From positions 1,860,001 through 1,924,000 of the forward strand of contig NZ_CP114606.1 in NCBI RefSeq assembly GCF_033558715.1: DNA of 64,000 nt, given 5' to 3'. Source of the DNA: Acinetobacter sp. YWS30-1. Lineage in GTDB: Bacteria > Pseudomonadota > Gammaproteobacteria > Pseudomonadales > Moraxellaceae. The first letter of the stretch is position 1. Each line of letters starts with the position of its first letter. Under the pieces are notes generated by a model that was not told the origin of the DNA, did no database searches, and saw only the letters and a list, made by a program, of their open reading frames with translations. This document shows positions 1 to 64,000 of this stretch, in pieces. The position numbers were made by a program, and so were the translations under genes.

Positions 1-939
1 CAAAAACTAGATGCTATCGCGCCGAATACGTATGCCTCTTTACGTAACCGTATTGCTGAAGATCTGGCACTTAGCCGTTTACGCCAGCAAGCAGTAAATT
101 CACGTATCCAGATCAGTGATCAGGATGTGAAAAACTTCCTGAATACACCGCAAGGTCAAGCTCTGTTAGGCAGCCAGGTACATGTTCTGCATTTACGTAT
201 AACCGGAGAAAATGCTCAACAGATTGCTGCGCAAGTAAGAAATGATTTAAGCAGCAGCAATGATATTCAGGCGATCAGCAAAAAATATTCAACTGGCGAT
301 ATTAAAGTAGATGCGTCTGATATGGGCGTGCGAAATTTATCAGAAATCCCAGGCGAACTCGCTGCACGTGTTTCTACTTTGCAAGCGGGTCAAACATCTG
401 AACTGATTCCTGCGGCAGATGGCGTGCATGTCCTGAAACTTTTAGAGCGTAAAGGTGGTGAGCAGAAAGCATTGGTTCCTCAGTACCAGACCCGTCATAT
501 TCTGATTCAAACATCAGAAGTGGTTAGCCCAGAAAATGCTAAACAGATGATTGATAGCTTATATACGCGTCTTAAGCAAGGTGAAGATTTTGCAGTATTG
601 GCGTCTACTTTCTCTAATGACACAGGTTCAGCGCGTGATGGCGGAAGTTTAGGCTGGGTCAGCCCAGGTGTCATGGTACCTGAATTTGAACAGCGTATGA
701 AAAGTACGCCAGTAGGTCAAATTAGTGAACCGTTCCAGTCACAATTTGGCTGGCATATCCTGCAAGTGACCGATACACGTCAACAGGATATGACTCAGGA
801 ATATCAGGAACGTATGGCACGCCAGATCCTGGGTGAACGCCAGTTTGATGCTGAGCTAGATAGCTGGTTACGTGAAACCCGTAGCAATGCCTATGTAGAA
901 ATCAAAGATCCTCAGCTAGATCCTAAACGCGCTCGTTAA
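1..939 (+). CDS. surA: Periplasmic chaperone / peptidyl-prolyl isomerase SurA, 3' part
   Basis: This is the C-terminal part of SurA, which escorts unfolded outer-membrane proteins across the periplasm. The frame is open from base 1, so the start and signal peptide lie outside the window. What is visible is the end of the N-terminal chaperone domain, a first degenerate parvulin domain, and a second well-conserved parvulin domain (about codons 160-265 of the visible part). The second contains the typical RHILI, GG-LGWV and QFGWHI motifs. The last helix returns to the chaperone domain. In related genomes surA follows lptD, which would lie just left of the window. A hairpin terminator follows the stop. 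Identification is by family motifs. Confidence 0.93.
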   Translation, partial: QKLDAIAPNTYASLRNRIAEDLALSRLRQQAVNSRIQISDQDVKNFLNTPQGQALLGSQVHVLHLRITGENAQQIAAQVRNDLSSSNDIQAISKKYSTGDIKVDASDMGVRNLSEIPGELAARVSTLQAGQTSELIPAADGVHVLKLLERKGGEQKALVPQYQTRHILIQTSEVVSPENAKQMIDSLYTRLKQGEDFAVLASTFSNDTGSARDGGSLGWVSPGVMVPEFEQRMKSTPVGQISEPFQSQFGWHILQVTDTRQQDMTQEYQERMARQILGERQFDAELDSWLRETRSNAYVEIKDPQLDPKRAR

Positions 940-952
940 TTTAAGAAAAGAA

Positions 953-975
953 AGCCAGCATAATGCTGGTTTTTT
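953..975 (+). terminator. Rho-independent terminator of surA
   Basis: CCAGCA pairs with TGCTGG around a TAA loop and is followed by a T run, 13 bases after the surA stop. Confidence 0.75.
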
Positions 976-1000
976 AATGGCTCAATTCTTTAAGCAATAA

Positions 1001-1025
1001 AAAAGCCTCTTATTAAGAGGCTTTT
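1001..1025 (-). terminator. Bidirectional terminator at the end of hfq
   Basis: An 11-bp stem (AAAAGCCTCTT with AAGAGGCTTTT) has A and T runs on both sides, so it can work in either direction. It lies just past the hfq stop and behind surA, separating the two convergent units. Confidence 0.85.
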
Positions 1026-1040
1026 TTATTTCAGATCCGA

Positions 1041-1562
1041 TTAACGATTGTTTTCGTCGTCAGAAGAATCTTCAAATTTTGAATCGTTATCAAAACCAGC
1101 GCCTTGACCACCGAAACCAGCGCCTTGACCACCAAAGCCAGCACCTTGACCACCGAAGCCGCCTTGACCGCCGAAGCCACCTTGACTACCGAAGCCACCT
1201 TGACCGCCGAAGCCTTGACCACCGAAGCCAGCGCCTTGACCGCCGAAGCCACCTTGACCACCGAAGCCACCAGCAGCGCCTTGACCACCGAAGCCACCCG
1301 CGCCACCTTGACCACCGAAGCCCGCACCTTGTGAACCAGCAGGAGCACCAGCTGGACGAGGGTTACGTGCAGGTACTACTGTAGAAATCGCATGTTTGTA
1401 AACCATTTGGCTTACTGTATTTTTTAATAATACAACGTATTGGTCAAAAGACTCGATGTGACCTTGTAATTTGATACCGTTTACCAGGAAGATAGAAACT
1501 GGAATACGTTCCTTACGGAGAGAATTCAAGAATGGATCTTGTAAAGTTTGACCTTTAGACAT
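1041..1562 (-). CDS. hfq: RNA chaperone Hfq with long glycine-rich tail
   Basis: Hfq pairs small RNAs with mRNAs as a hexameric Sm ring. The first 66 or so residues are the conserved Sm core ([15 protein letters not shown], then the Sm2 YKHAIST motif). The remaining hundred residues are a low-complexity tail of repeated GFGGQG units ending in an acidic [15 protein letters not shown] segment. The total of 173 aa is far above the roughly 100 aa of E. coli Hfq, but such tails are known in Acinetobacter. The start is well placed, with GGAG seven bases upstream. It lies downstream of miaA in the same direction, as in many gammaproteobacteria. The tail repeats create long spurious frames on the other strand. 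Confidence 0.97.
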
Positions 1563-1653
1563 GTTATAACTCCAAAAATTTAAAAATCAGCGCAAAAAAC
1601 TATCTCTATTTTTCAATTAAAAATTATAAAAAAGATAGTACTCAAATTTTGCT

Positions 1654-2598
1654 TTATCCGTAACAGTTTCGCAAGTCTTCTTGGGCCTGCTCGAGCGTAA
1701 AATATGTTGTAAATTTATGCTTTTCTTGCAAAGATCTCAACCAGGTATATTGACGTTTGGCAAGTTGTCGTGTCGCAAATAAAGCCTTATCCTCCATTTC
1801 CCGTTGTTTTTCATGACTTAGGTCACCTTTTTTTAAGAATTCTATGGCTTGGCGGTAACCTACTGAACGCATTGAGGGTAAATTTTCGTCAAAATCGTAT
1901 TTTCCCATTAATCCTTTAACTTCATTTAAAAATCCGTTTTTCCACATAATTTCAAGACGTTTTTCAATACGTTTGTGCAATTCTAACCGATCGGGCATTA
2001 AGGCATAATTATGAAAACTGTAACGATATGGTAAATTTTTTGGTTGTTCTGCTTGTAGTTTTGTAATCGGCTCACCTGTTAGCTTAAAAACCTCTAATGC
2101 ACGGATAATTCTCTGTTTATCACTGACTTTAAATTTCTGGCCTGCTAAAGGATCTACCTGACATAATTCAGCATACACCGCTTCCCACCCTTCACGAGCG
2201 GCTTTCTCTTCAATCTGGGCACGCACCGCATAATCTGCACTTGGTAAATTGTCAGACAAGCCTTCAAGTAAGGCCTTAAAATACAGCATGGTGCCACCCA
2301 CCAAAATTGGTGTTTTACCACGCGCATGAATATCATCAATCAGACGGCAAGCATCTTCGACAAAGTTTGCTGCAGAATAGACTTCGAGCGGGCTAATAAT
2401 ATCAATCAGATGATGCGGATAGCGCTCTAATTCCTCTTTAGAAGGTTTCGCTGTACCAATGTCCATTTCCCGATAAACTAGCGCAGAATCGACAGAAATC
2501 AGCTCAAAATGACCTTGCTCGTATAGTTCACATGCCAAAGCAGTTTTACCGCTTGCAGTTGGTCCCATTAAATTGATGACCGGCAGTTGATTGGACAT
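1654..2598 (-). CDS. miaA: tRNA dimethylallyltransferase MiaA
   Basis: MiaA transfers a dimethylallyl group to A37 of tRNAs that read codons starting with U. The P-loop [11 protein letters not shown] is near the N terminus, followed by the [16 protein letters not shown] and HHLIDI motifs and the central GGTMLY motif. The 314-aa length is normal for the family. The start lies 6 bases past the mutL stop, with GGAGAG in the end of mutL as ribosome site, so translation is probably coupled in the order tsaE-mutL-miaA-hfq. This is the classical gammaproteobacterial arrangement. Confidence 0.97.
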
Positions 2599-2604
2599 GT
2601 AAGG

Positions 2605-4575
2605 CTACTCTCCTCGAGCGAAAAGTTTATCAAGTTGAGACAATGGAAATGCTCGCCAGGTTGGACGACCATGATTACATTGGCTCGCAAATTCAGTTTG
2701 TTCCATCTGGCGCAGCAAAGCGTTCATTTCTGACAGACTCAACATTCGATGTGCACGTACTGCACCATGACAGGCCATACCTGCAAGAATCTGGTCACGT
2801 TTCTGCATTAAACCCTGTCCCTGATCATTAGGATCCAGATCATTCAATAATTCAGGGATCAAGGCATCAAAATCAGCTTTATGCAAAATGGCCGGTACGC
2901 CCCGTACAATGACCTGTTCATCACCATACTGGTCAATTTCCAGGCCTAAACGAGCGAGTTGATCTTTGAGCTCGTCAACACGCATGGCTTGCATACGACT
3001 AATGCTCACCACTTTAGGAATCAGCAATTGCTGGGATATCCAGAATTCCGGTTTATCCCAAGCCATTTTCATCTGTTGCAGCAGAATACGCTCATGCGCC
3101 GCATGCATATCTACGATGATTAGGCCTTCGGTGTTTTGCGCCAGAATATAAATACCATGCAGTTGGGCGATCGCAATCCCCAAAGGATGCTCATCTACTT
3201 TACTTTGTAAATGTGACTGAAATGTATCCGATGCTGAATTATTGATTTCCGGTTCAGTTTCTCTTAACGGCGCGAGATAACTTTTCAAGGCATTATTCAG
3301 CTGCTGTGAACCCGAATATGACTTATTATAATCCTGCGCATAATGCACAGTTTGTGGACCTGATAACTCGAAATCCGTTAACACATCAGAAGCTTCTTCT
3401 TCATGCTGACGATACGGAGATGTGACTGGAATAACCGGTTGAGTGGCTACGGACTGATGCAGGCTAAACTGCTCTTGATAGCGCGGCTGAGGTGTTATCG
3501 CAACAGCTTCAGACTCAGTTTTCATCGCCTCAGCCAGATCAGCACTCGCAGTCTGAAATTGCGCCAGAGTTTCCTTGGCATAGTGACGTACAAATTCATG
3601 TACTTCACGCTGGTTCAGGAAACGAATTTCGTGTTTGGTCGGATGTACATTGACATCGATGCTTTCTGGATCGATTTCCAGAAATAGTAAATAAGCGGCA
3701 TGCTGATGGCCATGCAGAATACCATCATAAGCCATACGCAAAGCGTGCGAAATGGTCTTGTCTTTAACGATCCGGCCATTCACATAGACATATTGCAGAT
3801 CGGCTTGAGCCCGTGCATCCGAAGGATGTCCGAGCCAGCCTGATAAACGCATATTGATACTGTCTGCATCAATCCAGTAAGCATTTTCAGTAAACTGACG
3901 GCCAAGTAATTGTTGCACACGTTGAAAACGCAAAGCACCACTATCGGCAACCGGCAAATTCAGCTTGATGGTTTGGTTATGTTCCAATACAAAGCGAATA
4001 TCGAAATGCGTTAAAGCCATACGGCGAACAATTTCTTCGATATGTCCAAATTCAGTGCCGGGCTTTTTCAGGAATTTGCGCCGCGCCGGAACATTGAAGA
4101 ATAAATCCTGCACCCGGATCTGGGTACCTTTGGAGGCTGCGACCGGTTGAATCTCCTGATGATCAAAAGCCGTGCCGTTCACTTCTACCTGATAGCCAAT
4201 GCCATCTTCATTCTGGCTACTGGTTAAAGTCAGACGAGACACTGCGGCAATCGAGGCCAGCGCTTCACCACGAAAGCCCAAACTGGTAATCGCATGCAGC
4301 TCTTCAGCTGTCTGAATCTTACTGGTCGCGTGACGCATTACGGCTAGTGGCAAATCTTCATAATGAATGCCTCGGCCATTATCAATGATTTCAATCAGCG
4401 TACTGCCGCCCTGTTCCACCCGGATGATCAGCTCGGTCGCACCTGCATCAATCGAGTTTTCCAGCAACTCCTTGACCACAGATGCAGGACGTTCAATCAC
4501 CTCACCTGCGGCAATCTGGTTCGCCAGCGCAGGATCAAGTGCACGGATACGGCGTATGCTTAAATCATCAACCAT
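2605..4575 (-). CDS. mutL: DNA mismatch repair protein MutL
   Basis: MutL is the GHL-type ATPase that links MutS mismatch recognition to strand incision and helicase loading. The N-terminal ATPase domain shows IAAGEVIERPASVVKEL, DNGRGI and GFRGEALASI. The C-terminal dimerisation domain covers roughly the last 190 residues, separated by a variable linker (about 350-460). No DQHAxxExxxE-type endonuclease motif is evident (DMHAAHERILL occurs in the dimerisation domain), and the C-terminal zinc-site pattern reads CHGAVRA. The ATG at 4575 overlaps the tsaE stop by 8 bases and is preferred to a GTG four codons earlier. It is 656 aa long. Confidence 0.96.
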   Translation of the reverse strand: MVDDLSIRRIRALDPALANQIAAGEVIERPASVVKELLENSIDAGATELIIRVEQGGSTLIEIIDNGRGIHYEDLPLAVMRHATSKIQTAEELHAITSLGFRGEALASIAAVSRLTLTSSQNEDGIGYQVEVNGTAFDHQEIQPVAASKGTQIRVQDLFFNVPARRKFLKKPGTEFGHIEEIVRRMALTHFDIRFVLEHNQTIKLNLPVADSGALRFQRVQQLLGRQFTENAYWIDADSINMRLSGWLGHPSDARAQADLQYVYVNGRIVKDKTISHALRMAYDGILHGHQHAAYLLFLEIDPESIDVNVHPTKHEIRFLNQREVHEFVRHYAKETLAQFQTASADLAEAMKTESEAVAITPQPRYQEQFSLHQSVATQPVIPVTSPYRQHEEEASDVLTDFELSGPQTVHYAQDYNKSYSGSQQLNNALKSYLAPLRETEPEINNSASDTFQSHLQSKVDEHPLGIAIAQLHGIYILAQNTEGLIIVDMHAAHERILLQQMKMAWDKPEFWISQQLLIPKVVSISRMQAMRVDELKDQLARLGLEIDQYGDEQVIVRGVPAILHKADFDALIPELLNDLDPNDQGQGLMQKRDQILAGMACHGAVRAHRMLSLSEMNALLRQMEQTEFASQCNHGRPTWRAFPLSQLDKLFARGE

Positions 4576-5044
4576 TTGGGAATTCACGCTCCAAAGCTTG
4601 CTGTAAAGCCAGATTAGAAGAAATCAGACTCGCGGTACGGGTCAGCTCATCTTCTGATTTTAAAATTTCAATAATTAAATCGGCTTGCGGGATTTCATCG
4701 CCACCCTTAGAAGGCCATTCAAATAAAAATAGCGCATTGGGAGTTTCTAAATAATCCCGGATTCCCATCAATTCAAGTTCATAAGGGTCATTGAGACGAT
4801 ATAAATCAAAATGAAAGATATCCTGACCATTCACCTGATACGGCTCCACCAGCGTATAAGTCGGACTTTTTACTGAGCCTTTATGACCGAGTTGTTGTAA
4901 GTAATAACGCGTCAGCGTGGTTTTCCCCGCACCCAAGTCACCAATCAGATATATAACGCCCGAAGAAAAATTATTTGCCAGAACTTTGGCCAGATTTTGG
5001 GTGTCATCTTCATGTTTTAAAGTGACATTAAATGAATAAGGCAT
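4568..5044 (-). CDS. tsaE: tRNA threonylcarbamoyladenosine biosynthesis ATPase TsaE
   Basis: TsaE powers the TsaBDE complex that makes t6A37 in ANN-reading tRNAs. The Walker A motif GDLGAGKTTLTRYYL, the SPTYTLVEPY motif and the HFDLYRL motif are all present in order. The frame is open further upstream, but the MPYSF start at 5044 gives 158 aa, the usual family length, and the upstream residues look non-coding. The stop overlaps mutL by 8 bases (ATGGTTGA), which suggests translational coupling. Confidence 0.95.
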   Translation of the reverse strand: MPYSFNVTLKHEDDTQNLAKVLANNFSSGVIYLIGDLGAGKTTLTRYYLQQLGHKGSVKSPTYTLVEPYQVNGQDIFHFDLYRLNDPYELELMGIRDYLETPNALFLFEWPSKGGDEIPQADLIIEILKSEDELTRTASLISSNLALQQALEREFPNG

Positions 5045-5173
5045 ATTACTCACGACATGATGAAAAAGAATAATTATGATAGCATCGCAACGCTTTAAAA
5101 GCCTATTCACCTCTGTGAGAAACTGTATTTTTTCACAGCATCCGTTCCAGACCAGAGATAGATCCACGTTGTG

Positions 5174-6082
5174 ATGACTTCGACTGTTGAATTTAGCCCA
5201 CCCATGCTGAATGGAGTTACGGCAAGTAAAGTATTCCTGCAAGTGACATCAGATTCACCCAAGACAGTCTATGCTTATCTCTGTGCACAATTTCCACATA
5301 TTGAGTCGAGCGAATGGCAATCCCGTTTCGATAATGGTCTGGTTTATGATGCTCAGGGCAACACCTTAAGCATCGAAAGTTCTTTTCAAGCAAATACTCA
5401 TTGTTTTTATTATCGTTTTTTGGCACACGAAGTGCATGTTCCTTTTCAGCATCAGATTCTGTTTGAGAATGAACATCTGCTGGTCGTTGATAAACCGCAT
5501 TTTCTGACCATGAGTCCTACTGGGCAATATGTACAGGAAACCTTGCTGGTACGCCTAAAACAGCAAACCGGAAATGAACATCTCACTCCAATTCATCGCT
5601 TAGATCGTGAAACGGCAGGTGTGGTGCTGATTTCAAAATGTGTGCAATCGCGTGGGGTTTATCAGCAAATGTTTGCGACTCGGCAAGTACAGAAAACTTA
5701 TCATGCGATTGCGGCTTATCGTGATGATTTAAGTTTTCCGCTCATCACAAAGCTGAAAATGGAAAAAGGCCAGCCCTTTTATACCATGCAGGTGGTAGAA
5801 GGAGAGCCTAATAGCGAAACCGAAATTCAATTGCTGCAACATGATCAGCAATGGGGCAAATATGAGCTAAAACCGCATACAGGAAAGCAGCATCAGTTAA
5901 GGGTACATTTAAGTCATTTGGGGATTCCGATCCAGAATGATCCTTTTTATCCGCAGGTTTCCCATAAGGCGGATGATGATTTTTCTGCACCGTTACAGCT
6001 ACTAGCCAAACACATTCAGTTTAGGGATCCCGTTACCCAAAAGCAGATGCAATTTAGCTCTGAACTTGAATTGACACTGTAA
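5174..6082 (+). CDS. RluA-family pseudouridine synthase
   Basis: The enzyme isomerises uridine to pseudouridine in RNA. The catalytic motif HRLDRETAGVVLIS holds the active-site Asp. The motif HQLRVHLSHLGIPIQND near the end is typical of the RluA family. The N-terminal hundred residues (QFPHIESSEWQSRFDNG and following) look like a degenerate S4-like region. The exact RNA target cannot be decided from sequence. It is divergent from tsaE with about 130 bases between them. GTG at 5171 or ATG at 5174 are both possible starts, and neither has a strong ribosome site. Confidence 0.9.
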   Translation: MTSTVEFSPPMLNGVTASKVFLQVTSDSPKTVYAYLCAQFPHIESSEWQSRFDNGLVYDAQGNTLSIESSFQANTHCFYYRFLAHEVHVPFQHQILFENEHLLVVDKPHFLTMSPTGQYVQETLLVRLKQQTGNEHLTPIHRLDRETAGVVLISKCVQSRGVYQQMFATRQVQKTYHAIAAYRDDLSFPLITKLKMEKGQPFYTMQVVEGEPNSETEIQLLQHDQQWGKYELKPHTGKQHQLRVHLSHLGIPIQNDPFYPQVSHKADDDFSAPLQLLAKHIQFRDPVTQKQMQFSSELELTL

Positions 6083-6195
6083 ATCTCTTGTCATTACAGA
6101 TTATTTTCTAAAAACGGCAACTTGAGGATTGAAATCCCGAAGTTATCGATTAGAATAAGGCGAAAAGTTAAGTAATTTAAAGCTTTGAAAATATT

Positions 6196-6543
6196 ATGAG
6201 AAAAACTGAAGTTTATCAAATTCGCCTGGATTCCCAAGAAAAGAAACAGGCATTTGCAGTATTTAAACAATTGGGGATTACGCCGGCTCAGGCAGTTCGT
6301 CTTTTTTTTAAACAGGTGGTTCTGACCAAATCAATCCCCTTCTCGATTGAAAATCAGAATATTAATCTGGAACAGCTGATCAAGTTACGCAAGCAGAAAC
6401 AGAATGAAATTAAGGCAGAACAAAGCTCAAGTCCAAGTGCTACAGCGATTCCAGCAGATCATCAGGAAATGAATCTGGATGATGATCATTTTGATTTATT
6501 TGAAGAACTGAATGCTATTTTAGGTGAAAGCGACAAAATTTAA
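6196..6543 (+). CDS. RelB/DinJ-like ribbon-helix-helix protein, apparently without toxin
   Basis: The first 60 residues resemble RelB/DinJ antitoxins. A basic strand (TEVYQIRLDSQEKKQAFAVF) is followed by the helix-turn-helix-like LGITPAQAVRLFFKQVV and the IPF segment typical of DinJ. The C-terminal half is charged, glutamine- and serine-rich, and probably flexible. The length of 115 aa is a little above the usual 80-95. No RelE/YafQ-type toxin frame lies next to it. The gene 100 bases downstream is a GNAT acetyltransferase. It could be a stand-alone regulator descended from an antitoxin. No convincing ribosome site precedes the ATG. Confidence 0.7.
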   Translation: MRKTEVYQIRLDSQEKKQAFAVFKQLGITPAQAVRLFFKQVVLTKSIPFSIENQNINLEQLIKLRKQKQNEIKAEQSSSPSATAIPADHQEMNLDDDHFDLFEELNAILGESDKI

Positions 6544-6642
6544 CATTGTTGCATTTACGAACAATTCTTAAGTTTCTCTCCTTTCAAACTTCGCTATGCT
6601 TGATGTTAATGATAAATAATAAAATTAACATGGAGTAAGCCG

Positions 6643-7086
6643 ATGATCGTGCGACGTGCCCAGTCAGAAGATCTACCTAACCTGGCCGTTTTATTTGATG
6701 AGTACCGTCAATTTTATGGTACTTCTTCCAATCTGGATTTATCTTACGAGTTTTTGAAACAGCGTTTTGAAGATGGTCAAACTGTCATTTTTATCAACAC
6801 CAAGGATGATATTTTTACCGGATTTATTCTGCTGTATTTAAGATTTTCCTCAGTCGCATGTTCTACCTATTATGTGCTGGACGATGTCTATATTAGCCCG
6901 CCTTATCGCCGGCATGGTGCAGCCAAGCAACTGATTGATACTGCTATTTTATTTGCCCGACATGAAAATGCGCTTCGAATCAGCCTGGAAACGCAAAAAA
7001 CCAATTATCAGTCACATAAACTTTATGAGTCACTTGGATTTATTCAGGACAATGAATTCGTGACATTCCATTGTTTCCTGAAATAA
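6643..7086 (+). CDS. GNAT-family N-acetyltransferase
   Basis: It transfers an acetyl group from acetyl-CoA to an amine of unknown identity. The family core is clear: VLDDVYISPPYRRHGAAKQL gives the acetyl-CoA pyrophosphate loop (R-R-H-G-A-A), and QSHKLYESLGF is the usual C-terminal motif B. The 147-aa length fits a single GNAT domain. GGAG lies 7-8 bases before the start. It looks like a housekeeping small-molecule or protein acetyltransferase rather than a tRNA-targeting TacT toxin, but the sequence does not settle this. Confidence 0.88.
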   Translation: MIVRRAQSEDLPNLAVLFDEYRQFYGTSSNLDLSYEFLKQRFEDGQTVIFINTKDDIFTGFILLYLRFSSVACSTYYVLDDVYISPPYRRHGAAKQLIDTAILFARHENALRISLETQKTNYQSHKLYESLGFIQDNEFVTFHCFLK

Positions 7087-7096
7087 ATACTAGACT

Positions 7097-7804
7097 TTAT
7101 CCGGTACGGAATTTTGCCTGTGCCACTTGTTCTGCGTCCAGATAGGTCCATTCCCCTATTGCCAGCTCATTCAAGGCCAACACACCAATCTGGGCACGAT
7201 GCAGCTGTTCCACTTTATTGCCAACAGCTGCCAGCATACGTTTCACCTGATGATAAACCCCTTGATGAATGGTCATTTGCAGACGATTGTCATCCAGACG
7301 GACAATATCTGTAGCAGCAAAGGTGCCTTTTTCATTTCTCAATTCCACACCCTGTTCAAGCTGTTGAATCTGTTCATCTGTCACGGGATCGGCAGTAGTC
7401 ATCTGATAAACTTTCGCCACATGTTTTTTGGGATGCGTCAATGCTTGTAGAAACTGACCATCATCGGTCAGCAATAACAGTCCAGTTGTATCTTGATCGA
7501 GACGACCTACACATTGAATTCCACGGTTTAACAAGGTGTCATCAAACAGATCAAATACACTGAAATGATGGGTAGCCTGATGTGAACACTCATAATCTTG
7601 AGGCTTATTGAGCGCAATATATACTTTTTCCCAATAGCGATATTCATGACCATAGACGCTAAAGGTTAGATCTTGCAGATTCAGCTTATGCTTGGGATTA
7701 TCAATGATTTCATTCTGAATCGAAACAGCACCATTTTTAATCAGTTGCTGACAATGTTTTCGTGAACCGAAACCTTGTGATTGCAACATTTTTTCCAATA
7801 GCAT
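7097..7804 (-). CDS. rsuA: 16S rRNA pseudouridine(516) synthase, RsuA family
   Basis: RsuA-type enzymes make pseudouridine in 16S rRNA. The N-terminal S4 domain (MLLEKMLQSQGFGSRKHCQQLI) is followed by the catalytic motif CVGRLDQDTTGLLLLTDDG with its active-site Asp, the KVYQ motif and the late YHQVKRMLAAVGN motif. The 235-aa length is close to E. coli RsuA. RluE/RluF-like paralogues cannot be fully excluded. It converges with the acetyltransferase gene, with only 10 bases between the stops. Confidence 0.88.
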   Translation of the reverse strand: MLLEKMLQSQGFGSRKHCQQLIKNGAVSIQNEIIDNPKHKLNLQDLTFSVYGHEYRYWEKVYIALNKPQDYECSHQATHHFSVFDLFDDTLLNRGIQCVGRLDQDTTGLLLLTDDGQFLQALTHPKKHVAKVYQMTTADPVTDEQIQQLEQGVELRNEKGTFAATDIVRLDDNRLQMTIHQGVYHQVKRMLAAVGNKVEQLHRAQIGVLALNELAIGEWTYLDAEQVAQAKFRTG

Positions 7805-7940
7805 CTGTCTGAACCTGTTTATACGAACGATAGGCGCATTCTATACTGAAAACTAGCCAGATTCATTTCTTGTAGAGCATTCTCCCTTTAAATGGCTAAA
7901 AAGCCTATAATCCTGTGACTTTTCATTTTTTTATCTCCTC

Positions 7941-8393
7941 ATGTCCCAACTTGATTTGAATCTGCTTGTTCTTCTGGTTCTACTGGCTTGCGGTATTTTT
8001 AGTCATAATACTGCTGTGACTATTGCTGCGGCCGTGTTGATCGTATTAAAAATCACGCCTCTCAATGAACTCTTACCTTATGTACAGCAACATGGCCTAA
8101 ATATCGGGATCATTATTTTAACCATTGGCGTATTGGCTCCGATTGCTAGCGGGAAAATTCCCGGTGAAAGTATTCTTAAATCTTTCCTAAGCTGGAAATC
8201 TTTACTAGCAATTGCAATCGGTCTATTTGTTGCCTGGCTTGGTGGACGTGGGGTGAAACTGATGTCGAGTCAGCCTGATGTCGTTGCAGGTCTATTAATT
8301 GGTACAGTCGCAGGTGTCGCGGTACTTCGTGGTGTCCCTGTCGGGCCATTAATTGCGGCCGGGATTTTATCGTTATTGATTGGAACGCAATAA
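7941..8393 (+). CDS. DUF441 family (YeaL-like) inner-membrane protein
   Basis: A 150-aa hydrophobic protein with four or five membrane segments (about residues 5-35, 50-70, 85-105 and 115-148). Glycine-rich motifs such as [14 protein letters not shown] and [10 protein letters not shown] are typical of DUF441/YeaL. The function of the family is unknown. It starts at an ATG shortly after a weak purine stretch and reads away from rsuA. Confidence 0.85.
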
Positions 8394-8473
8394 GCCTTTA
8401 ACCATGATTGTGCAATATTCTTAAAAATTAACATTCTAAAATTATGAACTGCAAAGTATTAAATCACATGATC

Positions 8474-8564
8474 AGCGACATGGATGTCGCTCGTTGGATT
8501 GAGGTACAGGATGTACCTTCAATCCAACAAAAGATTTTTGTTACTTTTGATCTTTCAAAAGTAA
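8474..8564. repeat. Three consecutive hairpin-forming inverted repeats
   Basis: Three stems stand side by side: AGCGACAT/ATGTCGCT around GG (8474-8491), a 15-16 bp near-perfect stem from GTTGGATTG to CAATCCAAC (8493-8528), and a perfect 10-bp stem TTACTTTTGA/TCAAAAGTAA around TCTT (8541-8564). None has a terminator-type T run. A 46-codon frame (8444-8584, plus strand) runs through all three but has no ribosome site. This looks like a composite palindromic intergenic repeat rather than a gene. Confidence 0.7.
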
Positions 8565-8602
8565 AAGCTCAGGTTAAATACTAAAATTTAAAAACTCAAA
8601 TT

Positions 8603-10318
8603 TTATTCCACAAACAGCAAAGCCAAACGTACCTGATCATAACCCATACGCGGACTGGTCAGTTCCACGATCGGACGTAATTTAATACTGCCATCATCAT
8701 TAAAATGATCTGAGTTTTGACGTTTGGTTAGACGTTTATAAATCTTGCGGACTTGTTCAACGACTTCTTCACCCGGATGAGCCACTGAGATATCCAGCCC
8801 TTGCTCCTTATGCAAACGCCCCAGATGGTTAATGATGGTTGCCGGCGTTAAACCACGTTCAGTGGCAATATCGGAAATCTCATAACCTTCTTTAAACAAT
8901 TCACGGGTTTCATCCAAGGTTGCAGTCGCGTAGTTTTGCTTGCCACCATTTTTGGCAATTTTCTTCTCATTGCGCTGGATCTCGACTTCATTCAAAGTAC
9001 CACCACAATGACGGATAAAGGCCTTATGCTGTACAGTCAAATCCACGTTTTCAAAATTCGCTTCAGCTTCATCCGACAGTTCCCGAAAGCGGCGATCAGC
9101 TTTAATGGCAAGACTATCCAGTTCCAGAGCCTGTTCATTAAAGCCTTTCAAGCGTAGACCATTTAAGCTTTTTAAACGGGATAATGCTACATAGCCCTGA
9201 CCTTTTTCAAAGGTATGGCTCAGGTCAATCTCAGCAGCTTCTAGTGTCATGCCTTGAGACTTATGGATGGTGATTGCCCAAGCCAGACGTAGTGGAATCT
9301 GCTGGAAACTGGCAATGGTTTTGCCTGCTTCATTATCCACCGACCAGGTTTCAGGCTCTACAATCAGGGTAGTTCCATCTGTCAGTTTGACCTTTGGCAG
9401 AACCCCATGCTCATCATCATCTTCAAAGCCGATCACTTCACCCAAGCTGCCGTTGATATAGCCCATATCAAAGTTATTTTTCACGAACATGACCTTGGCA
9501 TGTTTTTTCAGGGTTAAGGCTTCGGGTGCACGGACTGAAGACTTTAAGGTTTCAATCAGTTTTTCATTACCATCACATTGCGCATCAAACTGGCGGGGAT
9601 CCTGATCAATTTCATTCAGATGCTTAAAGTTAATGCTGTCGACATCCATATTGTGGGTATAGAGACGTGTATAGGTATCGCCAATATCCTGCTGACGTGT
9701 GGCCTGTAATGCTGAACGATGTTCAGGTGAAATGGCCTGCGCACGAATGGCATTCAGAATATCATTCAGGTAGTCATTACCCTGACGATGCTGCTCGGTC
9801 AGATAACAAATCCGAAACTTGGCTTCAACCCAAGCATCCGACATAAAGCAGAATTTATCGCGGTTACGCTCATCATTTTTCCCAACGGGTGGCAACTGGA
9901 AAAAGTCCCCTGCTACAATGACCTGAATCCCACCAAAAGTTTCATCACTTTCCTTGAAATATTTCAGCACCTGATTGACCAGATTGAGCTGCTTGGCATG
10001 CAGCATGGAAATTTCATCAATAATCAGAACTTGCGCATTTTCCAAGTGTTCTTTCAGGTATTTACGCTCTTTCATGCGCTTCAGGTCTTCTTCAGACAAA
10101 AAGTCTTTGATCCCGATTCCGGCCCAGGTATGAATGGTCATACCATTCATATGCGTTGCCGCAATACCAGTCGATGCAGTAATAGCGACCGACACCTTAC
10201 GGGCTTTCAGATAATTAATATATTGATTAAGCGTATAAGTTTTCCCTGCACCCGCAGAACCGGTTAAAAAGACATTTTCCCCTGCTTTTAAGAGTTTAAG
10301 TGCAGTTTCCTGTTTCAT
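8603..10318 (-). CDS. Pif1-family (RecD-like) superfamily 1 helicase
   Basis: This is an ATP-dependent 5'-3' DNA helicase of the Pif1 group. GSAGAGKTYTLNQYI (about residues 20-34) is Walker A, followed by TASTGIAATHMNG, HTWAGIGI and the Walker B IIDEISMLHA. Near residue 350 the motifs LAWAITIHKSQGMTLE and GYVALSRLKSLNGLRL mark helicase motifs V and VI. The C-terminal third adds a helix-turn-helix-like stretch (LFKEGYEISDIATERGLTPATIINHLG) and a short tail not found in minimal Pif1. The length of 571 aa fits bacterial chromosomal Pif1-like proteins. It likely acts in DNA repair or replication, but the substrate is not known. Confidence 0.88.
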   Translation of the reverse strand: MKQETALKLLKAGENVFLTGSAGAGKTYTLNQYINYLKARKVSVAITASTGIAATHMNGMTIHTWAGIGIKDFLSEEDLKRMKERKYLKEHLENAQVLIIDEISMLHAKQLNLVNQVLKYFKESDETFGGIQVIVAGDFFQLPPVGKNDERNRDKFCFMSDAWVEAKFRICYLTEQHRQGNDYLNDILNAIRAQAISPEHRSALQATRQQDIGDTYTRLYTHNMDVDSINFKHLNEIDQDPRQFDAQCDGNEKLIETLKSSVRAPEALTLKKHAKVMFVKNNFDMGYINGSLGEVIGFEDDDEHGVLPKVKLTDGTTLIVEPETWSVDNEAGKTIASFQQIPLRLAWAITIHKSQGMTLEAAEIDLSHTFEKGQGYVALSRLKSLNGLRLKGFNEQALELDSLAIKADRRFRELSDEAEANFENVDLTVQHKAFIRHCGGTLNEVEIQRNEKKIAKNGGKQNYATATLDETRELFKEGYEISDIATERGLTPATIINHLGRLHKEQGLDISVAHPGEEVVEQVRKIYKRLTKRQNSDHFNDDGSIKLRPIVELTSPRMGYDQVRLALLFVE

Positions 10319-10405
10319 AAAAGAGATACCGTAAAAGAACGGCTATAGCCTAACGATTTTTGCCGGAAAAGTTAAGCTTCACGGACAGAAAAGCATTGAA
10401 TCAGG

Positions 10406-12412
10406 TCAAGCCTGCAGGTTTAACCAGTTAATAAAATGCTGGGCAATATTGATATATTCAACTTCCGCTTTTTGATTATTTGGATACTCAAGCTGGTCAA
10501 AGATGACTTGGTCATTCTGCAACTGACAACCTAAAATCAGAGGTAACTTGATTGCAGGATGTGACATGCGAAAAGCCACATATTCACCTTCAACTATACG
10601 CTGTGCATAACTTGCAGCCAGACAGTTCCGGAATATTCTAGCTTCTTCAATAATCCGCTCTAGTGTTTTCAACTCCTCAAAACGCCAATTAAAATACAGT
10701 AGAAAATGTGCCTGTGTGAGTGGCCTCCAGCTGGCTAAAGCAAAGTCTTTTTTGAGCTTGGCAATAATTTCCTGCTTCTGAATCTGCTCATGCCAGGCAA
10801 CTGCCTGCGTAAATAAACTGGTCCAGCTTAAATTTTTAGGCACTTCTGTTTGAGTAGAAAAATACTCCGGCAGATAATCGCGGATATAACCATCAAAACA
10901 GGATTCACGTACATGCCGGGCGTGTAAATAAAAACGCTTCCTGAACTCTACAAATGGAATCTGGTTACGTTGTAGCACGTTATAAAAATCACGGTCTTGC
11001 TGAGTTTGGGGCCGAATATAAGCCAACACCTCTTCAGGCAAATCACGGGTAATCTTATACAGATGCTGCATATAAGCTTGCATGACCCGACTTAAGTTGG
11101 CGTAAACTCTTTTAGTCATCTGATCATCCATTGCCACTACATCCCGCAATAATCCGATCCATTCATCCAGATATAAAATCGATGGACTAATCGCAATACG
11201 ATGATCCTCAACAGCCTGACGCATCCCTTTGAGAACAACTGTTCGATTTAGCTCATGCTCAAACCAGCAATGCTGAATGGCATATTGATGAACATCATCA
11301 ATAAACAGACGTGCTGCGATATATTGAAAATATTGCAAGGTGGCTAACACAATCTGCGGATGAATATGATGCGTATCAATAAAGCTTAAAGCTGTTGCCG
11401 CCACCCGCACACTGCTATGTTGAATATTGCTGCTCAGCCAATCCAAAATTTCCGCAGGCTGTTTAAATAGCCAGTTCACTACCCGATGACAATCAAATAA
11501 GGGAAGTTTGGCGACTTTTTTTTGCCATAAATAAGGATTATTTTCCAGAAAATTGCGTTTGGATAGCAGATCACTCCGATGCCAGCTATCACGATTCATC
11601 AGCCGTACAAAGCCCAGTAGATGACTTTGCTCTTCGGCATGCCGATACAGCAAACGGATATCGTCAATATGGTCATTCAGCTCATGCAGATTGAACCGGT
11701 TTTCAAAGGATAAGGAGATAATCCGGAAAGTCGCTGGGTGCAGAAACTCGGGCGCACTGAAACAGAATGCATCCAGACTGTCCATCACTGACTGAATCGA
11801 TAGAAACTCATCTGACTGCAAATGTTGCAAGGAAAAGATTTGCTGTAGCTGTTTTAAAACATGCGCCGGAATCTCATGTCCACTTTGAAGACAATTACTG
11901 ATACAAGGCTGAGTATAAACTTCGGCTTTAATCATAAAGGAGTCGATGATTTCAGCCTGCACAAGCGACATCTGTTTTAAGCAATTAGCAACTCGGTCAG
12001 GCGCATTAACCCATATATAGACTTGATCAATAATAAGTTGACGGAGCTGTTTGGCTTTATCACGTAAAAACAGGGAATGCTGGGGCTTTAAATCGCCAGT
12101 CAGAAAGTAAATATCCTGAAAAAAAAATTCTTCCAAAGCCTCTGCTTTAGCCAGCCTGGAATCAATCTGCATTTCTGCTAAGGCATGGGGACTTTCCAGA
12201 TTTAAATCTTGAGGTGTATATAGCTGTATATTTAATAAGCCATTAAGCAGATCAATTCGATGCTCATCCTGATGAATCCTGAACAAATTCTGGGCATTCA
12301 CATGACCAATAAGCGCCATTTGATCCAGATACAGCTGATTTAACTCAGGAAAAATACTGAGGCATTGTTCAGCGAGCTGTCTGAATGGCAGTAACAAACC
12401 CTCCTGTTCCAT
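10406..12412 (-). CDS. Uncharacterised protein with PcfJ-like C-terminal region
   Basis: A 668-aa protein that I do not recognise over most of its length. The body is rich in Leu, Gln and His and probably helical (HEAT- or ARM-like spacing is suggestive only). The last 80 residues contain EEARIFRNCLAASYAQRI followed by EGEYVAFRMS. This resembles the core motif of PcfJ-type proteins (a His/Cys/Asn-Cys pair, then SYA, then a short strand with a basic end). PcfJ domains are best known on conjugative plasmids and their role is unclear. The gene stands alone between a Pif1 helicase and an acyltransferase and shows no sign of mobility. Confidence 0.6.
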   Translation of the reverse strand: MEQEGLLLPFRQLAEQCLSIFPELNQLYLDQMALIGHVNAQNLFRIHQDEHRIDLLNGLLNIQLYTPQDLNLESPHALAEMQIDSRLAKAEALEEFFFQDIYFLTGDLKPQHSLFLRDKAKQLRQLIIDQVYIWVNAPDRVANCLKQMSLVQAEIIDSFMIKAEVYTQPCISNCLQSGHEIPAHVLKQLQQIFSLQHLQSDEFLSIQSVMDSLDAFCFSAPEFLHPATFRIISLSFENRFNLHELNDHIDDIRLLYRHAEEQSHLLGFVRLMNRDSWHRSDLLSKRNFLENNPYLWQKKVAKLPLFDCHRVVNWLFKQPAEILDWLSSNIQHSSVRVAATALSFIDTHHIHPQIVLATLQYFQYIAARLFIDDVHQYAIQHCWFEHELNRTVVLKGMRQAVEDHRIAISPSILYLDEWIGLLRDVVAMDDQMTKRVYANLSRVMQAYMQHLYKITRDLPEEVLAYIRPQTQQDRDFYNVLQRNQIPFVEFRKRFYLHARHVRESCFDGYIRDYLPEYFSTQTEVPKNLSWTSLFTQAVAWHEQIQKQEIIAKLKKDFALASWRPLTQAHFLLYFNWRFEELKTLERIIEEARIFRNCLAASYAQRIVEGEYVAFRMSHPAIKLPLILGCQLQNDQVIFDQLEYPNNQKAEVEYINIAQHFINWLNLQA

Positions 12413-12566
12413 ATTTCCCCCTTCGTTTTAACCCTATTGAGTTACAGACCTACTGAATTTCAATCCTTTAAAATCGCTTTTTCCTTTCTATTACAGAAAT
12501 TGAAGCATGGTGATTTTTTAGACGATTCGATCTCAATGTAAAGCAAAGCAGGAATGATGAAAAGAC

Positions 12567-13325
12567 CTAGACTTCATCTTGCCGACGTCTGTCAGCCAAC
12601 AGTTCTAGCCCCTGATAGATCTTGTGTTGTAAATACTCACGAAAATCAATCAGATCATTCTCGTGCTGCACATGATGAATTGGCTGCCGCGGCATAAACT
12701 GAAAATAAAAAGGCAAGCGTTTGGGAAACAGATTTTTAGGTAAGGAAGGAATCACGTCACCATGACGTAATAATTTATTGAGTTGGGGAATTTTTAATAA
12801 TTTTTGAAAATACTTATGTTGAATGATCTTATTGGCATCAAATCCAATCTCATAGATTTCATCACTGCCCAGTGCAGCAAAAGGGACTATATCGTATTGA
12901 AACTCTTGAGCCAGCTTAAGGAAGCCATAACGCTCTTTCCAAATCAGCTGATACTGCTCACCTTCCCGCTTGAGCACTTCACGGCCACCACCCGGAAAGA
13001 CCAGAATCGAGTAGCCTTGCTGCATGGCCGAGCGGACATAGTCCTGTATGCCATCAATAGCACCAAATTTCTTCACTGCTTCACGCCATAGCGGCACATA
13101 AAAATGGCTATGATCAGCAATACTGACCACAGCCACTTGATGTTGGTTGTACAGGTAATCAATCAACATTGGCGCATCAAAGATGCCATACATGGAATGA
13201 TTACCGACATACATTGCAGGTCGACTGGCATCAATATTTTCAGCCCCTAAAAAAGTAGGCGTGAAATACAGTTTGGATAAGGCACTTAAGCGCCTGATCC
13301 ATGCTGCGTCATGCTTGACCTGCAA
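12567..13325 (-). CDS. PlsC-like 1-acylglycerol-phosphate acyltransferase family protein
   Basis: Probably an acyltransferase acting on a lipid acceptor. The family motifs are a somewhat altered catalytic block GNHSMYGIFDAP (usual form HxxxxD) and the substrate-binding block FPGGGREVLKREGE. I place the start at a TTG at 13325, because GGGAG stands 6 bases before it and this removes a 60-base overlap with the upstream gene. The next ATG would cut into the catalytic region. The result is 252 aa. It lies 14 bases behind a FabH-like gene in the same direction, so the two probably work on the same acyl chains. Confidence 0.8.
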   Translation of the reverse strand: MQVKHDAAWIRRLSALSKLYFTPTFLGAENIDASRPAMYVGNHSMYGIFDAPMLIDYLYNQHQVAVVSIADHSHFYVPLWREAVKKFGAIDGIQDYVRSAMQQGYSILVFPGGGREVLKREGEQYQLIWKERYGFLKLAQEFQYDIVPFAALGSDEIYEIGFDANKIIQHKYFQKLLKIPQLNKLLRHGDVIPSLPKNLFPKRLPFYFQFMPRQPIHHVQHENDLIDFREYLQHKIYQGLELLADRRRQDEV

Positions 13326-13339
13326 AATATACTCCCGGC

Positions 13340-14449
13340 TTACGCCACGCGTTTTTGTACCAGGATTGAACCCACTGAATAGCCTGCACCAAATGAACAC
13401 AGTACGCCATATTCGCCGTCTTCAACTTCATTTGCAGTACGATGTAAGGCAATAATGACACCTGCGGAAGAAGTATTGGCAAACTCATTCAGAATGATAG
13501 GTACCAGACCTGGTTTGGCATTTTCTTTACCCACTACCAGTTTCAGAATCAATTCATTCATGCTGGCATTGGCTTGGTGCAACCAGAAGCGTTTTACATC
13601 TGTAGGTGCAATATGATTTTTCTCAAGTTGAGCAGTAATCATCTTGGCAACCAGTGGACACACTTCTTTAAATACCTTACGACCGTCCTGACGGAAACGT
13701 TTGTCGTCAATATCTGCATTTTCAGACGTATTTAGGAAGCCGAAGTTATTACGGATATTGTTTGAGAACTGGGTAAATAATGATGTATCCAGAATCTCGA
13801 AACCGGTTTTAGTTTCAGTATCTTCAATGATCGATGCAGTTGCGACATCACCAAAAATAAAGTGACAGTCACGTGAACGGAAATCGGTATGTGCAGAGGT
13901 AATTTCGACATTTACCAGCAATACACGACGTGCACCTGCTTTGATGGCATCGGCAGCCTGTTTTAAACCAAAAGTTGCTGCTGAACATGCGACGTTCATG
14001 TCATACGCATAACCTTGAATACCCAGAGCAGTCTGGATTTCAATCGCAACCGCAGGATAAGCACGTTGCAGATTTGAACATGACAGGATCACAACATCGA
14101 TATCTTCAGCAGTGACACCAGCATTTTCCATCGCCTGTTTTGCTGCGATCACGCCCCATTCTGCCTGAAGGGAAATTTCATCATCTGAACGTTCACGTAG
14201 ATTTGGACGTAAACGTTTTGGATCGAGGATGCCAGTTTTTTCTGACACATAACGGCGTTGTACGCCTGACGCTTTTTCAATAAATTCTGCGCTAGAACCA
14301 CGGCGCGCATCTAATTCGCCTGCAGCGATTTTATCTGCATTTTCGTGATTATACAGTTCCACATAAGCATTTAAACTTTCAACTAACTCTTCATTGGTAA
14401 TGACATCTTCCGGATGGAACAAGCCAGTACCCGTAATACGGATGCCCAT
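13340..14449 (-). CDS. 3-oxoacyl-ACP synthase III family protein (FabH-like)
   Basis: A thiolase-fold condensing enzyme. The Cys-His-Asn triad is visible: Cys155 in NVACSAATF, His291 in WLHQANASM and Asn325 in [10 protein letters not shown]. At 369 aa it is about 50 residues longer than E. coli FabH, with an insertion after residue 30 ([13 protein letters not shown] and following). This matches the FabH-like branch that includes Pseudomonas PA3286 rather than the primary FabH. It likely condenses a medium-chain acyl-CoA or other primer, which is inference from the family. It is followed closely by an acyltransferase gene. Confidence 0.87.
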
Positions 14450-14479
14450 GTAAAACTCCTTCTCAAAATGACCTATATC

Positions 14480-17400
14480 TTAACTGATTCCAAGACGTTC
14501 CCATACTTTTTGCAGGCGAGTTGGAGAAATGGGTGTTTTCGTTTTCATCGGTTGAGAAAACAATGAGATCCTTAACTCCTCAACCATAAAATACAATTCT
14601 TTAACGCGAGCGTCATTTTTAAACTTAAATAATTTTTCCATCCAGGGATCAATTTGGTCAATGGCGGAATCATCCCTCTGTAGGTTATTTGGCAAGCGCT
14701 CTAAACGCAAGATCAGGGCTTTCAAATAACGTGGAAATTCTGACCATACGTCGGAAGGTTTCCGATAAACGAAGTCAGAAAGACTCATCAAATCAAGCTG
14801 ATCCTCAATATCATCAATATTTTTTCCAAATATAGATGGGTCTAAAACCAGTAATTTACGACGAATTTCCTGCCACTGGATATAAATATCCGTGATTTCT
14901 TTCAGTGCAGTCTGGCCATGAGTCAGGAAAGATTTTTTTACATCCTCTACCAACTTTTGGAACTCTTGCATATTGACAGGCAGCTCATTAATTGACAGGT
15001 GGAGTGTGGCATAAACTAACATTTGCTCCAGTTGGGCCTTATCGCCAAGCGGTGAATATGCCAGTGCCAGCGGTTTGGAAATCTGTTTTTTCAGCTGACG
15101 CACCAGATCTCCGAGCTGCATATGCACCAGCCGAATGATCCCTTCACGATGCTGTTTGACGGCTTCAGCCTGATCATTAAAGGTCTGAATCACGACACCA
15201 GATTCATCTTTCTGTTCCAGTGCAGCAAAGTCTTTGGTAGGAACCAGTGCCTGATATTGCTTAACGACTACACCCGTCACTTTCTGCGATGCTTCAAAGA
15301 CAAAGTTTTCCGGGAAGGTTTTAAATTCACCTTTTAACTGTTTCACCGGGCTATGAGTTTCAGTACGGTAACGGGCTTTTAGCTCGGCCAGATCACGGCC
15401 TTGTTCAATCACGTGACCTTTTTCATCTATCACCTTGATCAAAGGTAAGAGATATTGCTCAACCCGATCCAGACTAAAATCTTTTTCTGTAATCTGCTCG
15501 CCACGCAACTGGAAAGCCAGAAAACTGAAAATATGCTCACGTAAATTGACTGCATCAATACGGGCTGCCAGCTTTTTCGCAGTATCTGGAATCGGCACCA
15601 GACTACGGCGTTTATCTTTAGGCAAAGTCTTTAATAAAGCTTCGATCAGCTCCAGACGCCAGCCCGGAATCCCCCATGACCAGATATTTTCATCGACCTG
15701 CGGCAAAGCCTGCAGCGGAATTTTAACCGTTGCACCATCTTCATCATGACTTGGGTCAAAACGATAGCTGGTCGCCAGACGCAATTCACCATTATGTAAA
15801 TAATCCGGAAACTGTTGTGTGGTTGGACGATCATTCAGCCACAGCGCATCATCATCAATAAACAGATAACGTGGATCATGTGGCTCTACTGTAGCACGCC
15901 AGTCTTCAAAACTGCGGCGACTGGCTACTTCAGGTGGTACTTTGGAGGCATAGAACTGGTAAATGGTTTCTTCATCCACCACCAGATCACGACGGCGCAG
16001 TTTGTCTTCGACCCGTTCCACTTCTTCCAGTTTCAGCAGATTATGCTTCAGGAATGGTGGATTAATACCGAGATTGCCAGTAGTCAGTGCATCACGCAGG
16101 AAGATTTCATGTGCAGCTGGCTGATCCACTTTCTCATAATTGACCGGACGTTTCGGCTCGATGATCAGACCGAATAACGAAATCTGATCATAGGCATTGA
16201 CTACACCCGCTTTTTTCGACCAGTGCGGTTCGAAATAATGATGTTTCAGCAAGTCACGCGCAGCTAGCAGAATCCATTCCGGCTCAATTTTCGCTAGAGT
16301 CCGTAAATACACCTGCGAGGTTTCAACCATTTCAAAAGCCATCACCCATGGGGTATTCGTCTTGTGCAGCGTTGATGCCGGGAAAATTCGTGCTTTCTGC
16401 TGACGAACTGCCATAAACACATTACGTTCATCAGTCTTGTTGGCAATAAAAGACAGTAAGCCAGTCAATAAAGCGCGATGCAGATTTTCATAACTGGCTT
16501 TCTTTTCATTAAAGGACAGTTTTAAGCCTTTAGCCAGATCCACCAGCTGCTCATGAGTTTTCTTCCATTCACGCAGACGTAACCAGCTCAGGAAATGATT
16601 CCGTGCAAAAGTACGGCGTTTGTTTTCACTCATACTCTCACGGTTGTTATGCAGGGTATCCCAGAGCTTGATATAAAACAAAAAATCTGAATCTGCTTCA
16701 CGGAACAAGGCATGTTTCTGATCAGCCTGCATCTGCTTATCCGCAGGACGTTCACGTGGGTCTTGTACTGCCAGCGCCGCGACAATCACCAAAGCTTCAT
16801 TCAGCGCACCAAAATGCGCACCGCCAAGAATCATTCGCGCCAGACGTGGATCAATCGGCATTTTCGCCATTTGCTGACCGATCTTGGTTAATCCCCCTTG
16901 TGTTCCCCCTTTAGTAAAGCGGGAAGAAGTTGCCGACTGCTTTTCGTTGGCAACTTTAGGGGGATTTTTCTCCGTCATTGCCCCAAGCTCAATCAAGAGC
17001 TTGCGACCATCATTGACCAGGCGGTGATCTGGTGGCTCAATGAAATCAAAATCTTCCAGTGAACCTAGGCCCAGACTTTGCATCTGTAAAATAACGGATG
17101 CCAGATTGGTCCGTTTAATCTCAGGTTCGGTAAATTCAGGACGACTTAAAAAGTCCTCTTCACTATACAGACGAACACAGACACCTGGCGCAATACGGCC
17201 ACAACGGCCTTTACGCTGATTGGCAGCAGCTTGAGAAACCGCTTCGATCGGTAAACGCTGCACCCGTGAACGATAGTTATAACGGGAAATACGGGCAAAA
17301 CCGCTATCAATCACATAACGAATGTTCGGAACAGTTAATGCTGTTTCTGCTACGTTGGTGGCGATAATAATCCGTCGACCGCCGCCCGATGGATTAAAGA

Positions 17401-18400
17401 TTTTTTGCTGTTCAGCCAGTGCCAGACGCGCATACAAAGGAAGTACTTCAGTATGGCGTGGACCATGCTTGATCAAGGTTTCCTGCAGTTCACGAATTTC
17501 CTGTTCGGTACTGGCAAAAATCAGGATATCAGCATGTTCCGGATGACCTTTTTCCTGTGCATCCTGAAAACATTCTTCTACTGCTGCAACCACTGCGCGT
17601 GGCAGATTTTCTTCAAAATCATCAAATTCGTCGTCATCACTGCCGACAATGCTCATTTCAGAAATTGGACGATAACGCACTTCTACCGGATAGCTACGTC
17701 CTTCCACTTCATAGATCGGCGCACCATTGAAGTAGTTACTAAAACGGTTTACGTCCAGCGTTGCCGAGGTAATGATCACTTTTAAATCTTTACGACGCGG
17801 CAACAGCTGCTTGAGATAACCCATGATGAAATCGATATTCAGCGAGCGTTCATGGGCTTCATCAATAATGATGGTGTCGTATTTGGTCAGGAACCGGTCA
17901 TTGGCTAGCTCTGCCAATAAAATACCATCCGTCATCAAACGGACGATCGAATCCTGCGAGCCCTGTTCATTAAAACGGACTTTAAAGGAGATCGATTCCC
18001 CCAGTTTCTCGCCAACTTCTTCCGCAATACGCTGTGATACGCTACGCGCAGCCAGACGACGTGGCTGGGTATGGCCAATCAGACCAGTCAGGCCGCGACC
18101 TGCCAGCATGGCGATTTGTGGTAATTGCGTAGTTTTACCGGAACCGGTTTCACCAGCCACAATAATGACCTGATGTTGCTGGATCGCTTCAATCAGCTTG
18201 TCTGCATACTGGGTAACAGGCAGATCCTGATTCAGCTTGATATTGGGAATGCGTTCGATACGCTGCATGACTTTGGCATGCGATTTTTCAAATAATTCTT
18301 GATATTGCTTTTGGTTGGCATCTTTACCTTTTTGGAGTCGATTTAAACGATGACGGTCACGCGCCATAACGAGCTGATCTACATTTAAAGGACTCTGCAC
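14480..18400 (-). CDS. hrpA: ATP-dependent RNA helicase HrpA
   Basis: A DEAH-box RNA helicase that rescues collided or stalled ribosomes in E. coli. GETGSGKTTQLPQ (motif I), DEAHERSLNIDF (II), SATLD (III), TNVAETALTVPNIRYVIDSG (V) and QRKGRCGRIAPG (VI) lie in order in the first 450 residues. They are followed by the helicase-associated domains and the long HrpA-specific C-terminal region. The 1300-aa length fits. The frame opens at a TTG (18430). I prefer a GTG at 18400 with AGGTG upstream, which keeps the N-terminal segment that aligns with E. coli HrpA. An ATG at 18367 is also possible. Confidence 0.95.
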   Translation of the reverse strand: MQSPLNVDQLVMARDRHRLNRLQKGKDANQKQYQELFEKSHAKVMQRIERIPNIKLNQDLPVTQYADKLIEAIQQHQVIIVAGETGSGKTTQLPQIAMLAGRGLTGLIGHTQPRRLAARSVSQRIAEEVGEKLGESISFKVRFNEQGSQDSIVRLMTDGILLAELANDRFLTKYDTIIIDEAHERSLNIDFIMGYLKQLLPRRKDLKVIITSATLDVNRFSNYFNGAPIYEVEGRSYPVEVRYRPISEMSIVGSDDDEFDDFEENLPRAVVAAVEECFQDAQEKGHPEHADILIFASTEQEIRELQETLIKHGPRHTEVLPLYARLALAEQQKIFNPSGGGRRIIIATNVAETALTVPNIRYVIDSGFARISRYNYRSRVQRLPIEAVSQAAANQRKGRCGRIAPGVCVRLYSEEDFLSRPEFTEPEIKRTNLASVILQMQSLGLGSLEDFDFIEPPDHRLVNDGRKLLIELGAMTEKNPPKVANEKQSATSSRFTKGGTQGGLTKIGQQMAKMPIDPRLARMILGGAHFGALNEALVIVAALAVQDPRERPADKQMQADQKHALFREADSDFLFYIKLWDTLHNNRESMSENKRRTFARNHFLSWLRLREWKKTHEQLVDLAKGLKLSFNEKKASYENLHRALLTGLLSFIANKTDERNVFMAVRQQKARIFPASTLHKTNTPWVMAFEMVETSQVYLRTLAKIEPEWILLAARDLLKHHYFEPHWSKKAGVVNAYDQISLFGLIIEPKRPVNYEKVDQPAAHEIFLRDALTTGNLGINPPFLKHNLLKLEEVERVEDKLRRRDLVVDEETIYQFYASKVPPEVASRRSFEDWRATVEPHDPRYLFIDDDALWLNDRPTTQQFPDYLHNGELRLATSYRFDPSHDEDGATVKIPLQALPQVDENIWSWGIPGWRLELIEALLKTLPKDKRRSLVPIPDTAKKLAARIDAVNLREHIFSFLAFQLRGEQITEKDFSLDRVEQYLLPLIKVIDEKGHVIEQGRDLAELKARYRTETHSPVKQLKGEFKTFPENFVFEASQKVTGVVVKQYQALVPTKDFAALEQKDESGVVIQTFNDQAEAVKQHREGIIRLVHMQLGDLVRQLKKQISKPLALAYSPLGDKAQLEQMLVYATLHLSINELPVNMQEFQKLVEDVKKSFLTHGQTALKEITDIYIQWQEIRRKLLVLDPSIFGKNIDDIEDQLDLMSLSDFVYRKPSDVWSEFPRYLKALILRLERLPNNLQRDDSAIDQIDPWMEKLFKFKNDARVKELYFMVEELRISLFSQPMKTKTPISPTRLQKVWERLGIS

Positions 18401-18762
18401 TGAGAAAACACCTGATATAAAAAAAGACAATAGGCAGCTATTTTACGCTGTATTGCCCCTAAGCGAAAGAACGGACATTTTGAATATTTTTATAATTTTT
18501 TAATTTTTGCCCTTGAATTTTACTGCTTGCGGCATCATGTCTGAAGAGGCATTAAACCGGGGTGAGTCTTGTCATGATGTATTCACCATTCTACGGTTGA
18601 ATCATTTATATCAAGAGCAATGCTGTTTGTGCTGATGGTGTTTTATTTTTAGCTTAATTCGGTTTTTCCGATGTATGTTATGTAAAAATACTGTTTCAGC
18701 AAGAAAAATAATTTCTGTACCCTATTGGAAATTAAATACAAACCTCAATCATGGAGACAATG

Positions 18763-19326
18763 ATGAGCTTAATTAATACTGAAGTTAAACCGTTCAAAAC
18801 AACTGCGTTCCAAAATGGTAAATTCATCGAAGTAACAGAAGCTGACCTTAAAGGTAAATGGTCTGTAGTATTCTTCTACCCAGCTGACTTCACTTTCGTT
18901 TGCCCAACTGAACTTGGCGACCTTGCTGACAACTACGAAGAATTCAAAAAATTAGGCGTTGAAATCTACTCAGTTTCTACTGACACTCACTTCACTCACA
19001 AAGCTTGGCACGATTCTTCTGAAGAAATCAAAAAAATCCAATATGTAATGGTTGGCGATCCTACTTGGACTCTTGCTAAAAACTTCGACGTATTAATCGA
19101 AGCTGACGGCCTTGCTGACCGTGGTACTTTCGTGATCGATCCAGAAGGTAAAATCCAAATCGTTGAAATCAACGCTGGCGGTATCGGTCGTGATGCTCAA
19201 GAACTTCTTCGTAAAGTTAAAGCAGCTCAATATGTACACGCTCACCCAGGCGAAGTTTGCCCAGCTAAATGGAAAGAAGGCGACGCAACTCTTGCTCCTT
19301 CAATCGACCTAGTTGGTAAAATCTAA
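18763..19326 (+). CDS. ahpC: Alkyl hydroperoxide reductase subunit C (2-Cys peroxiredoxin)
   Basis: AhpC reduces hydrogen and organic peroxides. The peroxidatic Cys47 lies in [10 protein letters not shown] and the resolving Cys near residue 166 in GEVCPAKW. From the ATG at 18763 the protein is 187 aa, the same as E. coli AhpC. An ATG one codon earlier also fits the GGAGA site. Codon use looks highly biased (GAA, GGT, AAA; many TTC and AAC), as expected for an abundant protein. The ahpF gene lies 1.6 kb downstream rather than directly adjacent. About 320 bases upstream, without genes, hold the promoter region. Confidence 0.97.
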
Positions 19327-19349
19327 TCTGTATTAGATTGAACTGATTT

Positions 19350-19382
19350 AAAAAAACCACGCTTTTAGCGTGGTTTTTTTAT
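19350..19382 (+). terminator. Rho-independent terminator of ahpC
   Basis: AAAAAACCACGC and GCGTGGTTTTTTT form a strong stem with TTTTA as loop, 24 bases after the ahpC stop. Confidence 0.9.
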
Positions 19383-19620
19383 TTGAACATTTATTTGATT
19401 GCTCTATTGGCCAAACGTTTTATTTTCCCTTTTCTTCTATCTAAAGCCATCCTACCAAATCTTTATTTTTCACTTTAAAGATCATATAAAAATCAGGCAT
19501 GCATATTGCATCCTCTTCATAACAATCCCCTACTTATGCTTACAATTCAGTTATACATCTTCAATGTCAGTTGGCATAAGTTCAAGACATAAGATAATAA
19601 TATTCAGTGGAGGAAAACGT

Positions 19621-19827
19621 ATGCAAAAACTGCTAACCGTGATCTCATGGGCTTATAGTCCTTCTAGCCGCCACCTGAAAATCATTTATAGCAATGGCGA
19701 TATAGAGCTCTACCATCCTGTTCCCGAATTTGTTTATGACAACCTGTTAAGACGACAAGATAAAATGGCCTTTGTACAGAAATATCTTGAATACAACTTA
19801 CATTTTGACCGGGTTTGCCTGTTTTAA
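19621..19827 (+). CDS. KTSC-domain-like small protein
   Basis: A 68-aa protein. The pattern SPSSRHLKIIYSNGDIELYHPVPEFVYDNLL resembles the KTSC domain (a small beta-rich domain of unknown function often fused to or near nucleic-acid enzymes). A good GGAGG stands about 8 bases before the ATG at 19621, so I reject the longer upstream frame. It is monocistronic and stops shortly before a convergent methyltransferase gene. Confidence 0.7.
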   Translation: MQKLLTVISWAYSPSSRHLKIIYSNGDIELYHPVPEFVYDNLLRRQDKMAFVQKYLEYNLHFDRVCLF

Positions 19828-19843
19828 TTTAACTAATTTCTGC

Positions 19844-20434
19844 TTAACGATAAGTCACTATGAGTAAGCCAGCTCCAATCGGCAACGTACTCATGATAAA
19901 ACCTGAATCCTGCTGGATTAGCTGAATAAATTCTTCTACTTCCGCAGCATGTGAAATCACATTATCCACCAGTAATACTCCACCTTTTGGCTTGAGTAAT
20001 CGGGCCAAATGGGTCCAATAATCCACATAAGAATCACGTTCCGCATCTAACAATATAAAATCAAATACGTCCTGCTCAGCTTGCAGATAATGCAATGCAT
20101 CTGTCACTTTAAAATCAATCAAATTATCCAGACCTAGCTGATTTGCATACTGCTCGGCCTGCGCAACTCTTTCTGCATCTATTTCTAATGTTGTAATCGT
20201 CGCTTGAGTCTGCCGGGCGGCTTCGGCCAGCCATAAAGTGGAATAACCCGTAGAGGTACCGATTTCCAGAATACGTTTGGATTGCTGGACACGAATGAGT
20301 AATGATAAAAATCGGCCTGATTCAGGCTCAATATTTCGATAACGTTGCAGACGTTCAGTTTGTTGAAGATCATGCGCATGAAAGGTCTTATACAGTTCCT
20401 GCATGAAACTTTCAAAATGTTGTAATTGATTCAT
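19844..20434 (-). CDS. Class I SAM-dependent O-methyltransferase
   Basis: It resembles the catechol/caffeoyl-CoA O-methyltransferase group. The SAM-binding motif is VLEIGTSTGYSTLWLA, a second acidic strand reads ITTLEIDAERVAQAEQY, and the metal-site motifs are FILLDAERDSYVDYW and LLVDNVISH. At 196 aa it is slightly short of the usual 210-220. The substrate cannot be told. It is followed upstream by a short DUF1653 gene in the same direction, with 43 bases between them. Confidence 0.87.
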   Translation of the reverse strand: MNQLQHFESFMQELYKTFHAHDLQQTERLQRYRNIEPESGRFLSLLIRVQQSKRILEIGTSTGYSTLWLAEAARQTQATITTLEIDAERVAQAEQYANQLGLDNLIDFKVTDALHYLQAEQDVFDFILLDAERDSYVDYWTHLARLLKPKGGVLLVDNVISHAAEVEEFIQLIQQDSGFIMSTLPIGAGLLIVTYR

Positions 20435-20477
20435 TGCTCTTCCCTGAGGTGATCTAAATAAATTTTTTATGGATTGA

Positions 20478-20696
20478 TTAAAGTGCCTGAACCAATTTAA
20501 AGCGTTCTACTTCACGATCATCACTGGTATTAATACTTTCCGTAAACATGGATAGCGGTCGAACCCAAATCGAATAGTCACCATAAAGACATTGATAAAC
20601 CACCAGCTTTTCCTCCGTTTCACTATGTGTTGCCACATGCAGGACCTGATAAAGTTTACCCTTATAATGTTGATAAATACCGCGTTGTAATTCCAT
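20478..20696 (-). CDS. DUF1653 domain protein
   Basis: A 72-aa protein that is almost entirely the DUF1653 domain: GIYQHYKGKLYQVLHVATHSETEEKLVVYQ, then LYGDYSIWVRPLSMFTE. The fold is a small barrel and its function is unknown. It is co-directional with the downstream O-methyltransferase. Confidence 0.85.
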   Translation of the reverse strand: MELQRGIYQHYKGKLYQVLHVATHSETEEKLVVYQCLYGDYSIWVRPLSMFTESINTSDDREVERFKLVQAL

Positions 20697-20860
20697 CGTT
20701 CAACTCTCAAATGCAGAATTCTGATATTAACAGAAAAAGAGCAATATCATTCTAAACTACTTGAAAATTCATGCTAAGCATCCATATATAAGCTTGAAAT
20801 TAATCATGAATTTTTCAATACATTTGCAAAACCGATCAAATTTATAAAAACAAACTGTTT

Positions 20861-20898
20861 TATCTATTTATCGATTTAGCTTAATATCTACTTATCGA
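20861..20898 (+). promoter_or_regulatory. 14-bp direct repeat upstream of ahpF, possible regulator site
   Basis: TATCTATTTATCGA (20861-20874) and TATCTACTTATCGA (20885-20898) differ at one base and start 24 bases apart, with the second ending about 30 bases before the ahpF ATG. The spacing of just over two helical turns would put both copies on one face of the DNA. An OxyR-type tetramer is a reasonable guess given the gene, but the match to the OxyR consensus is only partial. Confidence 0.5.
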
Positions 20899-20929
20899 AT
20901 GAATTCTTACTCCTTTGGAGACGTTAGCA

Positions 20930-22495
20930 ATGTTAGATCAAAATACTTCAGCTCAATTAAAAACACTACTTGAACGTTTGGAAGGCCCGATTGAATTAGT
21001 GGCAACTCTGGATGGCTCTGACAAGTCAGCCAAAATCAAAGAACTGGTTGAGGAAATCGCTCAGCTTTCTGATCTAGTCACTGCCCGTTTTGACGGTACC
21101 AACAAACGTGCACCAAGCTTTGGTGTGGCAAAAGCCGGTGAACAGCCTCGTGTGTTCTTTGCAGGCTTGCCAATGGGCCATGAGTTTACTTCCCTGATTC
21201 TGGCATTGTTACAAACTTCAGGCTATGCACCAAAAGTCTCTGCCGAAGTTCTGGAATCAATTAAAGGTTTGGGGATCAAATCTGACTTTGATGTATTCGT
21301 ATCACTCAGCTGTCATAACTGTCCTGATGTGGTGCAGGCATTGAACCTGATTGCCATCTATAACCCGGGTACAACAGCAACCATGATCGATGGTGCTTTC
21401 TTTCAGGACGAAGTGGAAGAACGCAAAATCATGGCCGTACCAATGGTCTTCCAGGACAATGAACATATCGGTCAGGGTCGTATGACACTGGAAGAAATCA
21501 TTGCCAAACTGGATACCAATGCCGCAGCCAAAGACGTGGAAAAACTCAATGCCAAAGACGCATTTGATGTCCTAGTGATCGGTGGTGGACCTGCAGGGAA
21601 TACTGCAGCGATCTATGCAGCACGTAAAGGCATCAAAACTGGGATCGTGGCTGAACGTATGGGCGGTCAGGTGATGGATACCATGGACATCGAAAACTAT
21701 ACCTCAGTGCAAAAAACCCAAGGTCCGAAATTTGCTGCTGAGATGGAAGCACACGTTCGTGAATACGGTGTTGACATCATGAACCTGCAACGCGTTTCTG
21801 ACATCAAAGGTGCAGATCGCACAGCCAATGGTCTGGTAGAGGTGACTTTAGAAAATGGTGCCAAACTTGAATCTAAAACAGTCATTCTGTCTACCGGTGC
21901 ACGCTGGAGAGAAATGAATGTTCCAGGTGAAGCAGAATACAAAACCCGTGGCGTTGCATACTGCCCACACTGTGATGGTCCATTGTTCAAAGGTAAACGT
22001 GTAGCGGTAATTGGTGGTGGTAACTCCGGTGTAGAAGCTGCGATTGACCTTGCAGGTATTGTTGAGCATGTAACGCTGGTTGAGTTTGATACCAAACTGC
22101 GTGCGGACCAGGTATTGCAGGACAAACTGCACAGCTTGCCAAACACCACTGTGATCAAAAATGCGCTTTCTACCGAAGTGATGGGTGATGGTTCACAAGT
22201 CACAGCGTTGAAATACAAAGACCGTGCAACTGATGAAGAGCACACAGTAGAACTTGCAGGGATCTTCGTTCAGATCGGTTTGTTGCCAAACACTGACTTC
22301 CTGAAAGGAACCGATGTTGAGCTAACTAACCGTGGTGAGATTGTGATTAACGAGCGCAATGAAACCAATGTCAAAGGTGTGTTTGCTGCAGGTGACTGTA
22401 CCACTGTTCCTTACAAACAGATCATCATCGCGACTGGTGAAGGTGCCAAAGCATCATTATCTGCCTTCGATTACATCATTCGCTCTGGTCAGTAA
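20930..22495 (+). CDS. ahpF: Alkyl hydroperoxide reductase subunit F
   Basis: AhpF is the flavoprotein that passes electrons from NADH to AhpC. The N-terminal tandem thioredoxin-fold domain carries Cys128-His-Asn-Cys131. The FAD-binding motif [19 protein letters not shown] is next, then the redox pair CPHC in [11 protein letters not shown] and the NAD-binding [13 protein letters not shown]. The FAD tail reads [26 protein letters not shown]. From the ATG at 20930, preceded by TTTGGAG, it is 521 aa, as in E. coli. It is a separate unit from ahpC. Confidence 0.97.
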
Positions 22496-22513
22496 GATTT
22501 AAAATTCATGAAT

Positions 22514-22546
22514 TAAAAAAGCCCGCGCAATGCGGGCTTTTTTTAT
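22514..22546. terminator. Terminator between ahpF and the beta-lactamase-like gene
   Basis: AAAAAAGCCCGC pairs with GCGGGCTTTTTTT around GCAAT. A and T runs on either side allow action for both convergent genes. Confidence 0.9.
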
Positions 22547-22571
22547 ATCTTAAAGATATCTTAAAGCTGAC

Positions 22572-23972
22572 TTATTCCTGTAAAAGTTGAGCAGCCAGTT
22601 TTTCAATATTTCCCATTTCAGGATGTACAGCAGCGACATTGGCTAAAATCGTCACTGCCTTTTTCTTGTTTAAATCAATCATCAAAATAGCAGAATGCCC
22701 TGCGGTATTTCCCCCATGCCAGATGATTTTGGTGCCATTTTCCTGTTCTCGCACAAACCAGCCCAATCCCAATTGGTAGCTACCTGCTTGTTCTGTGGTT
22801 GCTTGCTGAGTTAATTGTACTGCCGCATTTTTTGCATCGAGTTGAGCTTGTGCAAATCTGGTTAAATCTGAAGCTGTAGAGAGTACACCGCCCGCAGGTA
22901 AAAAGGTATCAAATGCCCAGGTGGTGATTTCTTTTCCTTGGGCATCAAATGCAGACACAAGTTGCTTAGCTGCTTGATCAAGCGAGGTATAGCTATGTTT
23001 CATCCCATACTTTTTAAAGACATATTCATTAAGTAACTCAGCAAAATCCTTATTTTGTGATTGACTCAAACTCTGTCCCAATAAAGCCACAGCCAAATTA
23101 GAATAATGTGGCACTTTTCCACTGTTATTTGCATGTTCAAGCTCTAAGGAATTTTTTAAATATTCTTCCAGTTTAGCTGCATCATATTCCTTATATGGAT
23201 CAGTATCATCATCTACTTCCAAATTACTCGGTAGTCGTGGCAGTCCGGACGTATGATTGGCTAAATCCTGAAAGTGAATCTGGATATTGTCCTTAAATGG
23301 AAATGCATAATAAGAATTAATCTTGTCATCGAGTTTAATTTTATTTTGTGTTACCAATTCAGCCAATATAGTTGATGTCATTACTTTGGTCAGAGAACCA
23401 ATTGCAAAGATTTTATCCTGATTGGCCTTGGCCTGGATTTTGTCCTTATGCTTCTGTACTCCATAGTAATGGGGTTTGTCCTGATCTAATACCGCTATCG
23501 CTACTTGAGTTTGTTCTGGAAAAGTACGAGTAGCCTGATAAATTTTCTCTGCAATCGCTTTTGGATAGCCTTGAATAGCATTGACTGTCTTATTATTTGC
23601 TGCGGTAGATTCGATATAGGGCGTAAATAAAAGGCCGGAAATCTGTTGATCATTATTCAAACTCATGCTGAGTTTCAGACGGTCTTTTTCAAAGTTAGCC
23701 TTATAGACTGCAGTCTCTTTACCTTTAGACTCTATATACTTAAGACTTTGTATTTTGCCGAGTTGCTGCTGTAAGTCTTTAGAGACTTTTTCAAACATAT
23801 TTAAAGGAATCGCCTTTTTCGCTTCAGGTGAGAACTTTTCAAAAATTGCTGCATAATTTTGCGCATTAAAATCCTGCTGAAACTGGGCAATAACTTCCTT
23901 TTCAATATCCGATTGTGCATAAAGACTGCTCATATAGAGCAAGGATGATAAAAACAGTGATATTTTCTTCAT
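22572..23972 (-). CDS. Exported serine beta-lactamase-like hydrolase with DUF3887-type N-terminal domain
   Basis: A signal peptide (MKKISLFLSSLLYMSSLYAQ) is followed by a DUF3887-like domain (about residues 25-120) and a class C beta-lactamase/penicillin-binding fold. The active-site motifs are Ser193-Leu-Thr-Lys196, Tyr290-Ser-Asn292 and His419-Gly-Gly421. The HGG in place of KTG is usual for esterase or peptidase members rather than true AmpC. It probably acts in the periplasm on peptidoglycan or small esters, and resistance activity should not be assumed. It is 466 aa long and faces ahpF tail to tail. Confidence 0.82.
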   Translation of the reverse strand: MKKISLFLSSLLYMSSLYAQSDIEKEVIAQFQQDFNAQNYAAIFEKFSPEAKKAIPLNMFEKVSKDLQQQLGKIQSLKYIESKGKETAVYKANFEKDRLKLSMSLNNDQQISGLLFTPYIESTAANNKTVNAIQGYPKAIAEKIYQATRTFPEQTQVAIAVLDQDKPHYYGVQKHKDKIQAKANQDKIFAIGSLTKVMTSTILAELVTQNKIKLDDKINSYYAFPFKDNIQIHFQDLANHTSGLPRLPSNLEVDDDTDPYKEYDAAKLEEYLKNSLELEHANNSGKVPHYSNLAVALLGQSLSQSQNKDFAELLNEYVFKKYGMKHSYTSLDQAAKQLVSAFDAQGKEITTWAFDTFLPAGGVLSTASDLTRFAQAQLDAKNAAVQLTQQATTEQAGSYQLGLGWFVREQENGTKIIWHGGNTAGHSAILMIDLNKKKAVTILANVAAVHPEMGNIEKLAAQLLQE

Positions 23973-24431
23973 GAGATCAGTATTGTTCCTTAAGTTTATA
24001 ATGCAGTTTCATAAAAATTATTGAAATTAAACATTTTTATAGACTTAATACAGTGCAACGAATAGTTAAAAAATAAGCAAAATATATTCCATATCATTCT
24101 ATTTTTTAGGGCAGATCAATTCATCTAAGTTTTTGCCCTGTCTATTTCCCATTTTATACTTGTTGTTCTTAAGCTCCACTCGAACTGGTTCAAAAATTGC
24201 TTATGAATTGATAGATAGCATAGTTAATTATTCCAGAGAAATTTCTCGGAATAACTTAATGATGTTATGTACTTAGCCAATTATTATTTGTTTTCCTCAC
24301 TGAGACTTGGGTAACTTTTTGTTATATGACTTGTCAGCGTCTAATTGCATCATTAACATGACATGCAGACCTGAAATAAAAGTCCGTGAAAGATAACAAA
24401 AAAAATATCAGAAATGTAATGGAGCTTAGCA
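23973..24431. other. Intergenic region of about 460 bases with one inverted repeat
   Basis: No gene is seen. A nearly perfect dyad runs from 24228 to 24254: TTATTCC and GGAATAA flank the palindrome GAGAAATTTCTC, with a single bulged A. There is no T run, so an operator or RNA structure is more likely than a terminator. The rest is AT-rich promoter-like sequence between divergent genes. Confidence 0.5.
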
Positions 24432-24680
24432 ATGTACTATCAATATCACTGTGCGTGCTGCGATAAAGTTGTGGAAGCTGGCCAAAAAGAATGTCATGCC
24501 TGTGGCTCACATAATATTCGCAGCCCTTATGGTTTTTGGATTTTATGTCTGGTGGCCTGTCTGGTTACTGCAATCGCATTCAAGGTAATGCATGTTTATA
24601 TCCAGTCACAGCAACAAGAAGTGCCAGCTCAATCATCTTTATTTGATGTGCTGCAACAAGATAATAAACGTCCGCGCTAA
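24432..24680 (+). CDS. Small zinc-ribbon membrane protein
   Basis: An 82-aa protein of unknown function. Two CxxC pairs (CACC at residues 7-10 and CHAC at about 22-25) suggest a zinc ribbon. They are followed by one membrane segment (ILCLVACLVTAIAFKVM, about 38-55) and a short polar tail. GGAG stands about 8 bases upstream of the ATG. It is single, with its own terminator. Confidence 0.7.
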   Translation: MYYQYHCACCDKVVEAGQKECHACGSHNIRSPYGFWILCLVACLVTAIAFKVMHVYIQSQQQEVPAQSSLFDVLQQDNKRPR

Positions 24681-24697
24681 TTTTTTTATCCTCCAGT

Positions 24698-24727
24698 AAG
24701 ACCTGACTTGGATCAGGTCTTTTTTAT
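24698..24727 (+). terminator. Rho-independent terminator
   Basis: AAGACCTGA and TCAGGTCTT form a 9-bp stem around CTTGGA, followed by a T run. Confidence 0.88.
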
Positions 24728-24801
24728 GCAATTTTAACTTGAATATGAAACGCTGCCAGAATAGAAAATTTGAATTACAATAAGTCATCTTGCAGTGAGA
24801 A

Positions 24802-25008
24802 ATGAAAATGGTTCAGTTAATTAAAAAAGGCGGCTTACGTGAGCGTGCCAATCGCAGTCGCAGTTATCAGGGTTCGGAAAATACTGAGGCCACCCTTAAA
24901 CCGAATCGTTATCAGTCTCCAGTGCAGAAACATGATCATCCAGTTTCTGACGCTTCCGCTGCACAGCAACTTTCTACCAAAAACTCCTCTGTTACCCCAT
25001 CGAATTAA
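24802..25008 (+). CDS. Small basic hypothetical protein
   Basis: A 68-aa hydrophilic protein (LIKKGGLRERANRSRSYQG and a Ser/Gln/Asn-rich tail), probably disordered. I recognise no family. The ribosome site is weak (GTGAGA). The frame ends 5 bases before a convergent LysE gene, and a longer overlapping frame competes with it. Coding status is plausible but not certain. Confidence 0.45.
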   Translation: MKMVQLIKKGGLRERANRSRSYQGSENTEATLKPNRYQSPVQKHDHPVSDASAAQQLSTKNSSVTPSN

Positions 25009-25013
25009 GATTT

Positions 25014-25652
25014 TTAGTTCATTAGAACCAGCGCGTCATACCATAACCAGACTGCAAAAATCAGGAATAACCCGCCTGAAATCATATCGATATAACTTCC
25101 TGATCGCTGGTAAGCCTCTTTAATTTTAGGATGGGAAATTAATAGCATCAGTAAAGTAAAAGTAATAAAGGTTTGCAGCGGAATAATCACTGCCAGTTGC
25201 GCTTTTAAATAATCAGAAGCTGATGAGCTCAGTGCAAGTGAAAATACGCTACTGAAATAGATCAGGGTTTTAGGATTCGACAGATTAGTCAATAAACCCT
25301 GCATAAAGTAACTTTTTGGTGCTTCTACCGTATTTAAATCATCTTGAGCTTGATGCCTGTTCTGAAAACCTTGCCATCCACCTTTTAGCATGGCCCAGCC
25401 CATTTTGGCCAAAAATAACCCACCGATGACCATCAATACTTGCTGAATCCAGGGAAACTGATCGATCAGTACGGTAAAGCCAGCTAGCGTCAATATCACC
25501 CAAACCACGATCCCCGCTGAAATTCCGGCAATCACCTTTAAGGCATTCATACGTGTCGTAGAAGCAGCACTTTTTGCGATAAGTAAAATGTCAGGACCCG
25601 GGCTTAATTGAGCAACAAAATGCAGAAAACAGATGGTAAAAAGCAAGGACAT
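25014..25652 (-). CDS. LysE/RhtB-family amino-acid exporter
   Basis: An inner-membrane exporter of amino acids or related compounds. The N-terminal signature LSPGPDILLIAKSA is the classical LysE/RhtB motif. Six hydrophobic segments are spread over 212 aa, with LLTNLSNPKTLIYFSSVF in the middle as the second family motif. The substrate cannot be told from sequence. Confidence 0.9.
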   Translation of the reverse strand: MSLLFTICFLHFVAQLSPGPDILLIAKSAASTTRMNALKVIAGISAGIVVWVILTLAGFTVLIDQFPWIQQVLMVIGGLFLAKMGWAMLKGGWQGFQNRHQAQDDLNTVEAPKSYFMQGLLTNLSNPKTLIYFSSVFSLALSSSASDYLKAQLAVIIPLQTFITFTLLMLLISHPKIKEAYQRSGSYIDMISGGLFLIFAVWLWYDALVLMN

Positions 25653-25720
25653 TTAAAAAAGATCAAATGGTAAAAAAACTATTATAACTTTTGTTTAATG
25701 AAATTAGAAAGTTCCAATAA

Positions 25721-25746
25721 AAAAGCCGAATCATGAGATTCGGCTT
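25721..25746 (-). terminator. Terminator of fxsA
   Basis: A perfect 10-bp stem AAGCCGAATC/GATTCGGCTT around ATGA. On the minus strand it is followed by a T run, just past the fxsA stop. Confidence 0.88.
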
Positions 25747-25772
25747 GAAGTATTTATATTGAAAGCGTGATT

Positions 25773-26339
25773 TTATTTCTTGTTCACATCTTTCATTTCA
25801 ATTTTCTTGGCTTCCGGGGTCACTTCACGAGCTTCACCATCAATAATGGTTGAATCGCCATGACCACCCTGCTGGTTCTGCATATCCTGCATTTGACGCA
25901 TCATTTCAGCAAACGGGTTTTGGCCTGCACCACCACCGACATCGCCCATCATGCCACCCATCATTTTTTCCATCATGGCTTGCTGACGTTTCATCATCAT
26001 TTTCATCATGGCTGCCTGGAAAGCACGTTGTACAGGTGGAATCAGCATTAATACCGCAAGCACATCACTAATCAAACCAGGAATCAGCAGGAAAAAGCCG
26101 GCTAAGATTTTAGGCAAATTATTTGATAATGCCGGATCTGCACTCATCTGTCCCATCTGCATTTGCTGCATTTGTGGCATTACACCGGCCGAATATTTCC
26201 GGATCAGGTTCATACCGATAAAGAAAGCCGCCACGAACCAGAAAAATACGTACCACATGCTCCCGACAAGGTCACCCACGCCAATCCATACAAATACTTC
26301 GAGGACTAAGCCGGCCAGGATAATAAGAAATAATTTCAT
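25773..26339 (-). CDS. fxsA: FxsA family membrane protein
   Basis: FxsA of E. coli lowers F-plasmid exclusion of phage T7 when overproduced, and its normal role is unknown. The first 110 residues carry the family's membrane segments (IILAGLVLEVFVWIGVGDLVG, WYVFFWFVAAFFIGMNLI, AGFFLLIPGLISDVLAVLMLIPPVQRAF). The rest is an unusual methionine-rich region (MMKMMMKRQQAMMEKMMGG) and a charged tail. At 188 aa it is longer than E. coli FxsA because of that tail. Confidence 0.87.
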   Translation of the reverse strand: MKLFLIILAGLVLEVFVWIGVGDLVGSMWYVFFWFVAAFFIGMNLIRKYSAGVMPQMQQMQMGQMSADPALSNNLPKILAGFFLLIPGLISDVLAVLMLIPPVQRAFQAAMMKMMMKRQQAMMEKMMGGMMGDVGGGAGQNPFAEMMRQMQDMQNQQGGHGDSTIIDGEAREVTPEAKKIEMKDVNKK

Positions 26340-26464
26340 GAAAATTAATCTAATCTCAGTAAAATAAATATTAGGATGCTGTAATCAACTGCTTCATCAG
26401 GATCAAGCTTTTTTGATACGCTTATGTAACAATATGGGCATTATTTTATTTTTAAAGTGCAGGC

Positions 26465-27010
26465 ATGTCATTAATTATTGGGATTGATCCCGGTTCGCGT
26501 CTAACAGGTTACGGTATCATCCAGAAAGAAGGTTCAAAACTTACTTTTGTTGATGCGGGAACGATTAGAACTGAAACAGCGGAAATGCCTGAACGTTTAA
26601 AACGAATCTTTGCCGGTGTAGAACGGATTGTCAAATTTTACGGCCCGACCGAGGCTGCGGTGGAACAGGTGTTTATGGCACAAAACCCGGATTCTGCTCT
26701 TAAACTGGGTCAGGCACGTGGTGCCGCAGTGGCTGCCTTGGTGAACCTAGATCTGAAAGTTGCTGAATATACGGCGCGGCAGATCAAACAGTCTGTTGTG
26801 GGCTATGGCGCTGCAGACAAAGAACAGGTTCAGATGATGGTTATGCGTATTCTGAACCTGACAATCAAGCCACAACAGGATGCTGCGGATGCACTCGCTG
26901 CTGCCATTTGTCATGCCCATGCTTCAGGCAGCATGAGTAAAATGGCCGTATTGAATGCATTGGGGGGCATGGCACGCGGACGCAGCCGGGTCAGCACTCG
27001 CCGCCGTTAA
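26465..27010 (+). CDS. ruvC: Holliday junction resolvase RuvC
   Basis: RuvC cuts four-way junctions in recombination. The catalytic acids sit in [12 protein letters not shown] (Asp near residue 7), [22 protein letters not shown] (Glu) and [16 protein letters not shown] (Asp pair). At 181 aa it is the usual length, with a basic C-terminal tail ([10 protein letters not shown]). It is not next to ruvAB here. The stop overlaps the convergent acylphosphatase gene by 4 bases. Confidence 0.96.
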
Positions 27011-27288
27011 TCTTCAGTTAATACTTTGAAATCCTGAAAATCAGCGTCTTGAAGATTCAAACTCTGCTGATGAATTGCAGTGACTTTTGCACGTTGTGGT
27101 CCAGTTCTGCTGAGCTGGATCATTTTCCGAACAATCGCTTCCTTCCCAACAATGATAGCCTCAACTTCGCCTGTTTCCAGATTACGTACAAAACCCTTTA
27201 AACCTAATTGAATTGCTTGTTGTTCAAACCAGCGACGGTAGCCCACGCCCTGCACTTTACCCTGAATGATTAAATGAATGGCCTGCAT
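27007..27288 (-). CDS. Acylphosphatase
   Basis: It hydrolyses acyl phosphates such as carbamoyl or acetyl phosphate. The P-loop-like motif [16 protein letters not shown] holds the catalytic Arg, and [15 protein letters not shown] holds the catalytic Asn. The 93-aa size is standard. It follows nnr in the same direction with 11 bases between them. Confidence 0.93.
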
Positions 27289-27299
27289 TTTTATTGTCC

Positions 27300-28757
27300 T
27301 TAGTGATTCACGACCTGGTAAATGGCATATTTCATATCTTGCGCCTGTAAGCCGCGTTCCCCATTTTTTGCCAGTACATCACCGGCAAGTGCGTGCAAGG
27401 TTACGATCTCATGTAAATGGATGGCATCTTTAAATTGGGCTTTCAAACTGGCGATCATGCCAGCAAGTACATCTCCCATCCCTCCGGTTGCCATACCGGC
27501 ATTGCCTGCGGTACAGATATAGAGATCATCTTCTAAAATCAGGCTACCTGAACCTTTGAGTACCCATTGTCCCTGATATTTTTGCTGGAGTAGTTGAATT
27601 GCCTGAAGGCGATCTGCTTCGACTCCTGATGCTTTCATTTCTAACAAAGTAGCCGCTTCACCTGGATGCGGTGTTGCATAAGTATGGGCATTCAACTTTT
27701 GTGGTGCTTTTGCCAGAAACCACAAGGCGTCTGCATCGAGAACTATCTCCAGTTCTGATTGCTGAATCAGGTCAAACCAGTATTTATATTGCTGTTCAGC
27801 CCAAGTATCTCGTCCTAACCCCATACCAAAACAGACAGCATCCACATGACGAACTAAAGCTTGGCGTTGCTCAGCATCTAGCGCATTAATATCACGCAGC
27901 ATGATATTCGGAGCACGTGACAAAATAGCGGTATGATGTTTGATATCACAAACCACAGTGACCTTACCTGCACCAGCAGCAAAAGCTGCCTCAGCCGCCA
28001 TAATGACCGCCCCACCCATATCAGCATGTCCCCCAATTACGAGCACATGCCCATAACTGCCCTTATGTCCAAAAGCTTCACGTTTAGGCAGATGAATTTG
28101 AGTCGAGGAAAGTTGAGCTATCGGCACAAGTTCAGCATCGGGAGGAATAACCGAGATGACCTCTACCTTGCCGGCATATTCTTTGCCTCGTCCGGTAAAT
28201 AGTCCCGCCTTTAAACCTAAAACAGTAAAACTATGATCTGCCTTAATGGCAACCGGCAAAGACTGGCCTGTATTGGCATGCAGTCCGCTTGGAATATCCA
28301 CTGCAATTTTAAGACCTTGCTGGGCATTAATGCTTTGAATAATCTGTTGCCAATTTTCATTCAGATCACGGTTCAAGCCGATCCCAAATAAGGCATCAAT
28401 ATAGACATCATATTGTTTCTGAAAATTAAAACCTGAATAAGTGGGTATACCGATTTGCTGAGTTTCCCGGATTGCTTGAGCCAGATCCTGTGATGGATCG
28501 GGTTCTGCTGCATAAATATCTATTTCAAAACCGGCCTGTTTTAAATATTTACCTATCAGATAACCATCACCGGCATTATTACCCTGACCGCAACACACAG
28601 CGATTCGGGTCAATTGCTGTTGTTCCAACAAAGGGATGAGTCGCTGCGCAATCGACCATGCTACCTGTTGCATCAAACCATAAGAACTATTTTGCTTGCC
28701 AAACCAGCGCTGCTCCCATGCTTGTATATTGCGGCTATGATAAACTTGCTGCTGCAT
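27300..28757 (-). CDS. nnr: Bifunctional NAD(P)H-hydrate epimerase / ADP-dependent dehydratase
   Basis: It repairs hydrated NAD(P)H. The N-terminal YjeF epimerase domain (about residues 1-215) shows CGQGNNAGDGYLIGKYL and IDALFGIGL. The C-terminal ribokinase-like dehydratase shows GHKGSYGHVLVIGGHADMGGA, YATPHPGEAATLL, LKGSGSLI and the catalytic NAGMATGGMGDVLAGMIA. At 485 aa it is typical of fused enzymes. It is divergent from queG with only 23 bases between the start codons; the two likely share a compact promoter region. Confidence 0.94.
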   Translation of the reverse strand: MQQQVYHSRNIQAWEQRWFGKQNSSYGLMQQVAWSIAQRLIPLLEQQQLTRIAVCCGQGNNAGDGYLIGKYLKQAGFEIDIYAAEPDPSQDLAQAIRETQQIGIPTYSGFNFQKQYDVYIDALFGIGLNRDLNENWQQIIQSINAQQGLKIAVDIPSGLHANTGQSLPVAIKADHSFTVLGLKAGLFTGRGKEYAGKVEVISVIPPDAELVPIAQLSSTQIHLPKREAFGHKGSYGHVLVIGGHADMGGAVIMAAEAAFAAGAGKVTVVCDIKHHTAILSRAPNIMLRDINALDAEQRQALVRHVDAVCFGMGLGRDTWAEQQYKYWFDLIQQSELEIVLDADALWFLAKAPQKLNAHTYATPHPGEAATLLEMKASGVEADRLQAIQLLQQKYQGQWVLKGSGSLILEDDLYICTAGNAGMATGGMGDVLAGMIASLKAQFKDAIHLHEIVTLHALAGDVLAKNGERGLQAQDMKYAIYQVVNH

Positions 28758-28780
28758 TTCTTATTTCCTGTTTCTGGTTT

Positions 28781-29875
28781 ATGACAACACCCGATTCCCA
28801 AGCGCAAATCCAAGTTTATCAACAAGATCCCCATGAACTGAAAGCGTGGATCAAAGCGCAGGCACGAGAACTGGGTTTTTCTGATTGTGTCATTGCCCAA
28901 CCGGATGCTCAAGCAGAATTAGTCCGCTTGCAGGAATATTTAGACCGCGGCTATCACGGTGATATGAAGTTTTTGGAAGAAAATCTGGAAAAACGTGCCG
29001 ATCCCACACTGCTTATTCCCAATACCAAATCCGTGATCTGTGTACGAATGGATTATCTGGTCGATCTTCCAGAACCGCGTCTAGTGCCCTATGCACCAAA
29101 TTCTGCGATTATTGCCCGTTATGCCCGTGGTCGTGACTATCATAAGACCATGCGCGGGCGCCTAAAAATGCTGGCTTCTAAAATTCGGGAAAAAGTCGGT
29201 GAATTTGAATCCCGCCCCTTTGCAGACTCTGCTCCTGTATTTGAAAAATCCCTGGCCGAAAGTGCGGGCATGGGCTGGACCGGTAAACATACTTTATTAA
29301 TCCATAAAAAATCCGGGTCTTTCTTTGTTTTAGGTGAGCTGTTTAGCTCACTGGAACTGCCCTTTGATGAGCCTGCAAGCAAACATTGTGGTTCATGCAC
29401 AGCCTGTATTGATATTTGCCCGACACAGGCTATTGTTGAACCGTATATGCTGGATGCACGTCGCTGTATTGCTTATTTAACCATTGAGTATAAAGGGATC
29501 ATTCCAGAGGAGTTACGTCGAGGGATTGGTAACCGGGTCTTCGGTTGCGATGATTGTCAGTTGATTTGTCCGTGGAACAGCTTTGCTCAAAAAACTAATA
29601 TTGAAGATTTTCACCCCCGACATGGACTGGATCAAGTGAGTTTACTGGATCTCTGGCAATGGGATGAAGCTACATTTTTAAGCTCAACTGAAGGCAGTCC
29701 ATTACGCCGTACCGGCTATCAGAGCTTTATGCGCAATATTGCGATCGGCTTGGGTAATGCGCCTTTTGATCCACAGATTGTCCAGGCATTACAAGCTCAG
29801 CAGAATCAACATGATGAGATTGTACAAGTTCATATTGACTGGGCCATACAGGAACAACTGGCAAAATCCCGGTAA
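28781..29875 (+). CDS. queG: Epoxyqueuosine reductase QueG
   Basis: The last step of queuosine biosynthesis, reducing epoxyqueuosine in tRNA with a cobalamin and two [4Fe-4S] clusters. The cluster ligands are in CGSCTACIDICPTQAIVEP and CDDCQLICPWN. The motifs RYARGRDYHKTMRGRL and GWTGKHTLLI are family-typical. I take the ATG at 28781 (364 aa), because the longer frame runs back into the divergent nnr gene. Confidence 0.95.
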   Translation: MTTPDSQAQIQVYQQDPHELKAWIKAQARELGFSDCVIAQPDAQAELVRLQEYLDRGYHGDMKFLEENLEKRADPTLLIPNTKSVICVRMDYLVDLPEPRLVPYAPNSAIIARYARGRDYHKTMRGRLKMLASKIREKVGEFESRPFADSAPVFEKSLAESAGMGWTGKHTLLIHKKSGSFFVLGELFSSLELPFDEPASKHCGSCTACIDICPTQAIVEPYMLDARRCIAYLTIEYKGIIPEELRRGIGNRVFGCDDCQLICPWNSFAQKTNIEDFHPRHGLDQVSLLDLWQWDEATFLSSTEGSPLRRTGYQSFMRNIAIGLGNAPFDPQIVQALQAQQNQHDEIVQVHIDWAIQEQLAKSR

Positions 29876-29981
29876 TTTTCAATTTTTACTTCGGTTCACA
29901 TTTTCTCGTTAAAGCCTTACACAGTTACTGTACAAGCTATGGCATAAAGGAAAAAGAATAGAAATAAAGCCGGAGGTGGAT

Positions 29982-30200
29982 ATGCAAAAGTCATCTGATA
30001 CACAACATCAAAATCAGGAACAGCTTGAAGAGTTGCAACATCAACACCAGAAGCAGCAACAACAGCAACAGCAGCAGTCACAACATGGCCCGCTTGGCTC
30101 TCCAAAAAATAACCAGCACGAACAAGATGAACGTGTATTAAACAAGCAACATCGTAGTGATTTACAAAACCAGAATATTCACGGAAATCATCGTGAATAA
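29982..30200 (+). CDS. Small Gln/His-rich hypothetical protein
   Basis: A 72-aa, very hydrophilic, probably disordered protein with a run of eight Gln residues (32-39) and repeated His/Gln/Asn. A strong GGAGG site lies 5 bases before the ATG at 29982, which argues for real translation despite the low complexity. No known family or function. It is a single gene between queG and bioB. Confidence 0.6.
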   Translation: MQKSSDTQHQNQEQLEELQHQHQKQQQQQQQQSQHGPLGSPKNNQHEQDERVLNKQHRSDLQNQNIHGNHRE

Positions 30201-30339
30201 ACTCCGATCAAGAGTTCAACTACAAAGCTCACCTTGTGTGGGTTTTGTTTTTTCTATAAGGTCATATTTTGCTAATGAAGATGGCGATACTTTTACTTAA
30301 GATGGAGCCTGATAAATAAATATGAACAAGGATGGACAG

Positions 30340-31341
30340 ATGAACAGTATTGATCCGATACGTAATGATTGGTCTCGTGCAGAAATTGAAGCCCTATATC
30401 AACAACCTTTAATGGACTTAATCTTTCAGGCTCAACAGGTTCATCGTCAATATTTTGATGCCAATACCGTTCAGGTCAGTACCCTGCTCTCTATTAAAAC
30501 CGGTAAATGCCCGGAAGATTGCAAATACTGTTCTCAGTCCGCACATTATGATTCCAAACTCGAAGCGGAAAAACGCATTGCAGTAGAAAAAGTAATTCAG
30601 GAAGCAAAAGAAGCTCTGGCCTCTGGCAGTTCACGCTTCTGCATGGGAGCAGCATGGCGTAATCCGCATGAACGTGATATGCCTTATGTACTGGACATGG
30701 TACGTGAAGTCAAAGCACTTGGACTAGAGACCTGTATGACTTTAGGCATGCTGAATGCCTCACAGGCAGAACGTCTAAAAGATGCTGGACTGGATTATTA
30801 CAATCACAATCTGGATACATCACGTGAATACTATTCACATATTATCAGTACCCGCAGCTTTGATGACCGACTAGATACATTGGACCATGTGCGTCAAGCT
30901 GGCTTGAAAGTCTGTAGTGGTGGCATTGTCGGCTTAGGTGAAAGTCGTAATGACCGGATCGGTTTATTATTTGAGCTTTCTACACTTCCGATTCACCCAG
31001 AATCTGTGCCCATCAATATGCTAGTGCCAATTGAAGGCACACCGATGGCAGATGTTGAAAAACTGGATGTGATTGAATGGATTCGAACTATTGCAGTGGC
31101 CCGCATTCTGATGCCAAAAAGTTATATTCGTCTTTCGGCAGGCCGTGAATCACTGACTGACTCAGATCAGGCATTGGCATTTATGGCAGGCGCCAACTCA
31201 ATTTTCTCAGGCGAAAAACTGCTAACGACTCCAAATACAGCCAAAGGTCGTGACCAACAGCTCTTTGAAAAATTGGGACTGGTAGCAGAACAACCAAAGC
31301 CAAGTATCTGCGCATTGGCGACTGATGCAATGGCAAGTTAA
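30340..31341 (+). CDS. bioB: Biotin synthase
   Basis: A radical-SAM enzyme that inserts sulfur into dethiobiotin. The CxxxCxxC motif is seen in [15 protein letters not shown]. The second cluster ligands follow ([23 protein letters not shown] and the Arg in [11 protein letters not shown]). I prefer the ATG at 30340 (333 aa), which has AAGGA 7 bases upstream, over one six codons earlier. bioB stands alone here, away from bioFCD. Confidence 0.96.
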
Positions 31342-31351
31342 TTGAAATAAT

Positions 31352-31579
31352 TCAAGATGCTGAAAAGTTATGCGCAGTAATTAAAATGCCATAACTGGCA
31401 TTGAGATAATCACCGATCCGGATCTGGTCTGTTCCATTGGCATGATGTACGACCAGTTCCTGCGTCAGTGCATCAAAACTAAAAGAGTCATAACAGTCCT
31501 GATGCAGGCTTAACCAGTGTAAAGTGTCAGCCAGATTTTCATCTACAATATAGGTTTTGGCATGGAAATCTTTGCTCAT
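31352..31579 (-). CDS. Hypothetical protein, 75 aa
   Basis: I recognise no family. It is a soluble, acidic protein (VDENLADTLHWLSLHQDCYDSFSFDAL). AGAAGG stands about 5 bases before the ATG, and the stop is 10 bases from the convergent bioB stop. Amino-acid composition looks normal for a real protein. A hairpin terminator upstream (31654-31679) separates it from the next small gene. Confidence 0.6.
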   Translation of the reverse strand: MSKDFHAKTYIVDENLADTLHWLSLHQDCYDSFSFDALTQELVVHHANGTDQIRIGDYLNASYGILITAHNFSAS

Positions 31580-31653
31580 TTAAGCCTTCTCATCATGTGG
31601 TACTGGTAATGATTTTAATGGATATGAGTTTAGATTAAATATAATGGATATAA

Positions 31654-31679
31654 AAAAGTGAGCATATCGCTCACTTTTT
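31654..31679. terminator. Hairpin terminator
   Basis: AAAAAGTGAGC and GCTCACTTTTT form an 11-bp stem around ATAT. On the minus strand it closes the small Cys-containing gene at 31693-31803. Confidence 0.85.
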
Positions 31680-31692
31680 CTTGCAGTATTTT

Positions 31693-31803
31693 TTAATCTC
31701 TTTGGGTACCACATTTGCGGCATTCCCAATCTGCCCCAATTTCCTCCATTTGCTGGTATTCATAAATGTGCAGACAAAATATTTTTTTTAATAATTGAAG
31801 CAT
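31693..31803 (-). CDS. 36-aa small cysteine-containing protein
   Basis: A short frame with a good ribosome site (AGGAG, 8 bases before the ATG) and its own terminator 14 bases past the stop. The sequence starts with a hydrophobic and basic segment (MLQLLKKIFCLHIYEYQQ) and ends in GADWECRKCGTQRD. A CxxC knuckle next to a Trp is seen in several tiny Cys-rich proteins of gammaproteobacteria. It may bind zinc. Function unknown. Confidence 0.6.
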   Translation of the reverse strand: MLQLLKKIFCLHIYEYQQMEEIGADWECRKCGTQRD

Positions 31804-32493
31804 TGCTAAAACTCCTGTAATTATTTTTTATCAGCTTCTTGATCTTTCTTCCTGAAACATCCATGATTTTTGGTTTAAAAATCATATTATATTTATTAAC
31901 ATATTTTTACATTCTGTCAAATACACTTCGTCTGCTTTTTAAAGTTTTCTTTCTATTCAAATATCATCATTTCATAGGTTACTGATTTATAGAAGTTATC
32001 TTTAATCAATAAGGTTTTTACAAGATAAAAAATTGAGCTTTAAACTATTCTATAGGCTATATAACGCCTGATTCAGTCAATATCAGGCTTAGAGAGATTC
32101 GAAAAAAACTGAAGATAGATTCAGGCTTTCTATAAATTCGTTCAAATAATTTTGCCGGCATCATTACAGTGCAGCTAACTACTAGCCAGTATTTAATGCT
32201 TTTAGAAATTCCTTAAATTTTCTCTATAAAATTGAAATTTGAAAGCTGCTTTTTAGTTTGAAAAAGATCATAAAAAAGTGAACCAGAATCTGCTTTTGTG
32301 CCTACCAAGAAGAAATGATCAAAATATTTTTCGCCTTTACTTAGAATGATCTATTACCCACTAAAAGATTTTTATAATGAATTTTTAGACCAAGCGAATT
32401 CGGATCGATATCATGCATATCTATTTCCTTAGTCTATTTTAATGTGACGAAATTGCATCTACAGCTATGGTATAAGGTACTTCTCCACATTAT
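31804..32493. other. Gene-free AT-rich stretch of about 690 bases before the IS982 element
   Basis: No gene with a credible start is seen. It holds a 7-bp inverted repeat GCCTGAT/ATCAGGC (about 32068-32091) and short frames that look like decayed sequence. It marks the left edge of the insertion-sequence cluster. Confidence 0.4.
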
Positions 32494-32500
32494 TAGATTA

Positions 32501-33474
32501 ACCCGAATCGCGGATAAAAAATTGACTTGAAAAATAAGAGGACTAGAGCCATCAGTTGAGTTACCACACAAAACTTAAAACTCTAGTCCCGATGTTTAAT
32601 AGTACCGAATTATTTTGCGTAATTGATGATTTCTTTCTTAAATTTGAAGCAACCTACTGGAATTTCCTTAAACAAAGTCGTCGTTTCTCCAGAGTCCGAA
32701 CCGCTCACTTGAGTATCTCAGAAATCACTTTTATCGCGATCTGGTATAAATGTTCTCATTTCACTAATTTCAAAGCATTTTTCACATGGTTGAAACAGGA
32801 TAAAAATCATTTATTTAAAAGCTTACCCTGTTACCAACGGATGATTCATCTGATTAATAGACATCAATTAGCTCTACACGCTTTACATGTGGCGCTAATG
32901 AAAGGCCAAGGTACACAATATTTATGGATTGATTCAACAACTCTGCCAGTTTGTAAAAATCAACGTATTCAACGCCATAAATCATTAGTCCAAATTGCAT
33001 CACGTGGTAGAAGCTCAATGGGCTGGTTTTATGGCTGTAAATTACATATTGTGATGAATCAATTTGGTGAAATTGCTTGTTCTGCTTTATCCAATGGACA
33101 TTTGGCTGATATCAAAATGGTTGAGAGACTCGTTAAAGAGATGGAAGCAAAGTTGTATGGAGATCGTGGCTATATTAGTCAAGAACTGAAGAGTAGGTTG
33201 AAAGAGCAAGGTATTGATTTAACTACCTATCATCGAAAAAATATGCAGGCTATACAACTTTCTGAGTCAGATAAATATCACTTAAAACAGCGCAATAAGA
33301 TAGAGACTTTATTCAGTTTATTGAAAGGTCAGTACAATTTAGTGACAAGCAAAGCACGTAGTGTTCATGGATTTCTAGGAGGGATTTACGCGTCCTTGTG
33401 TGCATATCAACTGATCCATAAAAATAAGCCAACAATTCAAATTATGAAGTCATCGGCTTAAGCAGGATTCGGGT
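32501..33474 (+). mobile_element. IS982-family insertion sequence, complete
   Basis: The ends begin ACCCGAATC and finish GATTCGGGT, as inverted repeats. A 7-bp target duplication TAGATTA lies directly outside each end (32494-32500 and 33475-33481). The length is 974 bp, with one intact transposase gene. The clean duplication shows a simple, undisturbed insertion. Confidence 0.9.
32556..33461 (+). CDS. IS982-family transposase
   Basis: A DDE transposase of 301 aa with the family signatures FCVIDDFFLKFE near the start, LWIDSTTLPVCKNQRI, a KLHIVMNQFGEI strand and GDRGYIS holding a catalytic Asp. The C-terminal RNKIETLFSLLKGQYNL holds the catalytic Glu. The frame is intact and the element ends fit closely around it, so it may still be active. 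Confidence 0.92.
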   Translation: MSYHTKLKTLVPMFNSTELFCVIDDFFLKFEATYWNFLKQSRRFSRVRTAHLSISEITFIAIWYKCSHFTNFKAFFTWLKQDKNHLFKSLPCYQRMIHLINRHQLALHALHVALMKGQGTQYLWIDSTTLPVCKNQRIQRHKSLVQIASRGRSSMGWFYGCKLHIVMNQFGEIACSALSNGHLADIKMVERLVKEMEAKLYGDRGYISQELKSRLKEQGIDLTTYHRKNMQAIQLSESDKYHLKQRNKIETLFSLLKGQYNLVTSKARSVHGFLGGIYASLCAYQLIHKNKPTIQIMKSSA

Positions 33475-33576
33475 TAGATTAATATAATCGTCATAAAGTT
33501 AGAAAAAGGTTTGAAATACGACAGGTTTACATTTCTTTTGATTCTTCATAAAAACAATCTCTGTACACGACAAATT

Positions 33577-34667
33577 TCACAGAACCCTTATCCTATCAGG
33601 ATTCTGCTTTCTTAAAATTGCCAAAATTTCCTTAAACTCTTCTTTTTTCCCAAAACCAATTAAACGCTGAATCGCCATTTGAACATAGTCTAAACCATAG
33701 CGAAATAAACTCATTGAGAGTCGTCCATGCTTCTTTATTTTTATCGCTTTTTTTTGATTATGTTGCCATTCACCCGTTAAGTAACACCAACAGAAGCTTA
33801 TAGCTAACACCGCAATCAATTTTTTCACTCGTCTAGGGTCTGTCAAGCGCGTATTTTCAAGATTAAACCCGCGTCCTTTGAGACAACTGAATAAGGTTTC
33901 AATTTCCCAGCGTAATGCATAATCCTGAATAGCATTGGCATTAAACTGAGGAGAAACGACGAGTAAAAGCTCTCCATTTTCTAACTGTAGTGCACTTATA
34001 TATAGTTTCACCCGACCAACCAAAATCCGTCGTTTACGACATTCAATTTGACCAACTTTAAGATGGCGAAATAAATCACTAATTTTATGATTCTTTCCTA
34101 AATGATTGGTGACAATGAAGTTTTTTTAACACGAATGCAGAAGTTGATGTCTTGTTCAATTAACCATGTAAACCACTGCTCACCGATAAACTCTCTGTCT
34201 GCGAACACATTCACAATACGGTCTTTACCAAAAATGGCTATAAAGCGTTGAATCAAAGCAATACGCTCTTTCGTATCTGAATTTCCACGTTTATTAAGCA
34301 ATGTCCAAAGGATAGGTATCGCTATTCCACGATAAACGATTGCGAGCATCAGGATATTAATATTTCGTTTTCCCCATTTCCAATTGGTTCTATCTAAAGT
34401 CAGTTGCACTTGGTCGAATGAAAACATATTGAAAATCAACTGAGAAATTTGACGATAATCAAAATACTGACCTGCAAAGAAGCGCTGCATACGTCGATAA
34501 AATGATTGTGGTAAACACTTGATGGGCAAGGCTTTAGATGCAGAAGAAAGATTACATGTTTGCTTTAAAATAATCACAAGCATGATGAGCGCAAAGCACT
34601 TTAAATGTGACTTGTTCCATTTTAGAGATTTGTTTAAGATAAGATATAACTCATTGAGATGTGTCAT
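33577..34667 (-). CDS. ISAba1-type IS4-family transposase, two frames joined by -1 frameshift
   Basis: The first frame (34667 to 34098, 189 aa) carries TLDRTNWKWGKRNINIL and FADREFIGE with catalytic Asp residues. The second frame (ending at 33577) carries the Y-(2)-R-(3)-E-(6)-K signature ALRWEIETLFSCLKGRGFN. They overlap at a run of seven A followed by C (about 34118-34126), where a -1 slip joins VKK to NFIVTNHLG. This is the normal ISAba1 arrangement and not a disrupted gene. Confidence 0.88.
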
Positions 34668-34678
34668 AGTATTCGTCG

Positions 34679-34706
34679 TTAGAAAACAATTATTGTGACA
34701 TTATTT
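34679..34706 (+). promoter_or_regulatory. Outward promoter of ISAba1
   Basis: TTAGAA (34679-34684) and TTATTT (34701-34706) are separated by 16 bases. This is the arrangement reported for the ISAba1 promoter that raises expression of genes such as bla when the element inserts upstream. Here it points at the regulator pseudogene that starts at 34794. Confidence 0.85.
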
Positions 34707-34793
34707 CAATGAGTTATCTATTTTTGTCGTGTACAGAGAAAAACAATAATAATTACAATGGATGTAAATCATGAATTATTGTGAGAATAAGGA

Positions 34794-35977
34794 ATGATGA
34801 CAGAGCAAAATCTGATACTACACAGACAAAAAATTGATCAGCTACTCCAGAGCAGTAGTTTGTCGCTATCTCCTGCTGCACAGCTAGGACAGAGCATTGT
34901 CAGTTCATGGCAGCGCTCATCTGTAGCTCATATCCCCAAAGATCGTTTGGCTGCCCTACTCCTCGATCTCAGGAAAGTGCGTTCACCCTCGACTTTAAGT
35001 CATGCTTTGCAATATTGCGCGCTGAGAATCTTAAACACATTGCCGAACAGTCTTCTATGGTATTAGCTCTAGGAGATATAGGTAGTACTGTAGTGTGGAC
35101 AGCATCCAGTCCTGAAATGCGTAAGGTGGCTGAAAATGTGCATCTCATTGAAGGTGATCAGTGGCGTTAAGAACTGGTCGGGACCAATGCCCTTGCCCTG
35201 TCGATCAAAACCCAACAATCGAGCTGCGTGTTTTCCAGCGAACATTACATGCCTTCCGTGCAGGATCTAGTCTGTTATGCCTCCCCCATTATTGATCCTT
35301 ATTCCAAACAGATTCTAGGGGTTATTGATCTGTCCACCCACTGGCAAAAACATAATAGCTTAGGGCTATTAGCAGCCGAACGTTGTGCATCCATCATTCA
35401 ATCTGCTTTACTGGAATCGCAAAAACAGCGTTTATATATTCGTGCCTTTTCTGTCCCGCAGGTCATTTTTAATGGTAAAACCCTGACCATAACCCCACGC
35501 CAGACTGAAATTCTCGCTATTCTGGCTTTATTCCCACAAGGTTTAAGTCTGGATCACTTGCATCAGGCACTTTATGGCGAACGTAAAGTCAGCATGGGTA
35601 CGCTAAAAGCTGAAATGTCACAGTTACGAGATATTCTGGGCGGTATGCTTGGTTCGCGCCCTTATCGATTGCTGGCGCATGTTGAAGCAGACTTCCTGCA
35701 AACCGAACAGTCTTTAGATGCAGGTTATATCGATTCAGCCTTAAAACTTTATACTGGAGTTTTTCTGGCAAAAACTGAAAGCCCATTTTTATGTGCATGG
35801 CGGGATTGTCTGGAATCACGTCTCAGTGATGCTATTTTCAAAGCCAATGAAACTGATGTGCTGCTGAAACATGTAGCACGTTTTCCTGAAGCAATTGATG
35901 CGGTTGAACGTCTGATTGAACTGATGCCAAAAGGTCATCCAGCACATCAAACCCTGCTTAAATTTCAGGATATTTAA
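34794..35977 (+). pseudogene. AcoR-like GAF-domain transcriptional regulator, disrupted
   Basis: An N-terminal segment (QLGQSIVSSWQRS) and a GAF region (HIAEQSSMVLALGDIGSTVVWTAS, then LVGTNALALSIKTQQSS, then YASPIIDPYSKQILGVIDLST) match acetoin/alcohol-type regulators. A C-terminal part with TITPRQTEILAILALF looks like a winged-helix domain in place of an AAA+ module. Two lesions are seen: a frameshift near 34978 (DLRK to SAFTLDF) and a TAA at 35168-35170 between WR and ELVGTN, probably from GAA. AAGGA precedes the ATG. The nearby alcohol dehydrogenase gene is its likely target. Confidence 0.82.
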
Positions 35978-36078
35978 AAATCAGATCATTTCTTGTTTGG
36001 CTTCTTGTTAGCAAGATAATTACGGCTATCTTCCATTGAGAAGATTCCAACTTATAAAAATATAAAAAGCATTTAACT

Positions 36079-36938
36079 AGGGTGTGTTGACACTTTTAGC
36101 TTAAAAAAATAGCGAAGTAGTAAAATCAAATCGCCAAACCCAATTTTACTATTCGCTATGCCTCGTACCATGCTGACAGATCAACACTGGCAAAAGTTGA
36201 AAGTTATTCTGCGTAATTTATCCATTCACCACAACTCAAATTTACGCAATTTTATTGAAGCTATTCTCTATAGAATTAGGACAGGTTGTCCATGGCGAGA
36301 TATTCCTTCTTGTTTTGGTCATTCAAACTCTATTTTCAAACGTTTTAATCGTTGGTCAAGCAGCGGTAAGTTACTTAGATTATTCAAATTACTAGCCTCA
36401 TGCCCCGATATGTAGTGGATTTTTATTGATGGCTCTCATGTACGTGCTCATCAACATTCTGCCGGCATAGCGAATCAATCTATTTCTAAAAGTGCAGGAG
36501 GAAACTCCTCAAAAATACATTTGATTGTTGATGCACATGGCAATCCTATTGATTTCATGATTACCGATGGAACCACACATGATGTTAAAGTTGCGCCTGA
36601 TTTAATATCAACATTAGATTTAAAAGAGACAAAAGTGGTATATGCAGATAAAGGCTATGATTCAGAACCACTGCGTGAACAGATCAGGAAAACAGGGACT
36701 AAAGCGAATATACCAAAGAAAACGAATAGCCAATCGAACAATGACCATATGGACTGGTATTTATATAAAATCAGGCATTTAGTTGAAAATATGTTTTGTA
36801 GATTAAAGCAATTTAGAGGAATAGCTACTCGATATGACAAGCTCAAAAGAAATTATCAAAGTTCTGTTGCCTTAGCCTGTATATTTTTATGGCTACCGTT
36901 ATAGGATTAATTATGAACAGTAAGTGTCAACAGACCCT
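36079..36938 (+). mobile_element. IS5-family insertion sequence (IS427-type)
   Basis: Ends AGGGTGTGTTGACACTT and, on the other strand, AGGGTCTGTTGACACTT are inverted repeats with one mismatch. A possible 3-bp duplication ACT flanks the 860-bp element. The transposase contains a stop codon, so this copy may be unable to move by itself. Confidence 0.82.
36158..36904 (+). pseudogene. IS5-family transposase interrupted by an in-frame TAG
   Basis: The N-terminal part (LTDQHWQKLKVIL, then YRIRTGCPWRDIP) and the catalytic part (WIFIDGSHVRAHQHSAG, DKGYDSEPLREQ, HLVENMFCRLKQFRGIATRYDK) lie in the same frame. A TAG at about 36413-36415 separates them after CPDM, where homologues probably have GAG. Many relatives use two frames with a shift. 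Here the frames are the same, so a nonsense change is the simpler reading. Confidence 0.8.
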
Positions 36939-37131
36939 ACTTTAGAATTATAATTTTTTATTATAACATTTTATTGATTTAGCTCATGCTACGAATAAGC
37001 TTTTAGCAATACTCTGCTCATTCCAGTATTTTATTATTATCGAGTTCATTCAGTTAATTTTAATAAGCTATACCCTGATGAATTAACTGCCCAAATATAT
37101 TTTTTGAAAGCAAAAATTTAGGCAAAAAAAA

Positions 37132-37283
37132 AGAGCAACGCCTGCTCTATATCCTTATCAAGGGTGTAAGGATCAGCCAAGAATATCGCATGGGGATACA
37201 TTTATCTTGGCGCACTTCACTAAGAAGTGCGAACAGGGTTGCATAAAATGTAAGTCTGCCGAGTGGAGAGAATCGACTTACAT
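37132..37283 (-). repeat. Three hairpins in the 3' region of the alcohol dehydrogenase gene, the last a terminator
   Basis: Read leftward after the adh stop: ATGTAAGTC/GACTTACAT (37248-37283, 9 bp, long loop), CGCACTTC/GAAGTGCG (37211-37231, 8 bp, loop of 5) and AGAGCA/TGCTCT (37132-37148). The last is followed on the minus strand by nine T, a good rho-independent terminator. The first two may protect the mRNA end. The rest of the 36939-37289 gap shows no gene. Confidence 0.75.
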
Positions 37284-37289
37284 AGAGGC

Positions 37290-38462
37290 TTACAGCGCCG
37301 CTTTAAAAATCTCTACGACTTGTGCATGGCTAGCCTTACGCGGGTTGGTCAGCATACAGGCATCCTTTTGCGCATTTTCTGCCATAATGGCAAGGTCTTC
37401 CTCTTTAACCCCTAAGCCTTTCAGACCAGATGGAATTCCAATTGAAGCTGAAAGCTGGCGAATGGCATCAATCGCTGCATAAGCTGCTTCAGTCACAGTT
37501 AATCCTTCAGTATTTACACCCATCAACTGGGCAATTTTTGCATAGCGATCCGGACAGGCAATCAGGTTAAATTCGCATACGTGCGGTAGCAAAATCGCAT
37601 TACATACACCATGTGGCAGGTTATAGAAACCACCCAGCTGGTGTGCCATCGCATGCACATATCCGAGTGATGCATTGTTGAATGCCATGCCTGCCAGATA
37701 CTGTGCATAGCTCATAGCATCACGTGCTTCAATATTTTCACCATTTGCTACTGCCTGACTCAGCCATTCACTGATCATGGTAATGGCCTTTTCTGCACAG
37801 GCATCCGTAATCGGATTGGCTGCCGTAGAAACATACGCTTCTACCGCATGGGTTAAGGCATCCATACCAGTCGCGGCAGTTAAGCCCGCTGGCTTGGCAA
37901 TCATCAATTTAGGATCATCGATCGCGATCAATGGTGTACAACGCCAATCCACAATTGCCATTTTGACATGGGTATCGGTATTGGTAATGATACAGAAGCG
38001 TGTCATTTCCGACGCTGTACCCGCTGTGGTATTGACTGCAATAAGCGGTGTCATAGGCACAGTACTTTTATCAATACCTTCATAGTCGCGGATATGACCA
38101 CCACCGGCAGTCACCAGGCCAATACCTTTGGCACAGTCATGTGAAGAACCGCCACCGAGTGATACAATAAAATCGCAGCCGTTGTCATTGTAGACTTGTA
38201 CGCCATTATGAACGTTAATATCTGTTGGGTTTGGTTCTGCACCTGGGAAGATATGGCTGTCAACACCAGCCTCTTTTAAATAATTTGCGATGGTATCTGC
38301 GACACCAAATTTGTATAAGCCTTCATCGGTCACAATCAGAGCTTTCTTGGCACCTAAATTTTGTGCTTTAACGCCAATTTCTTTGGCACAGCCTGGACCG
38401 AAAAGTGAAACACAAGGGATATAAAAACCGTTTGTTTGATCTGCAATATTCTTAAAAGCCAT
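37290..38462 (-). CDS. Iron-containing alcohol dehydrogenase
   Basis: A group III NAD(P)-dependent alcohol dehydrogenase. The GGGSSHDCAKGIGL motif binds the cofactor. The metal-binding signature includes the Asp in TGMDALTHAVEAYVS and His residues in HAMAHQLGGFYNLPHG. ATG at 38462, with AAGGA 7 bases upstream, gives 390 aa, close to E. coli YiaY/FucO. Probably oxidises ethanol or another primary alcohol. The convergent GAF regulator gene on the far side of the IS5 element is its likely activator and is broken. Confidence 0.93.
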   Translation of the reverse strand: MAFKNIADQTNGFYIPCVSLFGPGCAKEIGVKAQNLGAKKALIVTDEGLYKFGVADTIANYLKEAGVDSHIFPGAEPNPTDINVHNGVQVYNDNGCDFIVSLGGGSSHDCAKGIGLVTAGGGHIRDYEGIDKSTVPMTPLIAVNTTAGTASEMTRFCIITNTDTHVKMAIVDWRCTPLIAIDDPKLMIAKPAGLTAATGMDALTHAVEAYVSTAANPITDACAEKAITMISEWLSQAVANGENIEARDAMSYAQYLAGMAFNNASLGYVHAMAHQLGGFYNLPHGVCNAILLPHVCEFNLIACPDRYAKIAQLMGVNTEGLTVTEAAYAAIDAIRQLSASIGIPSGLKGLGVKEEDLAIMAENAQKDACMLTNPRKASHAQVVEIFKAAL

Positions 38463-38494
38463 GGTTCGATTCCTTCTACCATTCATCTTATTAT

Positions 38495-38509
38495 CGGTGA
38501 CCCTCACCG
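38495..38509. promoter_or_regulatory. Dyad in the leader of the alcohol dehydrogenase gene
   Basis: CGGTGA and TCACCG are separated by CCC, 33 bases upstream of the ATG. It may be a regulator site or an RNA hairpin close to the ribosome site. Confidence 0.4.
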
Positions 38510-38633
38510 TGATTTAAGTATTCAATGAACGATAAAAGAATCCCACCTACTAAAAGCCTACCTTATGATAAGAGATTGAAATTTTAGTTATTTTTGAAGA
38601 TAGATAGTGCTTAAATGAATTCAAAAAATAAAA

Positions 38634-38664
38634 AAGCACCTAAGAGTATTGCTCCTAGATGCTT
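38634..38664. terminator. Imperfect hairpin with A run, possible terminator
   Basis: AGCACCTAAGAG pairs with CTCCTAGATGCT (10 of 12) and an A run lies on the left, so on the minus strand it would end transcripts from the right, for example of the phosphatase gene. Confidence 0.5.
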
Positions 38665-38671
38665 GATGTAT

Positions 38672-38696
38672 TTGGTGGGCCCAGACGGACAACAAC
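38672..38696 (-). other. Short piece resembling the 3' end of a tRNA gene
   Basis: On the minus strand the sequence ends in GTCCGTCTGGGCCCACCA, like the T arm, acceptor strand and CCA of a tRNA. No other part of a tRNA is found next to it. It could be an old attachment-site remnant left by an integrated element, or chance. Confidence 0.25.
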
Positions 38697-38837
38697 CCTC
38701 TCCTACCCTATTGTTTTTATTACACTAATTAATATTAAAAAATTACAGGATACAAGCTAGGATACATGATTCAAGTGTTGTTTTTTTGACCAGTTGAACT
38801 TTTTTCACCACCGAACTCCCCTACCACATCACCGTGT

Positions 38838-39524
38838 TCACTGGATTTTTACAATACAAAGCTTCTTGGTGAAAGAAGAGCCGACATCAATATAATGGCA
38901 ATTATCAATTTTAGTATGTTCTTTTACAATTGTGTGGCCTAGATAAATTTCATCAATACCATCAACAATATCATAGTGAGCTGAATGCTGACGAATTCTC
39001 CCTCTCCCCCATAATGCATTACTATAGGCAGAAGTTACACCTGAAATTTTATAGTCACCTTGTGCAATATCATACTTAAAAGCATTCCAATCATGAATAT
39101 CGACATCTGCATGCACTACCCCAATGATTTTATGTGCCATTTGAACCTCTATGACTAAAGGCAATTGTTGGAAATGAGCTCTAATTTCAGATTGCTTTTC
39201 CAAGCTGAGTTGATAAAACCACTCCCCGCCATGACGTGTATGCATATCTTTTATTTTAGGATCATGTGCCGACATCATGCACATTTCTTCATGATTTCCT
39301 CTAACGGTGTGAAACCATGATTCTTCTAGCAAAGAAATACACTCAAGATTCTCTGTACCTCGATCTACAAGATCACCAGTACAAATGAGTAAATCATTGT
39401 GAAAGTCAAAATTGATTTTCTTGAGTTCTTGCATCAACAAACTATGGCAGCCATGTAAGTCACCTACCATATAGACATGATTTGCATGATCTGCATTTAT
39501 TGTATAAATGAAGGAGCCGCTCAT
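38838..39524 (-). CDS. PPP-family serine/threonine protein phosphatase (PrpA/lambda phosphatase type)
   Basis: A metal-dependent phosphoesterase. The three family signatures are intact: GDLHGC (residues 22-27), GDLVDRG and RGNHEE. Later His residues in VVHADVDIH and GHTIV complete the metal site. The 228-aa length equals phage lambda and E. coli PrpA/PphA enzymes. Such genes are often carried on prophages and islands, and here it sits inside an IS-rich segment. The substrate is unknown. Confidence 0.87.
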   Translation of the reverse strand: MSGSFIYTINADHANHVYMVGDLHGCHSLLMQELKKINFDFHNDLLICTGDLVDRGTENLECISLLEESWFHTVRGNHEEMCMMSAHDPKIKDMHTRHGGEWFYQLSLEKQSEIRAHFQQLPLVIEVQMAHKIIGVVHADVDIHDWNAFKYDIAQGDYKISGVTSAYSNALWGRGRIRQHSAHYDIVDGIDEIYLGHTIVKEHTKIDNCHYIDVGSSFTKKLCIVKIQ

Positions 39525-39632
39525 TAGCTTAATTATACCTTTCTGCTTTCACTATGATGATCACTTAAAAAGCTTCCAGTCAGTAGTATACTGGTCAAAA
39601 CTATAGTCATAGGCAACAGGACTTTCTATATA

Positions 39633-39818
39633 TCATCCAACCAGAGGAACACCATGATCTGACTTTCCATCCCTAGGAAGGGCATCAGAGAAACAAACTG
39701 GACATCCCCCTTTGAAACGATTCACTCGCGTTAATTGATGACAATCTTTGTCTCGATACATTTCAAAATCAGCATGCTCTTCACTGAATGAAATAAGCAT
39801 CATAGGTACTTTAATCAC
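39633..39818 (-). CDS. Short hypothetical frame, possibly a gene fragment
   Basis: A 61-aa frame with GTG start and no clear ribosome site. The sequence MIKVPMMLISFSEEHADFEM and a later GGCPVCF looks protein-like. The frame is open only a few codons further upstream. It may be the 3' end of a lost gene. Confidence 0.3.
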   Translation of the reverse strand: MIKVPMMLISFSEEHADFEMYRDKDCHQLTRVNRFKGGCPVCFSDALPRDGKSDHGVPLVG

Positions 39819-39852
39819 ACGATACTCGGGTAAACTCTAATTCTACATATAA

Positions 39853-39987
39853 AACCTAGAACTATTGGCTAACATTTTCCGAGAAAGTTATAGAAAGGCT
39901 CCAAATACTCAATGGATGAAGGATATCCCCTATAAATTTCTTGTCGATGCAATATGTAATACGATAAGTGCGAAAATTGGAACTTAA
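39853..39987 (+). pseudogene. Possible 3' gene fragment
   Basis: An open frame of 44 codons with no start reads NIFRESYRKAPNTQWMKD and then IPYKFLVDAICN before the stop. The composition looks like a real protein C terminus. I do not recognise the family. It lies against the left end of the IS3 element and beside another remnant. Confidence 0.3.
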
Positions 39988-40131
39988 CTAGTCAAAAAGT
40001 ACCGTTTAGTACCTTATACCGTACTTACCGTACAGAGAAAAGAGATGGATCCGGAAATTTGAACAACTCCTATAAGTGATACTCTGCTCCTCAAATGATG
40101 TTATAAACATCAATATATGGAGTATTTTATG

Positions 40132-40434
40132 GCACGTAGACCAAGAAGAAATCATTCAAACGACTTTAAGGCTAAGGTAGCACTTGCTGCGATCAAAGCA
40201 GAAAAAACACTTGCTGAATTGAGTTCTGAGTTTGATGTTCATCAAAACCAAATTATTGACTGGAAAAATCAACTGATTTCAGCTTCCTCGCAAGCTTTCG
40301 ATCAATCAAAAGCTCCAACAGAACCACCCATCGATCTAAAAAAACTACATGCAAAAATCGGTGAGCAGGCATTAGAAATTGATTTTTTAGAAGGTGTGTT
40401 GAAGAAACTGGGCCGCTTCAACCACAAAAGTTAA
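40132..40434 (+). CDS. IS3-family transposase OrfA
   Basis: A 100-aa helix-turn-helix protein (FKAKVALAAIKAEKTLAELSS) followed by a leucine-zipper-like helix (IGEQALEIDFLEGVLKKL). The ATG at 40132 has GGAG 8 bases upstream. The end overlaps the OrfB frame in the -1 register at GAAGAAACTG (about 40401-40410), as usual for programmed frameshifting in this family. Confidence 0.88.
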   Translation, partial: ARRPRRNHSNDFKAKVALAAIKAEKTLAELSSEFDVHQNQIIDWKNQLISASSQAFDQSKAPTEPPIDLKKLHAKIGEQALEIDFLEGVLKKLGRFNHKS

Positions 40435-41261
40435 TCGATGACTCACTTCAGATTTCAGTATCTAAGCAAGCTCAGCTGCTGAAAGTCTCCCGTGGTTGTT
40501 ATTACTATCGCCCAAAACCTGTTAGCTCATCAGATCTGAAGCTGATGCGGTGTATGGATGAGTTACATATGCAATACCCTTTTGCAGGTAGCCGTATGAT
40601 GCGTGATTTGTTGAATCGTCAAGGACATCATATAGGACGACGTCATACACGTACTTTAATGAAGAAAATGGGCATTAATGCGTTATATTGCAAACCAAAT
40701 TTAAGCCAGGCTAATCAAGCTCACCGCAAATATCCATATCTGCTCAAAGGATTGGCTATTCAGCGCAGTAATCAAGTGTGGTCTACGGATATAACGTATA
40801 TCCCTATGGCAAAAGGCTTTGTTTATTTATGTGCTGTGATTGATTGGCATAGCCGCAAGGTACTTGCGCATAGGGTATCGATTAGTATGGAGGTTACATT
40901 TTGCATAGAAACATTAAATGAAGCTATTGAAAAATATGGTCGACCTGAAATATTTAATACAGACCAAGGCAGTCAGTTTACCAGTGATGCATTTATTGAT
41001 GTATTGAAATCAAATGGCATTCAAATCAGTATGGATGGTAAAGGTCGATGGGTTGATAATGTGATGGTTGAACGATTATGGCGGAGCGTTAAATATGAAG
41101 AGGTGTATCTCAAAGCCTACAGCAATGTTTTGGATGCGAAGAAGCAATTAAACGCATATTTTGAATTTTATAATTTGAAACGACCTCATTCGAGTCTGGA
41201 CAAAATGACTCCAGATGAGTTTTACTATGACCAGCTACCACAACAAAATAAGGTAGCTTAA
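40407..41261 (+). CDS. IS3-family transposase OrfB (made as OrfAB by frameshift)
   Basis: The catalytic part of an IS3 transposase. An HTH_21-like segment (MQYPFAGSRMMRDLLNRQGH) precedes the rve integrase core with D-D-E residues in WSTDITYIPM, FNTDQGSQFTS and VERLWRSVKYEEVYL. The last motif FYNLKRPHSSLDKMTPDEFYY is typical. The open frame begins near 40400, upstream of the first ATG at 40545, consistent with expression as a fusion. Confidence 0.88.
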   Translation, partial: TGPLQPQKLIDDSLQISVSKQAQLLKVSRGCYYYRPKPVSSSDLKLMRCMDELHMQYPFAGSRMMRDLLNRQGHHIGRRHTRTLMKKMGINALYCKPNLSQANQAHRKYPYLLKGLAIQRSNQVWSTDITYIPMAKGFVYLCAVIDWHSRKVLAHRVSISMEVTFCIETLNEAIEKYGRPEIFNTDQGSQFTSDAFIDVLKSNGIQISMDGKGRWVDNVMVERLWRSVKYEEVYLKAYSNVLDAKKQLNAYFEFYNLKRPHSSLDKMTPDEFYYDQLPQQNKVA

Positions 41262-41322
41262 CTAGAGCAGAGTATCACTTATAAATAAGCTTTTAGTTGT
41301 TCAAACATGTGGGACCACCTCT

Positions 41323-41559
41323 AAAATACTAAGTAATTTTGTGGTTCATCTACGTTAAATCGCACTACTTGAGACTTTGCAACATATGTAGTCTTTTAAT
41401 GCTTGAATAAATTTACGAAATTAGGCCGACCTCATACCCAATTTTTCATTTAAACCTGAGTAGATTCAGGTAGCTATAATCTTTAAATCTTTATGCAACA
41501 AAGCGATCTGACAATAGTATTCGCTACTGTCAGATCTCACGGACTAATATCTTGCTTAC
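41323..41559. other. Intergenic region with a perfect 9-bp dyad
   Basis: GATCTGACA (41505-41513) and TGTCAGATC (41528-41536) form a stem with a 14-base loop about 25 bases past the stop of the large helicase gene. It could end that transcript, although the following T run is weak. No gene is seen. Confidence 0.45.
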
Positions 41560-44500
41560 TCAAAAAATATTTTGTGGCATATGTAATACCTCAAATGAAT
41601 TAATCAACTTACTATCAGCTGAATCAATACTCAACCCTAACAATTTCTCCATATAGATTTTTGACCAAAATGGATGAATTACAAAATACTTTTTACCATT
41701 TTTTATATTTTCAATAGACCATAAATTTAAGCCATTAATTTCTCTTAATTTTGGAGGACTATAAATAGATGGTTTCAACATATTTACATTTATTAAACTT
41801 TCTTCAACTTGGTCATGCCAATTCTCAAGCTCAATATATCTAAAGTTACCGTCTAACCCACATTTATATTTTGGATCATACAATAATCGCAAAAAGCCTA
41901 ATCCAAGTCGCCAATCTAACAGTCCATGATAGGTCCTATTGCCATAGCGTTGGATACACTTATAACAAGCCCCTAAACACGAGGCTTTATGTACCTCTGT
42001 ACTAAGCTTCATACCCAAAGGATCATGATAATCTGATAAAATAGATTTTATTAATTTAAGTATAAGTGGTGAACCAGTGCCTTCTATAATTTCACTTAAT
42101 TTTTGAGAAAATCCAGCACCATTGGCTAACTGATCACAAATCTGCAATACGGGTATACTTTCAATTAATTTTGGTTCAATTTGTTCAAATTCTTCTGGAG
42201 CTATATCTAATTCCAAAGCTGCTCTTTGAATAAGAATTTGTGTTGCTGAAATCAAGGCAGATCTAATTGCTATTGACTCCTTACTTCTACCCAAATATGA
42301 AAAATCAAAAATTTGATCCATTTTTTGAGGTTTTAAGTAAAGGCCATCTGTCTTCTTAAGAGTAGCCAATCCCACGCTTGAATGTTCATCATCATATTTA
42401 GATAAATATTTAAGATCTTCTAACCAGTATTTTGCTTTTGGTGCCGATAAGGACATTTTCTCTTTATCAAACATAGTAAAGCCCTTAAATACGCCACTAT
42501 CTAAGTTTGCCCCCTGATTTAAACGCAGTACGAATGTGCCATTGTCTTCACTATTACCAATACTTAAATTACTCCCATTAACAACATTAAAAACTGTAGG
42601 CTCATTAATTAAAGTAACCACTCTATCGAAATGTTGGAATTCTAGTTCATCAATTTCTTTTTTGTTTAAAGGTTCTCCAGAAGATATGTATGCAGCAGGA
42701 TCCACATATGGTCTAAATTGACTCTCACTCAATACATACTGGCAATTATGACATTTTAATATAATCCCATCCTGCTTTAGATTAATCATTGAACATTGAG
42801 GGCATTTTGCAACTTCGTACTTTTCGTAGAACCATCCATCTTTATCATTACTTCGTTTTTTAATGTCATAACCAAATGGTGGTATATATAGACTCGGGAC
42901 AAATCCTTTGCTCTGATAAGTCTGTTTGTCTACCACCAAAGTTTGATTAGGTGCAAATTCATAAATTGCAGTTTCTGCATCACGATCCACACTGATTAAT
43001 TCATTCTTCTCAGAAATACCTAAATAAAATTCTCGAACATTACTCGGCATCCCATATAAAGGTAAAATTCCTTTATTAGCTAAAAATTCTCCAAATGGTT
43101 TATTTGATTTTTGGCCTTCGTCCTTATATTTCTCAATTAGTTCCAGTAAATTATTAACAGAATACTTTAATAATTCCTTACATAGATATTCGTTGCCTTC
43201 AACCATTCTTTGTACAAATTGATTTTTTTCAGTCAATGTATCACTTAATGCTTGGTTAAGAGTTTTGTTCCATTCCAAAGAAGAATAAATTACCGAAGCA
43301 TATGGGAAATCCCCATGTGTACTACCTAGTACTTCATCACCAGGGTATTTTTCACCTTTTCTTGAACAATTATCTTTAATTAATTCAAAGGCATATGTTA
43401 ACCATACTTTATTAACAATACGCAGATGAATTTGAAGTAAGTTAAATGACAAAAATGGTGGTGGTGGTGGGTCAGCTGTAATTGCTTCAGGATTTTCATA
43501 ATAATAAGTATCATGACTCTTATTACGACATAACGTAACAATCATTGAATAGGATTGGCCTCTACGACCAGCTCGACCTACACGTTGTTGATAATTAAAT
43601 CTTTGAGGAGGCATATTGGCTTGATATACAGCCTGTAAAGAACCTATATCTATACCAACTTCCATAGTTGTCGTTACGGAAAGTAAGTCTATCTCTTGTG
43701 CTTTCTTTTTAATTTTATCGAACTTATCATCTTGCTCATCTTCAATAAAAATGCCTTTGAAATGCTGTAACCGCTGAGCAGGATCATTTGTCTGCCCCGT
43801 TAACTCTTCACAATGAAGTCTAAAAATATCCTCATGTATATTTTGACGAACTTTCTTCGACAAGTAATGCATATCCCACAATTCTAGAACCTGACCTGTA
43901 GGTGTTTTTGGCAATACTTCAAAACATCTTGTACATTTGCCCACTCCTAGGTGAAGATGTACCCTTCCACATTTTATACATCTGAAATATGGATCGTTTT
44001 CTGATGTTGGTTGCACATAGAGACGTTCCAAGTCTATCTTCATTGCTGGATGCCCTAAATTATCGAAATTCTGAATAATTTCTTCTAAAACCTTTTTAGG
44101 ATTATTAGGGTCTAGAGCTTTTGCAAATTTATAAAGATTTGATTGAGGCCTTATATCAGAAGCTTTTGTATAGGGCATTTGATTTTCATCATCAAAATAT
44201 TTACCGCCTCGTACTCTGTAATTATCTGCCATGACCCTCAGCCATGCATCAAGTTTTAAAGAATCAGGATCATCAGTCGGGCGTATACCTACCCAAGCTA
44301 AACCTGATTCTTCAAGGGCATATGTAGTTTTTGCAAACAATACTTCATAGGTTAGTTCATTAATATTTTCACGAATTTTTTCACGCGCTACAAAATTAGA
44401 ACCAGCGCCTTCATCACTTCCTTTTTTCCATTTAGGATAATCATGATCTTGCCAATCAAACCATTCCCACCAAGATTGGTTTTGAATTTTCTCAATACCG

Positions 44501-47295
44501 CTAGCATCACTAGGGTGTACCCCCAGCCGTATCAATGAACTTAAAAAAGGAGATACCTTTAAATCATCTTTAATTTCGATCATTTCCGCCAGGCTTACCC
44601 TGTTTGGCACCGAATTTTCCGATAATTTTGCAAGTTTTGAAGATAATTCAGCAAGTAACGCAAAATTTTTCTCTTTAAAGGCTAATTCATATTGCTGTTC
44701 AAGCTCATCTCGATTACTAAATTCTTCTTTTTTTATCTGTAATACTTCAGAAATGCTTTTAACTAATAACAATCTTCTTAAATCTTGATGATGTAAAGAT
44801 TCTATATTCAGAGCTGCCCTTGCAGCATCTTGTCGACTATCAGAAAATACAATAGTTTTTGCTTCTTCTGAGGTTTGCTTTAAAAAGCTAAATAACTGTG
44901 TTGCTAATAGCTGTGAAGTTTTTGCAAAACCACTACGAAATGAACGAATTGGAGATGCAGGACGAATATTATGATAAATACGACCTTGATAATTTGTTGA
45001 ACAACATGGGCATTCGACTGGTAAGGCACCACCTGCTCGTTCAGTTGTTTCCTGATCTTTGGGTTCAAAGTAAAAACCAAAGATGTCTTCATCTGAGTTC
45101 CTTTGATTTAAAAGAATACCATTTCGAGCATCTAAAAATTTAGGTTTCCAAATTGAATTATTTATTGTCTTTTCATTATTTGCTGGAAGGAAAACAGCAT
45201 AATTTTCCGCCATCAAGTTTTCATAAAGCGTATCTGTTGCTTTTTCTGGCAATTCTTCTAAATTAAAGCCAATCGTCGAAATACTAATTTGTGCAGCATG
45301 ATCTTTACGTTTTTGACCACCAATAAACAACTCACCACAGGCCTCACATACTAACCATTCAAAGTTTCTTTGAATCCCTTGATCAGTCTGAATTAAATAT
45401 TTTCCTCTATCGGTAGTTAAACTATTCTCAATGAAGGCTATTCCATTTTCAGTAGAATAAGGAGCAGCATATAAACCTTCTAAACTTTTAAAGAAAGTAT
45501 GAATGCGCAAGCTTGGCAAACTATCTATTCTATAGTCCCTTGGCAAAAGATCATTCAATCCTCTTATGATCAATAGACCTCTTAAAGCCTTTAAGTTTTC
45601 ACTTCCAAAAATGGATTTAGATAAATATTTTAAATTTCTCGGTTTAATAATATTATTTGTATTATCAAAGCAATAAGTATTTAATAGATTGGAGCTATAT
45701 TCAATAAGTGCCTTTAGTCGTTCAATAAAAAGAAATTGAGAGAAGTTAAGTGAGTTAAAAATATTTATTAGATTATCTTCAAATGTTAAGGTCAAATACT
45801 CAATAGACTTGTCTGTTTCTCGAATTTTTTTATATTCATCATAATCAAAGTCAGATTTAACATATTGATCTGTAAACTTTTCAAATAACTCAGAATTCAG
45901 TTTATCAAACGTAGAATCGAAACCAATTTGCTCACCTGTAACAATTGCATCTAACCACTGTTTAATATCAGGTGAATCTGAGGTTCTTTTATATAATCCA
46001 TTACAGCCAAAGAAATCAGTCAAGTACTTTAGACTTTCTGTAGCTAAAGACCCTTCTGTGGGCAAAGAAGCACTGGACGCTAATATTCTTAATTTATGGC
46101 TATGCTCTGGCTTATCTAACCCTAAACGATGAATAAGATATCGTATTAATCCTGCAATTTCAGTTCCTGCCGATCCTCGAATCAAATGCAGTTCATCTAG
46201 TACAAGATAGAAGTATGCATCAGGATCAGAGATTAACCATTGTTTAGTATTTTCAAATACCCCTTGGTCTACTTCCCTAGAAAGCATAATTGAAAGCATC
46301 GAAGTATTAGTAACTAAAATATCAGGTGGTGTTTCCTGCATATCCCAACGTGAAACTAACTCGCTACCTAGAACATTTGGAAATAAATATTGATTTTTTT
46401 CTGTGTTGCTTGTACTTAAATCATCGAATTTTTTTGCATTTTCATAATATTTTTGAAAATGTGTTAATTCATCTTTTAGTTTTTGAACTCTTTTTTTTCG
46501 AGACTTAATTTCATCTTTATCATCAGCCAATCTAGGATGATTTAAAAAGCCTGTCACAGGAGATTTAGACGTGTATCGACCGAAATAAATTCTATTACCA
46601 TTGGCTTGCTGGTCTAGAACCTGAATTGCTTCGGGTGAAGATAATGTCTTTCTCAACCGTGTTAATTGATCTTCCACCAAAGCATTCATTGGATATAAAA
46701 TTAATGCTCTTACTGCTTTAGGGCGTTCAGGATGCTCATCTATTCGTTGTAACCCGAAGCTAGTTCCATTTTTAAACCAAGTATTACCTTCAATTCTAGT
46801 TAATGGCTTTGGCCATTTTATCGCCTCCTTAGCAATTGACGCTAAGATCGGTAACATAAATGACTCAGTTTTTCCAGAGCCAGTACCTGATGTTACAACT
46901 CCTGGTTGACCATTTCGCACTCCTTTACCAAGCATTTGTGTTTGGTGGAGATATGGTTTATATAAACTCCTACGCATCAACATAGGACGTTTATTTTCAG
47001 GAAGGCCATCAAATAAGCCACTTAATGCTAAATTTATAAAAATACTTCTCTCTTCCGGAGAAAAATCATGTAAAGGATTGTCTTTCTCTAACGTGAGTAA
47101 ATCTTCAAGACTGTAATCAGAAGCCTTATAACGAGGAACAGGTTCAATAATTGGAGAGTTAGTCAATGTATCCGTATCAACTAAGAGCGATCGTCTTAAT
47201 GCTTGTAATGACGGATTACTAATTCTCTGTGTAGTTTCAATTTGTGAGATTAATAAGTCTCTTATATTTTGATAACCGCCAATGGGATCTAACAT
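41560..47295 (-). CDS. DruE-like giant DEAD/DEAH helicase with DUF1998-type C-terminal region
   Basis: About 1911 aa. The helicase motifs are split by long inserts: Walker A SGTGSGKTESF (near residue 138), ALILYPMNALVEDQL, DELH (about 369-372) in LVLDELHLIRG, SSASLP, then TTTMEVGIDIGSL (V) and QQRVGRAGRRGQ (VI) after residue 1150. Zinc-type Cys pairs occur at CEACGE, CPCC, CIKCG/CTRC and CPQC/CHNC. A DUF1998-like end carries CLGACYKCIQRYGN and LLDWRLGLGFLRLL (about 1770-1810). This architecture and size match DruE, the hallmark of Druantia, but DISARM-type helicase/DUF1998 proteins are related. The second ATG (47295) has GAGGAG 8 bases upstream. It is preceded with a 2-base gap by the 674-aa gene. 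Confidence 0.78.
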   Translation of the reverse strand: MLDPIGGYQNIRDLLISQIETTQRISNPSLQALRRSLLVDTDTLTNSPIIEPVPRYKASDYSLEDLLTLEKDNPLHDFSPEERSIFINLALSGLFDGLPENKRPMLMRRSLYKPYLHQTQMLGKGVRNGQPGVVTSGTGSGKTESFMLPILASIAKEAIKWPKPLTRIEGNTWFKNGTSFGLQRIDEHPERPKAVRALILYPMNALVEDQLTRLRKTLSSPEAIQVLDQQANGNRIYFGRYTSKSPVTGFLNHPRLADDKDEIKSRKKRVQKLKDELTHFQKYYENAKKFDDLSTSNTEKNQYLFPNVLGSELVSRWDMQETPPDILVTNTSMLSIMLSREVDQGVFENTKQWLISDPDAYFYLVLDELHLIRGSAGTEIAGLIRYLIHRLGLDKPEHSHKLRILASSASLPTEGSLATESLKYLTDFFGCNGLYKRTSDSPDIKQWLDAIVTGEQIGFDSTFDKLNSELFEKFTDQYVKSDFDYDEYKKIRETDKSIEYLTLTFEDNLINIFNSLNFSQFLFIERLKALIEYSSNLLNTYCFDNTNNIIKPRNLKYLSKSIFGSENLKALRGLLIIRGLNDLLPRDYRIDSLPSLRIHTFFKSLEGLYAAPYSTENGIAFIENSLTTDRGKYLIQTDQGIQRNFEWLVCEACGELFIGGQKRKDHAAQISISTIGFNLEELPEKATDTLYENLMAENYAVFLPANNEKTINNSIWKPKFLDARNGILLNQRNSDEDIFGFYFEPKDQETTERAGGALPVECPCCSTNYQGRIYHNIRPASPIRSFRSGFAKTSQLLATQLFSFLKQTSEEAKTIVFSDSRQDAARAALNIESLHHQDLRRLLLVKSISEVLQIKKEEFSNRDELEQQYELAFKEKNFALLAELSSKLAKLSENSVPNRVSLAEMIEIKDDLKVSPFLSSLIRLGVHPSDASGIEKIQNQSWWEWFDWQDHDYPKWKKGSDEGAGSNFVAREKIRENINELTYEVLFAKTTYALEESGLAWVGIRPTDDPDSLKLDAWLRVMADNYRVRGGKYFDDENQMPYTKASDIRPQSNLYKFAKALDPNNPKKVLEEIIQNFDNLGHPAMKIDLERLYVQPTSENDPYFRCIKCGRVHLHLGVGKCTRCFEVLPKTPTGQVLELWDMHYLSKKVRQNIHEDIFRLHCEELTGQTNDPAQRLQHFKGIFIEDEQDDKFDKIKKKAQEIDLLSVTTTMEVGIDIGSLQAVYQANMPPQRFNYQQRVGRAGRRGQSYSMIVTLCRNKSHDTYYYENPEAITADPPPPPFLSFNLLQIHLRIVNKVWLTYAFELIKDNCSRKGEKYPGDEVLGSTHGDFPYASVIYSSLEWNKTLNQALSDTLTEKNQFVQRMVEGNEYLCKELLKYSVNNLLELIEKYKDEGQKSNKPFGEFLANKGILPLYGMPSNVREFYLGISEKNELISVDRDAETAIYEFAPNQTLVVDKQTYQSKGFVPSLYIPPFGYDIKKRSNDKDGWFYEKYEVAKCPQCSMINLKQDGIILKCHNCQYVLSESQFRPYVDPAAYISSGEPLNKKEIDELEFQHFDRVVTLINEPTVFNVVNGSNLSIGNSEDNGTFVLRLNQGANLDSGVFKGFTMFDKEKMSLSAPKAKYWLEDLKYLSKYDDEHSSVGLATLKKTDGLYLKPQKMDQIFDFSYLGRSKESIAIRSALISATQILIQRAALELDIAPEEFEQIEPKLIESIPVLQICDQLANGAGFSQKLSEIIEGTGSPLILKLIKSILSDYHDPLGMKLSTEVHKASCLGACYKCIQRYGNRTYHGLLDWRLGLGFLRLLYDPKYKCGLDGNFRYIELENWHDQVEESLINVNMLKPSIYSPPKLREINGLNLWSIENIKNGKKYFVIHPFWSKIYMEKLLGLSIDSADSKLINSFEVLHMPQNIF

Positions 47296-47297
47296 AC

Positions 47298-49322
47298 TCA
47301 TAACTCCTCAATTATTTTTATGGCATCTAACTGCTCGTTACATATAAATACGTTATCTTTTTGAATAAAAAGATGATCTGGAAATCCTGACAGACTATGT
47401 AACCGCTCAAGCTGTAAAAGGTGCTGATATGTATTAATAGAAGCCTTCATAATCTGGATAAATCTTTTATTATTTTCAGAAAACAGTATTTCTGAGTATT
47501 TGGTTGTATCTAGACTTTGCAATACAGCATTTGGATTAACATTTAAAGCATTAAATTTCAAGGATGTAACAAATGGAGTTAACTCTTTAAGTAATTGCTT
47601 TTGTCTATCATTTAAAGTCGATAAAGCAGTATTAAGTGAAGCTAGAACTAATAAGTTTTTTGGTCGTTGAGAATAAGAAAGGACTTCAGAAAGTTGCTTA
47701 TAGAAACCTATATAATTAACTTCAGTTACACCTGTAAGATGTACTACATAGTAATGATCAGGATTATTACTAGCATTATTCCAAGCATATGCAAACCCAG
47801 TATTTAAGTTAGTACCCGGATTGCGCCATAAATCATCAACACCAATATAGCTAGCATCCAGTGCAATATGTGAAATGCGCCCCCCGCAAATTAATCTTGA
47901 ATATTGCTCAATAAACGAATGTGCATACTGATTGATGAGAAGGATAAAATGACTAGTACGAAATAATCTATCAAATACAACAACGTTTCTATCATCATAA
48001 CCATAGGTAGATGCCAACTGTTTAAATAAATCTGATGTATCAGTTTCTTCTATGACTTTAATTTCATTTTTAGCTTCCATACATGTCCAAGGCGGTAAAA
48101 TAGAAGGCAATAATGATTTATTTTGTAATAGACCACGATCTGTTAGAAAGTCATTTAGCTTTTCAATTATATTTCGTTCCCTAAGTGATATTTCTCCAGC
48201 CTCAGTGAAAAAATCATTTATTAACAGCTTAAGATCATTTATAGAGGTTTCTAAAAAAATTTTATCTTTTTTTAATTCCTCGTTTAATGAACTTAATATT
48301 TCGCTTTCACTTTCTTTCTCGGAAATTTGTTCTTCCAAGCTATCTAATAAGGCTTTATGCTCTTTTTCTACTTCTTCTATTTTATCTTTTAAAATAGCAG
48401 CTGAGCGCACTTTAACATCAGACTCAACTTGCTCTTTAATAAATTTTTCATAATCAGTTGTTTTCAGTAAATTTTCATACAATTTTTTATACGTCTGAAA
48501 AATAAAATTTGTATGTGTAGTATTTTCAATTATACGTGCTAAATATTGCTCTTTATTTAAATAGCCTGCAGATGTATCAGGAAAAATACCATTAGCCTGC
48601 AAGAATGAGGTTATTTCCTTAATCTCACTAACAGAAGGCAACTGAAATTTATCTAAATTATCTTTAGAAATTTTATAAAGATAGCTCAGAGCTTTTTCAT
48701 GAAAAGCATAATCTGCGGACCAATCAATTAAGCCTAGTGGTGTTAAATTAGAAAAAATATTACCAAGCAGATATTTATTATTTCTAAATTGAAATATACT
48801 TGTATTATTAAGACCATCTTCTAACAAATAGCTTTCTACAAGATTATTAGACTCTGACTGTCCTACAGGGTAATCTGCATACCATTTTTGATCCTCAACA
48901 TTCAATCTAAAGTTAAGTTGAATAATAATATTTTTCTGTAAGTAAATATAAAATACTCTCGGAATATCTCCTTTTTCTTCTTCTAAATATATACCATCAA
49001 AAAATAATTTTTTCCGAACTTGGTCTATAGAGATAAATGAGTAATCTAATATCTTGTAAAGAAACTCTTGACTGTCCCTTACAACAATAAATTCATCATC
49101 TGAATATTTTTTTTTATTTGTATTTTCCTCACATAAGAAATAGCATAGTTGATAAGTAGCAACTAACTCATGACGAGGAAAATAGTCAAATACCGTAGAA
49201 TTTGGTGCAAAATCTTCAGGAATTGCTGGATACCAAATACCATTTATTTTTTCATGCGTTGGTTTAATTTTAGCATGATTACCCACATAATTTAGATGAA
49301 ATCCAATACATTCTCTATACAT
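47298..49322 (-). CDS. Unrecognised 674-aa coiled-coil protein of the DruE-like operon
   Basis: I do not recognise this family. The N-terminal 300 residues look globular, with many aromatic residues. A strongly charged coiled coil spans about 305-375 (KDKIEEVEKEHKALLDSLEE and on). The C-terminal 250 residues look like an alpha/beta domain with VVVFDRLFRTSHFILLIN and HIALDASYIGVDDLW, and a later VVHLTGVTEVNY. No nuclease or methylase motif stands out. It sits between the 796-aa gene (5 bases) and the giant helicase (2 bases), so all three are surely co-translated. By position it could correspond to one of the accessory proteins (DruF/DruG) of Druantia type II. Confidence 0.75.
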   Translation of the reverse strand: MYRECIGFHLNYVGNHAKIKPTHEKINGIWYPAIPEDFAPNSTVFDYFPRHELVATYQLCYFLCEENTNKKKYSDDEFIVVRDSQEFLYKILDYSFISIDQVRKKLFFDGIYLEEEKGDIPRVFYIYLQKNIIIQLNFRLNVEDQKWYADYPVGQSESNNLVESYLLEDGLNNTSIFQFRNNKYLLGNIFSNLTPLGLIDWSADYAFHEKALSYLYKISKDNLDKFQLPSVSEIKEITSFLQANGIFPDTSAGYLNKEQYLARIIENTTHTNFIFQTYKKLYENLLKTTDYEKFIKEQVESDVKVRSAAILKDKIEEVEKEHKALLDSLEEQISEKESESEILSSLNEELKKDKIFLETSINDLKLLINDFFTEAGEISLRERNIIEKLNDFLTDRGLLQNKSLLPSILPPWTCMEAKNEIKVIEETDTSDLFKQLASTYGYDDRNVVVFDRLFRTSHFILLINQYAHSFIEQYSRLICGGRISHIALDASYIGVDDLWRNPGTNLNTGFAYAWNNASNNPDHYYVVHLTGVTEVNYIGFYKQLSEVLSYSQRPKNLLVLASLNTALSTLNDRQKQLLKELTPFVTSLKFNALNVNPNAVLQSLDTTKYSEILFSENNKRFIQIMKASINTYQHLLQLERLHSLSGFPDHLFIQKDNVFICNEQLDAIKIIEEL

Positions 49323-49327
49323 AAAAA

Positions 49328-51718
49328 CTACGCTCTAAATCTTATATTTTTACGATGGCGATGTAAATTATAACCTAATATTGTAGGAAGCTCTTGTCGA
49401 TTCTGAGAGGATTCTGAACTTTTAACTAATCCTTTAGGATAATAGTAATGTCCATCCTCTAAATCTAAATAAGGTAATACACCATTTTTAGAAAAATACT
49501 CTAAAACTAAACTACAACTAAAATTATTTGAATAGGAAATATATTGATCTTTTTCACTTAAGACTAAATTGAACATCCCGTATTTATATGCCCAATCAAA
49601 AGTTTCATCTCGACAATAGGTGGATAAGATGCTTTTTCTTCTATGTATAATTTCATATACATTACATTTTTTCTTATCTTTTTGCTTAAGCATGTAAATA
49701 CCATTATCACCCAAATAATCCTTTATATAAAAAAATTTATTTAATTCAGCATTAAACTTAAAAATATCGAAAGATTTATAATAACGTTCCCCCTCACTTA
49801 AAAAACTGATTTGATGAAAATTATTAGCACTACCTAAATCTGTAGATAAAAAATATTCTGGCAATAAACTCCCTAAATCTTCATTTGTGACCAACACTTT
49901 AACAGGAAATGTTTCTTCCCCAATTTCAATTCTCTTAATAATATAATCGACACCTAAACAATCCAACTGATCACATAATATATTCTGAGTACTTTTCGAG
50001 ATATAACCCTGTATCAAAAAACAATCCTTCTCAAATTTATTCAAAAATATTTGTTTAGGCCAGTATTTTATGGACTTATAATTATTATGATAACCGCATA
50101 CTATATACCCATAATGCTTTAATTTACAAATAATATTATATGGGCTAAACTTTGACAAACTTTCATGAGTACTTATTAATTTCAACAAACTAGATTCAGA
50201 AATTCCATGTAAAGAATTAAAATAAATAAGCTCTATTAACTCTTCAAAAATATTTTCATTAGGACTTCTAGCCTTTTGATAATTAAATTTAATATTCTCT
50301 GAAACATTAAATATTGGCGTTTTGGTTATTGTATATAAATTTAATTCATTCTTTTCAGATTTAATATTTGCATCCTTTAAGCTATTAACAATATGAAACT
50401 TTTCTACTTTACTTAAATAGAATTCCCCCCTCGTTGTTAAAATTAATTTAAGCTCACCTTCAGATAAATGTGGTAAATATATTTCATCTCCTTCATAAAC
50501 AATTTCTTTACTATGCTTCAGTTCAGAGTGGATGAATTCAATTTCTCCATCAAAATTAGCCCTAAATTTGATGGGTGCCATATTTAGGGACAATAATTCC
50601 TTACGCCTATAACTACTTAGAATCTGAAGAGGAGGTAAGTATTGCTTATCCTTATAATTTAAAAATATTTTTTTTATTTGTTCTATATTTCTATAATCTA
50701 CTTCTAAAAAGCAATATTCTTCTGTGAATATTGCTTCATTTTTATTAATCTCTTCGGTGTCATAAGTTTTCAAATGATAAAGAATAGCATCAACATCTTC
50801 TATTCTATGGATATTTTCAATCAATTCATATTGCCAATTAAATCTTTTAAGGAAAAAAATTCTATTTTCAAAGCTTTTGTTTTTTCTTTTCAAAGAAAAA
50901 AACTCAGTATTCCCACCATGTAGATCACATACCTTCAATCTAGTATATGGCAAATCAAAATAGGAACTTTCTAAATCATTACCTAAATTAAAATAAATTT
51001 TTTCTTCTATGTGACCTTTAGGTTTATTCCATTTTAAATAAAAGTTCCAAAAAGGGTCTTCTTCAAGGAACTTGTTTTTCAAAGCCACACGTTGAGTAAA
51101 TATTCTAATAGCTTGATACAACCCCTCATGCTGTTTAAATTCATTTAGATTAATTAGCAACTCTTTCCGTAAAGTCTCCGGAGTATGCTCACCTTTATAA
51201 AGATTTTTATTTAATAGACTTTTGAGTCGCCAATTTGGAAAACTAAACTCATATATAATCCCGATTAACTTCATATGCTGCGGAGTACTGCATGGTATTT
51301 CAACCTTACGATATTGTTCACTTTTGAGAGTAAACTCAACTAATTGGCGAAACAGTTTGTTTACACCATCTAATCTAGGTGGACTAGATAATCCTAATTT
51401 TTTCTGTAGTTTTGCTCTAAAATTTTCTGATTCAAATCCATCTTGCGCTGCTATATAGCATAAAAAAACAATATATCTAAATCGACTCGCTGCTCCCCAG
51501 TAAGTTTCCTCGCTAGCCAAAAACCTATTAAAGGCTCTAGCATCTTGAACTTTTATAATATTTTCAAATGTCTTAATAGGTTGATCAATTCCTTCTAATG
51601 CTTCAATTAAAGTTTCTTCAGTAACATCGATACTTTGCATTATAGAATTACCATAATGCCCTGTTGTTTTTAAATAAAAATCAACAAGTTTTTTTTCTAT
51701 TAGTTGCGGTGTAATCAT
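49328..51718 (-). CDS. Unrecognised 796-aa protein, first gene of the DruE-like operon
   Basis: I recognise no domain with confidence. The protein is rich in Lys, Asn, Ile, Phe and Tyr. The middle has beta-rich stretches (FRANFDGEIEFIHSELK, EIYLPHLSEGELKLIL), and the end is basic (LGYNLHRHRKNIRFRA). A possible winged-helix region lies near 520-570 (LHGISESSLLKLIS). Base composition is markedly more AT-rich than the hsd genes next to it. ATG at 51718 is preferred to TTG two codons earlier, and neither has a clear ribosome site. The gap to hsdR is 68 bases, so read-through from the RM operon is possible. Confidence 0.72.
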   Translation of the reverse strand: MITPQLIEKKLVDFYLKTTGHYGNSIMQSIDVTEETLIEALEGIDQPIKTFENIIKVQDARAFNRFLASEETYWGAASRFRYIVFLCYIAAQDGFESENFRAKLQKKLGLSSPPRLDGVNKLFRQLVEFTLKSEQYRKVEIPCSTPQHMKLIGIIYEFSFPNWRLKSLLNKNLYKGEHTPETLRKELLINLNEFKQHEGLYQAIRIFTQRVALKNKFLEEDPFWNFYLKWNKPKGHIEEKIYFNLGNDLESSYFDLPYTRLKVCDLHGGNTEFFSLKRKNKSFENRIFFLKRFNWQYELIENIHRIEDVDAILYHLKTYDTEEINKNEAIFTEEYCFLEVDYRNIEQIKKIFLNYKDKQYLPPLQILSSYRRKELLSLNMAPIKFRANFDGEIEFIHSELKHSKEIVYEGDEIYLPHLSEGELKLILTTRGEFYLSKVEKFHIVNSLKDANIKSEKNELNLYTITKTPIFNVSENIKFNYQKARSPNENIFEELIELIYFNSLHGISESSLLKLISTHESLSKFSPYNIICKLKHYGYIVCGYHNNYKSIKYWPKQIFLNKFEKDCFLIQGYISKSTQNILCDQLDCLGVDYIIKRIEIGEETFPVKVLVTNEDLGSLLPEYFLSTDLGSANNFHQISFLSEGERYYKSFDIFKFNAELNKFFYIKDYLGDNGIYMLKQKDKKKCNVYEIIHRRKSILSTYCRDETFDWAYKYGMFNLVLSEKDQYISYSNNFSCSLVLEYFSKNGVLPYLDLEDGHYYYPKGLVKSSESSQNRQELPTILGYNLHRHRKNIRFRA

Positions 51719-51786
51719 AATCAATTATCTGAAAGCTATTTTTAAAATGCTCATTTCATAAGCATTTTTCAGGATTAAATGTGCTC

Positions 51787-54700
51787 TTATTTACTCACTA
51801 ACACATCATAAATAATATGCGCAAATTGCTTCATCTTCGCAGGATCACTCATCAACTGTGTCATTTGCTCCATATGCGCTGCATTACTGTCTAATACAGC
51901 ATCATCAAGCGCCGTGTCAAACTCACCCAGCATGGCCTGTTCACGAGTGTTGTTATGAATCTGTTTCATCATTCGTGTGTTCTCAGACATCTTGTCAGCA
52001 ATGGTCAGAGCATAGTTGATCATGTCTTTCTCTGTCAGATTATCCGTCACAAACAGATCATTCATACGGCTTAAAATCTGCGACAAAAAGTCTTCTTTCT
52101 TGTCTTTCGGCTTTGCAGTACCCAGTTCATTACCAGGCTCAAGTTTATGCTCGGTACTATCGGCTTTAAGCTGAATATCCTGTTGGCGTAACTTGGACAA
52201 ACGGTAATGCGTCATTGCAACATTGCTTAGATCAACCTCATCCTCTTCGGCCACCTGTTCACGCAGTAATGGGCGCAAGTTACGCGCAAAAAGACTCAGC
52301 TTCTCAAGTTCTTGATCGTCATACTCCACGATTTGAGACATAAACTCATAGAAACGGGTAAAGCTGCCTAAATCCTTTTTAAAGATTTCTAGTGCATCAC
52401 GGGCTTTCTTCGCTTCAGCAAATTCGTTTTCAGCATTGGCAATCAGTACGGCGTCCCCTGTCTGCTTACAGCGTTCTAAACGGTTCTTAGTGACATCATA
52501 ATCATTCACGGCTGTCGTGTAGCGATGTTGCCAGCGTTGCATCGCAGGTTTACAGATATTGGCAAGTGCCGCATTGAGTTTGTTCTTGCTATAGAAAGCT
52601 TCTGTAAACTGCTCTACCTCAGTCATAAGGAAAATACCTGCTGATTTCAGCTTGTTGGCCAGATCGTACACTTGATCAGGATTGGACACATCTGCCAGTT
52701 CTGCCGTTTGATAATACGGTTGGAAAGCATCGAGAATGTCTTGTGGATCGTTAAAGAAGTCGAGCACAAAGGTGCCTGACTCCGCTTTACCCGGATAGGT
52801 CCGGTTTAAGCGCGATAAGGTCTGTACGCATTCCACGCCACCCAATTTCTTATCGACATACATTGCACACAGCTTCGGCTGGTCAAAGCCGGTCTGGAAT
52901 TTATTCGCTACAATCATCACCTGAAAGTCATCGCTATCGAATGCCTTACGCATCTCACGACCTTTCAGATTCGGATTCATATTGCTTTCAGTAAATTTCT
53001 GACCTAACAGATGACTACTGTCTGCATCATTGGCATTAAATTCTACATCGCCTGAGAATGCCACCATGGCTTGAATGTTGGCATAGTTCTGTTCAGCAAT
53101 GTATTTATCAAAGGCTTGTTTATAGCGTACCGCTTCTTTACGAGAACTGGTCACCACCATGGCTTTGGCTTGCCCACCGAGTAAACCCATAATATTTTTC
53201 TTAAAATGCTCAATGATGATATGCACTTTTTGCGAGATATTATGATCGTGTAAGCGTACCCACTGATTCAGCTTGGTCTTGGCTTTCTTGGCATCGACCT
53301 GAGCATCTTTTTCTTCGATCTTCTGCTTGAGCTTGTAGATGACTTTATAGTTGGTGTAATTCTTGAGTACATCCAGAATAAAGCCTTCTTCAATCGCTTG
53401 GCGCATTGAATAGACATGATATGCCACAGGAATATTGGTTTTAGACGGCGGCATGCTTGGATCGGGCAAGCGTCCAAACAGTTGTAAGGTTTTATCCTTT
53501 GGGGTTGCGGTAAAGGCATAGAAGCTTAGGTTTGCACTGCCCTTACGTGATGCCATCACTGCATCGAGTACATCTTCAGAAGAAAGCTGTTCATCTTCAT
53601 CACGCTCTTCAATCATCAAAGTTTCTTTGAGCTGACGCGCCGTGGAACCGCTTTGCGATGAATGGGCTTCATCGGCAATGACGGCGTATTTACGTTCTTT
53701 TAAACTGGTGCTGTTTTCAATGGCACGCAGTACAAACGGGAAGGTCTGAATGGTGACGATGATAATCGGCTGGGCCATTTCCAAGGCTTTGGCCAGTTTC
53801 TCGGATTTAGAACCATCACCTTCTTTATTGTTAATCCGACCCACGACGCCATCCGCATGTTCAAACTGATAGATCGTATCTTGTAGCTGTGCATCCAGGA
53901 TGGTTCGGTCTGTCACCACAATCACCGAATCAAACATCTTTTTATTGTTGGCATCATACAGACTGGATAGTTGATGCGCCGTCCATGCAATCGAGTTAGA
54001 TTTACCCGAACCTGCGCTGTGCTGAATCAGGTATTTCTGTCCTGTGCCTTCTACCAATGAATCTTGAACTAGGTTATTCACCACTTTCCATTGGTGATAG
54101 CGGGGGAAGATCAGACTTTCTTTTTTGTATTTACGCCCTTCCCAGTCTTCCTTTTCTTCAATCTGTAAATGAATGAAGTTACCCAAAATATTCAGCAAGC
54201 TATCCGGGGTTAAGACTTCATTCCATAAATAGCCTGTGGCGTATTCATTCACATCTTCAGGCACATCATTGCCTGCACCCTGCGCCGAAGTACCTTTGTT
54301 AAATGGCAGGAAGTAGGTGCTGTCACCATTCAGATGCGTCGCCATATAGACTTCATACTGACTTACCGCAAAATGCACCAATGCCCCGCGTTTAAACATC
54401 AGCAAGGGCTCAGGCTTGTTGGTTTCAGGGTCTTTGGGCAATCGGGTTTTCCGGTACTGTGTCATGGCATTTTGCACAGCCTGTTTAAACTCGGACTTGA
54501 GTTCCAGAGTTGCCACAGGAAAGCCGTTGATAAACAGGACCAGGTCAATACGCCATTTCTTGGCTTGTTTGCCAGTTGCCTCTAATTCGGCTTTGGATGT
54601 ATATGGGCTATACACCAGTTCAGGCACGACACGGCAGATATTTTGCTGATAGCGTTGATTCAGTTCGGGGTTTAAGCCATGTTCAGGTTTAAACTGACAG

Positions 54701-55035
54701 AATGAAAAGCGTGTGCCACGGGTCTTGATGCCATGACGGAGTATGCCCAATGTACCATAACTACGGGATTCAACATCGGTGGCATTGATATCGGCTTTTT
54801 TAAGTTGAGCCACCACGGTATCTAAAAAATGGCGTTCGGTATCATTGGGAAAGATGTTTTTAAATTTCTGCCACTCGACCTGTTGGGTCTTTTGTACAAA
54901 GTCGAGTACGTCTTGCTCATACAGGGCTTTTTCACAATTGTAGCCTTGCCCAGAACCCACAATCCAACCATGCGTTTGCATTTGCGCAATGATATCTTGC
55001 TGGAAGATAGTTTCTAAAGTTGCATCCGATCTCAT
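51787..55035 (-). CDS. hsdR: Type I restriction endonuclease subunit R
   Basis: The motor and nuclease subunit of a type I restriction system. The PD-(D/E)xK nuclease motif is in IDLVLFINGFPVATLELK (about residues 165-182). The SF2 helicase has QHSAGSGKSNSIAWTAHQL (Walker A), VIADEAHSSQSG (DEAH box), YAFTATP and GFDQPKLCAMYVDKKL. The helical C-terminal part is complete, 1082 aa in all. It is last of the hsdM-hsdS-abi-hsdR set, with the abi gene 34 bases upstream. Confidence 0.95.
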   Translation of the reverse strand: MRSDATLETIFQQDIIAQMQTHGWIVGSGQGYNCEKALYEQDVLDFVQKTQQVEWQKFKNIFPNDTERHFLDTVVAQLKKADINATDVESRSYGTLGILRHGIKTRGTRFSFCQFKPEHGLNPELNQRYQQNICRVVPELVYSPYTSKAELEATGKQAKKWRIDLVLFINGFPVATLELKSEFKQAVQNAMTQYRKTRLPKDPETNKPEPLLMFKRGALVHFAVSQYEVYMATHLNGDSTYFLPFNKGTSAQGAGNDVPEDVNEYATGYLWNEVLTPDSLLNILGNFIHLQIEEKEDWEGRKYKKESLIFPRYHQWKVVNNLVQDSLVEGTGQKYLIQHSAGSGKSNSIAWTAHQLSSLYDANNKKMFDSVIVVTDRTILDAQLQDTIYQFEHADGVVGRINNKEGDGSKSEKLAKALEMAQPIIIVTIQTFPFVLRAIENSTSLKERKYAVIADEAHSSQSGSTARQLKETLMIEERDEDEQLSSEDVLDAVMASRKGSANLSFYAFTATPKDKTLQLFGRLPDPSMPPSKTNIPVAYHVYSMRQAIEEGFILDVLKNYTNYKVIYKLKQKIEEKDAQVDAKKAKTKLNQWVRLHDHNISQKVHIIIEHFKKNIMGLLGGQAKAMVVTSSRKEAVRYKQAFDKYIAEQNYANIQAMVAFSGDVEFNANDADSSHLLGQKFTESNMNPNLKGREMRKAFDSDDFQVMIVANKFQTGFDQPKLCAMYVDKKLGGVECVQTLSRLNRTYPGKAESGTFVLDFFNDPQDILDAFQPYYQTAELADVSNPDQVYDLANKLKSAGIFLMTEVEQFTEAFYSKNKLNAALANICKPAMQRWQHRYTTAVNDYDVTKNRLERCKQTGDAVLIANAENEFAEAKKARDALEIFKKDLGSFTRFYEFMSQIVEYDDQELEKLSLFARNLRPLLREQVAEEDEVDLSNVAMTHYRLSKLRQQDIQLKADSTEHKLEPGNELGTAKPKDKKEDFLSQILSRMNDLFVTDNLTEKDMINYALTIADKMSENTRMMKQIHNNTREQAMLGEFDTALDDAVLDSNAAHMEQMTQLMSDPAKMKQFAHIIYDVLVSK

Positions 55036-55069
55036 GTTTCCCCTACCCCTAAATACTCAAATTTCTTTA

Positions 55070-55987
55070 TTACTGTTCTATTTGCCAAATAGGATGGCTT
55101 TGCCAATCTTCAGGGAAGCCCATCGCTATTTTTGATATGTTGTGATGTGTCAAAAGCAGATCAACCAGACGTTTACGCCATGTATGCTGCGGGGCGATTT
55201 TGTCCATGAAATAGAGTAGAAATACCAGACTGTTATAAATTTTTCGATCTGCTGAGTTACTAGGTTCAAAATTGCATTGCACCCGAAGCCCCATCGGCTT
55301 ACTGCGTGGCTTAGCGATAGTTTTGGTAAATTTGCGGTTCCATAGTCTTGAATGATGAGCACAGGTATTTCTTAAGTAGACAAAATGCTGTAATAAGCCT
55401 TCAAACTGTTTTTCATCGCAATCAAAATGACTGGAAATGGCTTTACGTGTCTGAATCGGTGCCAAGAGCTGATACCACTTAGACAGTTGCCCAAAACTCA
55501 TGACTTCGCAGGTGGCCCAAATCGGTGGTAATTCAGGATCATCATAGGTACGTTTATAGTGTTCTATAAAGACTTCATCTGCGCGGGACACTTCAGTTTT
55601 CAGTGATTCGAGTAAGCTTTGCCATCTAAAGGCGGGTTTAAAGTACTGGCCTTGCAGATAGGCGTGACAACCATGCCGATGTGCCAGTTCATAGGCAAAA
55701 CGGGTGCGAACGGCGACTTCCAGGCGTTCTATGGCATCCAGGATAAGTAACCTTAATTCACGATCAAATACATACAGCGCTAACACCTGTTCAAAACTGG
55801 TATCTGGTTTAAAGCAATGTGGTGAATGGGTGTATTCAAACGGAAGCCAGTAGGCACCTAAGCGATAATAATTGATTTGCTCTAAGTAAAATTGTGCATC
55901 TTGCTCATTGGCAAATTGCATGCCTCGAGCTTTTAATAGCTCAATTTGTTCAGCAAAGGTTTTGGCAGGCTTGTTAAAAGATTTCAT
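55070..55987 (-). CDS. Abi_2/AbiF-type HEPN protein
   Basis: A 305-aa protein of the Abi_2 (AbiD/AbiF) group of abortive-infection factors. The N-terminal FAEQIELLKARGMQF and INYYRLGAYWLPFE motifs, the central DRELRLLILDAIERLEVAVRT, and the C-terminal RNTCAHHSRLWNRKF are all family signatures. Arg206-(4)-His211 is the HEPN RNase motif. It is inserted between hsdS and hsdR. Abi_2 genes are frequently found inside type I RM loci. No ribosome site is seen. A 5-bp stem and other hairpins lie directly upstream. It is likely to cut RNA when phage activity is sensed (inference from family). Confidence 0.88.
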   Translation of the reverse strand: MKSFNKPAKTFAEQIELLKARGMQFANEQDAQFYLEQINYYRLGAYWLPFEYTHSPHCFKPDTSFEQVLALYVFDRELRLLILDAIERLEVAVRTRFAYELAHRHGCHAYLQGQYFKPAFRWQSLLESLKTEVSRADEVFIEHYKRTYDDPELPPIWATCEVMSFGQLSKWYQLLAPIQTRKAISSHFDCDEKQFEGLLQHFVYLRNTCAHHSRLWNRKFTKTIAKPRSKPMGLRVQCNFEPSNSADRKIYNSLVFLLYFMDKIAPQHTWRKRLVDLLLTHHNISKIAMGFPEDWQSHPIWQIEQ

Positions 55988-55996
55988 AGATGGCTT

Positions 55997-56254
55997 GCCC
56001 TGATTGTTATATTTTTTAGGGCTCCAGAAACAAGTAACCCGACAGTTTGAGGATGCAATTGCTTGCCTAGCCTTGTCGGGTGTTGTTGAGCATATAGTGA
56101 ATCATTGCAATTATTTATGCAATGATTTTTTGTATCTGCTTGAGTCCACATTTGTTTGAGGCAACTGAGAATATTCATGCGCCAAACTCCGTTTTAGCCT
56201 CATTGGGATGTTGCCAATTGCGTACGTCACAAATCGGCAGGGATAGCCGATTTG
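55997..56254 (-). ncRNA. Candidate structured RNA between hsdS and the abi gene
   Basis: The 295-base gap shows four stems. In the direction of the operon they are CAAATCGGC/GCCGATTTG (56230-56254, perfect 9 bp), AATCATTGCA/TGCAATGATT (56100-56127, perfect 10 bp), CCCGACA/TGTCGGG (56038-56080) and GCCCT/AGGGC (55997-56022) just before the abi start. One stem has a T run on the plus strand. AbiF-type proteins have been reported to work with a neighbouring noncoding RNA. The link here is by position and structure only. Confidence 0.45.
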
Positions 56255-56282
56255 GACAACGACAAAAACGTGATAGTGTCAT

Positions 56283-57662
56283 TTAGATACCCTCCGTTTG
56301 TTTTTTGTCGTTGCCCGAAGGGCGTGAGACATGATGCCGAACGTCTATTTTACCTGTCACCGCAGATGAAATAAGGGCTGTACGGCGTTCTTTTAGCAGT
56401 TGATTCTGCTTTTCAGATGACTGAATCAACCTATCATATTTAGAATATTGTTCAGCAATAAATAAAATGATGTTCTTTTGCTCATCTATTGGCGGTAATG
56501 GAACTTTCATATTTCTTATTGAATTTAACGACAAGTTATAAATGGTTGTTCCTGTAACTTCTAGGTCATAATAGTTTTTTGCCTGTGATGACGTTAAATA
56601 GTTCATTAAAAAGTTAGGCAACAATTCACGACAACAATTAATATATGACGCACTTTTTCCCAGAATAACTGGCTCATCATTGAATTGTGCTACTTTACCA
56701 ATAGTGCCGTTGATAGATAGTAAAACTGTTGTTTTATCTAAACTAACTTGATGCTTAATAAACTCGCTCTCAGGGACTTCTTTAGCCGTTTCTCCAATAA
56801 AAATTTTTCCGTCTACTAAATTATTACCATTAATAAAATAATAACCCGTTCCTTCCTGATATAACGGAGTCGAATGCAATCCATCACCAATTCTCGTTGT
56901 GATATGCAGTAATTTTGGTATTTCCCAATGCTCAGGCACTTCCCCTAACCATTCCACCCCTGAATCTTTCATGGTTACATCAGGATTTAAACCTTTGGTT
57001 ACAGCATGGCTAATCACTGCTTGACGCTTTTCTTTTAGCAATTCAATCAGCTTTTCTTGTTTAGCAATTAAAGTGTCAATTTTTGCAGTTTCATAGTCGA
57101 GGAAATTGGCAATTTGATTTTGTTCCTCTCTAGTTGGGAAAACAAATTTTTCCATCAAATATGCTTCAGAATCTAAATTTTGGATTCCTGTTGTTTGTTT
57201 AATTGATGGAAAGTTTACTCGCCCTGCATATAAATGAGAAAAAGCAAATGTTAAAAAACGACTAACCATATGCTTTTTTGGCGTCATTTTAGCAACAAAG
57301 TTTGATGTGATTGCTTGAAAATCCTCATTGAATTGCACTACACACCCAACTAAAGTTTTTTCACCGCCACCTGATTTTTCTAGTAATAAGTCACCTTTCT
57401 TTAACAGTCTATTTTCAGCCTCTTTTTGAGAAACTGATCTATAAGTTAATTTATCTAAACCTACTGTAAAGTTGTGTCGATTGAAGTCTGCAACACGTAA
57501 AACACATAAATCATTACTTCCATCAGGCTCACTTCCCCAAAAACCATTGGTACAACCATCAACAGCTCTTTTTAAGGAAAATAAATTCCAATGACTAGGA
57601 ATCTCACCTAACCACTCCACACCTGAATCTTTATACTCAGCATATTTCTGATACTTTGCCAT
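56283..57662 (-). CDS. hsdS: Type I restriction specificity subunit S
   Basis: It sets the DNA recognition sequence. Two target-recognition domains, each opened by a related motif (KDSGVEWLGEIPSHW near residue 11 and KDSGVEWLGEVPEHW near 232), are separated by a conserved helix (TLIAKQEKLIELLKEKRQAVI). A second such helix lies near the end (RLIQSSEKQNQLLKERRTALI). The 459-aa length is normal. The start overlaps the hsdM stop by one base (TAATG). Confidence 0.94.
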   Translation of the reverse strand: MAKYQKYAEYKDSGVEWLGEIPSHWNLFSLKRAVDGCTNGFWGSEPDGSNDLCVLRVADFNRHNFTVGLDKLTYRSVSQKEAENRLLKKGDLLLEKSGGGEKTLVGCVVQFNEDFQAITSNFVAKMTPKKHMVSRFLTFAFSHLYAGRVNFPSIKQTTGIQNLDSEAYLMEKFVFPTREEQNQIANFLDYETAKIDTLIAKQEKLIELLKEKRQAVISHAVTKGLNPDVTMKDSGVEWLGEVPEHWEIPKLLHITTRIGDGLHSTPLYQEGTGYYFINGNNLVDGKIFIGETAKEVPESEFIKHQVSLDKTTVLLSINGTIGKVAQFNDEPVILGKSASYINCCRELLPNFLMNYLTSSQAKNYYDLEVTGTTIYNLSLNSIRNMKVPLPPIDEQKNIILFIAEQYSKYDRLIQSSEKQNQLLKERRTALISSAVTGKIDVRHHVSRPSGNDKKQTEGI

Positions 57663-59989
57663 TAAGAATGCACCTCTTGTAGAAGTGCCATAATTTCACG
57701 GCTGATTGCATCCAAATCTGAATCAATCTCAGCTAAATCACGTGGCGGCTCATACACATAAAAATGACGGTTAAACGGAATCTCATAACCGACAATACCA
57801 ATTTCACCATCTTGCGCATCACGCTTATCGGCATTAATCCATGCATCAGGCACATGCGGTTGGACTTCACGCTTAAAGTAAGACTCGATTAAATCCGTGG
57901 TGCTTTGGCTTGGGTCAAGCGCAATATTTTCCGCATCACGCAAATCACCATCCTGCACAAACTCAACCACTTTGCCTTTATAGCTAAACTGACCATATAG
58001 CGGATTTTCTGCGCCTTTCACCACTTTGTTCACAACTGGCTCAGCATCAGCATTCTTCCAGGTAATGGCATCAATAAATTGCTTCTTCTCTTTAGTCTCA
58101 AGCTTCACATTGGCATCTTTTAACGCTTGCTTGAGTACATCATCAAAGGCATTAAAGTCATCACATTGCGCTGTACCAATCTTGGTTTGCAGGCTTTCAG
58201 CTTTACGCATCAATAAACGCTGTTCTAACCACAGTTTTGGCTCAAGCACGGTCTTGATATCTTTTTCTTTCAGCTCGCTAAATTCAGCTTTAATCAGCGC
58301 ACGAATCTCGGCTTCATACTCCGTCAATTGACCATAACTGTCTGTTGTCCACGTTGTAGCGTATTGCGCATACACTTTTTGCATCACTGCATTAAAAGGC
58401 TTCGGTGCAAAACGTAACGATGCTACGGCGTCATCACTTACCTGAGCAGATAAACGCAATGGACGCTCAATGGTCACACGGCGGTAACCAAACTCGTAAC
58501 TGTTAAAGATTTTGCTAGAAAAGGTTTTAGCAACTTCATTTTTAGGATTAGCCGATTGACGACCACGATTAGATTTAACCTCTGCGGGTTTATCCAGTTC
58601 ACGTGCATCCATCACTTCAAAGTCACCATAACTGCGGGTAATCATCGCGATATCATCTTCGCTCATTTCATTACGTTTAGAGCCAAGAGACTTACGCATT
58701 TTGCTGTACAGGTTACTACCATCAATCAGCTGTACTTTGCCCTTACGTTGAGTCTCTTTTTTATTGCTGAGTACCCAAACATAAGTCGCAATACCGGTGT
58801 TATAGAACATATCGGTGGGTAGCGCGATAATGGCTTCCAACAAATCGGCTTCTAAAATATAACGGCGGATTTCACTTTCACCACTGCCCGCACTGCCTGT
58901 AAACAATGGCGAACCATTCAAGATAATACCAATACGACTGCCTTGCGCCGTGCTGTCGTCTTTATTACGCATCTTGCTGATCAGATGCATCAGGAACAGT
59001 AAAGAACCATCCGATACACGTGGCAAGCCTGCACCAAAACGACCTTCAAAGCCTTTTTGCTCATGCTCGTCTTTGATGTCCGATTCGATCTTCTTCCAAT
59101 CCACCCCAAATGGTGGATTCGATAGCATGTAGTCAAACTTCTCATACGCCAACTGGTCATTGGATAGCGTATTACCCAATTTGATATTACGCACGTCCTG
59201 ACCTTTAATCAGCATGTCTGCTTTACAGATCGCATAAGACTCTGGGTTTAACTCCTGACCAAAAACCCGCATCACAGCATCAGGATTATGCTCATACACA
59301 TATTCTGAACCTGAGGATAAAAATCCACCCGTACCCGCCGTAGGATCGTAAATGGTCCGAATAATACCGTCACCACTCAGCACATCATCATCCTTGCTAA
59401 ATACCAGACCTGTGGTTAAGCGAACGATGTCACGCGGGGTAAAGTGTTCCCCTGCAGTTTCATTTGAACCTTCGGCAAAACGGCGGATCAGCTCTTCAAA
59501 CACCGAGCCCATTTCATGGTTAGATATATTTTTTGGACTGAGATCAATTTTAGGATCTGAAAAATATTGAACAACTTTGTAAAGCAAATTGGCATCATCC
59601 AGGAGACCAATAAATTCATCGAACTTGAAGTGTTCAAAGATTTCACGTGCGTCTTTGGAGAAGTTTTGAATATAAGTATTGATGTTTGAACGGATGTCTT
59701 TTTGACCCAGGCTGCCTAAATCCAGCTCTGAGGTATTAAAAAATGACAGGCCATTGGTTGCCTTCAGCAGCATCTTTTCTTTAGCTTCCTCTGGCAGTGG
59801 CATGAGTTTCACTTTTTCATTGGCTGCCAATACATCTGCTTTACTGGCTTCAAGTACACACTCTAAACGGCGCAACAGCGTAAATGGGAGAATGACACGA
59901 CCGTATTGCGATTGTTTGAAGTCTCCACGCAGTAAATCTGCCACCGACCAAATGAAAGCTGCTACTTGTGAAAAGTTATTATTTGTCAT
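57662..59989 (-). CDS. hsdM: Type I N6-adenine DNA methyltransferase subunit M
   Basis: It methylates adenine at the site read by HsdS. The N-terminal HsdM domain ([16 protein letters not shown]), the SAM-binding [12 protein letters not shown] and the catalytic NPPFG (in [12 protein letters not shown]) are clear. The 775-aa length is 250 above the classical 500. The extra C-terminal part is found in one common branch of HsdM. Expression likely begins in the 300-base gap upstream. Confidence 0.95.
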
Positions 59990-60299
59990 TAAAAAATACC
60001 GCTAGCACTCAGGCTATAAAAACTTGAAATTTATAGTTTCATTGTGCCTGATTTACAACATGTTTTGCTAGAGATAGACTGTACAAAAGAATATTAATTA
60101 GTATGCCTATGAGTTTTTTAAGTATTATTGAAAATAAAGAAATTTTTAGCTTTATGCTCAATAATGAGCAATGGGGCAGATTGAAGGTTGATATAAAATA
60201 CACCGATCATTAAAAGTTTGTTCTAGTAAGCCCTTCACGTCTGTCCATACCATTTTGGTACTCCCTCAAACCTATCAAGCTCTTTATCGTGAAGGTATA
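59990..60299. other. Promoter region of the RM operon with a small dyad
   Basis: No gene. TGAAA (60025-60029) and TTTCA (60037-60041) are separated by seven bases, about 40 bases before the hsdM start, and could be a site for the XRE regulator encoded next door. Confidence 0.35.
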
Positions 60300-60653
60300 T
60301 CACCAATCTAATTCTGGCTTTGCGGTCTTTATAACCAGTTTTTGAGTTCGTTTATTATTACCTGAGGCTTTTTTGCGAACTTTACCTTTGAGCTTAAGCA
60401 ACTGTATCGGTGAAAATGATACTTCAGGTATCAATTGATCTAGATTACCCAACATATTGAGCGCACCTAAAATAGCGATCAGCTCTACTAGTCGAACGTC
60501 GCCTTTCTCCGCATTAAGGACAGCTCTCCGACTAATCCAAGCTTTATTAGCAATCTCCGCTTGTGTCATATCTTGATTCAATCGGATGCGTTTTAAGCGC
60601 TCACCTATTACTGACGCAATATATATCGGACTATCATTTTCAGAATAATTCAT
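60300..60653 (-). CDS. XRE-family transcriptional regulator
   Basis: A 117-aa protein. The helix-turn-helix domain (IGERLKRIRLNQDMTQAEIAN, KAWISRRAVLNAEKG) covers residues 14-75, followed by a basic C-terminal tail (LKLKGKVRKKASGNNKRTQK). This form is similar to HipB-like and RM control proteins. It is co-directional with the hsd operon, 310 bases upstream, and may regulate it. Confidence 0.87.
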   Translation of the reverse strand: MNYSENDSPIYIASVIGERLKRIRLNQDMTQAEIANKAWISRRAVLNAEKGDVRLVELIAILGALNMLGNLDQLIPEVSFSPIQLLKLKGKVRKKASGNNKRTQKLVIKTAKPELDW

Positions 60654-61106
60654 TATTTATTATCCTCATCTAGCTATGTGTTGTGCCGCCGTCATATAAA
60701 AATCTAGTCAAAATACCAAAATCTTTAGATCCAAATATGGCACAGCTCTCATGTTAGTTGCCAGTTCTTTGTTAATATCTATGCCTAACTAAATGCGCAT
60801 TTACCCTAGCTAAAACTAAACATAATGAACGTCCCATCATCAGTTTCCGATGGACTCAATCTTGGCCGTTCTTCCGTATAAATAAAATAAGAAAAATACA
60901 AAACACAGTTAAACCAGCCACATTCAAAAACAAAGAATCAATAACTTAAATAAAAAAATCTATCTAAGCAAACCCTTAGCCTAGTTTAAAAAGAATTCAA
61001 ATTCATCAAAAACCACCCACATTTATAACCATTTTCTTGATCTTTTTTTTGAAATTAACTTTTTAAGCATGTCTCTATATACATTAAAAAAATAAGGAGC
61101 ATGAAT
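60654..61106. other. AT-rich intergenic region between the regulator and the recombinase set
   Basis: No gene is seen. The region separates divergent genes and must hold both promoters. No clear attachment-site repeat is visible within it. Confidence 0.4.
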
Positions 61107-61748
61107 ATGGCATCTAAACAATCAGGTCAGAAGAAAAACGCTAAAGCAAAGTTTGACTCACATCAGGTCATCCTTGCTCCATATCCACCTTTAAGTGGAA
61201 TTTACAATTGCTATGCACAAATATTTAGGGCGGCACGGCTGCCTTCAATTATTCAGCCAGATATCAAGTTACTTTGTCTCTCAACAATTTCAGGGAGTGA
61301 ATTCTGTGTATTAGATAACTTTCTGCTTGTATACGCCTCCAAAAAGCAAAATCTGCGTATAGACGCAAGCTACGTTGTGCTCACCGACATTGATTTACCC
61401 AAGCTTGAATATCAATTGAGCTGGCACTTATTCAAATTAATCACTGAGCTTAAAATTAAGATTAACCTTATCCAACCAAATAGCTTATTAAGTGCACTCA
61501 ATACATCACTCTCAAAACAAGCAATTTACGATTTAAACGCTCTTCATCATGAAAAACCACGGTGTGAGTTATCGCTCGATTTGCTCGCAAAACTTATCGA
61601 CTGTAGTCGTAATCAGCTCTTGTATCAACAAAAAAAAATCCATTCTAGTTACACCGAAAAAATCCAGCAACTCACTGAAAAATGCGAAGCACTCAAACAT
61701 TCTGAACCGAGCCCAAACCTTTTTTGGAGAGCGCAACATGCAGGCTAA
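61107..61748 (+). CDS. Unknown 213-aa protein of the recombinase set
   Basis: No family recognised. It is basic at the start (MASKQSGQKKNAKAK), then globular (VVLTDIDLPKLEYQLSWHLF), with a helical charged end. The ATG at 61107 has AAGGAG 7 bases upstream. Its stop overlaps the next gene by 11 bases. The overlap suggests a partner of the recombinase encoded downstream. Confidence 0.65.
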   Translation: MASKQSGQKKNAKAKFDSHQVILAPYPPLSGIYNCYAQIFRAARLPSIIQPDIKLLCLSTISGSEFCVLDNFLLVYASKKQNLRIDASYVVLTDIDLPKLEYQLSWHLFKLITELKIKINLIQPNSLLSALNTSLSKQAIYDLNALHHEKPRCELSLDLLAKLIDCSRNQLLYQQKKIHSSYTEKIQQLTEKCEALKHSEPSPNLFWRAQHAG

Positions 61749-63915
61749 GCAATTAATTCAGCGCCTTTTAGAGCAAGAGTTCATACACGATCATTATGCT
61801 GAAGTACTTGAGCAATACCTAAATCGCACAGTTGATATTCCTGAACTGAAGCAGTTATTAAAGCTCGATAATGAGATAGAGCAGAATCACCAATCACTGT
61901 TTCTACCTGCTCCACCTTCTGTTTCAGCACATCCTATTTGTGCCTATATTTATTCAGTACAACAGCACTCCCAGCATTCTGTTATACAGCGATGGTCAGT
62001 CCACAATTTACATGCTGTCTGCATTCTTAAATCTATTCCAAATTCAGGTAAAAAAGACCATCAAACAACGATTATTAAAGTACTTGATCGATTTAGGTTA
62101 GCAAATGAAGCTTATGCTGCATCGCAGCAAGCAACACAGCTCAGTAAGTCTCAACAAAAATATTTATGGCTATGGCAACAACTTCCTAGCGATAAAACAC
62201 CATTAGCTGAGTTTGTAAAGAGCTTACGCAGCTTAGAAACCAATTCTAATCTGAACCGTTTTCAATATTTATTGATTCTTGATCTACGGCGTTTTTATGA
62301 TTATGTGTTGGCACTGAAACCTAAAAAAAATTATTCAGCACCGCCCAAACACATAGATGAACCACATTATCTAGATGAGTACGGCGCAATTTTATGCTGC
62401 CCACAAGACATACTACAAAAGGAAGATCCTGCTCTATATTACGAGAAATTACAGGATGAACAGCCAAATCAGCAATACTCAATCAATACAGCACAGGTAT
62501 CGCCATTAACAAGCCAATCTAGTTTTTTACAACATAAAATTAGCCAGCTCACACAACAACACATTATTAGACAGCAGCATGATTTTATGTGTAGCAAGCA
62601 TTATCCAGACTTCAATAGCCTGAGCTTACTTGTACAACATTGTCATCAACTCTATTTAAATCATCCAGAAAAAAACAAAGCATATCTTTTTATCTTACTC
62701 AGTTTCTTGAGTGGTGTTCCTATTGAGCAATGGCTATATCTACAATCCAGACAACGCTATGCACTCAATAAACGACAGAAGGTCATTTTTGAAAACGATC
62801 AATATTTTCTACGTTCCAAATTCACACTGTTTGAGGACTCTGCTTTTGAATACAAAGACCAATTGCTTAATCAGGTGACCCATTTCGATTTGCCTTTAGT
62901 AAAAGAGCTGGTAGAGGGTTTAAGACAACCGCCAACAGTGAAGCAAGAACAGGTCGCACATGCATTAAAAAAATGCCGTGAAGAACTCTTCATTCCGTCG
63001 TTATCAACTAAAAAAATAAGTGTTTTATTACATCACTGTATTTACCATTACACTCAAAATGAACAACTAGCCGACATTCTTACAGGCATCGATGCAAATC
63101 GATCAGTTTCTATTTCATATTGTTCGTATCCAATCTACCGTTTGCAGCAAAGCTATCAGGGTACAGTACAACAACTATCAAATGATTTAGCAAAAGAAAT
63201 CCATGTCATTGATGATGATCGAGAAAGATTTGGTAGCTGTAAAGCGCCGAAACCTGCAACAGTGACGGCGATATTTGCATATTTACAACATCAGATTATT
63301 CAAGCTAAACACCATGGGCAAATGCTTGAGATGTTCAATCATTACAATGTCTGGCTGTGGCATATTTTATTATTGTTCAGTGCTGCTCGACCTGTCAGCG
63401 AGTTCCCGGGTTTCTTAAAAAATTTCGATTTAAAACAACAGTGGCTTTGGATTTCTGATAAAGAAATTCACTCAAGAACGGATGATGGGCGTTTAATCCC
63501 ATTATGTGATTTTGTTGTGAAGGAAATCCGCTTATTCATTACCTACTTAAATGAATTTAAACAACTACACCCAGAGCATCAACCGTATATTCAAGAAATT
63601 TTAAGCAGTAAAAGACCCCTTCTCAGTGTCTATCAACATGGTCAATGGCAAGCCCTCAGCCCTCATTTAGTCAACAGTTTCACTCGTATTATGCAACTTG
63701 ATCATGCCAATTGGCTTAGGCACACAGCTCGTGCATATCTCACCGAAAAAGCAGATGAAAACTTCATTCTGGCTTTGTTTGGGCATGAGCAAAACCAACA
63801 AGAAATGGGGCAAAAATTCTCAAGTCTTTCGCTTCAACAATATAAAGAACTCGCCAACTGCCTCAACGATATGCAGCACGCTTACCAAATTGATGGGATG
63901 TATGAACATGCTTAA
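61738..63915 (+). CDS. Large tyrosine-recombinase-like protein
   Basis: A 725-aa protein. The C-terminal 180 residues resemble a tyrosine recombinase: Arg at about 551 in FSAARPVSE, His-Thr-Ala-Arg (662-665) in NWLRHTARAYL, and Gly-His (682-683) in ALFGHEQ. The catalytic Tyr is not obvious: the only nearby candidate is Tyr702 in SLQQYKEL, further from GH than usual. The first 500 residues match nothing I know. GGAGAG stands upstream of the ATG at 61738, so a longer frame upstream is rejected. It overlaps both neighbours. Confidence 0.65.
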   Translation: MQAKQLIQRLLEQEFIHDHYAEVLEQYLNRTVDIPELKQLLKLDNEIEQNHQSLFLPAPPSVSAHPICAYIYSVQQHSQHSVIQRWSVHNLHAVCILKSIPNSGKKDHQTTIIKVLDRFRLANEAYAASQQATQLSKSQQKYLWLWQQLPSDKTPLAEFVKSLRSLETNSNLNRFQYLLILDLRRFYDYVLALKPKKNYSAPPKHIDEPHYLDEYGAILCCPQDILQKEDPALYYEKLQDEQPNQQYSINTAQVSPLTSQSSFLQHKISQLTQQHIIRQQHDFMCSKHYPDFNSLSLLVQHCHQLYLNHPEKNKAYLFILLSFLSGVPIEQWLYLQSRQRYALNKRQKVIFENDQYFLRSKFTLFEDSAFEYKDQLLNQVTHFDLPLVKELVEGLRQPPTVKQEQVAHALKKCREELFIPSLSTKKISVLLHHCIYHYTQNEQLADILTGIDANRSVSISYCSYPIYRLQQSYQGTVQQLSNDLAKEIHVIDDDRERFGSCKAPKPATVTAIFAYLQHQIIQAKHHGQMLEMFNHYNVWLWHILLLFSAARPVSEFPGFLKNFDLKQQWLWISDKEIHSRTDDGRLIPLCDFVVKEIRLFITYLNEFKQLHPEHQPYIQEILSSKRPLLSVYQHGQWQALSPHLVNSFTRIMQLDHANWLRHTARAYLTEKADENFILALFGHEQNQQEMGQKFSSLSLQQYKELANCLNDMQHAYQIDGMYEHA

Positions 63916-64000
63916 ACAAAAACATTATGCACATGAGCGCCGTGCTAAAGATAGAAATAAAAAACAAATGAAAGAGCGCTTACATATTCAATTGATTATT
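63908..64000 (+). CDS. 5' end of a third gene in the recombinase set
   Basis: An ATG at 63908 (or 63902) overlaps the end of the recombinase gene. The 31 codons seen are basic and hydrophilic (KQKHYAHERRAKDRNKKQMK). The gene is cut by the window edge and cannot be assigned. Confidence 0.55.
   Translation, partial: MLKQKHYAHERRAKDRNKKQMKERLHIQLII

Follow-up and report, generated by a model that had tools for sequence, protein, structure and literature searches.

The three-gene operon described here is very probably a Druantia type II system that has been cut down to DruF-DruG-DruE, without DruM and Vsr, and that occupies an exchangeable slot next to a type I restriction-modification (RM) cassette. 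It lies in a 64,000-nucleotide stretch of Acinetobacter sp. YWS30-1 DNA, which is called the window below (Table 1). The window's list of open reading frames (ORFs) contains the three back-to-back, intact minus-strand ORFs, with that of the giant helicase last, as an earlier note on this DNA had claimed. The same note's statements that the operon contains no methylase, which PADLOC and Pfam confirmed, and that HsdM is encoded upstream in the same direction were also correct. The spacing between druF and druG is 5 bases, as claimed. The claimed 2-base gap between druG and druE fits only if the next ATG of druE is used; a start at 47301 results in a 4-base overlap. The ORF list starts druF at a TTG (51724), which gives a protein of 798 residues rather than the 796 counted from the ATG.

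Table 1. Positions of the operon genes and neighbouring features in the window
Feature	Positions	Strand	Remarks
druF	49328-51718	-	796 aa from ATG; first gene of the operon
druG	47298-49322	-	674 aa; middle gene
druE	41560-47301	-	1913 aa; YprA-family SF2 helicase, DruE2
HsdM	57662-59989	-	PADLOC, Pfam; neighbour
HsdS	56283-57662	-	PADLOC, Pfam; neighbour
Abi_2 protein	55070-55987	-	PADLOC, Pfam; neighbour
HsdR	51787-55035	-	PADLOC, Pfam; neighbour
Whole type I RM cassette	51787-59989	-	Neighbour, outside the Druantia system
IS3-family element	40041-41323	+	Between downstream flank and druE; neighbour, outside the system

The helicase is a full-length DruE2. The PADLOC DruE2 model matches it with 1883 bits over residues 3-1910, compared to 1144 bits for DruE4 and 581 bits for DruE1. 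Its SF2 motifs are split into a first part (GTGSGKTE, DELH and SSAS) and a second part (TTTMEVGIDIG and QRVGRAGRRG) about 800 residues further on. Six CxxC pairs are present as well, and a CxxxCxxC cluster lies at the C-terminus. In an alignment of ten DruE rows, the motif and cysteine positions are nearly all invariant, and the split motifs and Cys-rich end that had been noticed earlier are intact. Pfam places DEAD and Helicase_C above the cut-off and MZB below its own cut-off, and PDB entry 9wae is a relative of DruE (1307 bits). According to passages of PMC12458937, type II DruE reportedly carries an inactivated Vsr-like domain, and type III DruE is reported with a predicted active PLD nuclease domain. 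Type III (DruH-DruE) shares the DruE helicase core and has no methylase; neither of the two partner proteins matches the PADLOC DruH model at E 0.1. As for DISARM (DrmA/DrmB plus a methylase), DruE gives only short helicase-motif matches to the PADLOC DrmA model, the best with 37 bits.

By their sequences, the 796-residue and 674-residue proteins are divergent forms of DruF and DruG. They had been described as two unrecognised proteins, and the operon as being without the usual Druantia partners; neither description held, since only one of the three usual partners is missing. PADLOC recognizes pieces of them, with 66.5 bits for DruF2 (best stretch 4-241) and 30.6 bits for DruG2 (best stretch 467-518). 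Comparison by hhalign with the proteins of eight plasmid type II loci gave an E-value of 1.3e-21 for DruF over residues 5-617 of 796, and of 3.5e-34 for DruG over residues 35-565 of 674; the swapped controls were null (E 0.7 for DruF and 0.42 for DruG). Profiles from the plasmid loci found DruF with E-values of 8.3e-29, 4.6e-25 and 4.4e-21, and DruG with 3.8e-51, 2.5e-60 and 4.5e-46, when they contained eight rows, five rows and only the three PADLOC-confirmed rows, respectively. A full-length match to standard DruF and DruG, which the earlier note would have taken as evidence against its reading, was thus found over most of the length of each protein only.

Both proteins belong to families. 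There are seven full-length clusters of DruF (50-98% identity), four of which have at least 23 member sequences, and seven full-length clusters of DruG, three of which have at least 23; each set of seven includes one cluster that is the window's own protein or nearly so. Sequences P0001 and P0008-P0010 were excluded from A3, and P0011 and P0018 from A4, as near copies of the window's proteins or as truncated or chimeric. No match was found in viral contigs, or in plasmids at the DNA level. Genome contigs searched with A1 and A3 also gave no match, a result that does not show absence, as each query consisted of two short peptide patterns. The DruG2 model found no match in 369 genomes of the class and is uninformative there, since it missed the window's own DruG too. 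Special acceleration of the partner proteins was considered and dropped: pairwise identities of DruE, DruF and DruG across ten loci (45 pairs) place the window low in the range for DruF, which is not the case for DruG.

Structure prediction of both proteins, proposed in the earlier note, was carried out, and the models are too poor for use (mean pLDDT of 43.0 for DruG and 46.9 for DruF). The low-confidence DruG model predicts a helix some 107 residues long (289-395), with a block-mean pLDDT of about 40-79 along it, which is likely to be a coiled coil. Profiles of DruF and DruG gave no match to PDB sequences under E 0.01, and the DruG matches above this threshold are mostly to coiled coils. A conserved nuclease site was seen in neither protein. 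Alignment of DruG to three McrB proteins covered 57 columns, with a probability of 1.8% and a P-value of 0.027. These columns surround what we take to be the Walker-B and sensor-1 strands. Druantia types I and II have been named type IV CoCoNuT, a feature of which is an inactivated McrB-like GTPase with a coiled coil, according to passages of PMC12458937.

The gene order DruF-DruG-DruE is the same as in the Druantia type II loci (DruM-DruF-DruG-DruE), and the genes are homologous. The window's proteins are 36-43% identical to those of the type II plasmid loci in DruE and only 15-22% in DruF and DruG. DruE, DruF and DruG of type II are thus all present in the window and DruM is not. In all eight plasmid loci (L012-L016 and L020-L022, a small sample picked by similarity), a C5-cytosine methylase gene lies no more than 2.5 kb away and a Vsr gene no more than 3.6 kb away, whereas no Vsr gene lies beside the window's operon. 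The host genome is 99.99% complete, and no PF00145 match was found in it or in the window, although the same search was positive for 10 of 14 control genomes and, within the genus, for 90 of 173 genomes. PMC8565338 calls the DruM cytosine methylase requisite for Druantia type II. McrBC, which cuts 5mC-containing DNA, was considered as the cause of the loss of DruM, but this was not adopted: in L012 a cytosine methylase and McrBC flank the operon.

In the DruE tree, and by AU tests, the window is nested among the DruM-bearing plasmid type II loci. The window's DruE has a long branch, of 2.36 changes per column, and a skewed composition, and the nesting could in part be an artefact of these two properties. 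The six-row fork of this tree is not starred (92/95). The DruF and DruG trees do not have the same nesting, and the window's family forms a clade of its own. Taken with the DruE2 assignment, the DruF and DruG homology and the failure to find a C5 methylase, the nested DruE supports the proposal of a type II relative from which DruM has been lost. At E 1e-50, DruE2 was found in 3 of 175 genomes of the genus, including the host's; the other two matches (L026 and L027) are partial, with about 180 bits. Six DruE relatives (L032, L033 and L035-L038) have no DruF or DruG match and were kept outside the DruM count, as were L023 and L024, which carry DruL. Of these six, L032, L035 and L036 encode a C5 methylase within the stretch that was read. 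L025 was left out (DruF pieces, DruE, C5 methylase and Vsr; DruG not shown).

Another locus, L034, comes from genome G255, which shares the host's class but not its family, and is likely, as judged from its genes, to be a second DruFGE locus without DruM. It has the same three-gene order, and neither a C5 methylase nor Vsr was found in the 46 kb read; the two C5 methylases of G255 are encoded on other contigs. The L034 DruG is weak, with 36.9 bits by the eight-row profile, no match by the five-row profile and no PADLOC match. Unlike the window's DruE, that of L034 branches outside the DruM-bearing set.

The absence of both DruM and Vsr and the presence of an IS3 element just downstream might suggest a decaying type II system, in which DruM was lost recently and the remaining genes are inactive or being lost. 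This is unlikely, however, because the three long ORFs are intact, the helicase motifs have been conserved along with the zinc cysteines, and divergent forms have been kept in well-populated clusters of both partner proteins. Still less probable is a relative of Druantia type IV (DruE-DruF-DruL). As defined in PMC8565338, that type also has three genes, including DruE and DruF, and no DruM, which would fit. The middle protein of the window is nevertheless a DruG homologue and is matched by no DruL model, although these models do match L023 and L024; the DruE2 score is far above that of DruE4, DruF was matched by the DruF2 model and by no DruF4 model, and the window's DruE stands apart from the DruL-bearing L023 and L024 in the tree. 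The type IV reading is largely refuted by the DruG homology, and we give it hardly any credence.

The arrangement of the neighbouring genes invites a mixed system, in which N6-methylation by HsdM and HsdS would supply the self signal in place of DruM, as the earlier note had hinted. HsdM, HsdS, Abi, HsdR, DruF, DruG and DruE are co-directional, HsdR and druF are 68 bases apart, and no terminator-like or minus-strand promoter-like site was found by consensus in 51500-52000. Such a system is nonetheless quite improbable. Two sister species (G009 and G013) have a matching RM cassette with McrBC in the slot of DruFGE, and the cassette is for this reason regarded as a neighbour rather than as part of the system. 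Homology of the flank with the sister species ends at the HsdR stop codon or no more than a few bases from it, the GC content falls from 0.445 in HsdR to 0.281 in DruF, and none of 16 neighbouring ORFs scanned at L034 (six with Pfam, ten with PADLOC) is an RM gene. Of the earlier interpretation, a type II system without DruM is supported, and the missing partners and HsdM as a substitute for DruM are not.

Within the preferred reading of a reduced type II system, DruE would act as a DNA motor, powered by ATP, which loads onto phage DNA that is single-stranded or branched. A control layer of DruF and DruG would hold DruE inactive until replication structures or proteins of the phage appear, and DruG might dock onto DruE through its coiled coil. 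The discussion of PMC13192584 describes DruE as the core effector and the partner proteins as triggers. As the search of the host genome yielded no C5 methylase, self DNA would most likely be spared through what DruE, DruF or DruG recognise (a DNA structure or a phage trigger), and not through a cytosine-methyl mark. It is conceivable, at somewhat less than an even chance, that DruFGE is a methylation-independent core that works alone, and that DruM is an accessory rather than the mark of self and non-self. If so, the divergent family, with its seven clusters of each partner, would be a distinct Druantia subtype that has DruG without DruM. With an intact DruFGE operon in a cell that has no detected cytosine methylase, core and methylase are uncoupled, and the role of DruM can be tested directly. 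The PADLOC models recognise only parts of these divergent DruF and DruG proteins, and such operons may consequently be reported as incomplete.

The IS3-family element beyond the end of druE encodes a transposase at 40545-41261. Another copy in the same genome is 100% identical, and copies in relatives are up to 98-99% identical.

The window carries a Druantia operon of three tightly spaced genes, druF, druG and druE, separated by one 5-base gap and one 4-base overlap. The DruE product matches the PADLOC DruE2 model end to end with 1883 bits, compared to 1144 bits for DruE4 and 581 for DruE1. The SF2 motifs, six CxxC pairs and a C-terminal Cys cluster are conserved across 10 DruE rows. PDB entry 9wae ('Helicase', 1970 aa, 7 entries) is matched by the window DruE at 1307 bits and by the plasmid DruE of Burkholderia locus L015 at 1547 bits, so that 9wae appears to be a solved structure of a type-II-like DruE. 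The GC content of the three genes is 0.28-0.34, whereas that of HsdR in the adjoining type I restriction-modification (RM) cassette is 0.445.

Coordinates of the operon and of features in its neighborhood
Feature	Position	Strand	Remarks
Druantia operon, three tightly spaced genes	window 51718-41560	minus	796, 674, 1913 aa
Exchange slot, phosphatase gene to HsdR	window 38611-51787		DruFGE here; in G009 and G013, McrBC plus further ORFs
Pair of 261-aa and 688-aa genes	L051:14669-17532 (G013)		between McrBC and HsdR, in the exchange slot
Sequence of ~200 bases	window 39835-40043; L051 9853-10059 and 13991-14183; L052 12121-12323		borders the exchanged modules
788-aa ORF and overlapping 215-aa ORF	window 61549-63915 and 61101-61748		adjoin the RM cassette

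The other two proteins are recognized less readily. The 796-aa protein matches PADLOC DruF2 with 66.5 bits, mainly over residues 4-241, and the 674-aa protein matches DruG2 with 30.6 bits, mainly over residues 467-518; Pfam and NCBIfam gave nothing at E 0.1 for either. Among plasmid records searched by tblastn, five contained DruG-like stretches, and four of these five contained DruF-like ones as well. An added DruE search brought the total to 18 records, of which 11 were examined as loci. Genes in the DruG and DruF positions of eight of them (L012-L016 and L020-L022) were aligned for comparison. All eight loci have a DruF confirmed by PADLOC and six a DruG, the DruG match in L012 being weak; PADLOC gave no DruG match in L021 and L022, where a five-locus DruG profile finds the protein weakly (E 1.9e-7 and 1.8e-6). 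Compared profile to profile, the eight-locus alignments match the seven-row window families at E 3.5e-34 (DruG, A3) and 1.3e-21 (DruF, A4), while the swapped-pair controls gave E 0.42 and 0.70. The eight-locus profiles, with the window left out, find the window proteins at E 3.8e-51 (DruG) and 8.3e-29 (DruF). Profiles from L012-L016 only do so at 2.5e-60 and 4.6e-25, and those from L012, L013 and L015 only at 4.5e-46 and 4.4e-21. By these profile matches, the 674-aa protein is DruG and the 796-aa protein is DruF.

The cytosine methylase DruM is missing. Neither a C5 methylase nor Vsr was found among window ORFs of at least 100 aa, even at E 10 without filters, and a PF00145 search of the window's own genome gave no match. 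The same settings gave matches in 10 control genomes out of 14. Across the genus, 90 of the 173 genomes had a match and the other 83 had none, so the absence is frequent there and unremarkable on its own. In the plasmid loci, a small sample picked by similarity, the operon has a C5 methylase at a distance of 0-2.5 kb in 8/8, and a Vsr gene, also in 8/8, lies anywhere from slightly overlapping the operon to 3.52 kb away. The C5 profile was derived from the same eight loci, but each of the eight methylases is also identified as such by its annotation or by Pfam. Annotation gives Vsr in L012, L013, L020 and L022; in L014, L015, L016 and L021 it was found by profile. The methylase is downstream of druE in L013 and L015, on the opposite strand in L013. 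In L012 a protein annotated as 'ATP-binding protein' (5697-7637), which matches PADLOC REase_II models, is encoded between the cytosine methylase and DruF.

In the PADLOC paper, type II requires DruM and DruG, and type IV consists of DruE-DruF-DruL (PMC8565338). The window operon fully matches neither definition. No description of a DruM-less type II Druantia was found in the open-licence literature, searched mostly at the level of listings and passages. In the DruE tree the window pairs with L015, within the DruM-bearing set (support 100/100 in one tree and 100/99 in another). AU tests, with groups defined after a first tree and with a long window DruE branch, rejected holding the DruM-bearing rows together without the window (p 0.003 for eight rows, 0.012 for six). 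In the DruF and DruG trees the window family is a separate clade, whose placement these trees do not give.

Seven full-length clusters were found for DruG, at 52-99% identity, and seven for DruF, at 50-98%. Two members, P0005 and P0018, have longest contigs of equal size, 39,853 bases, which suggests that they may come from one contig. The A1 search of the genus matched one of 175 genomes, the window's own. A second locus, L034 (G255:C36:34001-54000), is in a genome of the same class but a different family. Its gene order is that of the window, with DruF at 254 bits, a weak DruG at 36.9 bits (E 1.4e-10; no match with the five-locus profile or in PADLOC) and DruE at 2157 bits. Six neighbors are housekeeping-like by Pfam, e.g. 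guanylate kinase, radical SAM and glycosyltransferase. Ten further ORFs gave no RM match and one partial PDC-S33 match, so that none of the 16 scanned neighbors is an RM gene. Within the 46 kb examined, the best C5 methylase and Vsr matches (E 0.62 and 0.91) were not convincing, and the two C5 methylases of this genome sit on other contigs. L034 is likely to be a DruFGE operon amid housekeeping-like genes. Altogether, DruM is missing in two of the ten loci with the three genes (the window and L034), in one of which, L034, DruG is weak.

DruE is described as the core common to Druantia, with the trigger mode set by partner proteins and with type III DruE loading onto 3' single-stranded DNA (PMC13192584). 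Another paper reports an inactivated Vsr-like domain in type I and II DruE, and an inactivated McrB-like protein with a coiled coil, CnuB, encoded by the type I/II operon (PMC12458937). The window DruG, with its long predicted helix, is likely to be CnuB; the alignment of its last domain with McrB is weak (P 0.027) and falls short of proof. No nuclease site was recognized in the window DruF or DruG.

The HsdM-HsdS-Abi-HsdR cassette is also present in two sister-species genomes, G009 and G013, with DNA identities of 91% and 98% by the junction. The match ends no more than a few bases from the stop codon of HsdR, and a phosphatase gene on the opposite flank is common to all three. In G009 the slot contains McrB and McrC, assigned by Pfam, and a 327-aa ORF. 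In G013 it contains an McrB 97% identical to that of G009, an McrC-sized neighbor, a pair of 261-aa and 688-aa genes and several more ORFs. The pair has no Pfam or PADLOC match and is a candidate for an unknown defence module. The slot beside the RM cassette is one in which modules are exchanged, and the cassette can occur without Druantia. PADLOC recognizes neither the 788-aa nor the 215-aa ORF, and Pfam gives nothing above its cut-off for them, the best match of the former being Tet_JBP (E 0.01). The ~200-base border sequence, which seems to include the 3' terminus of a gene on the plus strand, occurs in two copies in one sister species and is present in 3 of the 23 genomes searched; it is possibly a recombination border.
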